Below, in pieces: positions 1 to 64,000 of a DNA stretch of 64,000 nt. Where the stretch lies: positions 17,608,860 through 17,672,859 of the forward strand of contig NC_135244.1 of NCBI RefSeq assembly GCF_947623445.1, read 5' to 3'. This stretch comes from Clavelina lepadiformis (Eukaryota; Chordata; Ascidiacea; Aplousobranchia; Clavelinidae). The position numbers and the translations under genes were made by a program. How positions within the stretch are numbered: the first letter of the stretch is position 1; each line of letters starts with the position of its first letter. The notes below the pieces were generated by a model. The model was not told the DNA's origin. It saw only the letters and a program-made list of their open reading frames with translations, and did no database searches.

Positions 1-2545
1 AGCGCATTTCACCAACATCCGCTGATGTTACTATCGTAGAGCCGTCAGGACTGGTTTTGTGCCAACTAAATCGACTGAGTTACGAAATGTATATTGTACC
101 ATGGAAAGGTACAAGTATATCACATTGACTAAACATCAAGGTGTATACAAATTCTAAAAATTTATTGCAAAAATATTAACAACCCACCTGCCTTACTCAG
201 ATACTTGGGACAAAGATGTTTGCAAGACAAGCTCTCCAGAGGTGGAAGAAAGCGTAGCAATGTACAGCAACAAGACAGACGCTGAAAACGGGGTAACGTT
301 ATAATATGAAAACCATTCCTCAATTTATAGACCATACCTGAAATTCTGCATGTGCTTACCATATACGTCACAACGTTATATAACAGAGTATATTAACTTT
401 TGCAGGCCGTATGCAGAGAGAGACAAGGCGTTCGGCGGTGGACGATTTTAAATCTCAAACCAACGACAAATTATTGTATTTTTGGCAGTTACGATACAGA
501 TCTTTTAATGAACAGCAACGGACCTAGTCCCGATGCTTACGTGAAAGTAAAAACTCCCTCAGGTAAACTACAAAACCATCTAAATTTTTAGTTTTTATCT
601 AAAAGTATTCGAGCAGTAGTCGAAACAACGGTAGGCTATAGGAGGCGTACTGGTCAAAAAGAAGATTTGTCTGATTTGCTTAGACTCTTACGTAGGGCTT
701 TAAAAACCTGCTTATATCAATCATAGGGCAGCATGGTTGGTGTTGTGTTTTTAGCCTGGGAATTCCTCTAGCAGTTGGCTCGTTTCAAAGTTCCAAGCTG
801 GATAGAAATTGACATGAAAAAGTAGGAAAAGTGTGTTATTAGGCCCAAAAGTCCACTTTTGATTTCCGGTCCAAGTACTGTAATTTCATGTAGAGATTTG
901 TAATTTTTGCCATATTTTAGTATGTGATGGAATCAGGCAAGCCTAGTTCACATTTCAGGGATTCTCATCGAGCGATTTTCGTGTAATAGCATTTTTAATA
1001 ATTTTACTTCATAAAGAAATAAATAAAGAAATAGACGTTTTTTGAAACCCATACGCCTCCTATAGCGTGTTAGCATTGCAGTACTAACGTGTGTTCTAAT
1101 TTCTGACTTAACTCAGATAAGAAAATATTGATTGCGATTGTCGTTTCATCGGTTGCTGTGCTTTTGGTTTTATGTGGTGGTGTAGCGTGTATTTTGCAAC
1201 AACGTTTCAAGAAATTCATGGAAGCTTGCTGGGGCACTTTGCCGTCCTATACGGTAATCAATTTTCATCTGTTTTTTTATTCTGTTTTCTTTTTTCAAAA
1301 CATAGCAACTCACGATTCAGTTGCGGCTATCACGCGCTTTATGCTGCTATATGTACAGTACATAATTGAAAAAAATTAGAAAACTTCATTGACTTGGTAA
1401 TAGGCTACAGTATATACTTTTTATTTTGCTTTCCATTCCAGATTACTATTCTCAACGATACCTACTAGTAAGTAAAAATGCAAAAGCAATTTGCTGTTTA
1501 TTTCTTTCGTTTCTCCCTGCAATGTTCGAAATGCTGTGAATTTTATGGTGACAGCAGTGATGAAAAAAGTGATTACACCGATGGCCAAGCAGAGATCTGG
1601 TCACCCATGTTGGAAAAACAAGACATGCAAACGCATAAAGTAGCAAAAAACGGTCGATTTGAAGAAGAGCTAGTTTGCCAACCAAAACTAATCCAGTCAG
1701 TACAAGAACAAGAATCAACTACTCTTCCAGCACCTAGCCGGATGGATGTAGCAACAAGTAAATGATAGTCTTACTGATTGTGTTTGTCACCCAAAAAGTC
1801 ACATAAAATCAAACCACGTTCATTGATGCTTTTATAGTGCTTTCGAAGCATGTTGTAAAAGCCATGCTACCTTTTACGGCGGATTGTTTTAAATTTTTAA
1901 GATCACCGATGTAGTTTGATCGAGGAAGATAAAAAACATGCACAAGCTACAACAAAAATTTTTGAGGAAGCTGTTGTAAGAGAACAAACAGAAAATGCAA
2001 CCGTTTCATCAAGTAGAATCCAGTTGATTCATCAACTGGAAACCACTTCGGTAGGAGAAGAATGTATCGCGACGGCTTCAACCGATTCGGAACAGGAACG
2101 TCCTCTGATGAATGACGAAGAATACCGGTTGTAATGGAAAATTACATTTGATTTATAAGTTATAATTCATGTTGCAACACGCTTTAATCGGAATTATTTT
2201 AATACTGCCTGCTAAGATTTACTTTTGAGATTTAAACGTTCCTTGTGTAGAGAAACTATTCCTCGTTACCAAGATGATCAAACCCAAAACGAAACATCCG
2301 ACACATTACCGGAACAACGAAACTATATTGCTAGTAAGCCTATATAACATATTACAAAGTTTCAATTTTATTCGGTTTTCATTTTACTTACAAGTTGTAT
2401 TCACTTCTTTTATATACAGTAGAAACAGTAGTATACAGTACACAGTTTTCGTATAGTAGTATACAGTAGTTTTCAGTTGTTTTCTCACTTTCTTACATAT
2501 ACAGATTACAGTAAAGCAGACCAATTTACGGACTACCACCGATAG
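1..2545 (+). CDS. Class II cytokine receptor-like gene 1 (5' part outside window)
   Basis: This is the 3' part of a single-pass receptor gene. Exons I can place: <1-108, 201-292, 406-562, 1117-1253, 1442-1467, 1555-1757, 1902-2130, 2251-2333 and 2505-2545. They join in one frame giving 357 residues before TAG. The first three exons form the membrane-proximal fibronectin-III domain, with the LKPTTNYCIFG strand typical of class II cytokine receptors. Exon 1117-1253 encodes the membrane helix and a WGTLPSYT stretch just inside it, a possible Box1-like JAK site. A 26-nt micro-exon and four tail exons follow, ending FTDYHR. The tail exons are supported by the same exon order and phases in gene 2. 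The signal peptide and first domain lie left of the window. AATAAA motifs occur at 2723 and 2746. Receptor role is inferred from family; the ligand is unknown. Confidence 0.8.
636..1065. mobile_element. MITE-like element with terminal inverted repeats, in an intron of receptor gene 1
   Basis: The segment starts with ctataggaggcgtac and ends with the inverted counterpart tacgcctcctatag, about 430 bp apart, with no open frame between. This is the layout of a non-autonomous DNA transposon. I could not settle a target-site duplication, so the superfamily is open. It lies in the intron between the second-domain exon (ends 562) and the membrane exon (starts 1117). Confidence 0.55.
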
Positions 2546-3948
2546 AAACAAGCTGAAGAAACCTTTTCTTCTATTTGCCGTTCAGATCCGTGACTTTTTT
2601 GATCTGTCCTCTGCAAGATGATTTTCTAAATACCAGCAGGCAGGATAGGCATTGGGAATAGGATGACGAGAGAGTTGATATGGAGATCGTCTAATGTACA
2701 TTATAGCAGATACGCTGAAATTAATAAAACATTTAAGCTACAGCTAATAAAACATTTAAGCTATTTAAGCTAAAATTGTTATGATTTGTCCTCTTTGCTC
2801 CATATATATACTGGAAATCTTGAACATAATGTTTTGTCATAGAACTTTTGCATCTTTAACACCAGAAAGTATGGAAATATTTTGAATTTTGAAAATTGTA
2901 GAAACGCGCATTCACGTTGGCGTTAAACATATACTTAAAACTATGTATAAAATATGAATTGCACTGAACTGTACTGTGTTGTGCTTTGTATGAAAAAATA
3001 AGAAATCTCTTGGAATGAAATGAGGTAGAGACAAACTGCCATGGAACAACTTATTTAAGACTCTTAAAACTCTTAAAACTAACCATAAAAATGTTAAGAA
3101 ATGTCAAAACAAATTGAGAAAATACGACGTTTTACACTACAGAGTATACAATTTTATTTTGTGTGTTTGGCCGCCTTTCGTATGGTTTTGTGTCTCTTTT
3201 ATATATATTCTTGATTCAGAATCGATTTTATATTAAACCAAACATTTATTCAAAGGCAGCTGTGAATATTTGTTCAGTTCAGCAATATGTCTCCAAGAGT
3301 TTGCCTCTGTATTTAAAGTGATCGCATAACCAGCACACTTCAAGATAAATATTTTTTAGCTTTACTTCTTTATTGTGGAGCTACCTGTCAAGTGCTAGCC
3401 TTGCAATAGACCATCGGGTGTGTTTCACGTAAAACATATCACGAGCTTTTTCCTATAGGCAATCCAATCTGTTTCCACTATGAAATTTCGTTGTCTTCAT
3501 TTCATTCAATTTTCATTTCACTTTCTCGACCACACCTAACCCATTTGATTGACGTTATTGTTATCATGTATAACTTAATATCGTCTAAAATCCAAATCAA
3601 TGTATTTTTCTAATACAGTATTTTTAAATGGCGCTACAAATTTTCAATACCTTACTTAGTTGTTTTTATTGAACCACTTCTAGAAGCAGCAATACATTTA
3701 AAATAATAAGTACCAGGCCTTTAAACACGTTTAACAATTTTTAATTATTTGTGTTATTTTTTCATTTTGTGATGGATCTCTAAAGAATCTTCTAAACTTC
3801 GTAAACTGGAAGTGAAGAGCAGTTTGCGTCACGCGTGGCGTCGATCCTTGCACTGGGAGAGAAAACTGCTCAAAACTGTCGTTGAAGACATAGATTAAGC
3901 CTGCCAGGAAGTAGACGTTTATGCTGTTTCAGGTATATGAAATATTAG
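2546..3948. other. Intergenic region between the convergent receptor genes 1 and 2
   Basis: About 1.4 kb lies between the two stop codons. It holds poly(A) signals for gene 1 (AATAAA at 2723-2728 and 2746-2751) and a candidate for gene 2 on the minus strand (3665-3670 on the plus strand as tttatt). I see no further exon or RNA gene. Confidence 0.6.
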
Positions 3949-6872
3949 TCACGAATTTGAGCTGGGGCCAGATAAAAACATCTCTTCGGCTTGTGTCATT
4001 CCTTGGTAGTCTCCAAACCGCTCTGCTGTAGCGTAATCTGCGAATGCAAGAAAAAGAGAAAGTCAGTGAAAAATTCTTCTACGATTGTCTCTTGCAAAAT
4101 AATACCAATAAATACTAATAAATACCAGCAATAGAATTTTCTTCTTCTTGCCCTGTATCGGAGGCTTCACTTTGGTCTTGGACGTTTTCTTCGCTAATAG
4201 AAGATTCTCTGTTATGAAATAAAGACCCATTAACACCACATGCATTTTTCACAAAAATAAAACTAAACTAGGCCTAATCACACAAATAACTAAACTGAAA
4301 ATTGTTTTCCTTACGAGAAGCACTCATCATCGTTCTTCAAAGTATGCTTCTGTTCCGTGTCGGTTGAAACCGCGGCAATACAAGCTTCTGGTGCCGAACT
4401 AGTCGCTATACTTAATGAGTCAGATACATTTATTTTATTTGTTTGTTCGCTAGTATCAGCTTTTTCAGAAGATTCGGTTGTTGCTTGCTGTATACCTGTT
4501 CCATTTTCCTCCTTCATTCGACTTTGCTGACCTTAAGACGACAAGTCAAAATGTACCAATGTACGTTCTTTTGTGCTGCACCTTTTGCAGATGATTTTAG
4601 GCTTAAAACAAAACCAAAAATTACCGTTTTTGCTTGTAGCCACAACAGTCTGGCAAGGCGTTAAAGAAAAATTTGACATTCTCCCTTGATCTAAATGGCT
4701 TGATTTCTGAATTGCTGGTGGTTGTTCAGAGTGTGAGTTCTCTGCGCGGGACGTTAGCAGATTCTGTCTTTCCGGTGACCAGACCTCTGCTAGGCTTTCT
4801 TTGTAATCATCTTGAGCATCATGGTCGCCATTCCTGAAAATCCAAAACAAATCGAACATTGCGGTGCAACCTACAGTATAAAGAACTGGAGACAAAAAGA
4901 AAATTGTTCTATTTTTTTTAATTACCACTTGGTGCCTTCGAAGATTTCTTCCTAATTATAAAAACAAGTAGGATGATTAGTTATACATTAATTCATAGAG
5001 CCTGCATATATCGCATTCCGATTATTCATCACAACACATAATACGCTATTATAATACCAGCACCATATGCGCTATATGCTTCTCTCTCGGTTATTAAGTA
5101 TGGCTTAGGAAAATAAATACGACCAGAGTTTTAACGTAAGTTATACCGTATAGGACGGCAAAGTGCCCCAGGCGCCCATGAATTTTTTGTAACGTCTATG
5201 CAAGAGAAATGTGACACCACCACATAAAATCAGAAACACAGCAACCGATGGGACGAAAATGGCAATCAGCAGTTTTTCATCTGAAATAATACAGAAATAT
5301 AAAAGATTATTATGTTAAGGATTTTCTTTAATGAAAAATGAATACATTATAATTTACCTGCTGGCGTTTTTACTTGCAAGTAAGCCCAACGACTCGGTCC
5401 ATTTTTGTTCAACGTATGATCTGTATCGAACCTCCCGAAAACACAATACTTTGTTGCTGGCTTAAGATCAGGGACCGTCCACAACCGAAGGCCTTGCCCT
5501 TTCCTGCAAGCGGCCTGTAAATTTTTTCAACAAATTTCATGAAGAGATTTCAATTTCATTTCATGTCCCTGACTAAGAGTACGCACTGCAAATTAAAACA
5601 CGTTAAATCTAAGGAATGACAATCTCACTAAAAATTACCCCGCTTTCAGTGTCCGTTGTATTGCTATACTTTGCTATGTATTCTTCCACATTTGGGGAAA
5701 CCGTTTTGCATAAGTTCTTGCTCCACGTGTCTGAGCAAGGTCGGTAAGTTAATTATCAATTAGCGGTTGTTTTAGTAGAAGCCAACGAACCTATATGTAC
5801 TATATCTTTAGGATCTGATACCTTTCCATGGTACAATGTACATTTCGTAACTCAGTCGATTTAGTTGGCACAAGACTAGTCCTGACGGCTCTGCGATAGT
5901 CACATCAGCGGATGTTGGTGAAATGCGCTCCAGGACTATATTGGGTTTGCTGAAATGAGCTGAAAGAAATTTATAAAAATGGTTTAATAACTAAGTTTGA
6001 GAAATCAATTTACAAAGATTAAAACGATATTTTTCTCGGATAAAACATTTCGATTAATTTCTACAACTCACTTTGCCAGTTTGCATCTATCCTTGTGATT
6101 GGTTGTTCCAATGGCGTACAAAGTGTTGAAAGATTCGTGTCTTTATTGACTGCATATGCACACACTTGATAAAAATCTGCCAAGTGATAATTAAGAAGAC
6201 GTCATGGAATAAAAAGGGTTTGTCAAAACAAATCTGTCTTTTCATGAAATAATCAAGGGATAACGTCACAGAGGAAACAACACAAAGAGTTTGACTTTTC
6301 GTCAGATCTTATCTATTTGCTTACATGAACTTTGTAAGTCAATATCGGGAATGCATTGGTACATTTTTCCTCTTTTCTTTACTTTGCAGTTGTGACGTTT
6401 CCAGCCTGACCTGTCTGCAGAGTGTTTCCGACTAAAGTAGCGACAACAACAATTTTATTACAAAATATTGTTCCAATGAAATGACGTTATTCTTCTGACT
6501 TAGACTTTGACTATGTTAAACTTATCTCAAAGATTTGTTGGTTTGCGTATTACAATACAACATATGTATTACAGTTGTACGCACTTTGTTTCAATGTCGT
6601 ATGTGACTTTGATTTTAGAAAAACATTTCCGAGGTTTCCAAGTCACATTAAGCTTAAAATCAATGATGCTCCAATCTTCTACTCGTGGCCCTATATAGTT
6701 ATAGAATTCATGATAAATGTTATATTAAAAAAAAACTTCAAGAACTTTACTGTTTACCTCTGCACTTTGCTGTTTGCTTTTCTACATCCTCATCAGCAAA
6801 CGTTATACTTGCCACCATGAAGGCCAGAGTCAAGCAAAGCAAAGAACATTGCAATAACAATTTCAACGTCAT
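3949..6872 (-). CDS. Class II cytokine receptor-like gene 2, long tail
   Basis: Complete gene of 13 exons on the minus strand: 6872-6758, 6690-6585, 6431-6325, 6176-6072, 5959-5822, 5730-5639, 5514-5358, 5280-5147, 4951-4926, 4833-4625, 4531-4315, 4208-4126 and 4037-3949. They sum to 1578 nt (525 residues) in one frame. Residues 1 to about 26 are a signal peptide. About 39-144 form the first and 145-273 the second fibronectin-III-like domain, each with paired cysteines. The first opens with PRVEDWSIIDFKLNVTW; the second has LKPATKYCVFG. Residues about 274-318 carry the membrane helix and WGTLPSYT; the rest is an acidic tail rich in Glu, Ser and Gln, with a late tyrosine motif FGDYQG. Intron phases run 1,2,1,1,1,0,1,0, which is the class II pattern as I recall it (1,2,1,0,1,0) plus two extra phase-1 introns. 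The partner and ligand cannot be told from sequence. Confidence 0.85.
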
Positions 6873-8328
6873 ACCTGGGTGGAAGGCTCAGCTTATAAAT
6901 AATAACTTGTTCTAAATTTCACTGTACGTTTGATGTAGAAGCATATTTGTAGATACCTGGATGAACGAAAAATGTTGATACAATAATCAGGGACTATAAC
7001 AAGTCATACTGGACAATAATGAAAACCGTTACGTGCAAGGTATTGGGTAGGCCAAGTGGGACAAAAGCGCCTGATTGCGGGCGCTTAGGCGTTTTAACAA
7101 AAAGCAGAGTTGTGGGTTGGGATCGTTTTTAGTCAAAGTACTGTAGACTGAAGCGTTGCGTAGGGCTATGTAGGTATGAAAAAGTTCAACATGCATTTTG
7201 ATGAACCTCGTGCATAAATGTGCAACACTTTCCACCATATGGATTATATATCGGTTTTTCGTTACAGTCTACTTTATAGCTTAAGCCGAGTTTGCAACTG
7301 CAAGTGCATTGCAGCCGCCAGCCTACACAGTACACAGACTAAAACTTTTCCGTACACTTTAGCAAACAAAAATCACAACCTACCACTCCACTTTATGCGC
7401 GTATTGCCTAGTTTATGTTCCGCTTGGTTAACCCAGTGCCTTACAGTCTTACACGTAACGATACCCACTTTTGTCTAGTATGGCTTACCGTAAAGGACCG
7501 CTACTACTACATCAGAAGCAAGTTACTCTATTTTCTTATTTTACCACAACTCTACTGTATTTTAATCATCCCGCTTTTACATCAAGGTGTGTCTTCATTA
7601 CAGACTACAGCAACCTGCCATTGGACCAGCTAAACCTTATCAATTCTGATTCCTATAGATGACTAATGGAGGTTACGTCACATATTTCTGTCTCATACGT
7701 AGGAAATGGGAAACTAGAATGCAAACTTAAGGCAAAGACTGTTTACATAAATGGAATCCTAAATTAAAATTGAGCATTTTGTACTGGGCCAATATTTGAT
7801 GCAAACAGCCCGTGACCACATTTCAAAGAAATTTCTGTTTTTCTTGGGCCTTATTCTGGAACTCTCTTTCTAAACCATTTCTAAATCCTTAAACTTCAAG
7901 TCTCTTGATTGAGCACAGTATAAATTCCTTTTCGCAACGGCGAAACTGGCGCGGTTTACTGTCGTATACTTTACCTGGAACTCTGTTAATGTGTAACCAG
8001 TGACGCGTGGGTGTTCTATATTCTTTTCAATTGAAAGACATTCAGCAATGACGGTAAACAAAAATAAAGTTGGTTTCGAAATATGTTGTAATAAGTTTTA
8101 AAACTGTGACCTATTTTGTTGTAAGTTTATGTTAAATGTATTGGAAAATCTGATTGCACGTCGTATCCTGATGCAAAGAGTTACAACAATCATTGAAAAA
8201 ATCAAACAATTAAAATGATTTCAGCGGCGTTTATTTTTGTAACTTTTCGTTGTTCACCACTTTATTTCAGTAAAAGGAGTTCCCCGGTCTGTTACCTCTT
8301 TCCCGTTGTTCTTTGAAGATTTTCTTAG
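6873..8328. other. Intergenic region upstream of receptor gene 2
   Basis: This contains the promoter side of gene 2, which starts at 6872 on the minus strand. I see no recognised gene. A short minus-strand stretch near 7975-8025 encodes HPRVTGYTLTEFQ, which resembles the opening of the first receptor domain in genes 2-4. It has no proven splice context. Confidence 0.4.
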
Positions 8329-8579
8329 CACGTCTATTGTGTAGCATCGACGATTATAACGACAATAGATGTTTTCGAATTAAAAACGGCGTAAGCTATA
8401 GTCCTAAAAATATAATTCTATACTCTCTACCTTATATATATTGGAGACGACACAAAGCATGGATGAAATGTACATTTACTGACTGCACGTTTCAGAAACA
8501 TTTCGAAAGTCTTGGTGTATTTAAAAAAATTCACGTCATGCTTAGTGTGTATAATACAACGGGAAAAACAGTACAAAAA
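8329..8579 (+). CDS. Orphan exon: class I cytokine receptor-like first domain
   Basis: An open frame here is bounded by a pyrimidine-rich stretch ending in ag (8327-8328) and by the donor AAA|GTAAGT at 8580. Read in phase 1 it encodes about 83 residues with two cysteine pairs: LLCSIDDYNDNRCF, then AWMKCTFTDCTF, and a closing HVMLSVYNTTGKTV. C-x9-C followed by C-x4-C and a late YN-TGK strand is the layout of the first cytokine-binding domain of class I receptors (gp130/LIFR type). This is on the plus strand, opposite to genes 2-4. I found no companion signal-peptide, second-domain or membrane exon nearby. It may be one exon of a gene with long introns or a relic. Confidence 0.4.
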
Positions 8580-9306
8580 GTAAGTATCTTATATGACACT
8601 GCTGCTACAGAGCGTATACCTTGCAAGAGATACAATTTTAAAAATTTTATTCCAACGTAAAAAGTCTCATTAAGTTCCGCTTATACAGTATAAAAAGTAA
8701 AACATGCGCAGTATGACAAGCCTCATTTAAAACATTGCCTCATTTAAAAAATTGCTCGGTTAGAAAAGCGTGGACTGTATACTACTATACTGTTTAGAAA
8801 GTCCAAATACGATGTTTCACGTTAACGTGCTTAAGAGTGATGGCTCGCGAAAGGGAAGAAAATTTCCACAACCGAGGTATAAAAACGGTTCATGTGAAGC
8901 TCATAACGATACTTCATGCAAACAACATTCAAATGAGTGAGCAGTGTAAGTGGTTGCAAACAAGTAAGATATGTTTCTGAAGTTTTGTTATGACGTAAGT
9001 GCATACGGAAAGACAAACAGCAACACAAAATCGAAATTGTGCATAAACAATACTATACAGAGTAAGAAATCTTCAGGCAAAGAAAACTCGAAAAGCTTGA
9101 TAATCGTAAATTATTATGCAAAATACTATTGTTAGAATTTTAAAGTAAGATTTTTTGAGACTTTGAGGAGCACACAAGTATAGTTATAAAATACCGATCA
9201 AAGTTCACCTTAAATATGGGAGTTGAGTTTAAAACATAAATCAGCTATAAAAATGAGATGTTTTACCGAGAGTCGACATCCAATAAATGCAAGGTTAAAA
9301 CTTTGC
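8580..9306. other. Intergenic, no gene seen
   Basis: This lies between the orphan plus-strand exon and the last exon of receptor gene 3. I see only short out-of-frame ORFs with no splice support. Confidence 0.5.
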
Positions 9307-12300
9307 TTAATTGCATGCGTCAAATTCGCCTGACAAGGGCAGAAGCAGTAGCTCGTCCGAGTTACGCTGAGATGTCAATTTTTTGCAAGTTTCTCTCAAC
9401 ACGGTTTCGCATCCAGGCAAGCACGGTTTATCGGAGACAATCACCGGAAAATTTCGAAATTGATTTTCCTCGTTGCCCCATTCTTCCTGCGATGTCCTAT
9501 CGCGAAAATCTGTAACCTTCGAGTAATCTGGGGCTGCAACAAAAAAGGGCACGAAAGTTTTACACAGTAGCTATACGTCACTCATAGAACAATTGCATTG
9601 TACCCCGTATTGTTTGTAAAAAGTTACTTATCTGTACAGGCATATCATTACAGTTTTAATTGCTCGTCAAAGCAAGAGCACGAATATATTCCTCATGGTT
9701 TAATACACTTTAGTTACTATAATAAATAGATATTTAAACCGTTAATAATTGCTTGTATACGATAAAAATCGTGAAATAAATACATACCGGAAATGGTATT
9801 TTCCACTTCCGGTGATAGATTTTTGTCATGCTTATCATTGGAAAGTGTTGGTTTTGAACCATAATTGCTTTTGAATCGTTGGTTGCTTTGCCTGAAAAAA
9901 ATAAATTTAAAGTTCGAAGTTGAATTCAAACTATCTATATCTCGAGCAATTAAAGAACATAATTGCCCGATTTTCTGTGTATAATAAAGTTGCGTACTGT
10001 TTTTTCTTCAAGCTTTCAACCGTTTCTAAGATCAGGCGAGGAGCCGGCATCATTGGTACCATGGAAATTCCCAATGACTGAGCAGTGGAGCTGGATTCTT
10101 GCGACGATCCTTCGCTGGTACTTCTAACTTCTGACCACTGGAAGGAGGAAGAGGTATCACCACCATCATCGGTAAAATCGTGACGTGTTTTGTATCCCGA
10201 TAGTTGGCTGTCAGAAGCTTGATCAGTGGTTGCACATTGCGCTTAAGTTTAAATATGTTAATGAATTGGTAACCTGCAGCTCAGGAGACCGAAACCATTT
10301 TTATCATTTGGTTGCCAACAGTGACAGAGCTTAACCTAACTAGTCTTCACTTACCATCTCTGTTCATATTTTGATCGATCTCTTTGAAAACGTTGAGGTT
10401 TGTAATCACTGCAAATAAAACAATTCGTCTTTGCACTAATTGTTACAAAAAAATGAGACCTTTCAATCCATTTTGAACCAAACCTTCACTTAAGTCGTTG
10501 GCTGGCTGCGAAAGGAGAAGTGCAGGGTTGGGTTCAGTAGCTGCACATCGAGGGTAAGCTACAGCTGCCGTCGAATTTCTACTCTTCTTCGTTATGACAG
10601 GTATGTCTGCTAGTTCTCTGTCTTCCTGGCGAGTTCTGCAGAATTGATATTGCTCAAAACAAACTTTCGTTTTTAATTCATAAAACTTTCTCGACGTTAA
10701 GTTTTATAAAAATATTGTACTCAGCTGATTCGAAAGTATTCTTACATTTTATTTGAACTGTTCATGCTCTTTGCCTAAAGAGACAAGTAAATAAACTCAA
10801 CAAATAAATACAAACAAATGACAAACAAAGACAGTGAATATATAAATTACATATTGTAAATGTTAAACGTAATTAAACATTTATTATAAGATAGGCTGTT
10901 TATAAATGTGTAGGCTACCAGACAGATACAGCATATTTCAATATTAAAAGACAAAAATATGATACTTTCATTTAGATATGGTTCTCTACAAAATTGACTT
11001 GTTGCACCACCAACCTCCGCTAACTTGGGAGTTAACGTTTTATCTGTCTTCCTTATCCTTCTGAAAGCCATGCATGAGATAATCAGACCAGAAAAAAACA
11101 CAAATCCGCAGGCACAGATTAACCCAACCACGATTCCTGTATTCGATACTAAACAAAACATATAAAAACGAATAGATTTACAAGAGAAATTTACGTAACG
11201 GATATTACATGTTAAACCATCATGTGAAGTAAACATTACAATAAACGCAAGGCTGCTTCTATACCGTATAGTAGGATACCATAAGAAGCAGTGTCACACG
11301 AATTGTTCAAATTCTTTGTTATAAAAATGTTGAGCGAAAAGGTTGTTTTATTAGCGTACTATACTATATACAGTAGATCTAATATAGGTGGTACTTAGAT
11401 ATATTCTACTCTATACAAAAACGTAATAGATCAGAGTCGTAACCAAGTCATCAAACCCGAATCGCAACTCAAGTGGAGTCATTTGGCAAAAAGACTCGAG
11501 TCAAATCGAGTCAATTGATATGGAAAGCGAAGCCAGCATTCAAAAAGTATTCATTCAGTTTTGCTGCCCCGCAAGAGGTCTTAGACAAATTTACAAATTT
11601 CATTTCAAGCAACATTTCAACATGTTAGAACAAAAGAAAAAATCGTTTTGCTAATGCTGAAACTTAATAAAAAAAACTAACTCGTGTCACGTCAAGTCTT
11701 AGCAAAAACTGACTCGACTCATTTCGTTTCTGGTAGAAACATATAATTTTTGGTTTTACCATAGTCTTCAAGGTATATACACAACCAAACATAGAGTCGG
11801 GCTATACTGTACGGTTAATTTTGAAACTAATATTTGACCGACAATATTACTCGAAATGCAAACTCAGATAAAATCACGCAAACTAAATAAAAATGTCAAG
11901 CAATTTTGCAGATTTTTGTTTCCACTAAGTTATTTGTTACAGACGTAAAATGATGAAATGAACTTCACAACCAGTTAAAATAATTACTAACTTAACATTT
12001 ATATTAGAGCATATGTTGTAATTGTTTACCTGGTTTTGTTTTGACGAGTTGAGAGGCGTAAGGACTCGTCCGATTGTTCCAACTAACGTCTGTGGAGTAA
12101 CGACCATAAATGCAATAATCTCTTTCCGGTTTGAGGTGAAAGAATTCAAATTTTTCAACGTTAGCTCCATCTTTATTGCAACTTGGGTTCTTTTGAAAGC
12201 AAAATATTTGCAGTAAAAAGATAAATAAGCCCAATCTCGCTGTTTGTTTAGAACCAGTTTTATTTTTTAGATCTGCACTGTTAGTTTTAAAATGTAGCGT

Positions 12301-14146
12301 AAGTATAAGGGAATGTTTTAATGTCACAAAACTTCTTGCAGAAAAAATATTAAATGTGGAAACGTTTTGCATACCTTGCTGTCAGTGTCAGAAATATTTC
12401 TCCGTTGTGCTATTTTATCCGTTTCATTGGCTGCAAAGTAAATTGTCAGTTATCCAGTGCAGACACAGTTTGTGTTTGAATACACAGCATGCTTATACCA
12501 TAAATATTAGATACATCATAAATTTTGAATTTATTTATTGTACCGTTGCATGGAATGACGTACACTTCGTAATCCAGTCGCTCATATTCGCAAAGAACAG
12601 AGCCGGTGGGCTCTTTTATATTTACTGCAATACTAGTAGGCGAAACATCCAGAACGGTGAACTTGGGTTTGCTGAAGCTAGCTGCAAACACAGAGTGTAC
12701 TCTGGTGTTTTCGAATGAACGAGGAACATGTACAATTTACAAGAAAACTTAAATAACTAATCAGCGTTACAAGGTATCAAAACCTAATTAGCTTGACACT
12801 GGGACACATCACGGTTAAAACCTCAGTTTTATTTTCGACTATAGACTTACAGTTATAAGAAAACAACTGAGAACTTAACAATCATGTTCTTGGCCTAGAA
12901 AACTTTTTTGAACAGTTTTACTTACTCGCGATACGCAAATCGATCTTGCGTTTGTGCGGTGGAAAACGAGTGCAGGAGATGACTTTTTGATCGTTTTCTT
13001 CGTAAGCGCAAACCCGATAAAAATCTGTTGAATTTAAAGCAAACATTCGTCTTCAGAATATGACAGTTCAAATAAACTGAGCCATCTCAGAACGTCGGTG
13101 AGTAAACTATATTATATTATATCTTACCTTATCTTACGTTACCAGAAAACTATTTTATCCATCTAAACTTTAAAATGTTAGGCAAAAGCAATCCAGCAAA
13201 TATATGTATATAGGTGCTTTATTTTTAGTATTCTTTGCTTTTATTAAAAATTACGATTTACCTACATACACTTTCATAACAAAGTTATAATTATTTTGGC
13301 CATTTCTATTTGCTTACAGTCCTGGTAGAATTTGATCATTGGGGTACAAGAGTGATTTCTGCCATAGTTTTCCACTTCACAGGAGCGCTTTACCCAACCA
13401 TTTTTGTCCAACCGATATATGCTGTGGTGAAACAGCAAGCAACAAATAATATAAATTTGCAAGAAAGGCTTTTTCGACTATTTGTAGCCTATACCGATGC
13501 ACTTTGCCGATATACATAAAAGTATATACAGCCTTTATGATTTACACAAGTGACAAGTCACGATTTAGTTCGATATATTTTTATATAAAAAAGTATCAGT
13601 ATAAATCGACACAATTTCTAGACCACGTAGCGCTCTGCGCTTGCCAGTAAAATAAATTTAGAAATAACTGGTTTGCAGGTAGTTGCAAGATAAAACGGCC
13701 AGTACCTGTCTGTTTTACTCGTGAATACAATCTCATCCGCCAGAGATTTTTTGACAATTGTATACTGTTCATCAAATCTTATACAAATAAACGGCAACAG
13801 TAGGCTTACAAACGCACGTTGTTTAACTTTCCTTTACCTTGTTTCTATATCATAAGTGACGTTCCATCTACTGAAACATTTTCTTGGAGTCCACGTTACG
13901 TTGAGCCTGAAATCTTCAACTTTCCAACGACGCACTCTTGGCCCTAATTGCCGTTACAAAAACATGAAAATGATTGAAGAAATTGCCGTATCGATAGAAA
14001 TTATACAGCAAGGTATACTTATCATACTTAGACATAGCATATATAGTATCATACTTACCTTTGCAAGTTTTGTTTCTTGCTTTTTGGACTTCAGTTGACG
14101 TTACTAAGATTACAAGACTTAATATTATTATTATTAAATTCCTCAT
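9307..14146 (-). CDS. Class II cytokine receptor-like gene 3, long tail
   Basis: Fourteen exons on the minus strand: 14146-14059, 13943-13838, 13421-13318, 13024-12926, 12681-12544, 12430-12375, 12189-12030, 11148-11015, 10774-10746, 10635-10484, 10408-10355, 10241 to about 9998, 9891-9788 and 9533-9307. The signal peptide (about 1-20) leads into two fibronectin-III domains (about 30-132 and 133-250). These carry PRVRRWKVEDFRLNVTW, WVKRSCEVENYG, FYRVCAYEEND and LKPERDYCIYGRY. The membrane helix is in exon 8, followed by RRIRKTDKTLTPKLAE. The tail has a Ser/Gln-rich exon and ends with a 75-residue exon starting APDYSKVTDFRD, related to the last exons of genes 1 and 2. The 3' boundary of exon 12 is uncertain: donors at about 9998 and 10139 both keep the frame, and the longer form matches paralogue exon length. 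With it the protein is 564 residues. Potential N-glycosylation sites: NVT, NHS, NRT. Confidence 0.78.
11425..11740. repeat. Dispersed repeat rich in gactcgagt-type words, intron of receptor gene 3
   Basis: The intron between the second-domain exon (ends 12030) and the membrane exon (starts 11148) contains repeated actcgagtc/gagtca words on both strands, for example near 11500 and 11710. Clusters of this kind occur in non-autonomous hAT elements. I could not define termini or a target duplication, so only a dispersed repeat is claimed. Confidence 0.3.
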
Positions 14147-17064
14147 TTATAGTTTCTTGGTATGCAACTTGTACCAAAACATTTCTTGACAAATTTTTGA
14201 TGAAGTAGCTACTAGTCTATCATTTATGATTACACGTATTCCTTATGCATAAAACATCATAAAAAGGGACCACGTGACTATGGTACCCGCTAAAAGCAAA
14301 ATCACATCGCTGATTTAAAAATAAACCGTCGATATCAGAAATAGAAAGAATAACAATGGCAATGAACGTATCCTTTTCAAAAGGCAAGCTCAACATAAAT
14401 GAATCATCTTTTGTGACTTGCAGTTTATTGATATAAACAACGCTCACTTTTGACGTAGACAATGCTGCTAGATTTGGTTATGAATGATACTAATAAAAGT
14501 CAGCAAAAACATTTCTATCTATTCTTCAGGTACTGTACATAGTCCACCAACAACAAACCAAGCACCGTATTACTTTATAAGTCTGCACGGACATCAGCAG
14601 GCTCTCTATCGTAGCAACTTAAATTTTAACTGCGAACCTTCCAGGCTATGAAGTTATGGCTATGAACAACTCTACTCAACTAATACACCGCGATAACTTT
14701 ACCTACATGCCAAAAGTAAGTTGTCTAAGTTTAATTGCCAAACGCCCGTTACGCTCTACATAATGTGCTATACAGTCGCAGAAGCATGACAAAATCTGCC
14801 CAAAACTGTATTTATCTTCGATAGTCGTACGATAAAATAAAAGTTGTAGGTTTCTGTTTGGAAAGTTAAAAGCAAACAGAGAACTTTTTTTCTTTGAAAT
14901 GGCATTTATAATTTTAAGCCTTGCTCGCTAAAAGATGGCAAAAGTTTAAATGATAAGGGTTAAATATTTTCCTCACACATATATCACCGAGCTGTGCCGG
15001 GTTCGCAGAGCTGCACTAATCACAACAAAAAGCATTTGCAGTAAATATTTCACTATTAATCACTGATATGCCTCCCCCAACCTGACATTGGCGGCTACAC
15101 TACTTGAGCTGAATGCTTCCCACTTTCAACCTTTAAATTCTAACCCGAAACTGTCAATATCGTTGAACGTATGGTGTAAAATATCCTCGGCTTACGTCAC
15201 TCTCAACATAGAAAAGGCGACATGGTGGTTTTTGATCAACATTATTAACCCTGTTAATAAGTAACTATATGACGCCACTGGTGATTACAACCATTCTAAT
15301 CCAAACACAATGAAGCAGAACTACAAAGCACACCTGCCTTTGTAAGATAAAAGCCGAATATCTTTATTTATAGCTATGTTGGCTTGTATCATTAACCTTT
15401 GGTTCTTAGCTTTATTTTAAAAGATGGCTGTGTCATTGAATTTATACCTTTATGTAAGCGTCTGACTTTAGATAACAGTAAAACTATACTGTAAGTAGAA
15501 CATATATATGTTTTATTCAGTTTCCAGCAATAACTTTTTTTTCTTTAAGATGATCCATTTTCGTGACCGCACAGCAAACATAGCTGACGTTGTTGTAGCC
15601 TACACTGGGTTTGTGATAAAAGAGATTTATCTTTTTCGCCCGGGCCTGTATGTTTATACAATATCTTTTAAAGTTTAAGCTTTGGCAAGCAACAGAGGAT
15701 TTTGCAAGTGTTCATTAATATATCGCTTTTAAATTGGGGTTTTGCCAAAATGTTTTCGTCTCGACACGCTTGCATTTTTGATTACAGATCAAACAAGGGT
15801 TTTACGCCTATTAACTCATTTTAAAATTTTATTTTGACTAACTGTGCCGACGCAGAAAGTTCTACAGAAACGATCTGTTTGCGTAATGACGAAGGCTGCA
15901 GAAACCGTACGATTAAAAAGCTACAAACAAAGAGAGAAATACTCGAAAAATCACTGCACAGTTTTACAAATTTAGTACGAACCGAAACGACAGAATAAAA
16001 CTTTAAAACGCTTTTAAAAACAGGTTGTCACTTTGAACTGAACAGACAGTTGTAAATATTCTTATTCTTTAATTGCACAGCTTTAAGAGACAAGAACTAA
16101 ACTAAGCTGCAACACAACAAGTAAAATTAAACAAAAGCATAAAAAGGAAACTGGTAATCTTAGAATGGGGAATCGTAATCACGCAAACTGAAAAGAACTG
16201 AGGAGCTGAACTGAGAGCAGCATTGGCGTGATTACGAGGTATGCGACGAAGCTACAAGGGGCGTTGATTAAGGACCACGAGGAGCGTTGCATTAATCATT
16301 ACACACTTTTTAGTTGCTTTCCAAACATCAAATCGAGACCTTAAAAATGAAGCATTACTAATTATCAATTAATTATCAATCGAGCAATAATGTATTTTCC
16401 GGCAAAGCATTTTAAAATGTCAAAAAATTTGCAATTGTGTCACCAAACCAATGATTAAATGTTTAGATAACGATGAAACGAACAAAACAAAAATGTTGAC
16501 AATTCAGTAACTAAAATTTTGACCACCACGAAAATCTGCTGAGAACCGTCTCGTATCTTGTGAAAATGGTTTTGATAAAAAAAAATTTAACAATAGGATA
16601 TATATTTGTTGTCTGACGTATGGTTTTCTTTATAAATTTTACGGCTTATGTGGCTTTAAGTGCAAGTGCGATGAAAAGTTCATTTTCAACGAAAATATGC
16701 ATTAAGCATACTATAATTAGTACATAAATTCCAATGAATGAATATATGATACGTTTAAGAAAGAGCACAAGAGCAAACAGTAGGTTGATGGTTGTATATT
16801 TACAGTACTAAATCTTCGTTTCCACTAAATTGCTAATTCATAGTGAAGGATGTTTGACAGCAGCAAGTAAGATGTAATAAAATAAGGTTATAATTTTATT
16901 TCTGTTTAATGCTTACACGAGTAGAATAAAACTAAAATATTGCCATAAACGGCAGTTAAGAATGTTAGTACAATATTACGGATTTTGATTTATTTTTAAG
17001 TTGCAATTAAGGTGCAAAGGCAGTCAAAAAGCATCCTAAATGTGACAGCAACTGATTTCAAACA
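14147..17064. other. Intergenic region between receptor genes 4 and 3
   Basis: About 2.9 kb separates the start of gene 3 (14146) from the stop of gene 4 (17065). It should contain the gene 3 promoter and the gene 4 poly(A) site. I recognise no exon, RNA gene or transposon in it. Confidence 0.5.
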
Positions 17065-20000
17065 CTACACTCGGTGACCAAATTGATCATTGAACTTGGC
17101 TACTGAAGTAACTCCGTCAGGGTTTAAACGAAACGTATGAGTGTCGATTCCTTTAAGTGCAGAAGCTTGTCCGAGTTTCCTTGATGTGTCCTCTTGCCAA
17201 AGTCTGCTTTTTTGAGTAAGCTGTAATAAACAATTCATAAAACTGATTAAAACTGACTGCGTTTCAAAATGACTCTTTTTACACAATCGCAGCGCTTGTA
17301 CATACGATTAATGTAATTTGCTTATATATATATATGTATATATATACATTATACAAGAACTTGTATCATATATGATACAAGTTATAGTGAGTACCAATAT
17401 ATTTCTAGAAACCTCTGCTATTTTTGGTGTCCATTTCTTTACAGCTTTCCTAATTCTCCTGTAAGCTATACAAAAGATGGTGAGTGATATGAGAAATAAA
17501 AATCCGCAAGAAGCCACTATCACAACTATCGTTTCGTTACTGCTGCTGGGTACGTGCTCGTAATAGTAAATCTCTACATGAGAAATATAAAATTTTCAAA
17601 TCAACGATCACAAAGCTGCACTGCTTAGCAACACTTCGATTTTAATTTAATAAATGGTCAAAAAAATCTTTATAAATTCGAAAAACTTGCGGGGTTACAT
17701 TTATGAGATAAATGACGGTTATACTGCATTTATGTCTCAGTATATAGATACTGTTTAGTGTTTTAGTTTACATTGTATAGTATATTGCAAAGCGCTGAAA
17801 TAATTAACGGTTTACAAAAATGTTGTATGAGCTAGAACTTTGTATAGATGTAGATCATTGTAATTTCTGAAGTTAGGAAGTTTTTCTCAAACTCTCGCAG
17901 TCAGGCAAGTATACGATACAAGTGTGTGATTTTGGTGCTTCCACGCTCATGAACTTTTATAAATTAATGTTGAACAATATTTGTAGTTCCTTTGCTTCAA
18001 ACGTTGGCAGAAGAAAAAGCGACTTTTGCAGTGTTAAAATTTTTTTGAAAATCAATAAAATTTAGCATAGCATATGGTTACCGGGAAGTGTTGTAACATT
18101 CAGTTTGGCGTATCGACTCTTGTGACTGTTTACTTTGACATCTGTCCAGTAACGACCAAAAACGCAATAATCTCTTCTGGGTTTGAGTAGAAAGAAATTA
18201 AAATTTTCTCCGCTTTCTTCGCAACTTTGGTTCTATTAAAACCAAAACATATTCACGCATGAAATCTTTCTGTACAATAGATTATTAATTATGTACGTTA
18301 ATACAAGATGATTACGTTTTTCAAAATAGCTATAGTTTTACTGTTTACTATTATTTACTGTTTGGTTGTTAAGTTGAAAAAAGAAACTTCTCGCACAAAA
18401 GCTTTTTCTATAGTTAAAAAGCATGTGTTTAAAAGTATATATATATATATATATAAGGTACCTGTACCAAATAAGGCCCACCTAACACTTTTTTGAAAAT
18501 AACTCAAGAACCTCAAATGAGAATAGACTGAAAAATCGTATTCTATTAGTGAGAGTATATAACTACAACATATTAAAACCACAATACCTGACAACCCCCT
18601 AAAAATTATTATAAAGAATTTAAAAATACCAAAAAATGGGCCTTATTAGGAGCACAGGCTCCTAATAAGGCCCACCAATTTTGTGAGTATTTTGATTCAA
18701 AACATAGCTGAAAAATCGCATTAAGCAAATAAAACAAGACAGCAACCACCAATTTGTGTAAGACAACGACCAGCAAACGTGGGTTGAAAACTTAAAGGAA
18801 TGCGACCCATCAGCATAGGTGCAGCAGGCGGGGGGTCACCGGCCCCCCTAACCGTCATTAAATACGCAATTTTTGGGAAGTTCAAAATTATTTGAGCAAT
18901 TTTTGGTACTTTTTCTGGCATATTTTGTAGCAAGGACCTTTTTTCTTTTTTGGGGGGATTAGCCAATCATCTTGCATGGGCCTTATTAGGCGCATCTGGC
19001 ATCCACGAAAAAAATGTCACATTTTTATTATCAGAAAAATTTTAGCAAAAAAAAGTGCATTATCCTTTTCAATACTAAGTTGGTTGTTACATGAAAACTT
19101 CAGCCGGCTGACAACAGTTCATTAACCGGCCAAGTTCTCACTAACTTTTTTCTAAATTAACAAAACCGCCTTAACTGCAAATATCAAATTTTTGTTGTGC
19201 TCTAGCGAATCGGTTGATCACGTGACAAGGATGAAATCTGGTAAACCATCATGAATTTATATTAGTTTTTATATAGGGATAAAATTTTTCTTTTATTTGC
19301 ACGGGTTTGCGAAATATGAGCAATGGGCCTTATTAGGCACAGGTACCTTATATATATATATATACCTTGCTGTCTCCACTGGAAATGTCGACACGTGATA
19401 ATCCCATTTCCATTTTGCTGTCTATTAGATAAAACTATAATTCATAAATTTTTTGTACAGAATACAGATCCCATAAATACTGTACATTTTGAAAAATTAG
19501 TAATAAAAATCTCACCGTTGCATGGGACGACGTACGCTCGGTACAGCAGTCGATGATATTCGCAGAGAATATGGTCGGTGGGCTCCTTTATATTTACAGA
19601 AATATGAGTGCGTCCGACGTATGTTGCTGTTATAATTGGTTTGCTAAAGCGAGCTGATAAAGACAGAAAAATTTCGTTAACTGAAAACGTAAATTTAAAC
19701 ATACAGTGACCACAGAATACGGTAATTAAAGTTACTGCTAATATTATTAGATTGCATGTTGTTATAATCAGTTGGTTTTGCTTATAGTTGCAAAGAAACG
19801 TCATTTCGCTGTTATTACCAATACAAAAATAATTAAGGATTTTCAAACGAAGCGCAATCTAATAAACTCACAAAGCAACCAACTTAATATTGTTGTTAAT
19901 TTGTTATTATCTAATGATCCGGCGCAACTGAATATAATTTAAAAAGCACTAACATTAAACTTAAGATTGTTTCTTGGATCAAGTTGTTGCTGACTATATA

Positions 20001-21130
20001 GTATATTTAATACTAACTCTCAGCACGTAAATCAATCTTGCGCTTGTGATGTGGAAAAGGAGTGCAAAAGATTGCCTTGTCATTTTTGCCGTAAGCGCAA
20101 ACCCGATAGAAATCTGTAGTGAATTTTCACACAAAATAAATATGTGCACTAAAAAACGACAGCTCAAAGGAAGACTTAAAGCTCCATATCTTACAGATGT
20201 TATAACATCAGTTAACATTTGCCCACTTGTTAGTTTCGCTTAATTGTAAAGTTTACTGCATATATTTATCAATTTTGTCTATAAAACGTTACTTGATGAA
20301 AACAATTTTGATATGAAATTTGTGAGCATTAAATTGCAGATAGCAGCAGTTATTTTCAACAAATAAAAAAATGAATTATCTATAAAATTTATAAGAAATA
20401 TAGTTGATTTATTTAGACTATTTTTATATCGGCTTACAGACTTGATTGAAGTTGATAGCTGGGATACAAGAGTAACACTTGCCGAAGTTTTCAACTTCAC
20501 AAGAACGTTTTTCCCAATCGCTTTCGTGTATGCTGTTTTTCAATTTTTATTAAAATATTACTTAGTTTGATGGAAATTAAAATTTAAATTAATTTTAATT
20601 CTTTATTTATCTTGATTTAAATTTTTGTTTTTTTAACTAAAACATAAACTTAAATAAATAAAAATAAAATGGTATAAGATTATTCAAATTTATCTAAATT
20701 TTTACGATTTTAGTTTAAATCACGAGGCCTTTACAACAAGCAACAAGTGATTTTATGGGAATAAAATACATGGAGTACGAATAAGTATAACTGAGTAGGT
20801 TTCACACCGGTAACCGTTTTACCTTGTTTCAATATCATAAGAAACATTCAGGGTTTGAAAGCATTTTCTTGGAGCCCAGGTAACATTTAGCCTGAAATCT
20901 TCAACCTTCCAGCCACGCACTCTTGGTCCTATACGAGTACAGTAGTCAGGACATGAGAAAAAATTTCAAGAAATTTAGGTTGTTCACGTTTGTTGTCAGG
21001 GGGCAGTAATGCAGTATTGTAATAAAGCAACTCTATTATACTTACCTTTGCAGATGTTCTTTTGCGCGCCATAAACATGATTTGTCGCAGACAAAATAAG
21101 AAAACTGCTGAGTATTATTAAATGTTTCAT
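17065..21130 (-). CDS. Class II cytokine receptor-like gene 4, short tail
   Basis: Nine exons on the minus strand: 21130-21046, 20928-20823, 20532-20438, 20113-20018, 19653-19516, 19421-19366, 18232-18082, 17573-17413 and 17220-17065. They total 1044 nt (347 residues) with no break. The signal peptide is about 1-21. The first domain (about 29-127) has PRVRGWKVEDFRLNVTW, KRSCEVENFG and FYRVCAYGKND. The second (about 128-242) has ARFSKPIITATYVGRTHIS and LKPRRDYCVFGRY. The membrane helix (exon 8) is followed by YRRIRKAVKKWTPKIAE. Exon 9 then ends the protein after 51 residues with no tyrosine. Exon order and phases equal gene 3 up to the membrane exon. The missing tail exons suggest an accessory chain or non-signalling receptor (inference). 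Exon 8's acceptor was chosen because it is the one that preserves phase 1. Confidence 0.8.
18455..19349. mobile_element. Non-autonomous DNA transposon in an intron of receptor gene 4
   Basis: The left end reads aaggtacctgtaccaaataa and the right end, inverted, aaggtacctgtgcctaataa, giving roughly 30-bp terminal inverted repeats about 895 bp apart. Both ends abut TA-dinucleotide runs, so a TA target is likely but a duplication cannot be distinguished from the run. The word ctaataaggccca recurs inside (near 18660 and, inverted, near 18978). No transposase is present. The right end stops about 15 bp from the splice donor of exon 6 (19365-19364 on the minus strand). Confidence 0.7.
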
Positions 21131-22983
21131 TTTGTTTGTTCGTTATGCGACTTGTACCGAATCATTTGTTGTAAAATATTTAATAACGATATTTATTTTG
21201 ATTACAATTTAAAATAGACATAAGCAGTCAATTTTTCCATCTTCTGAAAGCAAATCAAAATGTTACAGTAAATCAGAAGTGGAAAGTAGGCTGTCGTTGG
21301 CATTACACCAAAATGGTAACGGCCAGGAAAATGTCTTTGTCCTAGGCCTACGTGACTAGGCCATCGTTTACGAGTTTACGTCATCAATGACCTTTTCAAA
21401 GATAACCCATTCTGTGTTCACACTGGATATATGCTGTTCAATTTAATTCGCTGTAACAGGCAATAACAATGTTTACTCGGCAGGCCTGTTACTTTACTTT
21501 CTAGTTATAAAACACAAAGTACTTTAAACTTCAAACGTCAGCTTGCCATGTTCAGCATTTAACTTGCGTGGATTACTGGTAACCTTATAAAAGGTTGCGA
21601 AACAACCCGACTTAATTTGTAATAATGTACAGGCCTAGATATAACCGACTATTTCATACTAAACCAGGTGCAGGGCTACAAGAAACAAATTTAAGACAGT
21701 CTTGTTTATGCAGCTTTTCATATCAGCAGAAATTGGTGTTTTTCCACCAAAGTATTCCCTTTTCACTCGTTTGTAGTATTACCTACTTAAGCCTTACACA
21801 AATTGCTGTATAGGCAGGCAATGTAAAGGCCTGTACTACCGAAACTCAGCTTCTGGTTTGTCAAACTTAAAACCAGTGGACAATAAACAAAGGCACAAAA
21901 TGTACATATTATTTTTTACGCAGCATGACAAAGGTCGAAGTATGTTTATCCGTTGTTAATCTTGCATTCACCAATAACGTTAGATTTTGTCTGATAAAAT
22001 TTAAATATTTTCCTCTCTCTCACACACACTTTTGAGTATTATCTGGTTCTTGAAGACTAAACCAACTGCAACCTGTAAACGATCAGCTTATATTTTAGGG
22101 ATTGTTTTTAGCCTATACGCTTAACCTATGCTAACACAAGCCTAAACAAACGATATTGCGTAACGATCGAGTAACATTCTTTGTTTATCTTATTACGTAA
22201 TCATACGCAAAACGTTTTTCCAGTCCGAGTTTGGCAAATGAAATATTTCATTTTTGCAGTTCTTTTGTTAAGCCAATTTAAGATTTAGTTTTGCCACTTA
22301 GTGTCCACATTTCTTTTTGTCATGCACTTTTGCAATAAGGTTGCTAGCGCGAAATTTTATATGGCAAACAACTGCTTGGAAGATGAGGATGTCTGATAAA
22401 AACTCTATAAGCGATTGTGCAATAAAAATCTTGTGTGAAAGTACTTTGGCTCAAATTTTTTATTATTTATCCAAATTCAGCAATGCGTTTGCCTGTTTTT
22501 TACAATATTTAACAAAGTTTGTTTTTGTTTAACAATGTAATTTGGCATTTAGCGATAATGATAGTCAGCCGCCAGTTAGCGGTTAATGTCAACCGGTCAA
22601 TTTCTAAATAAAATTTCCGTTTCATTTCAAATAATAATTGCAAAGTCTAAAGACAAGAAGTTTTTAGAAAACGTCTCGCCTTACAAGTTTAATGGGAATC
22701 GAAACAAAAGAATGAAATCTCAATAGTTTTGACATAGTTTCAAACAATGAGCAATTGTAACATTTTTCCGCTTTCAATTATCTCATCAAGAGTAACACAT
22801 TACACTTTGTGGCATATACTACTTTTGCTTCGAAACAATTTTGATTTGTCATTTTTAATATTAGAGATGGGATGACGATTTTCAAAGAGTTGTCGGGTCA
22901 CTTTCAAAATTCCCTTCAAGCAGTAAATATATGTTTATGACTGAATTCATGTTGTTTTTGAGTGTTTGAACCCCCTCAAAAAT
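21131..22983. other. Intergenic region upstream of receptor gene 4
   Basis: I see no exon, RNA gene or clear repeat. The minus-strand promoter of gene 4 should lie just right of 21130. Short ORFs here lack splice signals and similarity I recognise. Confidence 0.5.
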
Positions 22984-24456
22984 ATGTCGAAAATCCTCTC
23001 TTTCTGATGTTCAGCGAGCTCAAATTGTGGTTCTTCACGAGAAAGGATCTGAACGGTTAAATAGTGAACGAATAGGGTGTAGCAAGAATGCAGTTCATAA
23101 TGCAGTCGTGAAATTTACAAGAAGGATAACAGTTCGGTCTCCAATAAGTTCTGCAAGCAAGATACAGTCAGTGTTGCTTGCTAAAGATGCTGATATCCGT
23201 CGACGTTTGGTTGATGATTTTGGTTTAAAAGCCCATAAACCAGCAAAAAAAACTCGACTTACGCCAGCCATGAAAGTCAAGCGTTTGGCCGTTTTGCCAA
23301 GTTACACGAAAAATGGACTATCCAACATGGGCAACAGGTTCTATTTTTGGATGAATCTACGGTACAGTAGTTCACTACACGCAAGCGGTTTGACCGTCGA
23401 CCCTCTGGAAAGCTATTTCATGAACGGTACACCACACAAACTATAAAACAGCACCGCTCTAGTGTCATGATTTGGGGCGAATATCGGTGAACGAAAATTC
23501 TGGAGTGTTTACCATGAACGGCAATAAACAGGCTTGTCCATGGGACATTTTTTTCTGTCCCATCCCATCCCATCCCATAGCAATTCATGCCTGTCCCATC
23601 CCATCCCATCCCATGCCATCCCATCAAAATACAATTCAATAAATGTTATTAAATTTATGGAAATTTAAGTCTAATGTCTATTAGAATTGACTACATGTAC
23701 AAAGAGAGATACAAAACGACAAAATTTATTGACTTTGTTAACTTTAAATTTCAGAAAAGTTGTCTATCTATGACAATTTATTATCATTGGTACTCATATT
23801 CCGAGTCACTGTGCTCATTTAGCAAATTTTCAATGCCATGGGAATTGCAATTCGTGCTGTCCCATCCCATCCCATCCCATGGGACATTTCCCATGGGGTT
23901 CCCGTGGGAATCCCATTCCCATGGACAAGCCTGGCAATAAATATATTGATTTGTTGAAAGACAAGTTGGAACTACACATGGCCGTTCATATTTACACGAT
24001 AGAGCTGTCACCGCTGCAAGATCGTCACCCAGTTCTTTAAGTTGAAAAAGATCCAAGTCCTGGACTGGCCTGGAAACAGTTCAGATTTGAACCCAATAGA
24101 AAACTTGTGGACTATTATGAAGGACAAAGTTTCAGAGAAAGAGCCAACCAGTGCTAAACAACTGGAAAAGCAATCAAAGAACATTGTGTTCGTGAAGTCG
24201 AAGTCCGAAGCCGAAATCTTGTGGAGAGCATGCCAAAACGTTTGGAGAATGTAATCAAATCTAAAGGCAGACCAACAAAATACTGAGGTTTCGGAAAATT
24301 CTCGTTCAAACAAACATGATTTATATTTAAAATGATTTGTTGTTTGCTATATTCACATAATACACAAAGTTGTTGAGCATAGTACCGAGTAAATATGGTA
24401 TTTGTTGCCTGAATCATAATTTTTAGGGGTGGTCCTAAACTTTTGGCTACGACTGT
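22984..24456 (+). pseudogene. Decayed Tc1/mariner transposase and its right terminal repeat
   Basis: Fragments of a Tc1-type transposase run in several frames. Near 23000 there is a helix-turn-helix start (SDVQRAQIVVLHEKG, then SERIGCSKNAVHNAV). Then comes VDDFGLKAHKPAKKTRLTP. Near 23350 a frameshifted LFLDESTVQ carries the second catalytic Asp. After an inserted element there is PNRKLVDYY and a C-terminal KSKGRPTKY before TGA at 24284-24286. The right end, near 24425-24456, reads ggtggtcctaaacttttggc, a typical Tc1 terminal repeat; I did not find a clear left end. Several frameshifts plus the insertion make it inactive. Confidence 0.75.
23529..23933. mobile_element. Non-autonomous hAT-type element nested in the Tc1 transposon
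   Basis: A 405-bp insertion begins caggcttgtccatggg and ends with its exact inverted complement cccatggacaagcctg. It is flanked by a perfect 8-bp direct repeat gcaataaa (23521-23528 and 23934-23941). The 8-bp duplication and CAG-type ends are hAT hallmarks. The interior holds two arrays of the pentamer ccatc/cccat (near 23560-23630 and 23855-23890) and no transposase. It interrupts Tc1 transposase sequence, so it is younger than that element. Confidence 0.85.
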
Positions 24457-25111
24457 AATAACAGAATGCACCAACATGATCCCTTCAACTTTTTTGCAAT
24501 TTCAGCACCGCGAATAAAAGCGCCAAAAAACCTAATGCCGAGATTTTCTTCACAACCGCAAAATATCAATATTAATACAATTAAGTAACATAATAATCTA
24601 TATGCGCCATATGAAAACTTCTTGTCGGTAAATTGGCGAATCCTATGTACGCTCATCAGCATCAAGCTTAGAATCACTCAATTATCACATTTCGGAAAAC
24701 GGATAAGGATAAGGTGAGGAGAAAAAATAAAACATAACGGATATTGCTGTATAACAAGTGACTGTATTTTGAGAAATTTCAGCAAACCGAATCCGCAGGC
24801 ACAATGCAATAAAGCGTATAAAACACCTACAACCACAAGTAAGCAATATACTAAGGCACTAAGTAACAATACACAAAGATTGCTTTAAAAGTTACCAAAA
24901 TTATTTACACCATGCACAGAAAACGTTCACAATAACGGTAGTAAAAATTACTGCATGACCGACAAAAGGTTTTGAAAAATCGTTGTACATTTCAATAAAA
25001 TATCACCCATAGTTTAAAGCAGCTCCACCGGAACAAGTGTGCTATACAATGATAATTTCCTTAGTTAGCGATATTACAAAGTACAAACACATTATACTCT
25101 GAGCTTAATCT

Positions 25112-28106
25112 TTATTGTTTGCGAAGAAAGTCGCTTATTGCTTTTCTCACGACGGCAACGGCAAAGTCGGCATCTTCTTTTGTTATACACATCGGTGGTT
25201 TGATTCGAAACGTGTTGGAGCGTAATCCTCCTGTTCCTATTATTACCCCCAGATCCTTAATCGCATCTCTGATCTCTCCCATCGATTGTGGATTAAGCGG
25301 CCTTCTAGTTTCCTTGTTTTCGACCATTTCAACTCCCAACATCAGACCCTTACCCCTGACATCACCCACGATCTCAAATTCATCCCGTAACTTTACAAGC
25401 TCCTTGATCATGTAATTTCCGATCTCAAGACTCCTCTCCTGCGTCTTCTCCTCCTCTATTACGTCAAGGACCTTGTTGGCCACCTTGGTTGCCATGGGAG
25501 TCCCAGAAAACGTATTCCAGAGGCTGACGTCAGCGATTGCGTTTACAACTTCCGGTGTTGTGACCACAGCTCCCATTGGAAACCCGTTTCCGATGCCTTT
25601 CGCCATGGTAACGATATCCGGTATAACTCCATGGCTTTCAAATCCCCACATGTGGGTACCGGTGCGACCAAAACCGGTTTGGACTTCATCAGCAATGCAA
25701 AGTCCCCCTCGACTTCGAACCATCTCGTAAGCTTTGGCGAGGAAATTCTTTGAGATAAGTTATAAAGTAAAACTCAGTTATGCCGAATCTACAAAGACAT
25801 TTTTGCGATCGTATTTTACGCTAGCTTTGTTTCATTGACCAAGAGGACGACCGAGCTATAAACAAAGGCAAAGTTCGTTCGACACAAATTGTCGTACTGT
25901 GGAATCGCAGCAGTCAAAACTCGTCAATAAAAAGCATGCAAATTCTGCTTTTATTCTACGTTGTCAGTAACGCAAACGCGATTTCAAGCCTCACTTCCCT
26001 TGAGCAAGGGCAAGGTGATCAACGCTTGCAACTGTTCAATGGCTCTGGTAAAAAGTTCCAATTCAGTCAATGCGATATAAAAAACGAAAATTTGATAGTG
26101 CGATGAGAAACTTGTGTTTGTTTTACCTTGGGATATTGAACCACTCCTCCAACGCCTTGAATCGCCTCAGCAAAGAGCCCAGCCACCCGTTTTCCGATAG
26201 AGTAGTCAAATATTTCTTGAAGTTGCTCCAAGTATTTATCTTCCGCTTGACATTGACCATCAGCGCAAGAACAAGTCCGATCTGTTTGAACCAGGGAATC
26301 TCGACAGTTTGATCCTCCCCAGATGCCCTGGTACGGATCCGGATTCATGGCGTGATGAATGCCAAACCTTTGATTTCATTGCGAATATGAAATGGGTAAA
26401 TCCTAAAAGCACAGTCTTAACGCCTATATCAAATTTTAACCTTCTTTGTCATTTCAGCAACGTAAAATACGACGCATTGCTACACTCACAAGCCCGAGAA
26501 GAACGTTGTTAATTAACATACCAATGCTTGTTCGATTTATAAAATTGCTTATATTATTTAAGTATCGTGTGTATAGAATTGGATTTCACTTTACTCTGGA
26601 TTAAATTCAAACAAAGTTGTCCACGCTAGTTGCTGTACTATACGGTACCAGCAAATTTTTACACCTACTTAACACTATAGTGCACCAAAGTTGAATTATA
26701 TATAAACGATTTACAAATTGTGTAAGCTATTTTGGTGTATCAAAATTTTTTTAATTGCCAAAACTTACGGTGCAGTGGCTTATTGGTGCTCAAAACACAC
26801 GATTTACACCAGCAATTCAATCAACGTAATTTTACCCTTTAATTTAGGCGGGATATGTTGATTTAATTCGACTTTATGCTACCATCCAAAGACAGTTACT
26901 GTAGGTTTGTTAAAAAAGTTTATGAAATAGCTTTGTGCAATCACCCATTGGCATAAGCATTTTTCCAAGACCCATGTGCAGTCAGGCCAGCTGTATATGG
27001 ACTCGATCCATGAAAGCAATTTCTAAAGGAAATAATGTCGAATGCTTTCGTGTATTCGCGCGCCAGGACCATAGCTAAGTCATTCGCCTCTGATCCACTG
27101 TTAGTGAAAAGGCAAACCTACAAAGAAAGAAACTTTTTATTGTGTTTCAAAGCAAATTTATTACTAGCGGCGCCAAAAGGTTTATCTTAACTGTAAAAAC
27201 AATCAACTGGACTGAAAGATACCTTTAAATTTCCAGGCATTTTAGCAGTGAGTTTTTCGGCATACTCGTACATCGGGTAATTCACGTAGAGTTGAGTCGT
27301 ATGCCAGAGATAGTCCAACTGTTGCTTCAGTGGTTCAACAACATTAGAATGACAGTGTCCCACGCTAACTGTCACAATCCCAGCAAATAAATCCAAGTAT
27401 CTTTTACCTTCATTGTCCCACAACCACTGCATTTTGCCCTGGATAAAGGAATAACTTGATTTTTGGTAAACATTTTACAGCTAGCATTTCTCTAAAATCT
27501 TACTTGTAGTAATTAGCTTAATGTTTTTGTATTTTTAAAAAGTATTTTGTTAGACTAACTTCTTATATGTGACAGTATTTTGAAGCTAAAGTATTTAAGA
27601 CAGTATTTATATGTATAGATAAAGGCCTAAAGTGATTAATTATATCAAAGAGTAACAAAAGTCGTGGTAATTACTAATTACTGAAGCGTGACAGTCGCTG
27701 TACCTCAGAAAGGATGAGTGGCTTGTTAAAAGTGGGCTTGACGGTTGGTGAGACATGCTTTGAACGTATTTTCATTATTTTCTCATAAGTGGGACCTCTG
27801 CATAGGTTAATAATAAATATATTATGTTGGTCTGCATTAGCGTATGGTAATTTTCCTTAGGATACCGTTTTGTCAAATGCAGCAACTACCATTAACGCAT
27901 CATATTCAGTATATTTTAAAGCTGTTGATGTACAATTGTACTACTTGCATGTCTCTTTGACTTACCACTATTTCTGCTTACCGGTAAGGTTTGGGTTTGT
28001 AATCACATTCCGGCATTACTGGTACAGAGGCAGTTGACATCATACGTAGCAGGTCCCATCGTACAGGTGGCAATAGGCTAGAACATTTCCACACGTGCTG
28101 TGCCAT
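25112..28106 (-). CDS. AGXT2: Alanine-glyoxylate aminotransferase 2-like, copy 1
   Basis: Six exons on the minus strand: 28106-27982, 27797-27704, 27438-27223, 27117-26945, 26367-26127 and 25747-25112, 1485 nt, 494 residues, close to the roughly 510 of vertebrate AGXT2. The family is class III PLP-dependent aminotransferases; AGXT2 works in mitochondria, moving amino groups from alanine, beta-aminoisobutyrate or methylarginines to glyoxylate or pyruvate. The first 30 residues lack acidic residues until about 18 and fit a targeting peptide. Visible motifs: NSGSEAND (151-158, phosphate binding), [26 protein letters not shown] with cofactor Asp303, and MAKGIGNG with Schiff-base Lys333. The usual TF-GGNPMA region reads TFSGTPMATK (362-371), departing from copy 2 and the family. 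The stop lies inside an AATAAA. The first ATG was chosen because it opens the exon ending in phase with GPTYEKI. Confidence 0.9.
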
Positions 28107-29975
28107 TGTGACTACTGGTACCTGCAGTTTGTTTTACCCCACTAAATCAATAGCTACTGTATATCTGTAATGGAAAATAGGTATATGGCACCTGAACTTG
28201 AGAGGTTGACCCACTTCACTACAATAAGTACTTGTTGAAATGTTTATTGTGGGTGATAACATATGAGTCTCATGAGGTCGTTGTCTGCTTTACTCACCAA
28301 CAGATTTCATTGTTCACCTTGACGGCTTATTGTCTGATGACTAACTTCAATTAGCAGTGATCAATATTATTATGACTTGTTTTCCACTGCTATATTATAG
28401 GACCAAACTCATTGTTACCTTGTGAAGATGACAATAAAGTTGTCTTTCTTGACACTGAACTTATTCAAATAGAATTCAACAATGGTTGCATAGGAATGAC
28501 AACTGTATATACTGATTATATTGAAGTTTCTTTGAACAATTACATTTAGACAAGCATTACCACAGCAACAGTATAAAGACGTCCATGTTATAGGGTTGAT
28601 CTTAGTAGAATGAATGCATTGAACAGCTGTCCATAACTCACGCAAGATAGGCAGGCGCGATATTTAGACCTATGTCACGACTTAAAACGGAAAACAGAAA
28701 GTTATCGGTACCCAATGTTATCTATCATTGACGTCATGTTTCGTAAAGCAGGCGTCTGAAAATAAGAATTCTAGATTCTATTCGATTTGTAAACTATAAT
28801 ATCCCTTTATTATCACATATCATGTAGCCTACCAGGCTAGTCTTATTATTATGGCTAATTGAAAATATACCAATTAGGCTAACCAATATTTTTTCATAAC
28901 TATTCTAGTTAATCTCCCCTGACTGGAATCTCTCAAAAGGTTATCATGTTGTGATAAACTGTTAGGCGTGATTGCCTATAGCCTATTTCTTACAACTAGC
29001 AAGGGTAAACAACAGAACAACAAGTAATATGCGTTTCGGCGTGAGGCATTTTGAAATAGTTACCAAATAAATTTGCTTTCTTCAAATGAGTTTGGTTTGT
29101 TATCAAAGCCGAGGAACACCAGTTACCACGTATTGTTATGTATCCTTTCCAGGCAGTTCTTTATTATCGCTTTAACTTAGCAGATAAGAAACTCAAATAA
29201 CCAAGTGTTATAGCTTGTCTTTCAGCCGTAGCGTCAACCAGGTAAACAAAACACGAAAACTGCGGCTTGCGTAGAATGAGGAAAATATAAAGTGGTCAAT
29301 GACTTTTCGCTGGTGACAATCCAATGCAAAAACAAGTAATTCCGTCATTGCAGGCAATTTTACACAGAGGGCACATTAATTATTTATGACTTTGAATTGC
29401 ATAGAAGTAGCACATCATTATTTTTAGTGCTTTTATGGTGCGGAGTTACCTTATCTACCTCCAGAAGCTCACAAAACCTGTTGAGCCGCATCTTCAGCAT
29501 ATAATTGTAACAAGCAAAAATGGATATTCAGAGTGTTTTTTTCGCTTAAATGTCACTTTAAGCTAAATGTTTTCGCATACAGTATTTTGAACCTATCCCT
29601 AATCTACTCCAACTATTGAGTGTTTCTAACAAAAAATTTAACTATTTGCGTGCTTTCTTCTTAATCATTGCTGCTCTTGACACATGTTTGAAAGGTTACA
29701 GGCAGATTGCAAATGCACAACAAGTTACTAACAGCTGAAAAACGTATGACTCTAGCCAAAGCTGGAGTCTAATATAATTTCGCTGTGGATATTCGTTAGC
29801 TGACTTGCCATCTTTCTGCTGACAAAATATCTACGAGTTAGTAGAACCATTTGTATATGTGGGAATCAGCGCCGTCAGCGTTTTACCACTGGTGAATCAC
29901 CCATTCTCAAGCTACTGAACGAAACACCGACTGCGTAAACAGCTTGTTTGCTCAAAGCACATTGCTCACAAAGCT
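28107..29975. other. 5' flank of AGXT2-like copy 1
   Basis: No further exon is apparent. The left part includes the 655-bp block absent from copy 2 (about 28166-28820). The rest (28820-29975) matches 33850-34950 and so is duplicated promoter-side DNA. Short ORFs in it are broken in one copy or the other, which argues against coding function. Confidence 0.55.
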
Positions 29976-29988
29976 CAACACAGGAACG

Positions 29989-30165
29989 ACCATGAACGGC
30001 AAGAAAAACGTTGTTCAAACAAGCATGATTTATATTTAAAATGATTTGTTGCTTCCTATATTCACATAATACACAAAGTTGTTGAGCATAGTACCGAGTA
30101 GATATGGTATTTGTTGCCTGAATCATAATTTTTAAGGGTGGTCCTAAACTTTTGGCTACGACTGT
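29989..30165. mobile_element. Internally deleted Tc1 remnant at the duplication junction
   Basis: The word accatgaacggcaa (29989-30002) matches Tc1 sequence at 23512. It is followed within about 15 bp by sequence equal to the Tc1 3' end from 24303 on, including ggtggtcctaaacttttggc near 30140. This looks like the unit-2 copy of the Tc1 element after loss of about 780 bp of transposase sequence. Confidence 0.6.
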
Positions 30166-33100
30166 AATAACAGAATGCACAAACATGATCCCTGCAACTT
30201 TTTTGCAATTTCAGCACCGCGAATAAAAGCGCCAACAAACCTAATGCCGAGATTTTCTTCACAACCGCAAAACATCAATAATAATACAATGTAGTAACAT
30301 AATAATCTATATGCGCCATATGAAAACTTCTTGTCGGTAAATTGGCGAATCCTATGTACGCTCATCAGCATCAAGCTTAGAATCACTCAATTATCACATT
30401 TCGGAAAACGGATAAGGATAAGGTGAGGAGAAAAAATAAAACATAACGGATATTGCTGTATAACAAGTGACTGTATTTTGAGAAATTTCAGCAAACCGAA
30501 TCCGCAGGCACAATGCAATAAAGCGTATAAAACACCTACAACCACAAGTAAGCAATATACTAAGGCACTAAGTAACAATACACAAAGATTGCTTTAAAAG
30601 TTACCAAAATTATTTACACCATGCACAAAAAACGTTCACAATAACGGTAGTAAAAATTACTGCATGACCGACAAAAGGTTTTGAAGAATCGTTGTACATT
30701 TCAATAAAATATCACCCATAGTTTAAAGCAGCTCCACCGGAACAAGTGTGCTATACAATGATAATTTCCTTAGTTAGCGATATTACAAAGTACAAACACA
30801 TTATACTCTGAGCTTAATCTTTATTGTTTGCGAAGAAAATCGCTTATTGCTTTTCTCATGACGGCAACGGCAAAGTCGGCGTCTTCTTTTGTTATACACA
30901 TCGGTGGCTTGATTCGAAACGTGTTGGAGCGTAATCCTCCTATTCCTATTATTACCCCCAGATCCTTAATCGCATCTCTGATCTCTCCCATCGATTGTGG
31001 GTTAAGCGGCTTTCTAGTTTCCTTGTTTTCGACCATTTCAACTCCCAACATCAGACCCTTACCCCTGACATCACCCACGATCTCAAATTCATCCCGCAAC
31101 TTTACAAGCTCCTTGATCATGTAATTTCCGATCTCAAGACTCCTCTCCTGCGTCTTCTCCTCCTCTATTACGTCAAGGACCTTGTTGGCCACCGTGGTTG
31201 CCATGGGATTTCCAGCAAACGTATTCAAGAGGCTGACGTCAGCGATTGCGTTTACAACTTCCGGTGTTGTGACCACAGCTCCCATTGGAAACCCGTTTCC
31301 GATGCCTTTCGCCATGGTAACGATATCCGGTATAACTCCATGGCTTTCAAATCCCCACATGTGGGTACCGGTGCGACCAAAACCGGTTTGGACTTCATCA
31401 GCAATGCAAAGTCCCCCTCGACTTCGAACCATCTCGTAAGCTTTGGCGAGGAAATTCTTTGAGATAAGTTATAAAGTAAAACTCAGTTATGCCGAATCTA
31501 CAAAGAAATTTTTGCGATCGTATTTTACGCTAGCTTTATTTCATTGACCGAGCTATAAACAAAGGCAAAGTTCGTTCGACACAAATTGTCGTACTGTGGA
31601 ATCGCAGCAGTCAAAACTCGTCATTAAAAAGCATGCAATTTCTACTTTTATTTTATGTTGTCAGTAACGCAAACGCGATTTCAAGCATCACTTCCCTTGA
31701 GCAAGGGCAAGGTGATCAACGCTTGCCCCTGTTCAATGGCTCTGTTAAAAAGTTCCAATTCAGTCAATGCGATATAAAAAACGAAAATTTGATAGAGCGA
31801 TGAGAAACTTGTGTTCGTTTTACCTTGGGATATTGAACAACTCCTCCAACGCCTTGAATCGCCTCAGCAAAGAGCCCAGCCACCCGTTTGCCGATAGAGT
31901 TGTCAAATATTTCTTGAAGTTGCTCCAAGTATTTATCTTCCGCTTGACATTGACCATCAGCGCAAGAACAAGTCCGATCTGTTTGAACCAGGGAATCTCG
32001 ACAGTTTGATCCTCCCCAGATGCCCTGGTACGGATCCGGATTCATGGCGTGATGAATGCCAAACCTTTGATTTCATTGCGAATATGAAATGGGTAAATCC
32101 TAAAGCACAGTCTTAATGCCTATATCAAATTTTAACCTTCTTTGTCATTTCAGCAACGTAAAATACGACGCATTGCTACACTCACAAGCCCGAGAAGAAC
32201 GTTGTTAATTAACATACCAATGCTTGTTCGATTTATAAAATTGCTTATATTATTTAAGTATCGTGTGTATAGAATTGGATTTCACTTTACTCTGGATTAA
32301 ATTCAAACAAAGTTGTCCACGCTAGTTGCTGTACTATACGGTACCAGCAAATTTTTACACCTACTTAACACTATAGTGCACCAAAGTTGAATTATATATA
32401 AACGATTTACAAATTGTGTAAGCTATTTTGGTGTATCAAAATTTTTTTAATTGCCAAAACTTACGGTGCAGTGGCTTATTGGTGCTCAAAACACACGACT
32501 TACACCAGCAATTCAATCAACGTAATTTTACCCTTTAATTTAGGCGGGATATGTTGATTTAATTCGACTTTATGCTACCATCCAAAGACAGTTACTGTAG
32601 GTTTGTTAAAAAAGTTTATAAAATAGCTTTGTGCAATCACCCATTGGCATAAGCATTTTTCCAAGACCCATGTGCAGTCAGGCCAGCTGTATATGGACTC
32701 GATCCATGAAAGCAATTTCTAAAGGAAATAATGTCGAATGCTTTCGTGTATTCGCGCGCCAGGACCATAGCTAAGTCATTCGCCTCTGATCCACTGTTAG
32801 TGAAAAGGCAAACCTACAAAGAAAGAAACTTTTTATTGTGTTTCAAAGCAAATTTATTACTAGCGGCACCAAAAGGTTTATCCTGTAAAAACAATCAACT
32901 GGACTGAAAGATACCTTTAAATTTCCAGGCATTTTAGCAGTGAGTTTTTCGGCATACTCGTACATCGGGTAATTCACGTAGAGTTGAGTCGTATGCCAGA
33001 GATAGTCCAACTGTTGCTTGAGTGGTTCAACAACCTTAGAATGACAGTGTCCCACACTAACTGTCACAATCCCAGCAAATAAATCCAAGTATCTTTTACC

Positions 33101-34950
33101 TTCATTGTCCCACAACCACTGCATTTTGCCCTGGATAAAGGAATAACTTGATTTTTGGTAAACATTTTACAGCTAGCATTTCTCTAAAATCTTACTTGTA
33201 GTAATTAGCTTAATGTTTTTGTACTTTTAAAAAGTATTTTGTTAGACTAATTTCTAATATGTGACAGTATTTGGAAGCTAAAGTATTTAAGACAGTATTT
33301 ATATGTATAGATAAAGGCCTAAAGTGATTAATTATATCAAAGAGTAACAAAAGTCGTGGTAATTACTGAAGCGTGACAGTCGCTGTACCTCAGAAAGGAT
33401 GAGTGGCTTGTTAAAAGTGGGCTTGACGGTTGGTGAGACATGCTTTGAACGTATTTTCATTATTTTCTCATAAGTGGGACCTCTGCATAGGTTAATAATA
33501 AATAGATTATGTTGGTCTGCATTAGCGTATGGTAATTTTCCTTAGGATACCGTTTTGCCAAATGCCGCAACTACCATTAACGCATCATATTCAGTATATT
33601 TTAAAGCTGTTGATGTACAATTGTACTACTTGCATGTCTCTTTGACTTACCACTATTTCTGCTTACCGGTAAGGTTTGGGTTTGTAATCACATTCCGGCA
33701 TTACTGGTACAGAGGCAGTTGACATCATACGTAGCAGGTACCATCGAACAGGTGGCAATAGGCTAGAACATTTCCACACGTGCTGTGCCATTGTGACTAC
33801 TGGTACCTACAGTTTGTTTTATCCCACTAAATCAATAGCTACTGTATATCATGTACCAGGCTAGTCTTGGTATTATGGCTGATTGAAAATATAGCAATTA
33901 AGCTAACCAATATTTTTTCATAACAATTCTATTTAATCTCCCCTGACTGAAATCTTTCAAAAAGTTGTCATGTTGTGATAAACTGTTACGCGTGATCTAG
34001 CCCTATAGCCTATTTCTCACAACTAGCAACATTCGTTTCGGCTGGAGGCATTTTGAAATAGTTACCAAATAAATTTGCTTTCTTCAGATGAGTTTTACCA
34101 ACGCCGAGGAACACCAGTTACAACGTATTCTTATGTATCTTATCCAGGCAGTTCTTTATTATCGCTTTAACTTAGCAGATAAGAAACTTAAATAACCAAG
34201 TGTTATAGCTTCTCTTTCAGCCGTAGCGTCAACCAGGTAAACAAAACACAAAAACTGCGGCTTGCGTAGAATGAGGAAAATATGAAGTGGTCAATGACCT
34301 TTTCGCTGGAGACATTCGAACGCATAAGCAAGTATTTCCGTTATTGCAGGCCATTTCACGCAAATGGCTTATTGTTTATGACTTTGATTTGCATAGAAGT
34401 CGCACATCATTATTTTTAGTGCTTTTATGGTGCGGAGCTGCGCTATCTATGGCCAGAAGCGGACAAAGCTTTTAAGCCGCATTTTCAGCATATAACAAGC
34501 AAAAATGGATGTTCAGAGTGTTTTTTGGCTTAAATGTGACTTCAAGCTAAATGTTTTCGCATACAGTAGTATTGAAGCTATCCCTAGTCTACTCCAACTA
34601 TTGAGCGTTTCTAACAAAAAAATTAACTATTTGCGTGCTTTCTTCTTAATCATTGCTGCTCTGGACACATGTTTGAAAGGTTACAGGCAGATTGCAAATG
34701 CATAACAAGATACTAACAGCTAAAAAACGTACCACTCTAGCCAAAGCAGGAGTCTAATATAATTTCGCTGTGGATATTCGTTAGCTGACTTGCTATGTTT
34801 CTGCTGACAAAATATCTACGAGTTAGTAGACCATTTGTATATGTGGGAATCAGCGCCGTCAGCGTTTTACAACTGGTGAATCTCCCATTCTCTATCTACT
34901 AAACGAAACACCGACTGCGTAAACAGAATGTTTGCTCAAAGCACTTGCTT
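30015..34950. repeat. Tandem duplication unit 2 (contains AGXT2-like copy 2)
   Basis: This is the second unit of the head-to-tail duplication. Identity with unit 1 is very high across the gene and falls in the 5' flank (33850-34950), where small indels are common. It lacks the 655-bp block found at 28166-28820 in unit 1. Confidence 0.85.
30821..33791 (-). CDS. AGXT2: Alanine-glyoxylate aminotransferase 2-like, copy 2
   Basis: Six exons on the minus strand: 33791-33667, 33482-33389, 33130-32915, 32813-32641, 32064-31824 and 31456-30821. Each has exactly the length of its partner in copy 1, 494 residues in total, with no frame break. It keeps NSGSEAND, the DEVQTGFG cofactor Asp303 and the MAKGIGNG Lys333. 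Unlike copy 1, its 362-371 stretch reads [10 protein letters not shown], which agrees with the family's GGNPMA motif. Other differences from copy 1 are scattered conservative changes. Reaction and location as for copy 1, by family knowledge. Both copies look functional by sequence; copy 2 is the more canonical. Confidence 0.9.
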
Positions 34951-35352
34951 TGTACAGTAACGAAGTATAGTAAAATAATAATGTAAGAACTCTAACAGCA
35001 GCACGCTTGTGCAATTAATGAGCTGTCGCAGTACACATTGCAACATGTTACAAATTTCTCAGGAAGGAAATGCCTTGTTTAAGACCAGTTTTTGTTTCCG
35101 GTATAAGTTACTGCTTCGGAAATAAAGCAATACATTTACACGAAGAGGAATACTTTACAACAGTTGCCTAGAATCAGGAAATGTCACTTTGGAGAACAAA
35201 TTATGTAAAAGAGGCCATTAAGTGCAACGAGGGATTAATCCTTAACTAACCATAAACATTGCAACGGTGTAGAAGTCAGTTGTGTAACTATCGTAGCCTA
35301 CCGTTTAATTCAATGATGTAGAAAACAAGTGTAAAAGAAACGAAGACTATTT
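34951..35352. other. Intergenic, no feature seen
   Basis: This is sequence right of the duplication. I recognise no gene, RNA or repeat. Confidence 0.5.
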
Positions 35353-35482
35353 CATTCCAACATCATTTTGACTGAGCTTGCACACAGCATGCGTTTGATT
35401 TTCCCCTGTCAAGTGGTCATTCCAACATCATTTTGACTGAGCTTGCACACAGCATGCGTTTGATTTTCCCTTGTCAAGTGGT
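35353..35482. repeat. 65-bp tandem duplication
   Basis: Two adjacent 65-bp units (35353-35417 and 35418-35482), beginning cattccaacatcattttgac, differ at one base (cccctg versus cccttg). No coding potential is seen. Confidence 0.9.
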
Positions 35483-35877
35483 GAATTCATTGACAAACAA
35501 GGTACAGTAACATTATACTTCCGTTCATGAAAACGGCAGTGACACAAGTTAACTCTAAGTAACGTGTTCATTTCGCACCACAGATCGATGCAACTATCTG
35601 CAATGACATAATCGATATTGCTTATCTGTTTGAAATCATACCCAAAATATTATAGTAAATCCTATGCAAAAGGCGTGTAATAGATTTGGGAAGATGATTT
35701 ATGTGCGGCCTTGGATGATTAATCCGAATTCAGTTAGCCCCTATTTGGGAAAATAATGACCTGCTATTTTTTAAAATGAACGTATTCATACGTAAATACC
35801 TAAACAAACTTCTGTCGCCTGTTTTCAATAAACTTTGTGTACCCAGCACTAAAATACACTCCTTATAGGGTCTAGAC

Positions 35878-36257
35878 CAGGGGTTCTTAACCTTTTTCTT
35901 TTCATTACCCACTTCCGCTACTTAATAAACCTATATTCCCCACATACTTTTAAAACTGACTGAAAAATCAAAATGAATCCTAGTGACCTGTGTGACATAT
36001 CCCAAAGCACAATGGTATTTAACAAAAAGAACAATTTCAATGAGAAGAATAACATTAAAGAACGTTTACGTAGTTTCAAACAACGTCAATGCGATTTTTG
36101 TTCTTGCTTTTCAGCGACGATCGAGTCAATGTCAGGCTCTATTTTTGAGATTGCACAACGCAAATCTGATTCCAGATTTAACATTGTGTTTCGTTACCCA
36201 CTTGAAATCCTCAAATTCCCCACTAGTGGGTAATTACCCACAGGTTAAGAACCCCTG
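35878..36257. mobile_element. hAT-type MITE with exact 8-bp target duplication
   Basis: The 380-bp element begins caggggttcttaacct and ends with the inverted aggttaagaacccctg. It is flanked on both sides by the 8-bp direct repeat gtctagac (35870-35877 and 36258-36265). CAGNGGTTCT-AACC ends are widespread in hAT families of animals. No transposase frame is present. Confidence 0.85.
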
Positions 36258-36613
36258 GTCTAGACTCTAGAGTTTGGACTACGACGCTAAAAATGACGGT
36301 AATGACAATGACACGGTAACGGTTAACGGTGGTGACCAGTGTTCTTATTGCCTGTATAACTTTAAGAGTCAGGGATACTTTGGGTATTAGTACCGTATTG
36401 AATAAATTTGAAGAACTTATCAAATATGACTTCAGCTAATCATTTTCAAATAAAATTTCGTAATTCAACAATTTGTATCCATTTTGTTCGTTTATAGTAT
36501 TTATAGCGTTGTTTGTACAATAAAAAAGAGCGACGAGCGAATAACCAACCCTTAAAAAGAGCGCGCTTGAGGTTCCGTTTCTAACTTTAAAAATGGCAGC
36601 ATGCCAGCGTCTA

Positions 36614-36770
36614 TTTCACCGGCTGCTGGTTACCGAATTTGAAAAATCTATTTCGGTAAACGGCTAGCCGGTTACGCAATTGTTACTTTGTATCGGTGGC
36701 CAGTGAAATCGACACTTATTTCACCAGCCACCGTTTACCGAAGTTGGAAAAGACGAATATGGTAAACGGC
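36614..36770. repeat. Duplicated hairpin-forming 50-bp motif
   Basis: The stretch from tttcaccggctgctggttac to ggtaaacggc (36614-36664) recurs diverged at 36719-36770. Each unit contains gtttaccgaa-like and inverted ttcggtaaac-like arms, so each can fold as a hairpin. It is probably part of a degraded repeat. Confidence 0.5.
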
Positions 36771-37692
36771 ACATTACGCTAGTAAGTAAATCTAAATGTA
36801 TGCTAATTTTCAACTTAAATTGACGTTCAAATTTTTCTTAAGTGTAAATTAACCTAAAACTAGTAGTTGATGAATCCACTTCAGCATGTTCGAAATCTTT
36901 ACCTGAACTCATATTGCGACATTCTTCTATTCTTGTAAGGATAACGCAACATCCTGACATTTTGCGCATTTGAAATTCGCGCACAGATTGTAGATTTTGT
37001 GTGACGTGTGTGCAGTAAGGTGGAGTTGGCCGGTTTTTACATTGTTTAAACCGTTTTGCGACAAATTTTTGATCGGTAATAGAACGACTATGTCGAAAAG
37101 AGTGTACATTATTTTCTTTAAGGTTTTAAAACTTGACCTATTTTTTAAATTTTGGCGTGATGGAGTGTACTGATAGCTCAAATCCATATTTACTTTTTTC
37201 AATGGACGTTCAAGTATCAAGCTTTTGAATTTTTGTTTATTTTGATTCGTCGTGACGAAAACAAATTTTGGCGCGCAAGTTGATGAAGCTTGAATTTGCA
37301 TACAGACGCCACATTCTTCAGTAAGGCACATCCCAAAACCTCTGTTCATGATCAATCGGCCCAAAAAGGAAAAGATTGGATTGTACGTTAATGAATGTTG
37401 TGTGCGCAGGAACTGCACTGCAGAGTATGGAAGTTGTAGCGAAAATGTCGGGTGTTCAGAAGCGTAATAACAGTGTGCAGATGTCTAAGGAAACAGCTGG
37501 TGTGCACAGGGACCCGTGGTTAAAACACGTACGACGATTGTGTCTGGGGTTAGCTATGTGTGGTATCATTTGTATGAGAAAATCGAGAAAAAAGTAATGT
37601 CAAATTTTAGAGAGAAATTGGCTTCACTTTTTGTGCAATAAGATTTCGCCCGAAAAATTGAGAGTGTGGTGTAGGCTACAGTTATAGAAAAG
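36771..37692. other. No supported gene; unassigned ORFs
   Basis: A 163-codon minus-strand frame (37418-36927) and a Cys-rich plus-strand stretch near 37385 (VNECCVRRNCTAEYGSCSEN) are open. Neither has splice support or a family I recognise. The Cys-rich stretch overlaps the other on the opposite strand, so at most one is real. Confidence 0.3.
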
Positions 37693-39711
37693 CCTAAAGC
37701 CCGGTTCACACATCGGACGGTTGTCGTGTAACCGTTTGCGTTTTTGAATAGCAGCTATCCGTCTTGTGCTCGTTAACCGCATGAGGTTCACAACACAACG
37801 GCAATTACGCAACTAGTTTCCATAGCAACGCGTGCTGACTGAAAGTTAATCGCGTATAACGTCATATACTTTTTAGTTTGATCCTTTAGTTGGTGTAGAG
37901 AAGTTTCAATTATAGATTGGAAAAACGTTATTGCTTTGCTCTCGGTAGAGCAAAACTTGATACTTTTATGGTATTTGCAAAAACTTGGAAAGAAAGTAAG
38001 AAACTTTTGTTACAGATTTTCTATTGCCAGTTCGTCTTCTACCGCTTTCACGGCCCACTCAAAGCCAACGAACGTTTTCCAACGTAGTTCGATTGTATTT
38101 CACATGAGATTAAAAACACTCCTCTCCGTTTGGGGCTTAACTTTCGGGACACACGTTAAAAACAATTCGGTAAAATCTACTAAAAGCAACAAGACAGATC
38201 TCAGGGACCCAGAAAAACCACAGGTCCTCGTGCTGAACGCTCGTCCCCTTTCTGACTTCGAAGGCCACGTTTTCCTAGGAAGCACACACTCCCGCCTGAA
38301 GCCCATGCGTGACACCAACCAAAAAAGAACACGTAGCCTAATGATTTCGCGTTCGACCACATCCGAACACTTGAGGCGGCAAGGAAGAAAACAACATGAA
38401 ACAAAGCAGTGGACAAGAGAAATCATAACAAACACTATAAAAGCTAACTGATAACTAACAAAAATAAAGCGTGGAAAAACACACGAAAAACAACCAAACA
38501 ATTGTGCGAATTATTATTTTGCCACACTTTTTTACTTTTTATAGGCAATGAGCTTTATGACTTTGCAAGCTTTTTTGCATTAAGATATCCGTTTGAAACA
38601 TATTACTCTTGCTTATTTTCATGTACTATAATCGTGCAGGTGGTGGGTTAGGCCAATTCTAAAAAACAGAGATGAACGAGGGGAAAATATCCTTGATAAA
38701 GATATGCACCAAGATGGAGAGAGTTTTCATCGCTACTTCCGCATGAATTGTGAAACGTTTGACCTCATCCTTTGCTTGGTGTCTCCATTTATAACCAAAA
38801 AAACTGCTAGATGGTGAAATCCAATATCTCAAACATTGGCGATGACTTTAAGATTGGCACTTAGGCTAAGATAAAAATGGTTAGGTTATAGGGTTGCTGA
38901 CCGAAGCAGTAATGTAATAAATCTTAAGAGATATCTTACTTTTTCCAGATTTTTGGCCACCGGTGATTCCGAACAGATGATAGCATTTAACTATCGTGTT
39001 GGCCGGTCTGCATTATGCCAAATAATAACTGAAAAGTGCCGAGCAATTTGTCATTCACTCAGAGCAAATATCAAGAGGCCGGAATCGCAAGCTGCATGGC
39101 GTAAAATTGCTTTAGATTTCGAAAATCAGTTGATTTTTTCCATGTGTTTAGGGGCAATTGATGGTAAACACGTTATCATACAGGCCCCAGCAAATTGTGG
39201 GTCTGAATATTTTAGTTATAAACTATAAAGGTTATCACAGTGTCGTGCTGATGGTTCTGTGCACTGCTGACTATTGTTTTACAGTAGTAAACATAGGCGA
39301 TTCGGGAAGGCATAGCGATGGTGGCGTTTTTTCTAACTCCAGGTTCGGGCAGGAGCTAATAAATAACCGTCTTCCACTGCCTCCGGCAGAATGCATTCGG
39401 TGTACGTCTTTATGCGTACCCCACTGTTTCGTCGGAGAAGCTGCATTTCCGTTGAAGGAAAATAAATATTATGCATCTTTACCCTGAACATTACTTACCT
39501 AAAGCCAAAAACATAGCCTATTTAACTACAGACTGTCTAGGGCAAGAAGAGTTATTGAGAAAACCTTTGGAATATCAGTTACCAGGTGGAGAGTATTTAA
39601 ACGACCGCCGTCGAGTATTTAAACGACCGACGACATGTCCACCGCTAACCACTGGACGTCAGACAATACTGTTAGGCGCCAACCGCGCCGCTTAGTGTGA
39701 ACCAGCCTTAT
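37693..39711 (+). mobile_element. PIF/Harbinger-type DNA transposon (degraded)
   Basis: The ends agcccggttcacac (near 37697) and, inverted, gtgtgaaccagcc (near 39695) form imperfect terminal repeats about 2 kb apart. Between them lies a broken Harbinger transposase. A target duplication could not be confirmed: the flanks read taa and tta, compatible with the 3-bp TWA preference only if mutated. Confidence 0.65.
38640..39600 (+). pseudogene. Harbinger (HARBI1-like, DDE superfamily 4) transposase, broken
   Basis: The frame opens RWWVRPILKNRDERG, the typical Harbinger start, followed by FHRYFRMNCETFDLIL. It is stopped by TGA near 38815, resumes at FLATGDSEQMIAFNYRVG (from about 38950), and reads through GAIDGKHV (first catalytic Asp). 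After one frame change it reads KGYHSVVLMVLCTADYCF, IGDSGRHSDGGVF (second acidic residue) and FVGEAAFPL (third). A further frame change occurs near 39465. A likely upstream coding exon ends at a donor near 37995. The nonsense codon and two frameshifts make it inactive. Confidence 0.75.
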
Positions 39712-40562
39712 CAGCAGATCAGGCGAACAAAAACAACCATTAAGATGAATGTTATGATGTGTCAAATGGAAAAATGTTGTAATAACTCGCCATATCTCGG
39801 TTGATTTTGACACAAGACAGCTCAAACTTGGGCCGAATTTTAGCAAATAACATGCTAATAAAAAGGTTGTAAGTGCACACTTCAAGATCACTTAGGTAAA
39901 GTTTAATTGAGGAAAACATCGAGGGCACTTTAGGGCCGTTAGTTAAAAACCGATATACATGCGTAGTTTTTAAAAAATGATTGTCATACAAGTATGATAT
40001 TGTTGAACAGGGTTAAAATAAAGAGTATGGTGTGTCGATTGGAAAAATGTTGTAGTCCTTAGTTATATTATTTGAAAAAAAAATTGTTTTACCTAAGGTT
40101 TTGGGCCAATCGAGTGGGGTGGTTGATAAGCGTTATTTGAAAAAGTTAGGTGCCTAACCACGTGTAAAAATTATATTACTTATTTCCTATTAAAAGATGT
40201 GTGAAAGAAGGTAGAATAGTGGCGTAAAAGAGCAAAACTTTATTTTTCAGCCATAGAAACATAATATCACAGTTGAAAGCTTTGTAAATTTCTCTAGCTT
40301 TGGAGCCTATGGGTTAAACTAAAATCAATAGTAAAAGCAATGCGAGGTAGAGTGTTCCAGTTAGCAAAGTTTTAAGCAAAAAGGTGGGTGCTGGACGAAG
40401 TTACTTCAGGTTTTATACAATTTTGTGTTTAAGTGTTTAAAATTATCCTTTACTATTTGTCTTGTATCTACCTAAAGAAAGTATAAAAAGTTCTCACTCT
40501 CACCTCTCATGACTAAATTAAATCGAAAATAAATTTGGACAATAAAAAAGAAGTCAAACAAT
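39712..40562. other. Intergenic, no gene seen
   Basis: I see no exon or RNA gene and no clear repeat boundaries. Confidence 0.5.
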
Positions 40563-40627
40563 GGCAAAAGTGGAACCCGAGACCTCGAGCATACGGGCCC
40601 CATCGTTAACCACTACGCCATCGCACT
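40563..40627 (-). repeat. tRNA-derived (SINE-like) fragment
   Basis: On the minus strand the segment contains an A-box-like tggcgtagtggttaac and a B-box ggtctcgggttccac at the spacing of a tRNA gene. The flanking acceptor arms (gtgcgat against gccattg side) do not pair, so it is a tRNA-derived repeat fragment and not a working tRNA gene. Confidence 0.5.
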
Positions 40628-41380
40628 ACTTACTTTAAAACGAGAGTGATAAACCTATCAGCGAAAATCTTCCGGTCACCTTATTGTGATTCAGCAACTT
40701 TGGTAAACGGACGCCGGTGAAGTAGTCACTTCGTAAAAAATGAACGCGTTTGTGCCCAGGTCTGTTTACTTGGCATAGTAACCACATATAGGGCGTGTTT
40801 ACCTGCATATGCTCCAAGCAAAGATAGCAACGTCAGTAATAACTGATAGGGCCTGGTGTGTATAACGAGGAGAATGTTCAGTGTTTTAGGTGTAAGGAAA
40901 AGCACAATAAACACAGTTCAGCAGCTATACAGCTAAACTTGTCTTGATACCTCAGTGGCGAGAAACATTTCAATGAAATTTATATATTAGCTACAATACT
41001 GCAACGGGCTTAGATGCATATAACAGAGATCACAGTTCAACAAACGTCAGCAAAACTGCTGGATTATGCGCTTACGTGTTAGTTTGTCTGTTATCAATGT
41101 ATAGTTTATATAAGCAGTATAGACAACATAGGCTTAAATGATCTATAGCCTGCAGACCTGAATGAAATTGATATAGTTTAATCAATTATTCCTCCCTGGA
41201 TACTTTTTTTTAATATTTCTCTTAAATAACCTATTTGTACTCTGAATTTTATCAGAAAAGTTTACCCTCACTAAACCGTGAAGAATGATAGCCTGTGCTA
41301 CTTTAACCAGTGTGGCCTATTAAAAAAGGTAATCAATTTGAAACACTTCGCTTGCTGGAAATATACACACAAAATTAGTC
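40628..41380. other. Upstream region of SLC22-like gene A
   Basis: Sequence at about 40800-41060 has a diverged counterpart at about 48330-48690 upstream of gene B, for example cagggcctg-type words followed by a gtgt-ataacg-gagaatg block. This suggests the promoter side was copied with the gene. No TATA box is claimed. Confidence 0.4.
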
Positions 41381-44300
41381 ATGGCTGCTCCAAACGATAT
41401 ACTTGGTCGATTGGCTGGTTTTGGCTTGTTCCAGAAGAGAATAATTGCTGTGATATTATTTGCTTCTTTTCTGGCCGGTCCCACATCTTTTGTAAGCAGC
41501 GTTTTTGCAGTTTATACGCCACCTCATCGGTGCTATGTGCAGGAACTGGATGGTCAAGAAACGTCCAGTAGGTATAACGTCATTTTTCAGGAAAAATATA
41601 AAATAGGATTTATAAACGTATGTATAATATAGGTATACCATATCTTTGTTATTGATTTAATTGACCTTTTGCAAGGGAAGGGTCTGGTGTCTAATGAATG
41701 CCACCGTAGGGCAGTTTGTGTAAAGGTTTCTGACAGAACAGCGCATCCAGGCCTTTCTCTCTGGTTAACGTTAAAGGTTAACTTAATTTAAAGTTATCAG
41801 GTACTATCTCAAGCCTAAACAATAACTATCTTCTTAGTGCAATGGTTGCAGCTCATAAAAGCCTCGCATTTCTCTCCGGTTAAATATTTACTCAATTATT
41901 GACAACCGTTATTAAGAGGCTAACTTTAACCTTTCTTAATTTATTGCGACTGCTCTATTCAAGTTAACTCTGAAAATCAAGATTCAACTTTTTGCATAGA
42001 AACATACGAGATGACCTTTCCATCGAAAGTTGTCACCAAACTGGTGTCAAAGATAGCTTGAGTCAGGATGCCAATATAATATATGATGAGTGAACAGTTG
42101 ATATTAGTTGCAAGTTACATTTAGGTTAGACTGGTTAGAGGATGGACTTAAGTAACTATATATTGCAACGTCGACGTTTGATTAACCAAGAAATCAATAC
42201 TTTCAAGGGCTTAGAACTATTTTTAGGCGAAATAATGGCTGCTCTATCCTATTCTTATTGGTTCCATATCTACCCTCCCCCATTGAGATCAACCATTAAC
42301 CGTCAATTCAAATATAATCAAATCAACCCTGATGCGAAAAGATAAACTGTTCGAGGATGGTTTTGTCAACTAACAGCTCTTCTCTTTGCCAACTTCTTTC
42401 TTTAACCAACGTCTGCGTCATAGATTAATTATAGTTTTAGTGAAACACCCACTAATTACTGTGATAATTCTGCAGAGTCCAAAATGTCGTTTAAATTGCT
42501 TCAATGTTTTCAATAAATGTCACAGAAAGACAACTAAGTTGCTGTCGCCTACTGATTCAAACGTGAGCGACATCATTTCTCGGTACATTCCAACTGAAAA
42601 TGGAGCGGACGATGAATTGCGATGGAGTCAGTGTTACATGTACAACAACACCTACACAGGTGAATTTACAGCGGAATTGAATAGGCATTACCATAAGGCT
42701 AGTGATTCAGTGAAAGACTACACAACGTTGTCCGATTTCTGTTTGTATTGGTACAGAAAAGAAAGACCGATTATATTTTATCTAACTAGTAACCACACAT
42801 GTTTTAAGCTGCATCACCCTGCGAGAAAAAAGCATGTTTTGTCTACTGCTGCTTATTTTTCAGATAACTCGACTGCAAATAACACTATAAAATGCAATGA
42901 AGGATGGCGCTATTTTGAAGAACCAGGGGAATTTACTGCCAGTATGGAGGCAGGTTGCTTGGAATAGTAGAATAAATTTCATAGAAAGCCATGAGAATGA
43001 AGAAAGCAAATCTCATTTTCAACTAATCTATTCACATCACTTTGATCTATTTAGTTTGATCTTGTCTGCGACAAAGCATGGGTTGTTCCACTTGTTGCCT
43101 CCTTCATGATGTTTGGACTCATGCTGGGATCGATCACGGGAGGATATGTATCGGACAGGTAAGCAAGATGAGTTTCATGAAATTGCATTCGAGATCGAGA
43201 AAAATAGTATAGATAGCGGTGCGGTCGTATTTGAAACGTACCTTGTCAAAATAAAAAACAATTTGTCGCATATAAATAAAACATTTTTTGTAGCATGTCA
43301 AAATTAAAAAAATTCCATAATTTCAAACTTATAAACTGCTAGATTCTGAAGGAAGATAATAAACGTTCTTTTCTAAAAACACCTCCAAATATTGTCAACA
43401 GATTCGGTCGAAAAACCGCGAGTCTCACAGGAATGGTAGCACTGACAGTAAGCACACTGTTGATATCATTCACGCCTGTTTGGATCGGAATACACCTTAT
43501 GACGCTCGTTCAAGAATTTGCCAACATCATTAGAATGGCATCTGGAATAGTTTTGCGTAATGCTTCTTGTTCTGTTCCCAAAGTTACAGTACTTATATAG
43601 TATTTACTTACCATTTATTATTTACTATTTATCATTATTTACTAGTATTTGTTTAGAGTAAGTATTCACAATATTTCTTCAAAGCTACAGTATTTTAATC
43701 AATGTATGTTGCTTTGAGGTTCCTACATAATAGGCTACGCTTATCATAACTGTTGTACTTATGCTTTAGTTAACGAAGTATGTCCAAATAAGTATCGGCA
43801 CCGAATCAGCGTATCGAATATACTCTTGTCAAGTGTTGGCTCCGCTTTCTTACCACTTTTCGCATTTTGTTTTCGCAACTGGCGATACATGACTGGCGCT
43901 TTGGGCATTGTACAGCTGTTTGCTTTACTTCCAGCCATCTTGTAAGCATTTTTAGATGTTTTTAGGTTTGTTATATTTAAATTGCTATATTGTTTAAAGT
44001 ACAAAAGCAAAAGTCGAAGTAAAGTGGTAAAACCAATTTAATTTTCTTAAAATAATGCATTTGATACTATGTGCTATATAACACCTATACGCATGTTTCA
44101 CTTATCGTATCAAAATTGTCTTTACCTCACCACTCCCACCTCAATTCTCACATACACTTCCTGCAATTCGAAATTCCTTGTTGTTTACAAATGGTGTTAA
44201 GGAAAACAGCAGCTATAAAGGTACGCTTCCATGAGTTTTGCCATTTAGGGAACGCTAAGGTTTGGATGCAATGTCCACACTTGATAACAATCATTCGCAG

Positions 44301-46872
44301 TTTTCATAATGCACGTTGTATTGACTGCATAGGTAGGCATTAGGCATTAGGCATTAGGCTAAGCACTATAGCCTATACTCCAGTGGCTATAAGCCTACTT
44401 CTTTCTGTCTTTTGCCTTTCCTTCTGTATTGGTTATACTCTGGCCTCGCAATAAATGCGGCTCGTGTTCCATGTTCGATACCCAGTGGCGCTATAACATT
44501 GTAATGCCCTGGGCAAGGCATTAACAACATAATTGGTTCTGTTCAGTGGATCTGGCGGACCGTTGTAAATTCGAAAAATACGAAAGAAAAATTAAAAAAA
44601 CAAAACAAAAAATGTATGACAATAGGAACTTGCACAAAGGCTAGCTCGGTAACCGGGGCTCCAGCGATCAGAAATCATCGCCGGGTATAATTCGTTCAAA
44701 GGCATTCCTCAGTCCGAGGATAAAGATTAACATGCCATACTGTAAAATTGCTAGCGTTTGTATATAGTCTATCAATGTATTCTAATTGATCGCTATAGAT
44801 TGCTATCATGTTATATCTCTAAACAAAAAACTCAGATCATAGCTATTACACTGAAGCCTACAGGTAATCTATACCCAACGCAGCGTGGAGCCTCCTTTAC
44901 GCGCCATTTGTGTGGTAAAGTACTTGGCGGGTTGAGAGGTATATATGCGAATTTTGAACGGTCGAGGAAAAACGGTTTTTAACAATTAATCTTTTGTAAT
45001 TGCCCGAGTTTTTGTTACAAGCATGAGTGGATTTATTAACTTTACGTACACACCTAATACAAATACTTTTTGAATTAAAAAATTTGGCTTAGCATTGCAC
45101 ACACAATTAAAAAGATTTGCCGGCGGTTTAGGATCACAAATAACAAAATGCAATAAACTAAATTTACGTAACGTAATCAAAATATTCTCACAAGAAAATA
45201 ATAGCATTGTTTTTCAGCATCCTCGAGGAATCTCTCAAGTGGTTAAGCCAGAAAGGAAAGGAGAAACAACTTAAAAAAATTCTTTACAAAGCGGCTGAAC
45301 TAAATAAAATCGATCTGAAGAAGACCGATATGACAGAACTAAAAAAGGAACCGTCACAAAACGTAACTTATAAGTGAATATAGAACGAAAAGTAACGTTA
45401 AGATGTAAACGTGCACAATCAGTTCTTGTGTAGCCTATAATATGCTAAAGTATGCCTATAGTGTATAATTTGGCTACAAATAATTTTTATTTGCATGTGC
45501 AGTCTGACAAATCGGGAGAAAAAGACACCAACAAAGAGAAACTGTCTTATCTTCACTTGATTAAGATACCTTTTCTTCGGAAGAGGATAATAATTTTCAG
45601 TTTGGCTTGGTAATTTCTTTAATGCGAACATGATTGAAGTTATATTGTGACATGCGAAGTGTTGGAGTGTTGTTAAAGGTTAAATAAGTTGTCTGCTATA
45701 AGGTTTGTGTAAAGTTACTTCATCAAAACCTTTCGGTTCAGTTGGTTTTTGATTTAGGCTGTCGCTGAGCAGTTCCTTTTACGGTCTTTCGCTGAATGCG
45801 AACAACTTGAAAGGAAATCGTTACCTTGTATTTTTGTGTGTCAGTGGGGCAGAAACGCCTGGTCACATTTTGTCTATGCTGACGATTCAAAAGTTAGGTT
45901 GCCGTCTTACGTTTGTCATATTCAACACCATCACTGGGGTTGTTTTGTTGATAACACCTATATTGCAATCCGGTACTTTAGATTGATGGGTCAAACATGT
46001 AACGCATAAATTAACTTATAATTAGAATTAATGTTGCTTGTTTCTTTATAAAACTTTTACAGCAGATATAGATCTCTTTACGTCATATTCATAGAAAACA
46101 AGTTGCACTATATAAGTAATTGCTTTTGTTATCGTATATACAGTAAACAACGTGGCAGTGATTGCTTGCAACGTCGTTGGAAAACTCTTCTCCAGCGGCT
46201 GTTTTGTCGCTACTGTACGCGTTCACCGGAGACCTTTTCCCAACACTTCTCAGGAGTCAGTCATATGGCGCTTGCTCATTTGTGGCAAGAATTTCTGGAG
46301 GATTGGTTCCTTTTGTGATATATTTAGGTGAGCAGGATTGTTCACATCACTGGAAACTATCAGCAAAGTCATTTCTGAAATCAGATTTGTAACTTAACTA
46401 GTGCATAATTGCTTATTTGTTTGCTGCATGTGTAATATCGTTTAAACTGTAGTTGATAAGTTTACTGCGAATTAAAAGACTGCTTAAAATAGTTCACATA
46501 AACATCAAACGCTCTATGCAGGCACCACTGTGCATGAATCCATACCTTATTTGGTGCTTGGGATCTTTGCGGTCACATCTGCTTTTGCGATGTACTTTTT
46601 GCCAGAGACGAAATCACAGCCTTTGCCCGATTCTCTGGAAGATGCCCGACTACAGAGCAGGTTGTTCGGAAATACTCAAATAATGCCCTTTTATACGCCT
46701 AAGTTTTAATTAAATAACTTTATGCTATCAGTGGAGAAATATTTTAAATTACAAGTTGATAAACCTTAGTTCGTTTGAGAAACTGTATGGAAATACTTTA
46801 GCTTTCATTATATCTTTCAGATACAACTCACACTTCGCTGTTTGCAAAGAAACGAACACCAGGGCATTGTGA
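41381..46872 (+). pseudogene. SLC22-type organic ion transporter A, frame broken in exon 10
   Basis: Twelve coding exons: 41381-41571, 42526-42659, 42864-42949, 43055-43158, 43402-43556, 43770-43941, 45218-45362, 45503-45609, 45773-45972, 46144-46327, 46522-46660 and 46821-46872. The product is a major-facilitator carrier of the SLC22 family (plasma membrane, 12 helices). It has the TPPHRCYV helix-1/loop junction, a long extracellular loop with Cys and Asn-linked sites, FDLVCDKAW, the MFS motif SDRFGRK, EESLKWL and FLPETKSQPLPD near the end. Exon 10 is 184 nt against 183 in B and C. At about 46202-46208 it reads gttttgtc where B has gtttctc, one extra base. The frame shifts and ends early, dropping the last three helices. 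Whether this is a true pseudogene, an allele or a sequencing error is open. Poly(A) signal near 46958. Confidence 0.75.
44440..44740. repeat. Dispersed repeat, also present at 63280-63480
   Basis: The stretch gcgcaaaggctagctc-like, followed by ggggctc, gaaa-catcgccgggt and cctcagtccg-ggataaag, recurs at the right end of the window. Upstream is an a-rich run (44590). A tRNA B-box-like gttcgatacccagtgg is at about 44473. The copy lies in the intron between exons 6 and 7 of gene A. Confidence 0.6.
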
Positions 46873-49800
46873 TCCAATAGAAAACGTGTCAGCTTTTCTC
46901 GCTTCTGTTGCAACCCATTCAAGAAACAAATTACCGTGGTGGTGTTTGAATCATCACAATAAACGATTTTGTAATTGATTTCAATAAAAGGGCGTTATTA
47001 ATGCGGGTGACTACAAACCACTTCTACTGTAGTTTGCCTAAATGTCGTTACAAAGTTTTGGAGAGCTTGAAGTTATCGTTATTCTAGTCTACGTGCATTT
47101 TAATGGGAGATTCGCCGGGACCGACGAAGTTGTTTCGAGTTTCCTAGTTTTTGACATACGTTAAGTCAAGTATGGTGTTATAGAAATTTAACTGTACCGC
47201 TTAAATAAAAAATACCAATTGCAAGGCAGCCAAAGGCAACCTGCAAGTTAAATTTCCAGCCCAAGATTTGTTTCGCATAATAAATCGATCGTGCTTTGTC
47301 TGCACAAAACATGAAATACATTCAAAAAACGGCCGAAGACAACATTTCTCCGACTCCTTTGAAGTATAACCAACCCCCGTTATCCCGAAATTAATCGAAA
47401 GATCATTCTTGGTAACGTAAACACCATAGAGATGCATATCGTCAGTGAGTGATTATTATAGACGAAGGCTGAAAACGTCAGATTTTAACTTCGTCTTTTT
47501 CTCTAACTTTGCAAACCTTTTGCGTGAAAACTACAAAACAGTTGAAAATAACGTCACTCAATCTGTGGTTATGATACCAATACGCTTTCTTGACAGATGA
47601 CATAACCTTGTGATGATATCTTTAATGTACTGATTGTATAAGATATAGAATTCTCGTCTTCGAGTATCGAATCAGCGAAGCATAACATGACGTATCAATG
47701 ACTTCCTATTTACCGTTTTAAATCATAGCATAAAATATTGCGCCTGCCTATATTACGTGAGTTATACACATCTATTCGTTCATTCTTATTATTACAATCA
47801 AAGCTCTAACATGGAGGTTTTTATGTTGTTGCTATGCCAATGTTTTATCTAAATGTAATCGTTTAAAGAAGCTTCAATATAATCAGTTTATACAATCGTC
47901 GTTCCTGTGTAACCATTATTGAAATCAACTCGAAAAACTTCAGTGTCAAGATAGACAAATTTGTCATCCTCTACCCAAGACAATTAGCGTTCAATTACAC
48001 AATTAACTCAGAGGCTGAGAGAAAATCATTACAACCTCATGCAAACAATATTTTTTACCACGCAAGACAGAATGTACGGCAGGTAGCCTAAATGTCATAG
48101 AATAGATGGTTTGCATTGTGTCAAACACAACACGGTGCATAAATAATGTGTTTCCTAAATTTCATTCGGTGCATCGGTGCATAATTCCGAATAGCAAAAT
48201 TTCTGCAAAATAGTTCCCACTGCTTGTTATAAAATGTTCGTTATGTAAAAAGGTAAGAGTGTGTGTGATCTGATAGGTTTCGAGCACCAAAGTGTCCTTG
48301 TGGTATTACATCATAGTTTGACCTATTCTCGCCATACCAATATACAGCGCGTGTTTATCTATGCTTAACCAAGCAAGGACTGAAACGTTGGTAAATATTA
48401 AATAACAGGCACAGGGTCTTCTCTAAGTTCTCTCGTGTGCATAACGGTGAGAATGGTCAGCGTTATCAAATATGAAGACGGGAATGATAAACGCAACTAT
48501 GTTCTCTAGACAAAGCTTACAGCTGGCTGAACTTGTTTTAATGCCTCACGGACGGGAAGTAATTCAATAAAAATTATGAGTTAGCTATAACAATGTAGCA
48601 AGCTTAAATGCATTCAACAGACATCAGAGATCGAACAAATAACATCAGCAGAACCACTGGCTTAGTATAGGCTTACCGAATAAGTCAGGAAATTACACAA
48701 GTTATAGCCACGGAATGTAGTGCGACGCAGTAGATATAGAAATTGAATGTCCTGCAAATCGGCTTCTAAACTTAACTATTTAATGATGTACAAGGATATA
48801 TGCAATATGCTGGGCAACACGCAATAAAATAAGTTTGAAAAGAAGAGTGCTTGAGCCAATAAAAGTTTGAACTGTTCCAAAATCGTTCTTTGTGTGGAGA
48901 GATTGATATGGCTCATCTGTATTAATATCAATTACACTCTACAGAAGAAGATTAAATCGATTACTGGTTGATAACACAACCTTATTGTACGCTACAATGT
49001 ACATTTATAAAGCACCCGGAAACCTCGTCACAGTATACTGTTTTTATCAGTTTTAACTTGCCTTTTGTTAGCCATACTACAGTTAGGTGAAGCGGCCTAG
49101 CCAGAAATTACATAATGAAGATGAGAATGAGATTAGCTATAGTGAATAGAGAATGTCGTTTTTATAGCGCAGTTTTGCTAACTTGTGCAGAATCGTATTC
49201 TGTATTCAAAAAACCATCTAGCAGGTTTTGACTGTAGCCTAGGGCTGTTGGATACGAGTTAGTGCCTTTTAAGAAAATTTAGGCTAGGAGGCTCTTCTAT
49301 GTACAAAAATAAAACCTTTATATCTCGATAAGCATTAACCCTATTTACACTATGTGTGGCCGACCCTGCACACAGTCACAGCAAAACGTGGCGTACAGTT
49401 GCACTGTTTGCTGTAGACGCTTGAAATTTGGTGACTTTTCCTAAACAATGTTCAACTATCTGTCCATGTTGGTTTTATAAAGTTTCGTTGTGTAACTTTT
49501 GAAATATAGTCATATTTTCATAGCTTTGCTCTCTCTCCGCATTGAAGCGTATCGTTTTCGTTTACTCATTGACGCACAACTAACTCGACTAAGGTCTCTC
49601 TTCACGGTCAGCTGGTTTTCTGCACAGGGGAGGCGCGGCATAACAAGAAAAACTTTTACGAATGTATCAATTGTAGAAATACTAAATTGACACTAAATGC
49701 GCTTTCTATAACTTTACAATTATGATGTATACAGGAAGCCAGATGTTTTTCCTTCTAACCTGTAAAAATCCGATCACTTTACGACGTACTGTATAGTTTT

Positions 49801-50220
49801 CGAGTAATTAACGATAGAAAAATGGTGTGGTAATGTCGTGCACCCGGTTTGGATAGGTTTAATTTTAACAAGCAACCTACAGATTTTTTAATCTAAATGT
49901 AGTACCTTAAAAAATACAATTAAAAATTCGATTTTATGTTGATTGCCTCAGTCGCCAGTTCGTGTAAGTCGCCACCTTTTTCTGTTCCACTTTAGGAAGC
50001 GGCTTAGGCAAAGTCTACTGTAATAAACTTTGATGAATAGATTATATATTAGTATTTCGACCCTATAATGAAATACGTTTATATTCCAGAATGTTAACTT
50101 CTGCTGGTCTTTTTGTCGCATCTTTATCAGTGTATTACATGATATAAGCTTACGAGCGTGTTTAAGTTGAAGGACTGTGTAATATAGTTTGTACGCTCGT
50201 CAATACACATAATATTAATC
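46873..50220. other. Intergenic region between SLC22-like genes A and B
   Basis: It holds the 3' end of gene A (AATAAA near 46958 and 46983) and, at about 48330-48690, sequence related to the upstream flank of gene A. No additional exon is recognised. Confidence 0.5.
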
Positions 50221-53200
50221 ATGGCCGACCCAAACGACACACTTGGTCGACTGGCTGGTTTTGGCTTGTTCCAGAAGAGAATAATTGCTGTGTTATTATT
50301 TGCTTCTTTTCTGGCCGGTCCCACGACCTTTATGGGCAGTGTTTTTGCAGTTTATACGCCACCTCATCGGTGCTATGTGCATGAACTGGATGGTCAAGAA
50401 ACTTCCAGTGGAACTAAAAATGATGAGTAGGTAACGGCATTAGGCAAAAAAATATGTTTACTTTTTTTATAGATTTAACCAACCTTTCACCGGCCAAGGT
50501 TTGGCATATAATGAATGCCATCAGTGGTGCGTTTTCTGCGAACGTTTTTCCTGATAAAAAAGCGCGTTTAGGAAATTTCTCCGGTTAAATGTTAACCAAC
50601 TTTAAGTTATCACATGTTAACTGTAGCCTAATGTAAATCTGTCCTCTTGGAGCCAATGCTAATGAGCTTAACCTTGATAACTTTATCTAAACTGCTATTT
50701 ATAAACTTACGATTGTCCACGACCGTAGATGACTTATAGCCCGGGGTTAACTAAGGTCATAGATCAGGAACATCGATATGTAAACTGTTTATAACAGTCG
50801 CTAAGCATAGGTTAGGTGTCAAAATAATACATTTGTTTTTAATTGCTATATGTTATAACTGTCAAGCTAAGTTAACAAAAAAAAATACTTGTAGACGTAG
50901 ACAACTTTATAAAGAAAATAACGACGTGGTAATACTTTTCTCTATTGGTTCCGATTCTGCCCCGTGAAATCAATCCCTAACCGCTGGTCTAGATATAATT
51001 TCTTTAACCACAGTAACACGAGTTTAATTAACCGAGGTTGCATTAACGAACAACAATCCCTTTTCCTAACCCGATTGATCCACCCTATACATTTAATCAC
51101 GTGTTGCGTGGGATACTTTCAGTATGATACAGTCATCTGCTTGTAGTTTATTGGTGATCGGTAGATTCATCCCAATAAACTTAGCGCAGGTATCTTAAGC
51201 CCTGGGCAACTCGATTCCAGCAGTTTATTTAATCGCGTTGGGTACAGCTTAATTCGCTAAGAGTTGGCAAGTTACTGCATATGTTTGAACATGTAAAGTT
51301 ATTTTAGTTAGCGCAAAAGACATACTACATAACAATGGCAAACATGTGTACACACGGAATGGTATTCGTTTTTCAACATAACAGTATTTCATCTGGAAAA
51401 TGAATGAAGGGGTTTTGTAAATCAAACGTACCTTTTTTGAGCGTATATTTTCGATCGTATTGCTTATTGTCAAATAATACCTATTGGCTGTGAATGGACC
51501 TGGTTCTGAGCTAACATGGAACCAGCATTGGTATTTCCATGGAGCTTAAAATTAGTTTAATGTTGTCACAATATATCATAGAAAGACAACTAAGTTGCTG
51601 TCGCCTACTGACCCGAACTTGAGCGACAACATTTCTTGGTACATCCCAGTCGAAGAAGGAGCGGACGATGAATTGCGATGGAGTCGGTGTTACATGTACA
51701 ACAACACAAACGAAGGTAAATTTTCCGCTACACTGAACACACAATTCCATTATGGTCTACAACGTTTTGTTAGAAGATTTTTGTATGAGTTTTTGGTCAG
51801 CAAAATGTACAAATTTTACAGCAAATGTTTCAAACTGCGTAATCGCACTTACAAACATACACGTTAAGTTCAACGGCATGCTTGCCTTTCAGGTAACTCG
51901 ACTACAAATAACACTATAAAATGCAATGAAGGATGGCGCTATTTTGAAGAACCAGGGGAATTTACTGCCGGCATGGAGGCAGGTTGCTTGCAATAGTAAA
52001 ATAAATTTCATAGAAAGCCATGAGAATGAAGAAAGCAAATCTCATTTTCAACTAATCTATTCACAACACTTTGATCTATTTAGTTTGATCTTGTCTGCGA
52101 CAAAGCATGGGTTGTTCCACTTGTCGGCACTTTTCTGATGATAGGACTCATGCTGGGATCGATTATGGGAGGATATGTATCGGACAGGTAAGCAAGATGA
52201 GTTTCATGAAATGTGTAGAAAATATCTTTGTAGTAGACATTAAGACGAAATATTAAATAAATATTAGTCTAAATATCAAACTTATAAATTGCTTAATTCT
52301 GAAGATGAAATTTCTTCTCTCTATAAACGCCTCAAACTCTGCTAAAACTTTGGTCGACAGATTTGGGCGTAAAGTAGCAAGTCTTGCAGGAATAGTAGCA
52401 CTGACAGTAAGCTCATTGTTGATGGCTTTTACGCCTGTTTGGATCGGAATACACCTCATGACACTTGTTCAAAGCTTTTCTAACATCCTCAGAATGGCAT
52501 TTGGAATGGTTTTAAGTAATGCTTTTTGTCCTTTTTCCTAAGCAGTTACATTATTAACTGCAACGAAGTAATTATACATGGTATAGGTTACGATTAAAAT
52601 CTATTATTCTGATGTTTCAGTTAATGAAATTTGTCCAAACAATTATCGCCATCGAATCAGCGTATCGAATATACTCTTGTCAAGTATTGGAGCTGCTTTC
52701 TTACCACTTTTCGCATTTTGTTTTCGCAACTGGAGATACATGACTGGCGCTATAGGCATTGTACAGATTTTTGCTTTACTTCCAGCCATCTTGTAAGTAT
52801 TTTGTACATTTTGGATTAATTCACAGTAAAACAGCTTTTAAATTCGAATCGCTAACGCTTAAAAGATTTGTTAGAATCGTAGTATAACAAAAATGAAACG
52901 TTTACACAAGTTGGTCAGTGTAACCATGATCTCAATTTAGGCTATACTACAGCAACTATAAAACAGCATTATTTCACAATTTACAGCGTCCTTGAAGAAT
53001 CTCCTAGGTGGTTGTGCCAGAATGGGAAAGAAAAACAATACAAAAGGTTGCTTCACAAAGCTGCTAAAGTGAATAAAAACAAGTTGAACGAAACCGAAAT
53101 GTCAGAATTGGAAAATGAACGTTTACGACTGGTAGGACCTACAAGTGAAAGTGATGGACTTAACGCGTAAATTCGTTTTTTGTAATGTGAAATGTATAGT

Positions 53201-54740
53201 CACAGTATCCGTTTAATATAGGATTTCTTTTCATGTGCAGTCTGACAAATCAGGAGAAAAAGACACCAACAAAGAGAAACTGTCTTATCTTCACTTGATT
53301 AAGATACCTTTTCTTCGGAAGAGGATAATAATTTTCAGTTTGGCTTGGTAATTTCTTTAATGCGAACATGATTGAAGTTATATTGTGACATGCAAAGTGT
53401 TGGTAAAGGTTAAATAAGTTGTCTGCTACAAGGCTCGTCGTTAGTCCATTGAGACCTTCCGGCTCAATGGGTTTTTGTTTTAGGCTTTCGGTGTGCAGTT
53501 CCTTTTACGGTCTTTCGCTGAATGCGAACAACTTGAAAGGAAATCGGTATCTTTTATATCTGGGTCTTAGTGGGGCAGAAACGCCTGGTCACATTTTGTC
53601 TATTCTGACCATTCAAAAGATAGGTTGTCGTCTCACGTTTGTCATATTCAACACCATCACAGGGTTTTTTTTGCTGATAACACCTTTACTGCAATCCGGT
53701 ATTTCTGATTTATGCAAAAAAAAACATGTCGGCTAATGTAGTTTATAAATTACTTATAATTAATAATTTAAAAATTACACTTAATATTATCAAAATTTAT
53801 TTGGTAGTAAAACTTGAAGAGTAGTAGATTAGATATTTTTACATTTTATTTATTTATTTATATTCATTTATTACTTGTCATTATTATTGTTTTAGTTCCT
53901 TTTTTATATTTTAATTCTTAATTAATTTATTATTTAATATTTACTATTATTCATTTATCATCATCTATTCATAGTTTTTATATTCATAGAACATACTTTA
54001 AACTAAGTATATTTGCTTGCGTTATCGTATATACAGTAAACAACGTGGCAGTGATTGCTTGCAATGTCGTTGGAAAACTTTTCGCCAGCGGCTGTTTCTC
54101 GCTACTGTACGCGTTCACCGGAGACCTTTTCCCAACACTTCTCAGGAGTCAGTCATATGGCGCTTGTTCATTTGTGGCAAGACTTTCTGGAGGATTGGTT
54201 CCTTTCTTATTATATTTAGGTGAGCATGCTGGTTTTTGCTGCGCTTTTTTCTACATTGAGCAAAGCAACGTAATCTGGTACCATAGTATTTCGGAGTTTT
54301 TGTGCAGTAATAACGCAGCCGTACGTGATAAGCTACTTGCCATTTCCTATGATTAAACGTTAGAACAGTATCTTTTGTGCTGTTTTAAGTCTCGTGCGTT
54401 ACTATGCAGTCCTTATAACCTGACTTATGGCAACCCATTTTGCAGGCATCACATTGCACGAATCCATACCCTACTTGGTGCTGGGGGTGATTTCCGTCGC
54501 CTCTGCTTTTGCTGTGTATTTTTTGCCGGAAACGAAATCACAGCCTTTGCCTGACTCTTTGGAAGACGCTCGACTACAAAGCAGGTAACCCCAAAGATCA
54601 ATAAATGTACTAACTGTAAAGTCATTTGTACAGTCAATTAATTATTTGCTTTTCACGCAAGGATCATATTAATACTAAAGTTCATCAAAAATGTGTATTG
54701 CTGTTTCAGATACAACCAGCGCATTGCTTGTCACAGATGA
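50221..54740 (+). CDS. SLC22-type organic ion transporter B
   Basis: Twelve coding exons: 50221-50426, 51582-51715, 51893-51978, 52084-52187, 52361-52515, 52621-52792, 52987-53131, 53241-53347, 53499-53698, 54037-54219, 54446-54584 and 54710-54740. They total 1662 nt, 553 residues, the usual SLC22 size. The first helix is about 22-42. The extracellular loop (about 43-143) is Cys-containing and followed by FDLVCDKAWVVPL. The MFS signature SDRFGRK is about 175-181, the helix-6 end EESPRWL about 289-295, and the C-terminal FLPETKSQPLPDSLED is typical of the family. The substrate (cation, anion, zwitterion) cannot be told. Exon 3 ends at a GC donor (GAG|GCAGGT, 51979), needed to keep phase with exon 4. 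The start ATG is shared with gene A (MA-PND-LGRLAGFGLFQKR). Confidence 0.88.
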
Positions 54741-57700
54741 TTGTAGGACAGGATATCGTGACTGTCACTTTATTTTGTCACTTGATATTGAACGTTCAAA
54801 GCAATTTTCATGTTCCCTTTATAAGTTAATTCGAAAGTTGTAGCATATTAAAGGTAAACTAAATCTATATTCTAATCTACATCTGATTTCCCAATGCCGA
54901 AATATCTAAACTCGAATTTGTTGTTTAACTCTTATTAAACACATTCTGTTTTATCTACGCTCTTACACACCTTACCTTGCAGCAGGTTGTGCAATCTACT
55001 GTAGTCTACCTTTGTTAAAATAAAGTAGTAACTTTTACAAGGAACATTAGCGTTCCTACTTTTATGTTTTCCAACTTTTTGTTTGTTTGTTTAGGGGATT
55101 TTTGAATAAAATTACTATTAATTACAAAAAAGTTTCATCAAGATAAGTAAATTATCCCTTGATTTTCAGTAATAAATGATTATCTGGTGTATGCATATAG
55201 TTTAAGATATATCGTAGATTTTAAGTGCAGTTTAAAGAACATTAGTTATTCACACAAGAAGGCAAGTATCAACAAGTTAACAATAGCTACTAGCTAGGCT
55301 ACTTTAGATATAGTATATTTTGCTACAGTATATAGATTGCCTACTGTAATAATTAAACTTTAATATAGATTGCCTACTTTTCGCCAAATCAAGCTTTTAT
55401 AAGAGCGACGTACAGTAGTTGTATGTGGAATACACTGGTTAGTGTATACCACAATTATTTTATTATATTGCAATCTAACTCCTAAGAACAATTAGAAGGT
55501 TGTGTATCCTGTCTAGAATTGTCTAAACTTCAGTTGAATAATTACATAATATTAAATATAGATAATCTGTTTAATATTACTTTTTATGCTTTTCATTAAC
55601 TTATTATTACTTCAGACAAACACGAGAAATTATATAAATTTTACTGACAAGAGGAAAGGATTTTAAAAACCCAATTGCCAACAATCGCATTTCTTTTAAT
55701 TACACGAACACTGAAGGGGATCGATTTATTTCGCTCTTGATCATTCGTACTCGCTCACAATTTTCAACTTTTTGTGTGTGTAAAACTGTAAATCATAGCA
55801 TGCAACGGTACATATATACACTGGATGGGAGCATTAAATAAATAGAGTTCCAATTTGAGGCGCAATGCGCTTTATCGATAGGAAATAGTTTGGACTTTTG
55901 GAAACGAAGATTTATAGCTTATGTGTCAATTATAACGATTAATCATTAATGAAAGAACTAAGTTTTAATAAACGCTGTCTATTTTAGAATGACAATGCGG
56001 TTATTAACCACGCAGAAAACGTGCTTTAGCGATTAAGTTGTCAATCACCCAGCGGCTGTTTCGAATTCGGCGAGTTCAGAATGCAACGTGGATAACATGT
56101 TTACAAAATAGGATGACAATTTATGAGGTTATCTTAGTACAATGAGTTTAAAGTGTTAGGTAGATAATATGTTAACGGAACAGATTGTCAATCAACTATT
56201 CTTCGAATGGTTTACAATTATATTGTGAACTGAAAATGGAGTTATGGCAAGTATAACGCTACGCAATAATAGCGCAGTAGATAAAAGATACATAATTATA
56301 ACATCACAACTTGAAAGACAATGGAAATAGCGTCTTCCATATGCTATAGGTCTTATTTTTAGATAATTATCGCGCGTCGGAAGTCACCTCAAAGCCCTTC
56401 GATACAGAGAGGCAATTATCTGTGAGAGGCAGTTTAGAGGTCACAAATGACGACCCTTGCGTTATCACTTGTAGGTGTTTGGAAGCGTCTTCGTAATGAG
56501 GCTCAGCAAGTAATAGCCTTGTAGAAACCGAGATAGCAAAGGTGCACAAAAGTTGTTTGTCGAAAGTTGTACAGCGATTTTCAAGCGTACAGTAGCAAAC
56601 TAAAAAATACGACAAATGCTTGACTGCGCAGTAGTCAGCGTACATACAGCAAGTTTGCGTTTTATAATAAACGCAACAAACGTGAGAACACCGTTGCGTA
56701 GTTGATGAAAAGGTGAATTATGATGAATACGAGTTGTCGAACATTCTAACGTCAACATAAGAACGGAGTTGTTGTGCTCGATCCTGGGCTCATAAGAGTT
56801 AGACCAAATGCTGTAGTGAATCGCAATAACATCGAAGTCGATATTTCAGCTAAATCGTTACACTGTAAGTTTAAAATTAGGCTACACTGCATTCAGCATT
56901 GAGATATTAATGCTTATTCTGCTTTGATTATGTTTACTTCTTGGTCTTTTGAGTTGGCGTCTAATAAGACATGTGCAACAAAATTTTGTTGTCTTAAAAA
57001 TGAGGGGCAAGTCCAGAAACAAGTTGGCCTTAAATCAAAGAGTACTTGTCAGTAAAAACACTGGTGAAAAGATTTGTATCAATATGTAGTGATTAAAAAG
57101 TTATTGCCAAAAATATTTGGCAAAAAAAGCAAAGTCATCGCTTAATTATAACGAAGATCGCGGTTTTTGCAACGTCACAATACTGTAAAACAAACAATAA
57201 GGATGATTTATTTTGGATCAAGTATGAATGTAATGTTTTCTGTGACAGGCAAATAAAGAGTAATAGGTATAAATATAGCGTACTTGAGTACGCTAGCAGT
57301 AGCTAGTACGTACTTAAACAAGAACAATTTGCGTTATATAAGCCTGAACAATCTTACCGTTTGTGTACTTTTACTGGTTAATGTAAATACAGGTAATGTA
57401 AATACAATACAGTACAGTTCAGTCTTGGCTGTTGGCTCTAGCCTGGTAAGGCAACTGCCGTAAAAACAAGAATGCTTTAACATTTTAACGACAGTCATCT
57501 GTGACATTCCTATGCTGAAAATAAACAAATTACCTGCTATTAATTACCCACCTACGGAGACGTATTCCATCCAAAACGCGATAGCTAGCCTACCACATGA
57601 AAAATCGACCCGTCCGGTGGCGTCAGGCGACGACTGAGGCGAGTTCTACGGTACATATAATTAAAAATCTTTTCACCAGCATGTTTACTGACAACTATTC

Positions 57701-58953
57701 TTTGAGGCAAACTTATTTTTGGACTTGCCCCTCACTTTCGGTGATGACAATTTTTATTTATTCTATATGCATGTGGTTGACCAAGATTTAACATTCTTTA
57801 GGATCAACTAATGACTGTATTATAATACCCAATACTCATCCTGTGTTAATACAGTTAGACCTTGCGTATGTGTTGTATGCCGCTGTAACAGTTTTTTGTA
57901 GTTAGGATCCTGCTAGGGTACTTAGTGAAAGCATATATCGCTCGTTTACGGAAAAGCGAGAGGACTTTAGAAAGTCTCACTTGTAAAACAACAACAAATT
58001 CTTGCTTAATTGCAGAAAGCAAAGGCCATCAGCGCGTCAGCGATTTCAAATATACTTTGTGGTAACCACGCCATTCAGTCAAACATGAACGTTGAAGTGA
58101 TATACTGCGTTTGCGTACCTGCTTTAATATTAAAAAAATGGGCAAATGTCTACATTAGGTGGTCGTACACTGCAGAAAACGGGGTTTGAGGCTATTGTCA
58201 AAGAGTACAAAGTTTATGTTTTTCATGACTCGACTCATGAGCAAGGATTTGCTATTAGAGACTGACTATTTCACCATAAGTAGGCCACGCAGCCCGTTGT
58301 TAAAGATTCAAACCATGAAATGTAACCTTGAACGTATGTTTTTTTCTGATGAAATAGTGGCAGCCTTTTTTTTTCAGGCAGCAAGCGTAGGTATACTTAA
58401 AGCTTGGCAACTAGCGATTTGGAAGAATGTATAGTGTTTATTTGTAATACGTGTCTTGTGTTTAGCCCAGTTTTCTCAACCCCGACACCCATTTGAGTTC
58501 GCGTAAGGTTCTGGATGAGTCCGCGAGCACATTAACTTTGGAATTTTTCTTCAACTATTATCTGTACATGTCATATAGTATAAACGTATCTTCTATGCAT
58601 TCTTTGTGATTTCAAAAAAATTTTCACGAGCTTTTAGAACTAGATATACTTTTGTTTAGTCAACGATATGGTTCTGTGGCAAAAGGACGATTTTAAGCCA
58701 GTCGGTTTGAAAGATTTTAGCAAATTAAGCCAAGTTAACTTATTCATTATCAATTAATTGTAAATTATCCTTCTGATGCAGGTGGTAGTATGAGCTTAAT
58801 TTTATCTTTCCATCGAGATTTACAGTGCATGTGTGCTCAATAAATAAATCGCTTTTGCTTTCAAAATTACTTGAGTCCGCGAACATTTATGCTAATGTGG
58901 AAATAGGCTGGATTAGTAAGGTTGAGGAACATTGCTCTAGCAGCCGATACAAT
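54741..58953. other. Intergenic region between SLC22-like genes B and C
   Basis: About 4.2 kb. Apart from AT-rich sequence and short ORFs without splice support I see no gene. The gene C promoter should lie at its right end. Confidence 0.5.
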
Positions 58954-61900
58954 ATGCTTTCGACGGAAGATTACGGATTGTTTCAGATACGAATCACAGT
59001 CGTTGTGTGTGTTATGGCGCTATTCAATGGAGTGGGACTATTTCTTAGCAGCATTTTTGCCGTCTATACACCCCCACATCGCTGTTATGTGGCTGAAATT
59101 GATTCGAACTTGTATCCAGCACCATGCGACTTACGGGACAAGTAAGTGCTGTAGCTTTGTAATTAAAAAAAAACTATGCTCCGCTTTTTATGTCGCTTAT
59201 ATAGTTGTATCGAATATATTCTCGTAACTGCATACAGTCATTTCATACTTTTTTGGTAATAGTTGAAAACGAATGCATGTTTTGGTAAGTCAAGAAAGAA
59301 ACCCTGTAATAGGTTTTTTGAGAACTTAAGGTTAAGCTAATCGAGGCTATAAGCCAAAAGTTTTCTTTAATCGTACAACGGTGCATTGTGTTGTTCAGTA
59401 ACAATTCTATGATCGGAGAGTACATACCAACTCAATGGGACGAAACTTCACAAACAACTGTCGTGAGCAAGTGCAGTCATTATGATTGGAGCAAACCAAA
59501 CGGTAATGGCAAACGTACACCTGATGACGTGATTTACCGTTATCGTGTGCATAGTGTACATACTTATATAATAGCTATAACTTGTTTGCATATCTCCAGC
59601 CGATAATGTTTTGAAGCAGAAACTTAACGAAGTGACGTAAAGCAGTTAGTAATCGCAGTTTTTGCTTTGTTATTGTTTATAAGTCTTGGCGTATATCATT
59701 TGCAAATTCAGCAACTCGTGAAGCTGTGGCTTGCGATAAAGGATGGAAATACTGCCGAAAAAATGAGGTCTATACAGCAACAGTAGAGGTATGATCTAAT
59801 TATCCTAATCTTTGTGTTGGTATTCTACACATACAGGTTTGCGGTATATAGAAATATTACGAAATTAAGCTTAATAACCAATTCCAAACTTACGTAAGGA
59901 GAAACATGTAAATTGTAATCTTGAGATAATTTTCTTAAAAAGGGCCAAATCCTTTGTATTTCCAATCAACCTTTTTTGCACACACGCCAAAAACATTTTG
60001 AATGACGTTATTTTTCCTACTTTGTAGTTTGACCTTGTATGTGATAAAGCTTGGCTTGTGCCCCTGATACCATGCTGCTTAATGCTTGGTAACATGATTG
60101 GCGACATCAGTGGTGGTATGTTTTCGGACAGGTGAATAAAACCACGAAATATTAGGTGTTCTTTTATACCGAAAACAGTTAGTAACAGCTAATTGTAACA
60201 TCAGTTTTGGTAAAAGTTTGTTTCTGCGTGGTTTTAATGTCGGTACGACAGCCATGCTGTAATGTCATGTTGTAATACAATCTTCGGTGTGCTAGACATG
60301 TTTTTATTTTCTGTGCATGAGCAGCTGCATTTTCATGTTTGTTAATACCGTAGGTACGGAAGAAGACTTACCATTATCATTGGCTGGATACTGTTTAGCT
60401 GCAGCATTACTCTTATGGCTGTCACACCAGTTTGGGTCGGTATACACATACTCACTTTCGTTCAAGGCTTGGCCAGCACTTTTAGAACATCGGCTGGCCT
60501 GGTTTTATGTAAGTCGCCATCTTGTTTGGTGCGCAGGTAATCGCGTCAACTGACTACTTGCGTCAACACTGTTTTTCAAACAACTAATGTTGGCTACTTA
60601 TTCTTACAGTGAGCGAAATCTCTCCTAGCAGGCATCGGTACAAAGTATCAATTATAAACGTCGCTTCAATAGCACTGGGAGGGATGTTTTTGCCGCTCAT
60701 AGCATACCTCGTGCCTAACTGGAGGTTCATGACAACAGTCGTCGCCATCTTGCAGCTTTCTGTAGTGGCTCCTAGTTTTTTGTAAGTGTACTACACGGCC
60801 CACGTAACGAATAGGTATAGACCTACTCAATATTAAGCATAACTATATGTGTCAAGTTTGTGGATGTTCGGTAGCCTATAAAACGGCGATTATTTATCGA
60901 ATATTAGTTTTATTCCCTAAAATTGTTTGTTTTTTCGAATTTTTGTTTAGTCGCCAACTACCGCTTTAAAACTTTTTGAACATGATTTTTATCAATATAC
61001 CTGTTTTATAGTACGTCTTAATAGGCTTACTTAAGCTATTGCAAAATATGCGATTAGGAATTTCTTGGTTTGGATTATTTATTATTTTATTCAAGTTTTT
61101 TTTTGCTAAATGCACTTACTGAACAATAGGACGTACGAACCTGTTTGCATTTTTGACATTGTGTCTTGATATAGTGACAGATCGTTGGAACTGTATACAA
61201 GTATTACCAAAACAATAATAATCACTACCGATGGCGATTAATTTCAGGGTCTTGCGCAACTCTTTAAAGTGGTTACTTGAAAATCAAAAGTACCAAGAAG
61301 CTAGAAGCGTGTTGGTCGAATCTTCCAGACTGAACCAAGTAAAGCTAAATCATGACGACCTAGAAAACTTGCAATGGGTAAACAACCATATCTTAGTGAA
61401 GTAACACCTAAAAAGATTCGGATTGTACATTTTAGCAATTTATAAATTAGGGCAGGCGTCAAGGCACTGATGACGATCGTAAGGAACCCCCTCAACCTCC
61501 AAGGGCAAATAGACGGTTTTCATACGTTGACTTTGCTCATATCACTTTCCTCAGAAAACGTGTCTTGATTTTATCACTGGCTTGGTAAAAGAATTGGCAG
61601 CGAAAATCGTGAAACAAGAATTAATCTGTTTACATAATGCTAACTTGACTGCGCTTACAGCTTAAGGATAATTTATCAAAGCATAAGCTATTACGATACT
61701 GCGCATTTTTTCCTGTTGAAGGTTTGCTTCAAGTATGCCGTATTACGGTTTGTCTCTGAACACGAGAAACCTTGAAGGAAATCGCTTCCTAATTTTTCTG
61801 GGAGTGACCGCAATAGAGTTACCCGGTCATCTTTTGGCCTACGTCGTCTTACGCAAAATGGGAAGCCGCAACACATTTATGATTTTGGCCGGGCTATGTG

Positions 61901-63017
61901 GGACTACTTTGCTGATAACCCCATTAGTCCAACAAGGTATTATAATAACTTATTTTTCATAGGTTATCGTTTCTTTGTCTTTTAAGGCTTGTAATGTATA
62001 ATTCTGACATCGGTTGAAATACCAGTAAATAATAATACTTGTCACCGTCGTTAAATGTCCGGTGTAAACCATATCTTGTTCGCGAATTAGTTTTGGGTTA
62101 AAATTTTGTTATTTACCGTATGTGCTCTGTAGCCAGCAAGCTACGACTGATAGTTTGCAATATGATTGGAAAGCTATTTGCCAGCGGTTGCTTTTCTTTG
62201 CTCTACACATTCACCGGCGAATTATTTCCAACATTATTGAGAACCCAGAGCTATGGAATTTGTTCTTTTGCTGCTAGATGTGCTGGTGTGATTGTGCCAT
62301 ACTTATTGTACCTCGGTATGATTTACTTTAAATTTGTGGCGTATATATTTTTTGAAAGTGTTCACTGTTGTGCAGAGTTGTAAACGGGCCATATATTGTT
62401 AACCCGAACCCGATCATTTATTTAAAGCCCGAATTGGGCCCGAAAGTTAATTTTACTGAATGAATCAAAATCATCATTTTTTGATGCCATTGTATGACTG
62501 TCGTCATTTCTAAGTTGCGCGTTCCGCTCTGCGGGTGGTTTTCAACTCTATGCGTGCATGCACATTCGTACCACGAAAGTGAAATTACGACGCAACGCTG
62601 TCGTGGCTGTTGCAGAGTGTAAATAGAAATTCGGGTCCGAATGTGGTCCGATTATATTTTCAAGCTTAAGCCCGAACCCGAACCCGACCCCAAAAACCCG
62701 GCCCGACTTACAACTTTGCTGTGATGTATATTTCCTTTCTTTAAAATTACTTATCGAATAGTCCGTTATTAACTTAGTAGCATTTTCTTGGCCTTTTTTG
62801 ACGAAAATTTGTTATTATAACTGTACTCAGCATGCTATGTAGTTTGTACTTATAGCAATTCTCTTTACAAAAAGGTAACCACATCCACGGTTTACCGTAC
62901 TTAGTTATGGGATGCTTGATGATAGGAGCTGTTCTGTTGATGTGCTTCTTACCTTCCACGAAATCATTAACTCTGCCCGATACCATCGAAGAGGCAAAAT
63001 TACAAGATTACTGGTAA
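58954..63017 (+). CDS. SLC22-type organic ion transporter C
   Basis: Eleven coding exons: 58954-59141, 59399-59502, 59712-59788, 60028-60131, 60354-60508, 60610-60781, 61248-61377, 61451-61584, 61734-61936, 62133-62315 and 62875-63017. They total 1593 nt, 530 residues, in frame. It shares with A and B the FAVYTPPHRCYV junction, FDLVCDKAWLVPL, SDRYGRR (MFS signature), YYGLSLNTRNLEGNRF, LFASGCFSLLYTFTGELFPT and a final LPDTIEEAKLQD. It differs by RNSLKWL where most members have E-S-x-x-W-L, and by a longer exon 8 (134 against 107 nt). An upstream in-frame ATG at 58828 would add 42 residues; I chose 58954 because it gives an N-terminus like A and B. The final exon ends in TGG TAA, replacing the short twelfth exon of A and B. 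Confidence 0.87.
62373..62718. mobile_element. hAT-like MITE in the last intron of SLC22-like gene C
   Basis: The 346-bp element begins cagagttgtaaacgggcc and ends with the inverted ggcccgacttacaactttg. The flanking octamers ctgttgtg and ctgtgatg match at six of eight positions, compatible with an old 8-bp duplication. The interior is rich in cccgaaccc words near both ends. Confidence 0.55.
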
Positions 63018-63279
63018 CATTTTCGCTTTGCTGATTACCTTTTGCATGATAGTAGGAATAAAAACATTGAGTTAACTTTGATATGGTTATAACTACATTG
63101 TAATGTTTCTGTCAATGCCAATTTCTTGACTTATATACTAATCCAACAAACATTATGGGCATCGTAACGCTTCGACGAATAGGAGCCGTTTTTTGCTTAA
63201 TTACCTGGCACATACCGTTCTATTTGTTTTTTCTGTTGTTTCAAACTATTTTTAAAAAGCGGTTGCTTGTAGCACTTGC

Positions 63280-63480
63280 TCCTATTCATTGGACCTGGTG
63301 GACAGTTCCAAAATCGAGCAACACTATACAAAAAATCAAAAAAACAAAAACATGTTTGACAATCGGAACTTGCGCAAAGGCTAGCTCACTAATCGGGGCT
63401 CGAACGATGAGGAAACATCGCCGGGTTTAAGTCGAGAAAGGATTTTCCTCAGTCCGGGGATAAAGCTTATCACACCATAA
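63280..63480. repeat. Dispersed repeat, second copy of the 44.6-kb element
   Basis: An a-rich run is followed by sequence matching 44600-44740: gcgcaaaggctagctca, cggggctcgaacgatgag, catcgccggg and cctcagtccggggataaag. On the minus strand gttcgagcccc resembles a pol III B box, so a tRNA-derived SINE is possible. Confidence 0.6.
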
Positions 63481-64000
63481 CATACTGTTGTCGCAAATTA
63501 GCTTACAGACGTATTAAATTTTGGCAATTGTAGGCGTACGACTTAAAAGTTCAAACTTGAAGAATTATTTTCTAATAAAGTGATAAAATTATAATGTTTA
63601 GATTCAATACTATACGTCGCCATGCACGGAAAGTTGAAGGATGTTATTGCGCAGCAGCCTAACAGCGCAATGCAAGATTTGGGGACACCTTGCCATTGAA
63701 TGAGCATGTACTTCAAAGATAGCTCAAACACTAGGTTCATTTCTTGTTTAGGTGGCTACAGTTACTTTCTTTTTGGTGCTATAGAGAAATTACGGTTTCG
63801 GTATTTGCAGTTTAATTTTCTGAAATGCACGTTCTTTCATTAAGCTGAGTGTATTTAACTTAAGCACGTGAGAAATATTTATTGATCACAATTTTACTAT
63901 CGATTTTCAAACCATTTCGATGCAAAAACACTAAAACAAATTTGTTTGCCATTGGTCGTAAATATTATCCGCCTGGAATTCAGTATCAGCTAAAACAAAA
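63481..64000. other. Right edge of window, no gene seen
   Basis: I recognise no exon, RNA gene or repeat in these last 520 bases. Confidence 0.5.

Follow-up and report, generated by a model that had tools for sequence, protein, structure and literature searches.

The four paralogous receptor genes (g1 to g4) at the left end of the window, that is, of the whole 64,000-nucleotide stretch of chromosome 5 of Clavelina lepadiformis that was analysed, are probably tunicate class II cytokine receptors, members of the family of interferon/IL-10 receptors and tissue factor, with a tail that may carry a JAK site, and the family would be pre-vertebrate. The first-pass annotation, made from the sequence letters, had proposed four such paralogues in an invertebrate chordate. 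The source is indeed an ascidian, and the spliced models of g1 to g4, with open frames and GT/AG boundaries, confirmed the four genes. These models are predictions whose junctions are the best-scoring choices of a script, for which alternatives exist; junction 9 of g5 (a relative described below) and several tail junctions are uncertain, and the signal peptide and the membrane span were assigned by eye. The architecture in the models consists of a signal-peptide exon, two Cys-containing domains (D1 and D2), one membrane span, and a cytoplasmic tail. The features of the splice models are as follows, in window positions (negative numbers lie to the left of the window):

-840..2545 (window part 1..2545), + strand: g1, 13 exons, long tail
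-840/-723, -647/-542, -455/-349, -247/-143, -29/108, + strand: g1 exons 1-5
201/292, 406/562, 1117/1253, 1442/1467, 1555/1757, 1902/2130, 2251/2333, 2505/2545, + strand: g1 exons 6-13
1117..1253, + strand: g1 membrane-span exon, ending in LPSYT, a membrane-proximal motif that we take to be box1-like, followed by a phase-0 intron
3949..6872, - strand: g2, 13 exons, 525 aa, long tail
6072..6690 (6690-6585, 6431-6325, 6176-6072), - strand: g2 D1, exons 2-4, one row of the six-row D1 profile
5358..5959 (5959-5822, 5730-5639, 5514-5358), - strand: g2 D2, exons 5-7, one row of the six-row D2 profile
9307..14146, - strand: g3, 14 exons, 564 aa, long tail
12926..13943, - strand: g3 D1, exons 2-4
12030..12681, - strand: g3 D2, exons 5-7
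11015..11148, - strand: g3 membrane-span exon, ending in TPKLAE, followed by a phase-0 intron
17065..21130, - strand: g4, 9 exons, 347 aa, short tail without tyrosine
17413..17573, - strand: g4 membrane-span exon, ending in TPKIAE, followed by a phase-0 intron

In g1, the stretch from -840 to 0, outside the window, takes in the signal peptide, the whole of D1 and 30 bases at the start of exon 5, the first exon of D2; the remainder of exon 5 and exons 6-13, which encode D2, the membrane span and the long tail, lie inside the window. At least six intact-looking family genes, all of them predicted models, are present in the genome, since two divergent members, g5 and g6, were found on chromosome 8. 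The earlier description of a local family therefore stands for the four clustered genes, but the family is not restricted to this locus. The ORFs flanking the chromosome 8 pair, read by eye for vertebrate synteny, revealed nothing that we recognised, and no long-tail remnant near g4 was better than E 0.69. A weak match on chromosome 6, obtained with g5 as query (E 0.22), was discarded as a chance match; the surrounding 9.9 kb did not include a second family exon (best E 0.2). The ectodomains are under purifying selection, with dN/dS values of 0.36, 0.39, and 0.29 in the three pairs tested (the dS of the g2-g3 pair, 1.99, is close to saturation). Given these values, and because exon order and intron phases are identical in the six genes, the six-gene pattern is not a product of chance.

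According to the predicted junctions, introns 1-8 have the phases 1,2,1,1,1,0,1,0 in all four cluster genes and in both chromosome 8 genes, which extends to the whole family what had been read in g2. PMC8863823 gives 1-2-1-0-1-0 for the vertebrate class II receptors, in agreement with the series named in the first-pass annotation. The tunicate series contains this order plus one additional phase-1 intron in each domain, as had been suggested, and this intron would have arisen in the tunicate lineage or disappeared from the vertebrate one. The phase-0 intron of D2, the sole intron whose position was compared, lies 19-24 residues upstream of the F-strand Tyr-Cys in the tunicate genes; the distance in tissue factor is 18, provided that its intron follows residue 166.

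Both domains, in order, resemble at the sequence level D1-D2 of class II receptors more than they resemble class I receptors or fn3 domains. The profile of the six ectodomains aligned collinearly with that of ten class II receptors (probability 96.2%, E 2.5e-9, score 64.7), and the best of 100 column shuffles reached a score of 22.8 against the class II profile; such shuffles are an easy null, as they destroy local order, and the class I and fn3 sets were the harder control. When the class II set was limited to the seven sequences that had been verified on PDB chains, the probability was 95.8% (E 7.4e-9). These matches support the previously proposed homology to interferon/IL-10 receptors or tissue factor. 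Vertebrate class II receptors (IFNAR, IFNGR, IL10R, IL20R, IL22R, and the fish CRFB) share with the tunicate genes the signal peptide, two class II-type fn3 domains, one membrane span, a tail, and the phases 1-2-1-0-1-0, together with the match along the whole ectodomain and the absence of the WSXWS box.

The class II assignment rests on the profile comparison because single-sequence HMM tests were weak for four of the six genes: with the class II HMM alone, g3 ranked 1st of 12,006 and g4 3rd, and g6, g5, g2, and g1 ranked 39th to 179th. With the class I HMM alone, g2 ranked 2nd and the other genes 84th to 643rd, none of them significantly. The Pfam searches suggested as a check in the first reading did yield matches to Tissue_fac and Interfer-bind, but all of them were below the gathering score (best, 16.3 of 27 bits and 17.6 of 21 bits, respectively). 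With this limit, a 295-residue protein of g3 matched both models (E 0.0087 and 0.024, its two Pfam matches), D2 of g3 alone matched Interfer-bind (E 0.0047), and so did D2 of g2 alone (E 0.041). Tissue_fac also matched g6 (E 0.010), level with a match to the g6 membrane region, and g5 (E 0.054, its sole Pfam match). When D1 of g3 was searched by itself, Tissue_fac (E 0.048) ranked behind an unrelated model, that of an OB fold (E 0.02). No class II Pfam match was obtained for g1 (whole protein), g4 (whole and by domain), or g2 (whole protein and D1 alone). The whole-genome searches with Tissue_fac and Interfer-bind gave no match, which was not taken as absence because exons were scored singly. 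Two other sets of matches were rejected: a Psg1 match of g2 at residues 250-307 (E 0.00093, below the cut-off), which covers the membrane span, and the PDB sequence matches of g3 and of the four-gene profile, which comprised nothing but ribosomal protein uL13 and chemerin, none better than E 0.077, and were considered chance.

In all six genes, a proline is found among the last 7 residues encoded by the membrane exon, directly ahead of the phase-0 intron. Further tail exons number five in g1, five in g2, six in g3, and one in g4, and the long tails of g1-g3, g5, and g6 extend over 3 to 6 further exons. The same genome carries two JAKs, as well as STAT and IRF exons; the presence of these genes and the presumed box1-like motif suggest that the receptors may use JAK/STAT signalling. 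The genes could instead encode proteins of the class II fold that do not signal through this pathway and act as decoys, in adhesion, or as protease cofactors in the manner of tissue factor, for example. This is unlikely, since the position of the proline in the six genes, the JAK and STAT genes, and the long tails of five of them argue against it; the tail of tissue factor is short and is not known to carry a JAK site. Nevertheless, it agrees with the sub-threshold Tissue_fac matches of three of the six proteins, with the short, tyrosine-free tail of g4, and with the searches for an interferon or IL-10 family ligand, which were empty and had no power to show absence. The likeness to tissue factor (F3) also includes the nearly equal place of the D2 phase-0 intron.

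It is quite improbable that the genes encode a stem or class I-derived two-domain cytokine receptor outside class II proper, whose likeness to class II would stem from the common absence of the WSXWS box. Compared with six class I sequences, a small set, the six ectodomains reached a score of only 30.4 (probability 22.8%), against 64.7 for class II, and the alignment was not collinear, as D1 was aligned with D2 of class I. This score is above those of its 100 shuffles (best 19.6), in line with a class I origin, but the class I scores in leave-one-out runs were 16.0-28.5. When six of the ten class II sequences were drawn at random 20 times, the scores ranged from 25.0 to 71.1, and one draw fell below the class I score. 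The two classes are themselves alike (mutual score 70.5), and the score of D1 alone was nearly the same with class I D2 (26.3) and with class II D1 (26.9), both of which favour this explanation. D2 alone gave 84.5% with class II D2 and 4.8% with class I D2. Furthermore, the class I motifs WSXWS (in D2) and CX9-10CXW (in D1) were each found in none of the six tunicate genes; among the class I sequences compared, WSXWS occurs in five of six and CX9-10CXW in all six. Class I receptor genes have much of the 1-2-1-0-1-0 pattern, and for this reason intron phases fail to separate the two classes. Some 4 kb further to the right there is a gene for a class-III aminotransferase, which, if it is AGXT2, would presumably correspond to the neighbour of PRLR in people; this would also speak for a class I relationship, and the argument from a shared neighbour was set aside. 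Class I cytokine receptors do exist in Ciona, where PMC1963337 describes gp130-like and CLF-3; they share with the Clavelina genes two fn3 domains, a membrane span, part of the fold, and probably JAK-type signalling, but differ in the two motifs and in the much lower profile score.

That the genes are instead a tandem fn3 family of separate origin (cell adhesion or other), with a class II likeness in fold only, is highly improbable. In its favour, sequence identity is low, no class II Pfam score reaches the cut-off, and a single fn3 gave 19.0% for D2 alone. Against it, the two small tandem fn3 sets (2 and 5 rows) scored 22.2 and 21.7 (3.0% and 1.8%), less than the 23.3 reached against fn3 by one of 60 shuffles (done with the four-gene profile only); the domain order and the phases are those of class II, and the phase-0 intron of D2 lies at almost the place that it has there.

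If the genes are tunicate class II receptors, the signal peptide would direct each protein to the membrane, where the two class II-type fn3 domains may bind a helical cytokine at their elbow; the single membrane span would be followed by the membrane-proximal box1-like site for a JAK kinase and by the cytoplasmic tail. The long-tailed chains (g1, g2, g3, g5, and g6) would signal through tail tyrosines and STATs, and g4 could be an accessory or decoy chain, by analogy to the vertebrate R1 and R2 chains, which divide the signalling work. The identification suggests that the receptor family arose before the vertebrates did and would already have been present in the ancestor that tunicates and vertebrates share, or earlier still; therefore, the receptor half of an interferon/IL-10-type system would predate the vertebrates, and its origin would be pushed below them. 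More tentatively, tunicates might hold a complete class II cytokine arm, a pre-vertebrate interferon/IL-10-type system that would comprise a helical cytokine not recognised by sequence, the long-tailed chains, the short accessory g4, two JAKs, and STATs; this is possible, albeit doubtful. That such receptors should have been missed earlier would be understandable, since no match here reached the usual profile cut-offs, and named genes are now at hand for seeking the oldest ligand.

The tunicate genes differ from the vertebrate class II receptors in the sub-threshold Pfam scores, the additional phase-1 intron per domain, the division of the tail among several exons (five of the six genes), and the cysteines. 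The D1 pair is present as CX10C in g1-g5 and CX11C in g6, instead of the CX7C spacing seen in nine of ten vertebrate sequences. In D2, the F-strand YC occurs in the six genes with no later Cys, so that the F-G pair is missing, whereas nine of ten vertebrate sequences have one Cys after the F-strand position. Other cysteines are present instead, and each of the six ectodomains contains 10-14 in total.

The four paralogous receptor genes lie at the left end of the window (17.61-17.67 Mb on chromosome 5, 24,617,235 bases). For their splice models, conserved peptide cores were marked, and a script then picked the frame-keeping GT/AG boundaries, giving predicted junctions. Negative coordinates lie upstream of the window.

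g1, -840 to 2545, + strand, 13 exons, splice model
g2, 6872-3949, - strand, 13 exons, splice model
g3, 14146-9307, - strand, 14 exons, splice model
g4, 21130-17065, - strand, 9 exons, splice model

In these models, g2, g3 and g4 form a tandem on the - strand, with g1 on the + strand. In each gene, a hydrophobic exon at the N-terminus is followed by three exons encoding the first Cys-containing fn3-type domain (D1), three encoding the second (D2) and a single membrane-span exon; introns 1-8 have the predicted phases 1,2,1,1,1,0,1,0 in all four, exactly the series that the first-pass annotation had given for its gene 2.

We searched the genome (209.06 Mb, 95 contigs) for relatives. All matches of the g3 (18) and g4 (20) queries fell within g1-g4, and the 22 of g2 included a weak one on chromosome 8 (E 0.27), which led us to model g5 at that site. 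The g5 query gave 13 matches: its own exons, three leading to g6, two in g1/g2 and one on chromosome 6. The last was rejected as a further member, since it turned out to be a chance match on follow-up.

g5, chromosome 8:15042075-15045429, - strand, 11 exons, splice model
g6, chromosome 8:15035522-15039440, beside g5, - strand, 11 exons, splice model

The same eight phases occur in the g5 and g6 models. The receptor cluster noticed earlier was thus confirmed and extended to a family of at least six genes.

The Pfam matches to class II (interferon/IL-10 receptor and tissue factor) families were Tissue_fac for g3, g6 and g5, and Interfer-bind for g3 and D2 of g2; g1 and g4 had no class II family match. 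Because all of these matches were below the cut-off, we turned to profile-profile comparison, using 10 vertebrate ectodomains as class II target; the sequences of seven had been verified with PDB chains. The score increased from 41.5 (probability 82.3%) with a four-gene profile to 57.5 (95.1%) with five genes and 64.7 (96.2%, E 2.5e-9) with six, the last aligning columns 4-206 on 9-186, collinearly across D1 and D2; 100 column shuffles gave no score above 22.8. Against the seven PDB-checked sequences alone, the six-gene profile scored 62.2 (95.8%), and over 20 randomly drawn subsets, each of six class II sequences, the score ranged from 25.0 to 71.1. Class I (WSXWS-type) receptors scored 30.4 (22.8%), with D1 placed on class I D2; this also exceeds their 100 shuffles (best 19.6), and leave-one-out scores ran from 16.0 to 28.5. 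Tandem fn3 scored 22.2 with a two-row set and 21.7 with a five-row set. D2 alone matched class II with a probability of 84.5% and, as judged from its sequence, is clearly of class II type; for D1 alone, profile comparison did not separate class II D1 from class I D2.

The family signal of individual sequences is weak: among 12,006 sequences, the class II HMM put g3 in first place and g4 in third, with the other four at ranks 39 to 179, and the class I HMM put g2 in second place, with the remaining five at ranks 84 to 643. In the reverse search, the six-gene HMM was run against a set of 10 class II and 6 class I receptors together with 16,000 shuffled sequences. The top match was IL20RA (E 2.4e-5); IL22BP came next at 0.0093, on a par with one shuffled sequence, and then tissue factor at 0.019. 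These were the only class II receptors among the 22 matches listed, which included no class I receptor. Homology to class II receptors is well supported by profiles, while staying sub-threshold with standard tools.

Class I receptor genes have a phase series similar to that of class II, so the intron pattern speaks more for the cytokine receptor superfamily in general than for class II in particular. Compared with vertebrate interferon receptor genes, the Clavelina series fits as 1,2,(1),1,(1),0,1,0, with one phase-1 intron added per domain; phases 1-2-1-0-1-0 are described, in an excerpt of PMC8863823, for most IFN-upsilon receptor 1 genes, like the receptor genes of other interferons. Alternatively spliced tissue factor without exon 5 keeps the first 166 residues (PMC7362520, excerpt). 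If that D2 intron follows residue 166, it lies 18 residues before Tyr185, against 19-24 before the matching Tyr in Clavelina.

The cysteines depart in part from the class II pattern. The D1 pair, CX7C in class II, is CX10C in five Clavelina genes and CX11C in g6. The F-strand Tyr-Cys of D2 is present in all six, and none of the six has a Cys after it. The predicted ectodomains contain 10 to 14 cysteines each, and pairings other than the class II ones must exist in them.

Excerpts of published work place the first appearance of the IL-10 receptor superfamily in lampreys (PMC8226699), find interferon responses in neither tunicates nor amphioxus (PMC8218723), report IL10R in ray-finned fish with tunicates among the groups searched (PMC9857879) and describe, for Ciona, a pair of class I receptors (PMC1963337). 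In the excerpted open-licence literature, we found no report of tunicate class II receptors.

Purifying selection acts on the ectodomains, with dN/dS at 0.36 for g1-g2, 0.39 for g3-g4 and 0.29 for g2-g3 (dS 1.99 in the last pair). In all six genes a proline lies within 7 residues of the end of the membrane exon, directly before a phase-0 intron; we take this end to be box1, the JAK site. The tails of g1, g2, g3 and g4 have 9, 4, 4 and 0 tyrosines. Two JAK-like genes were located in stretches outside the window.

JAK-like gene, L023:709-4047 (chromosome 5), single open frame >1100 codons
JAK-like gene, L024:3219-6632 (chromosome 1), single open frame >1100 codons

FERM_F2 matches both genes above cut-off, and each carries two kinase stretches; in one of them there is also an SH2 match below cut-off. 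These single-exon genes are possibly retrocopies or products of intron loss. One JAK is reported in Ciona (PMC3296744, excerpt). STAT SH2 exons gave 4 matches on three contigs, and IRF exons 15 on four. A genome search with the IL10 and Interferon families, which lacks the power to show absence, gave no ligand match. We propose that the long-tailed chains would signal, with the membrane-proximal box1-like site as JAK docking site, and that short-tailed g4 may be an accessory or decoy chain; an interferon/IL-10-type signalling arm is a good hypothesis. Should it prove true, tunicates would be the outgroup for studying how interferon/IL-10 receptors arose.

Adjoining the receptors is a tandem pair of class-III aminotransferase genes (25115-27474 and 30824-33166; Pfam Aminotran_3, E 1.2e-49 and 5e-51, one ORF per copy), presumably AGXT2-like. 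Repeated exons at 41275-63000 and in the outside stretch L004 resemble, by eye, a tandem SLC22-type transporter array; the three ORFs of it that were run against Pfam had no match. Left of the cluster, in L002 and L003, repeated ORFs with caspase-like stretches, seen by eye, are probably a tandem caspase family. Transposase remnants lie at 22970-23443 and 38875-39484: one Tc3-type HTH (Pfam, sub-threshold) and one Harbinger-like nuclease ORF recognized by eye, the part of which run against Pfam had no match. Intron 6 of g4 holds an element of about 0.9 kb (18440-19364) whose 41-base terminal inverted repeats are 95% complementary and run into TA repeats, and which looks like a non-autonomous DNA transposon.
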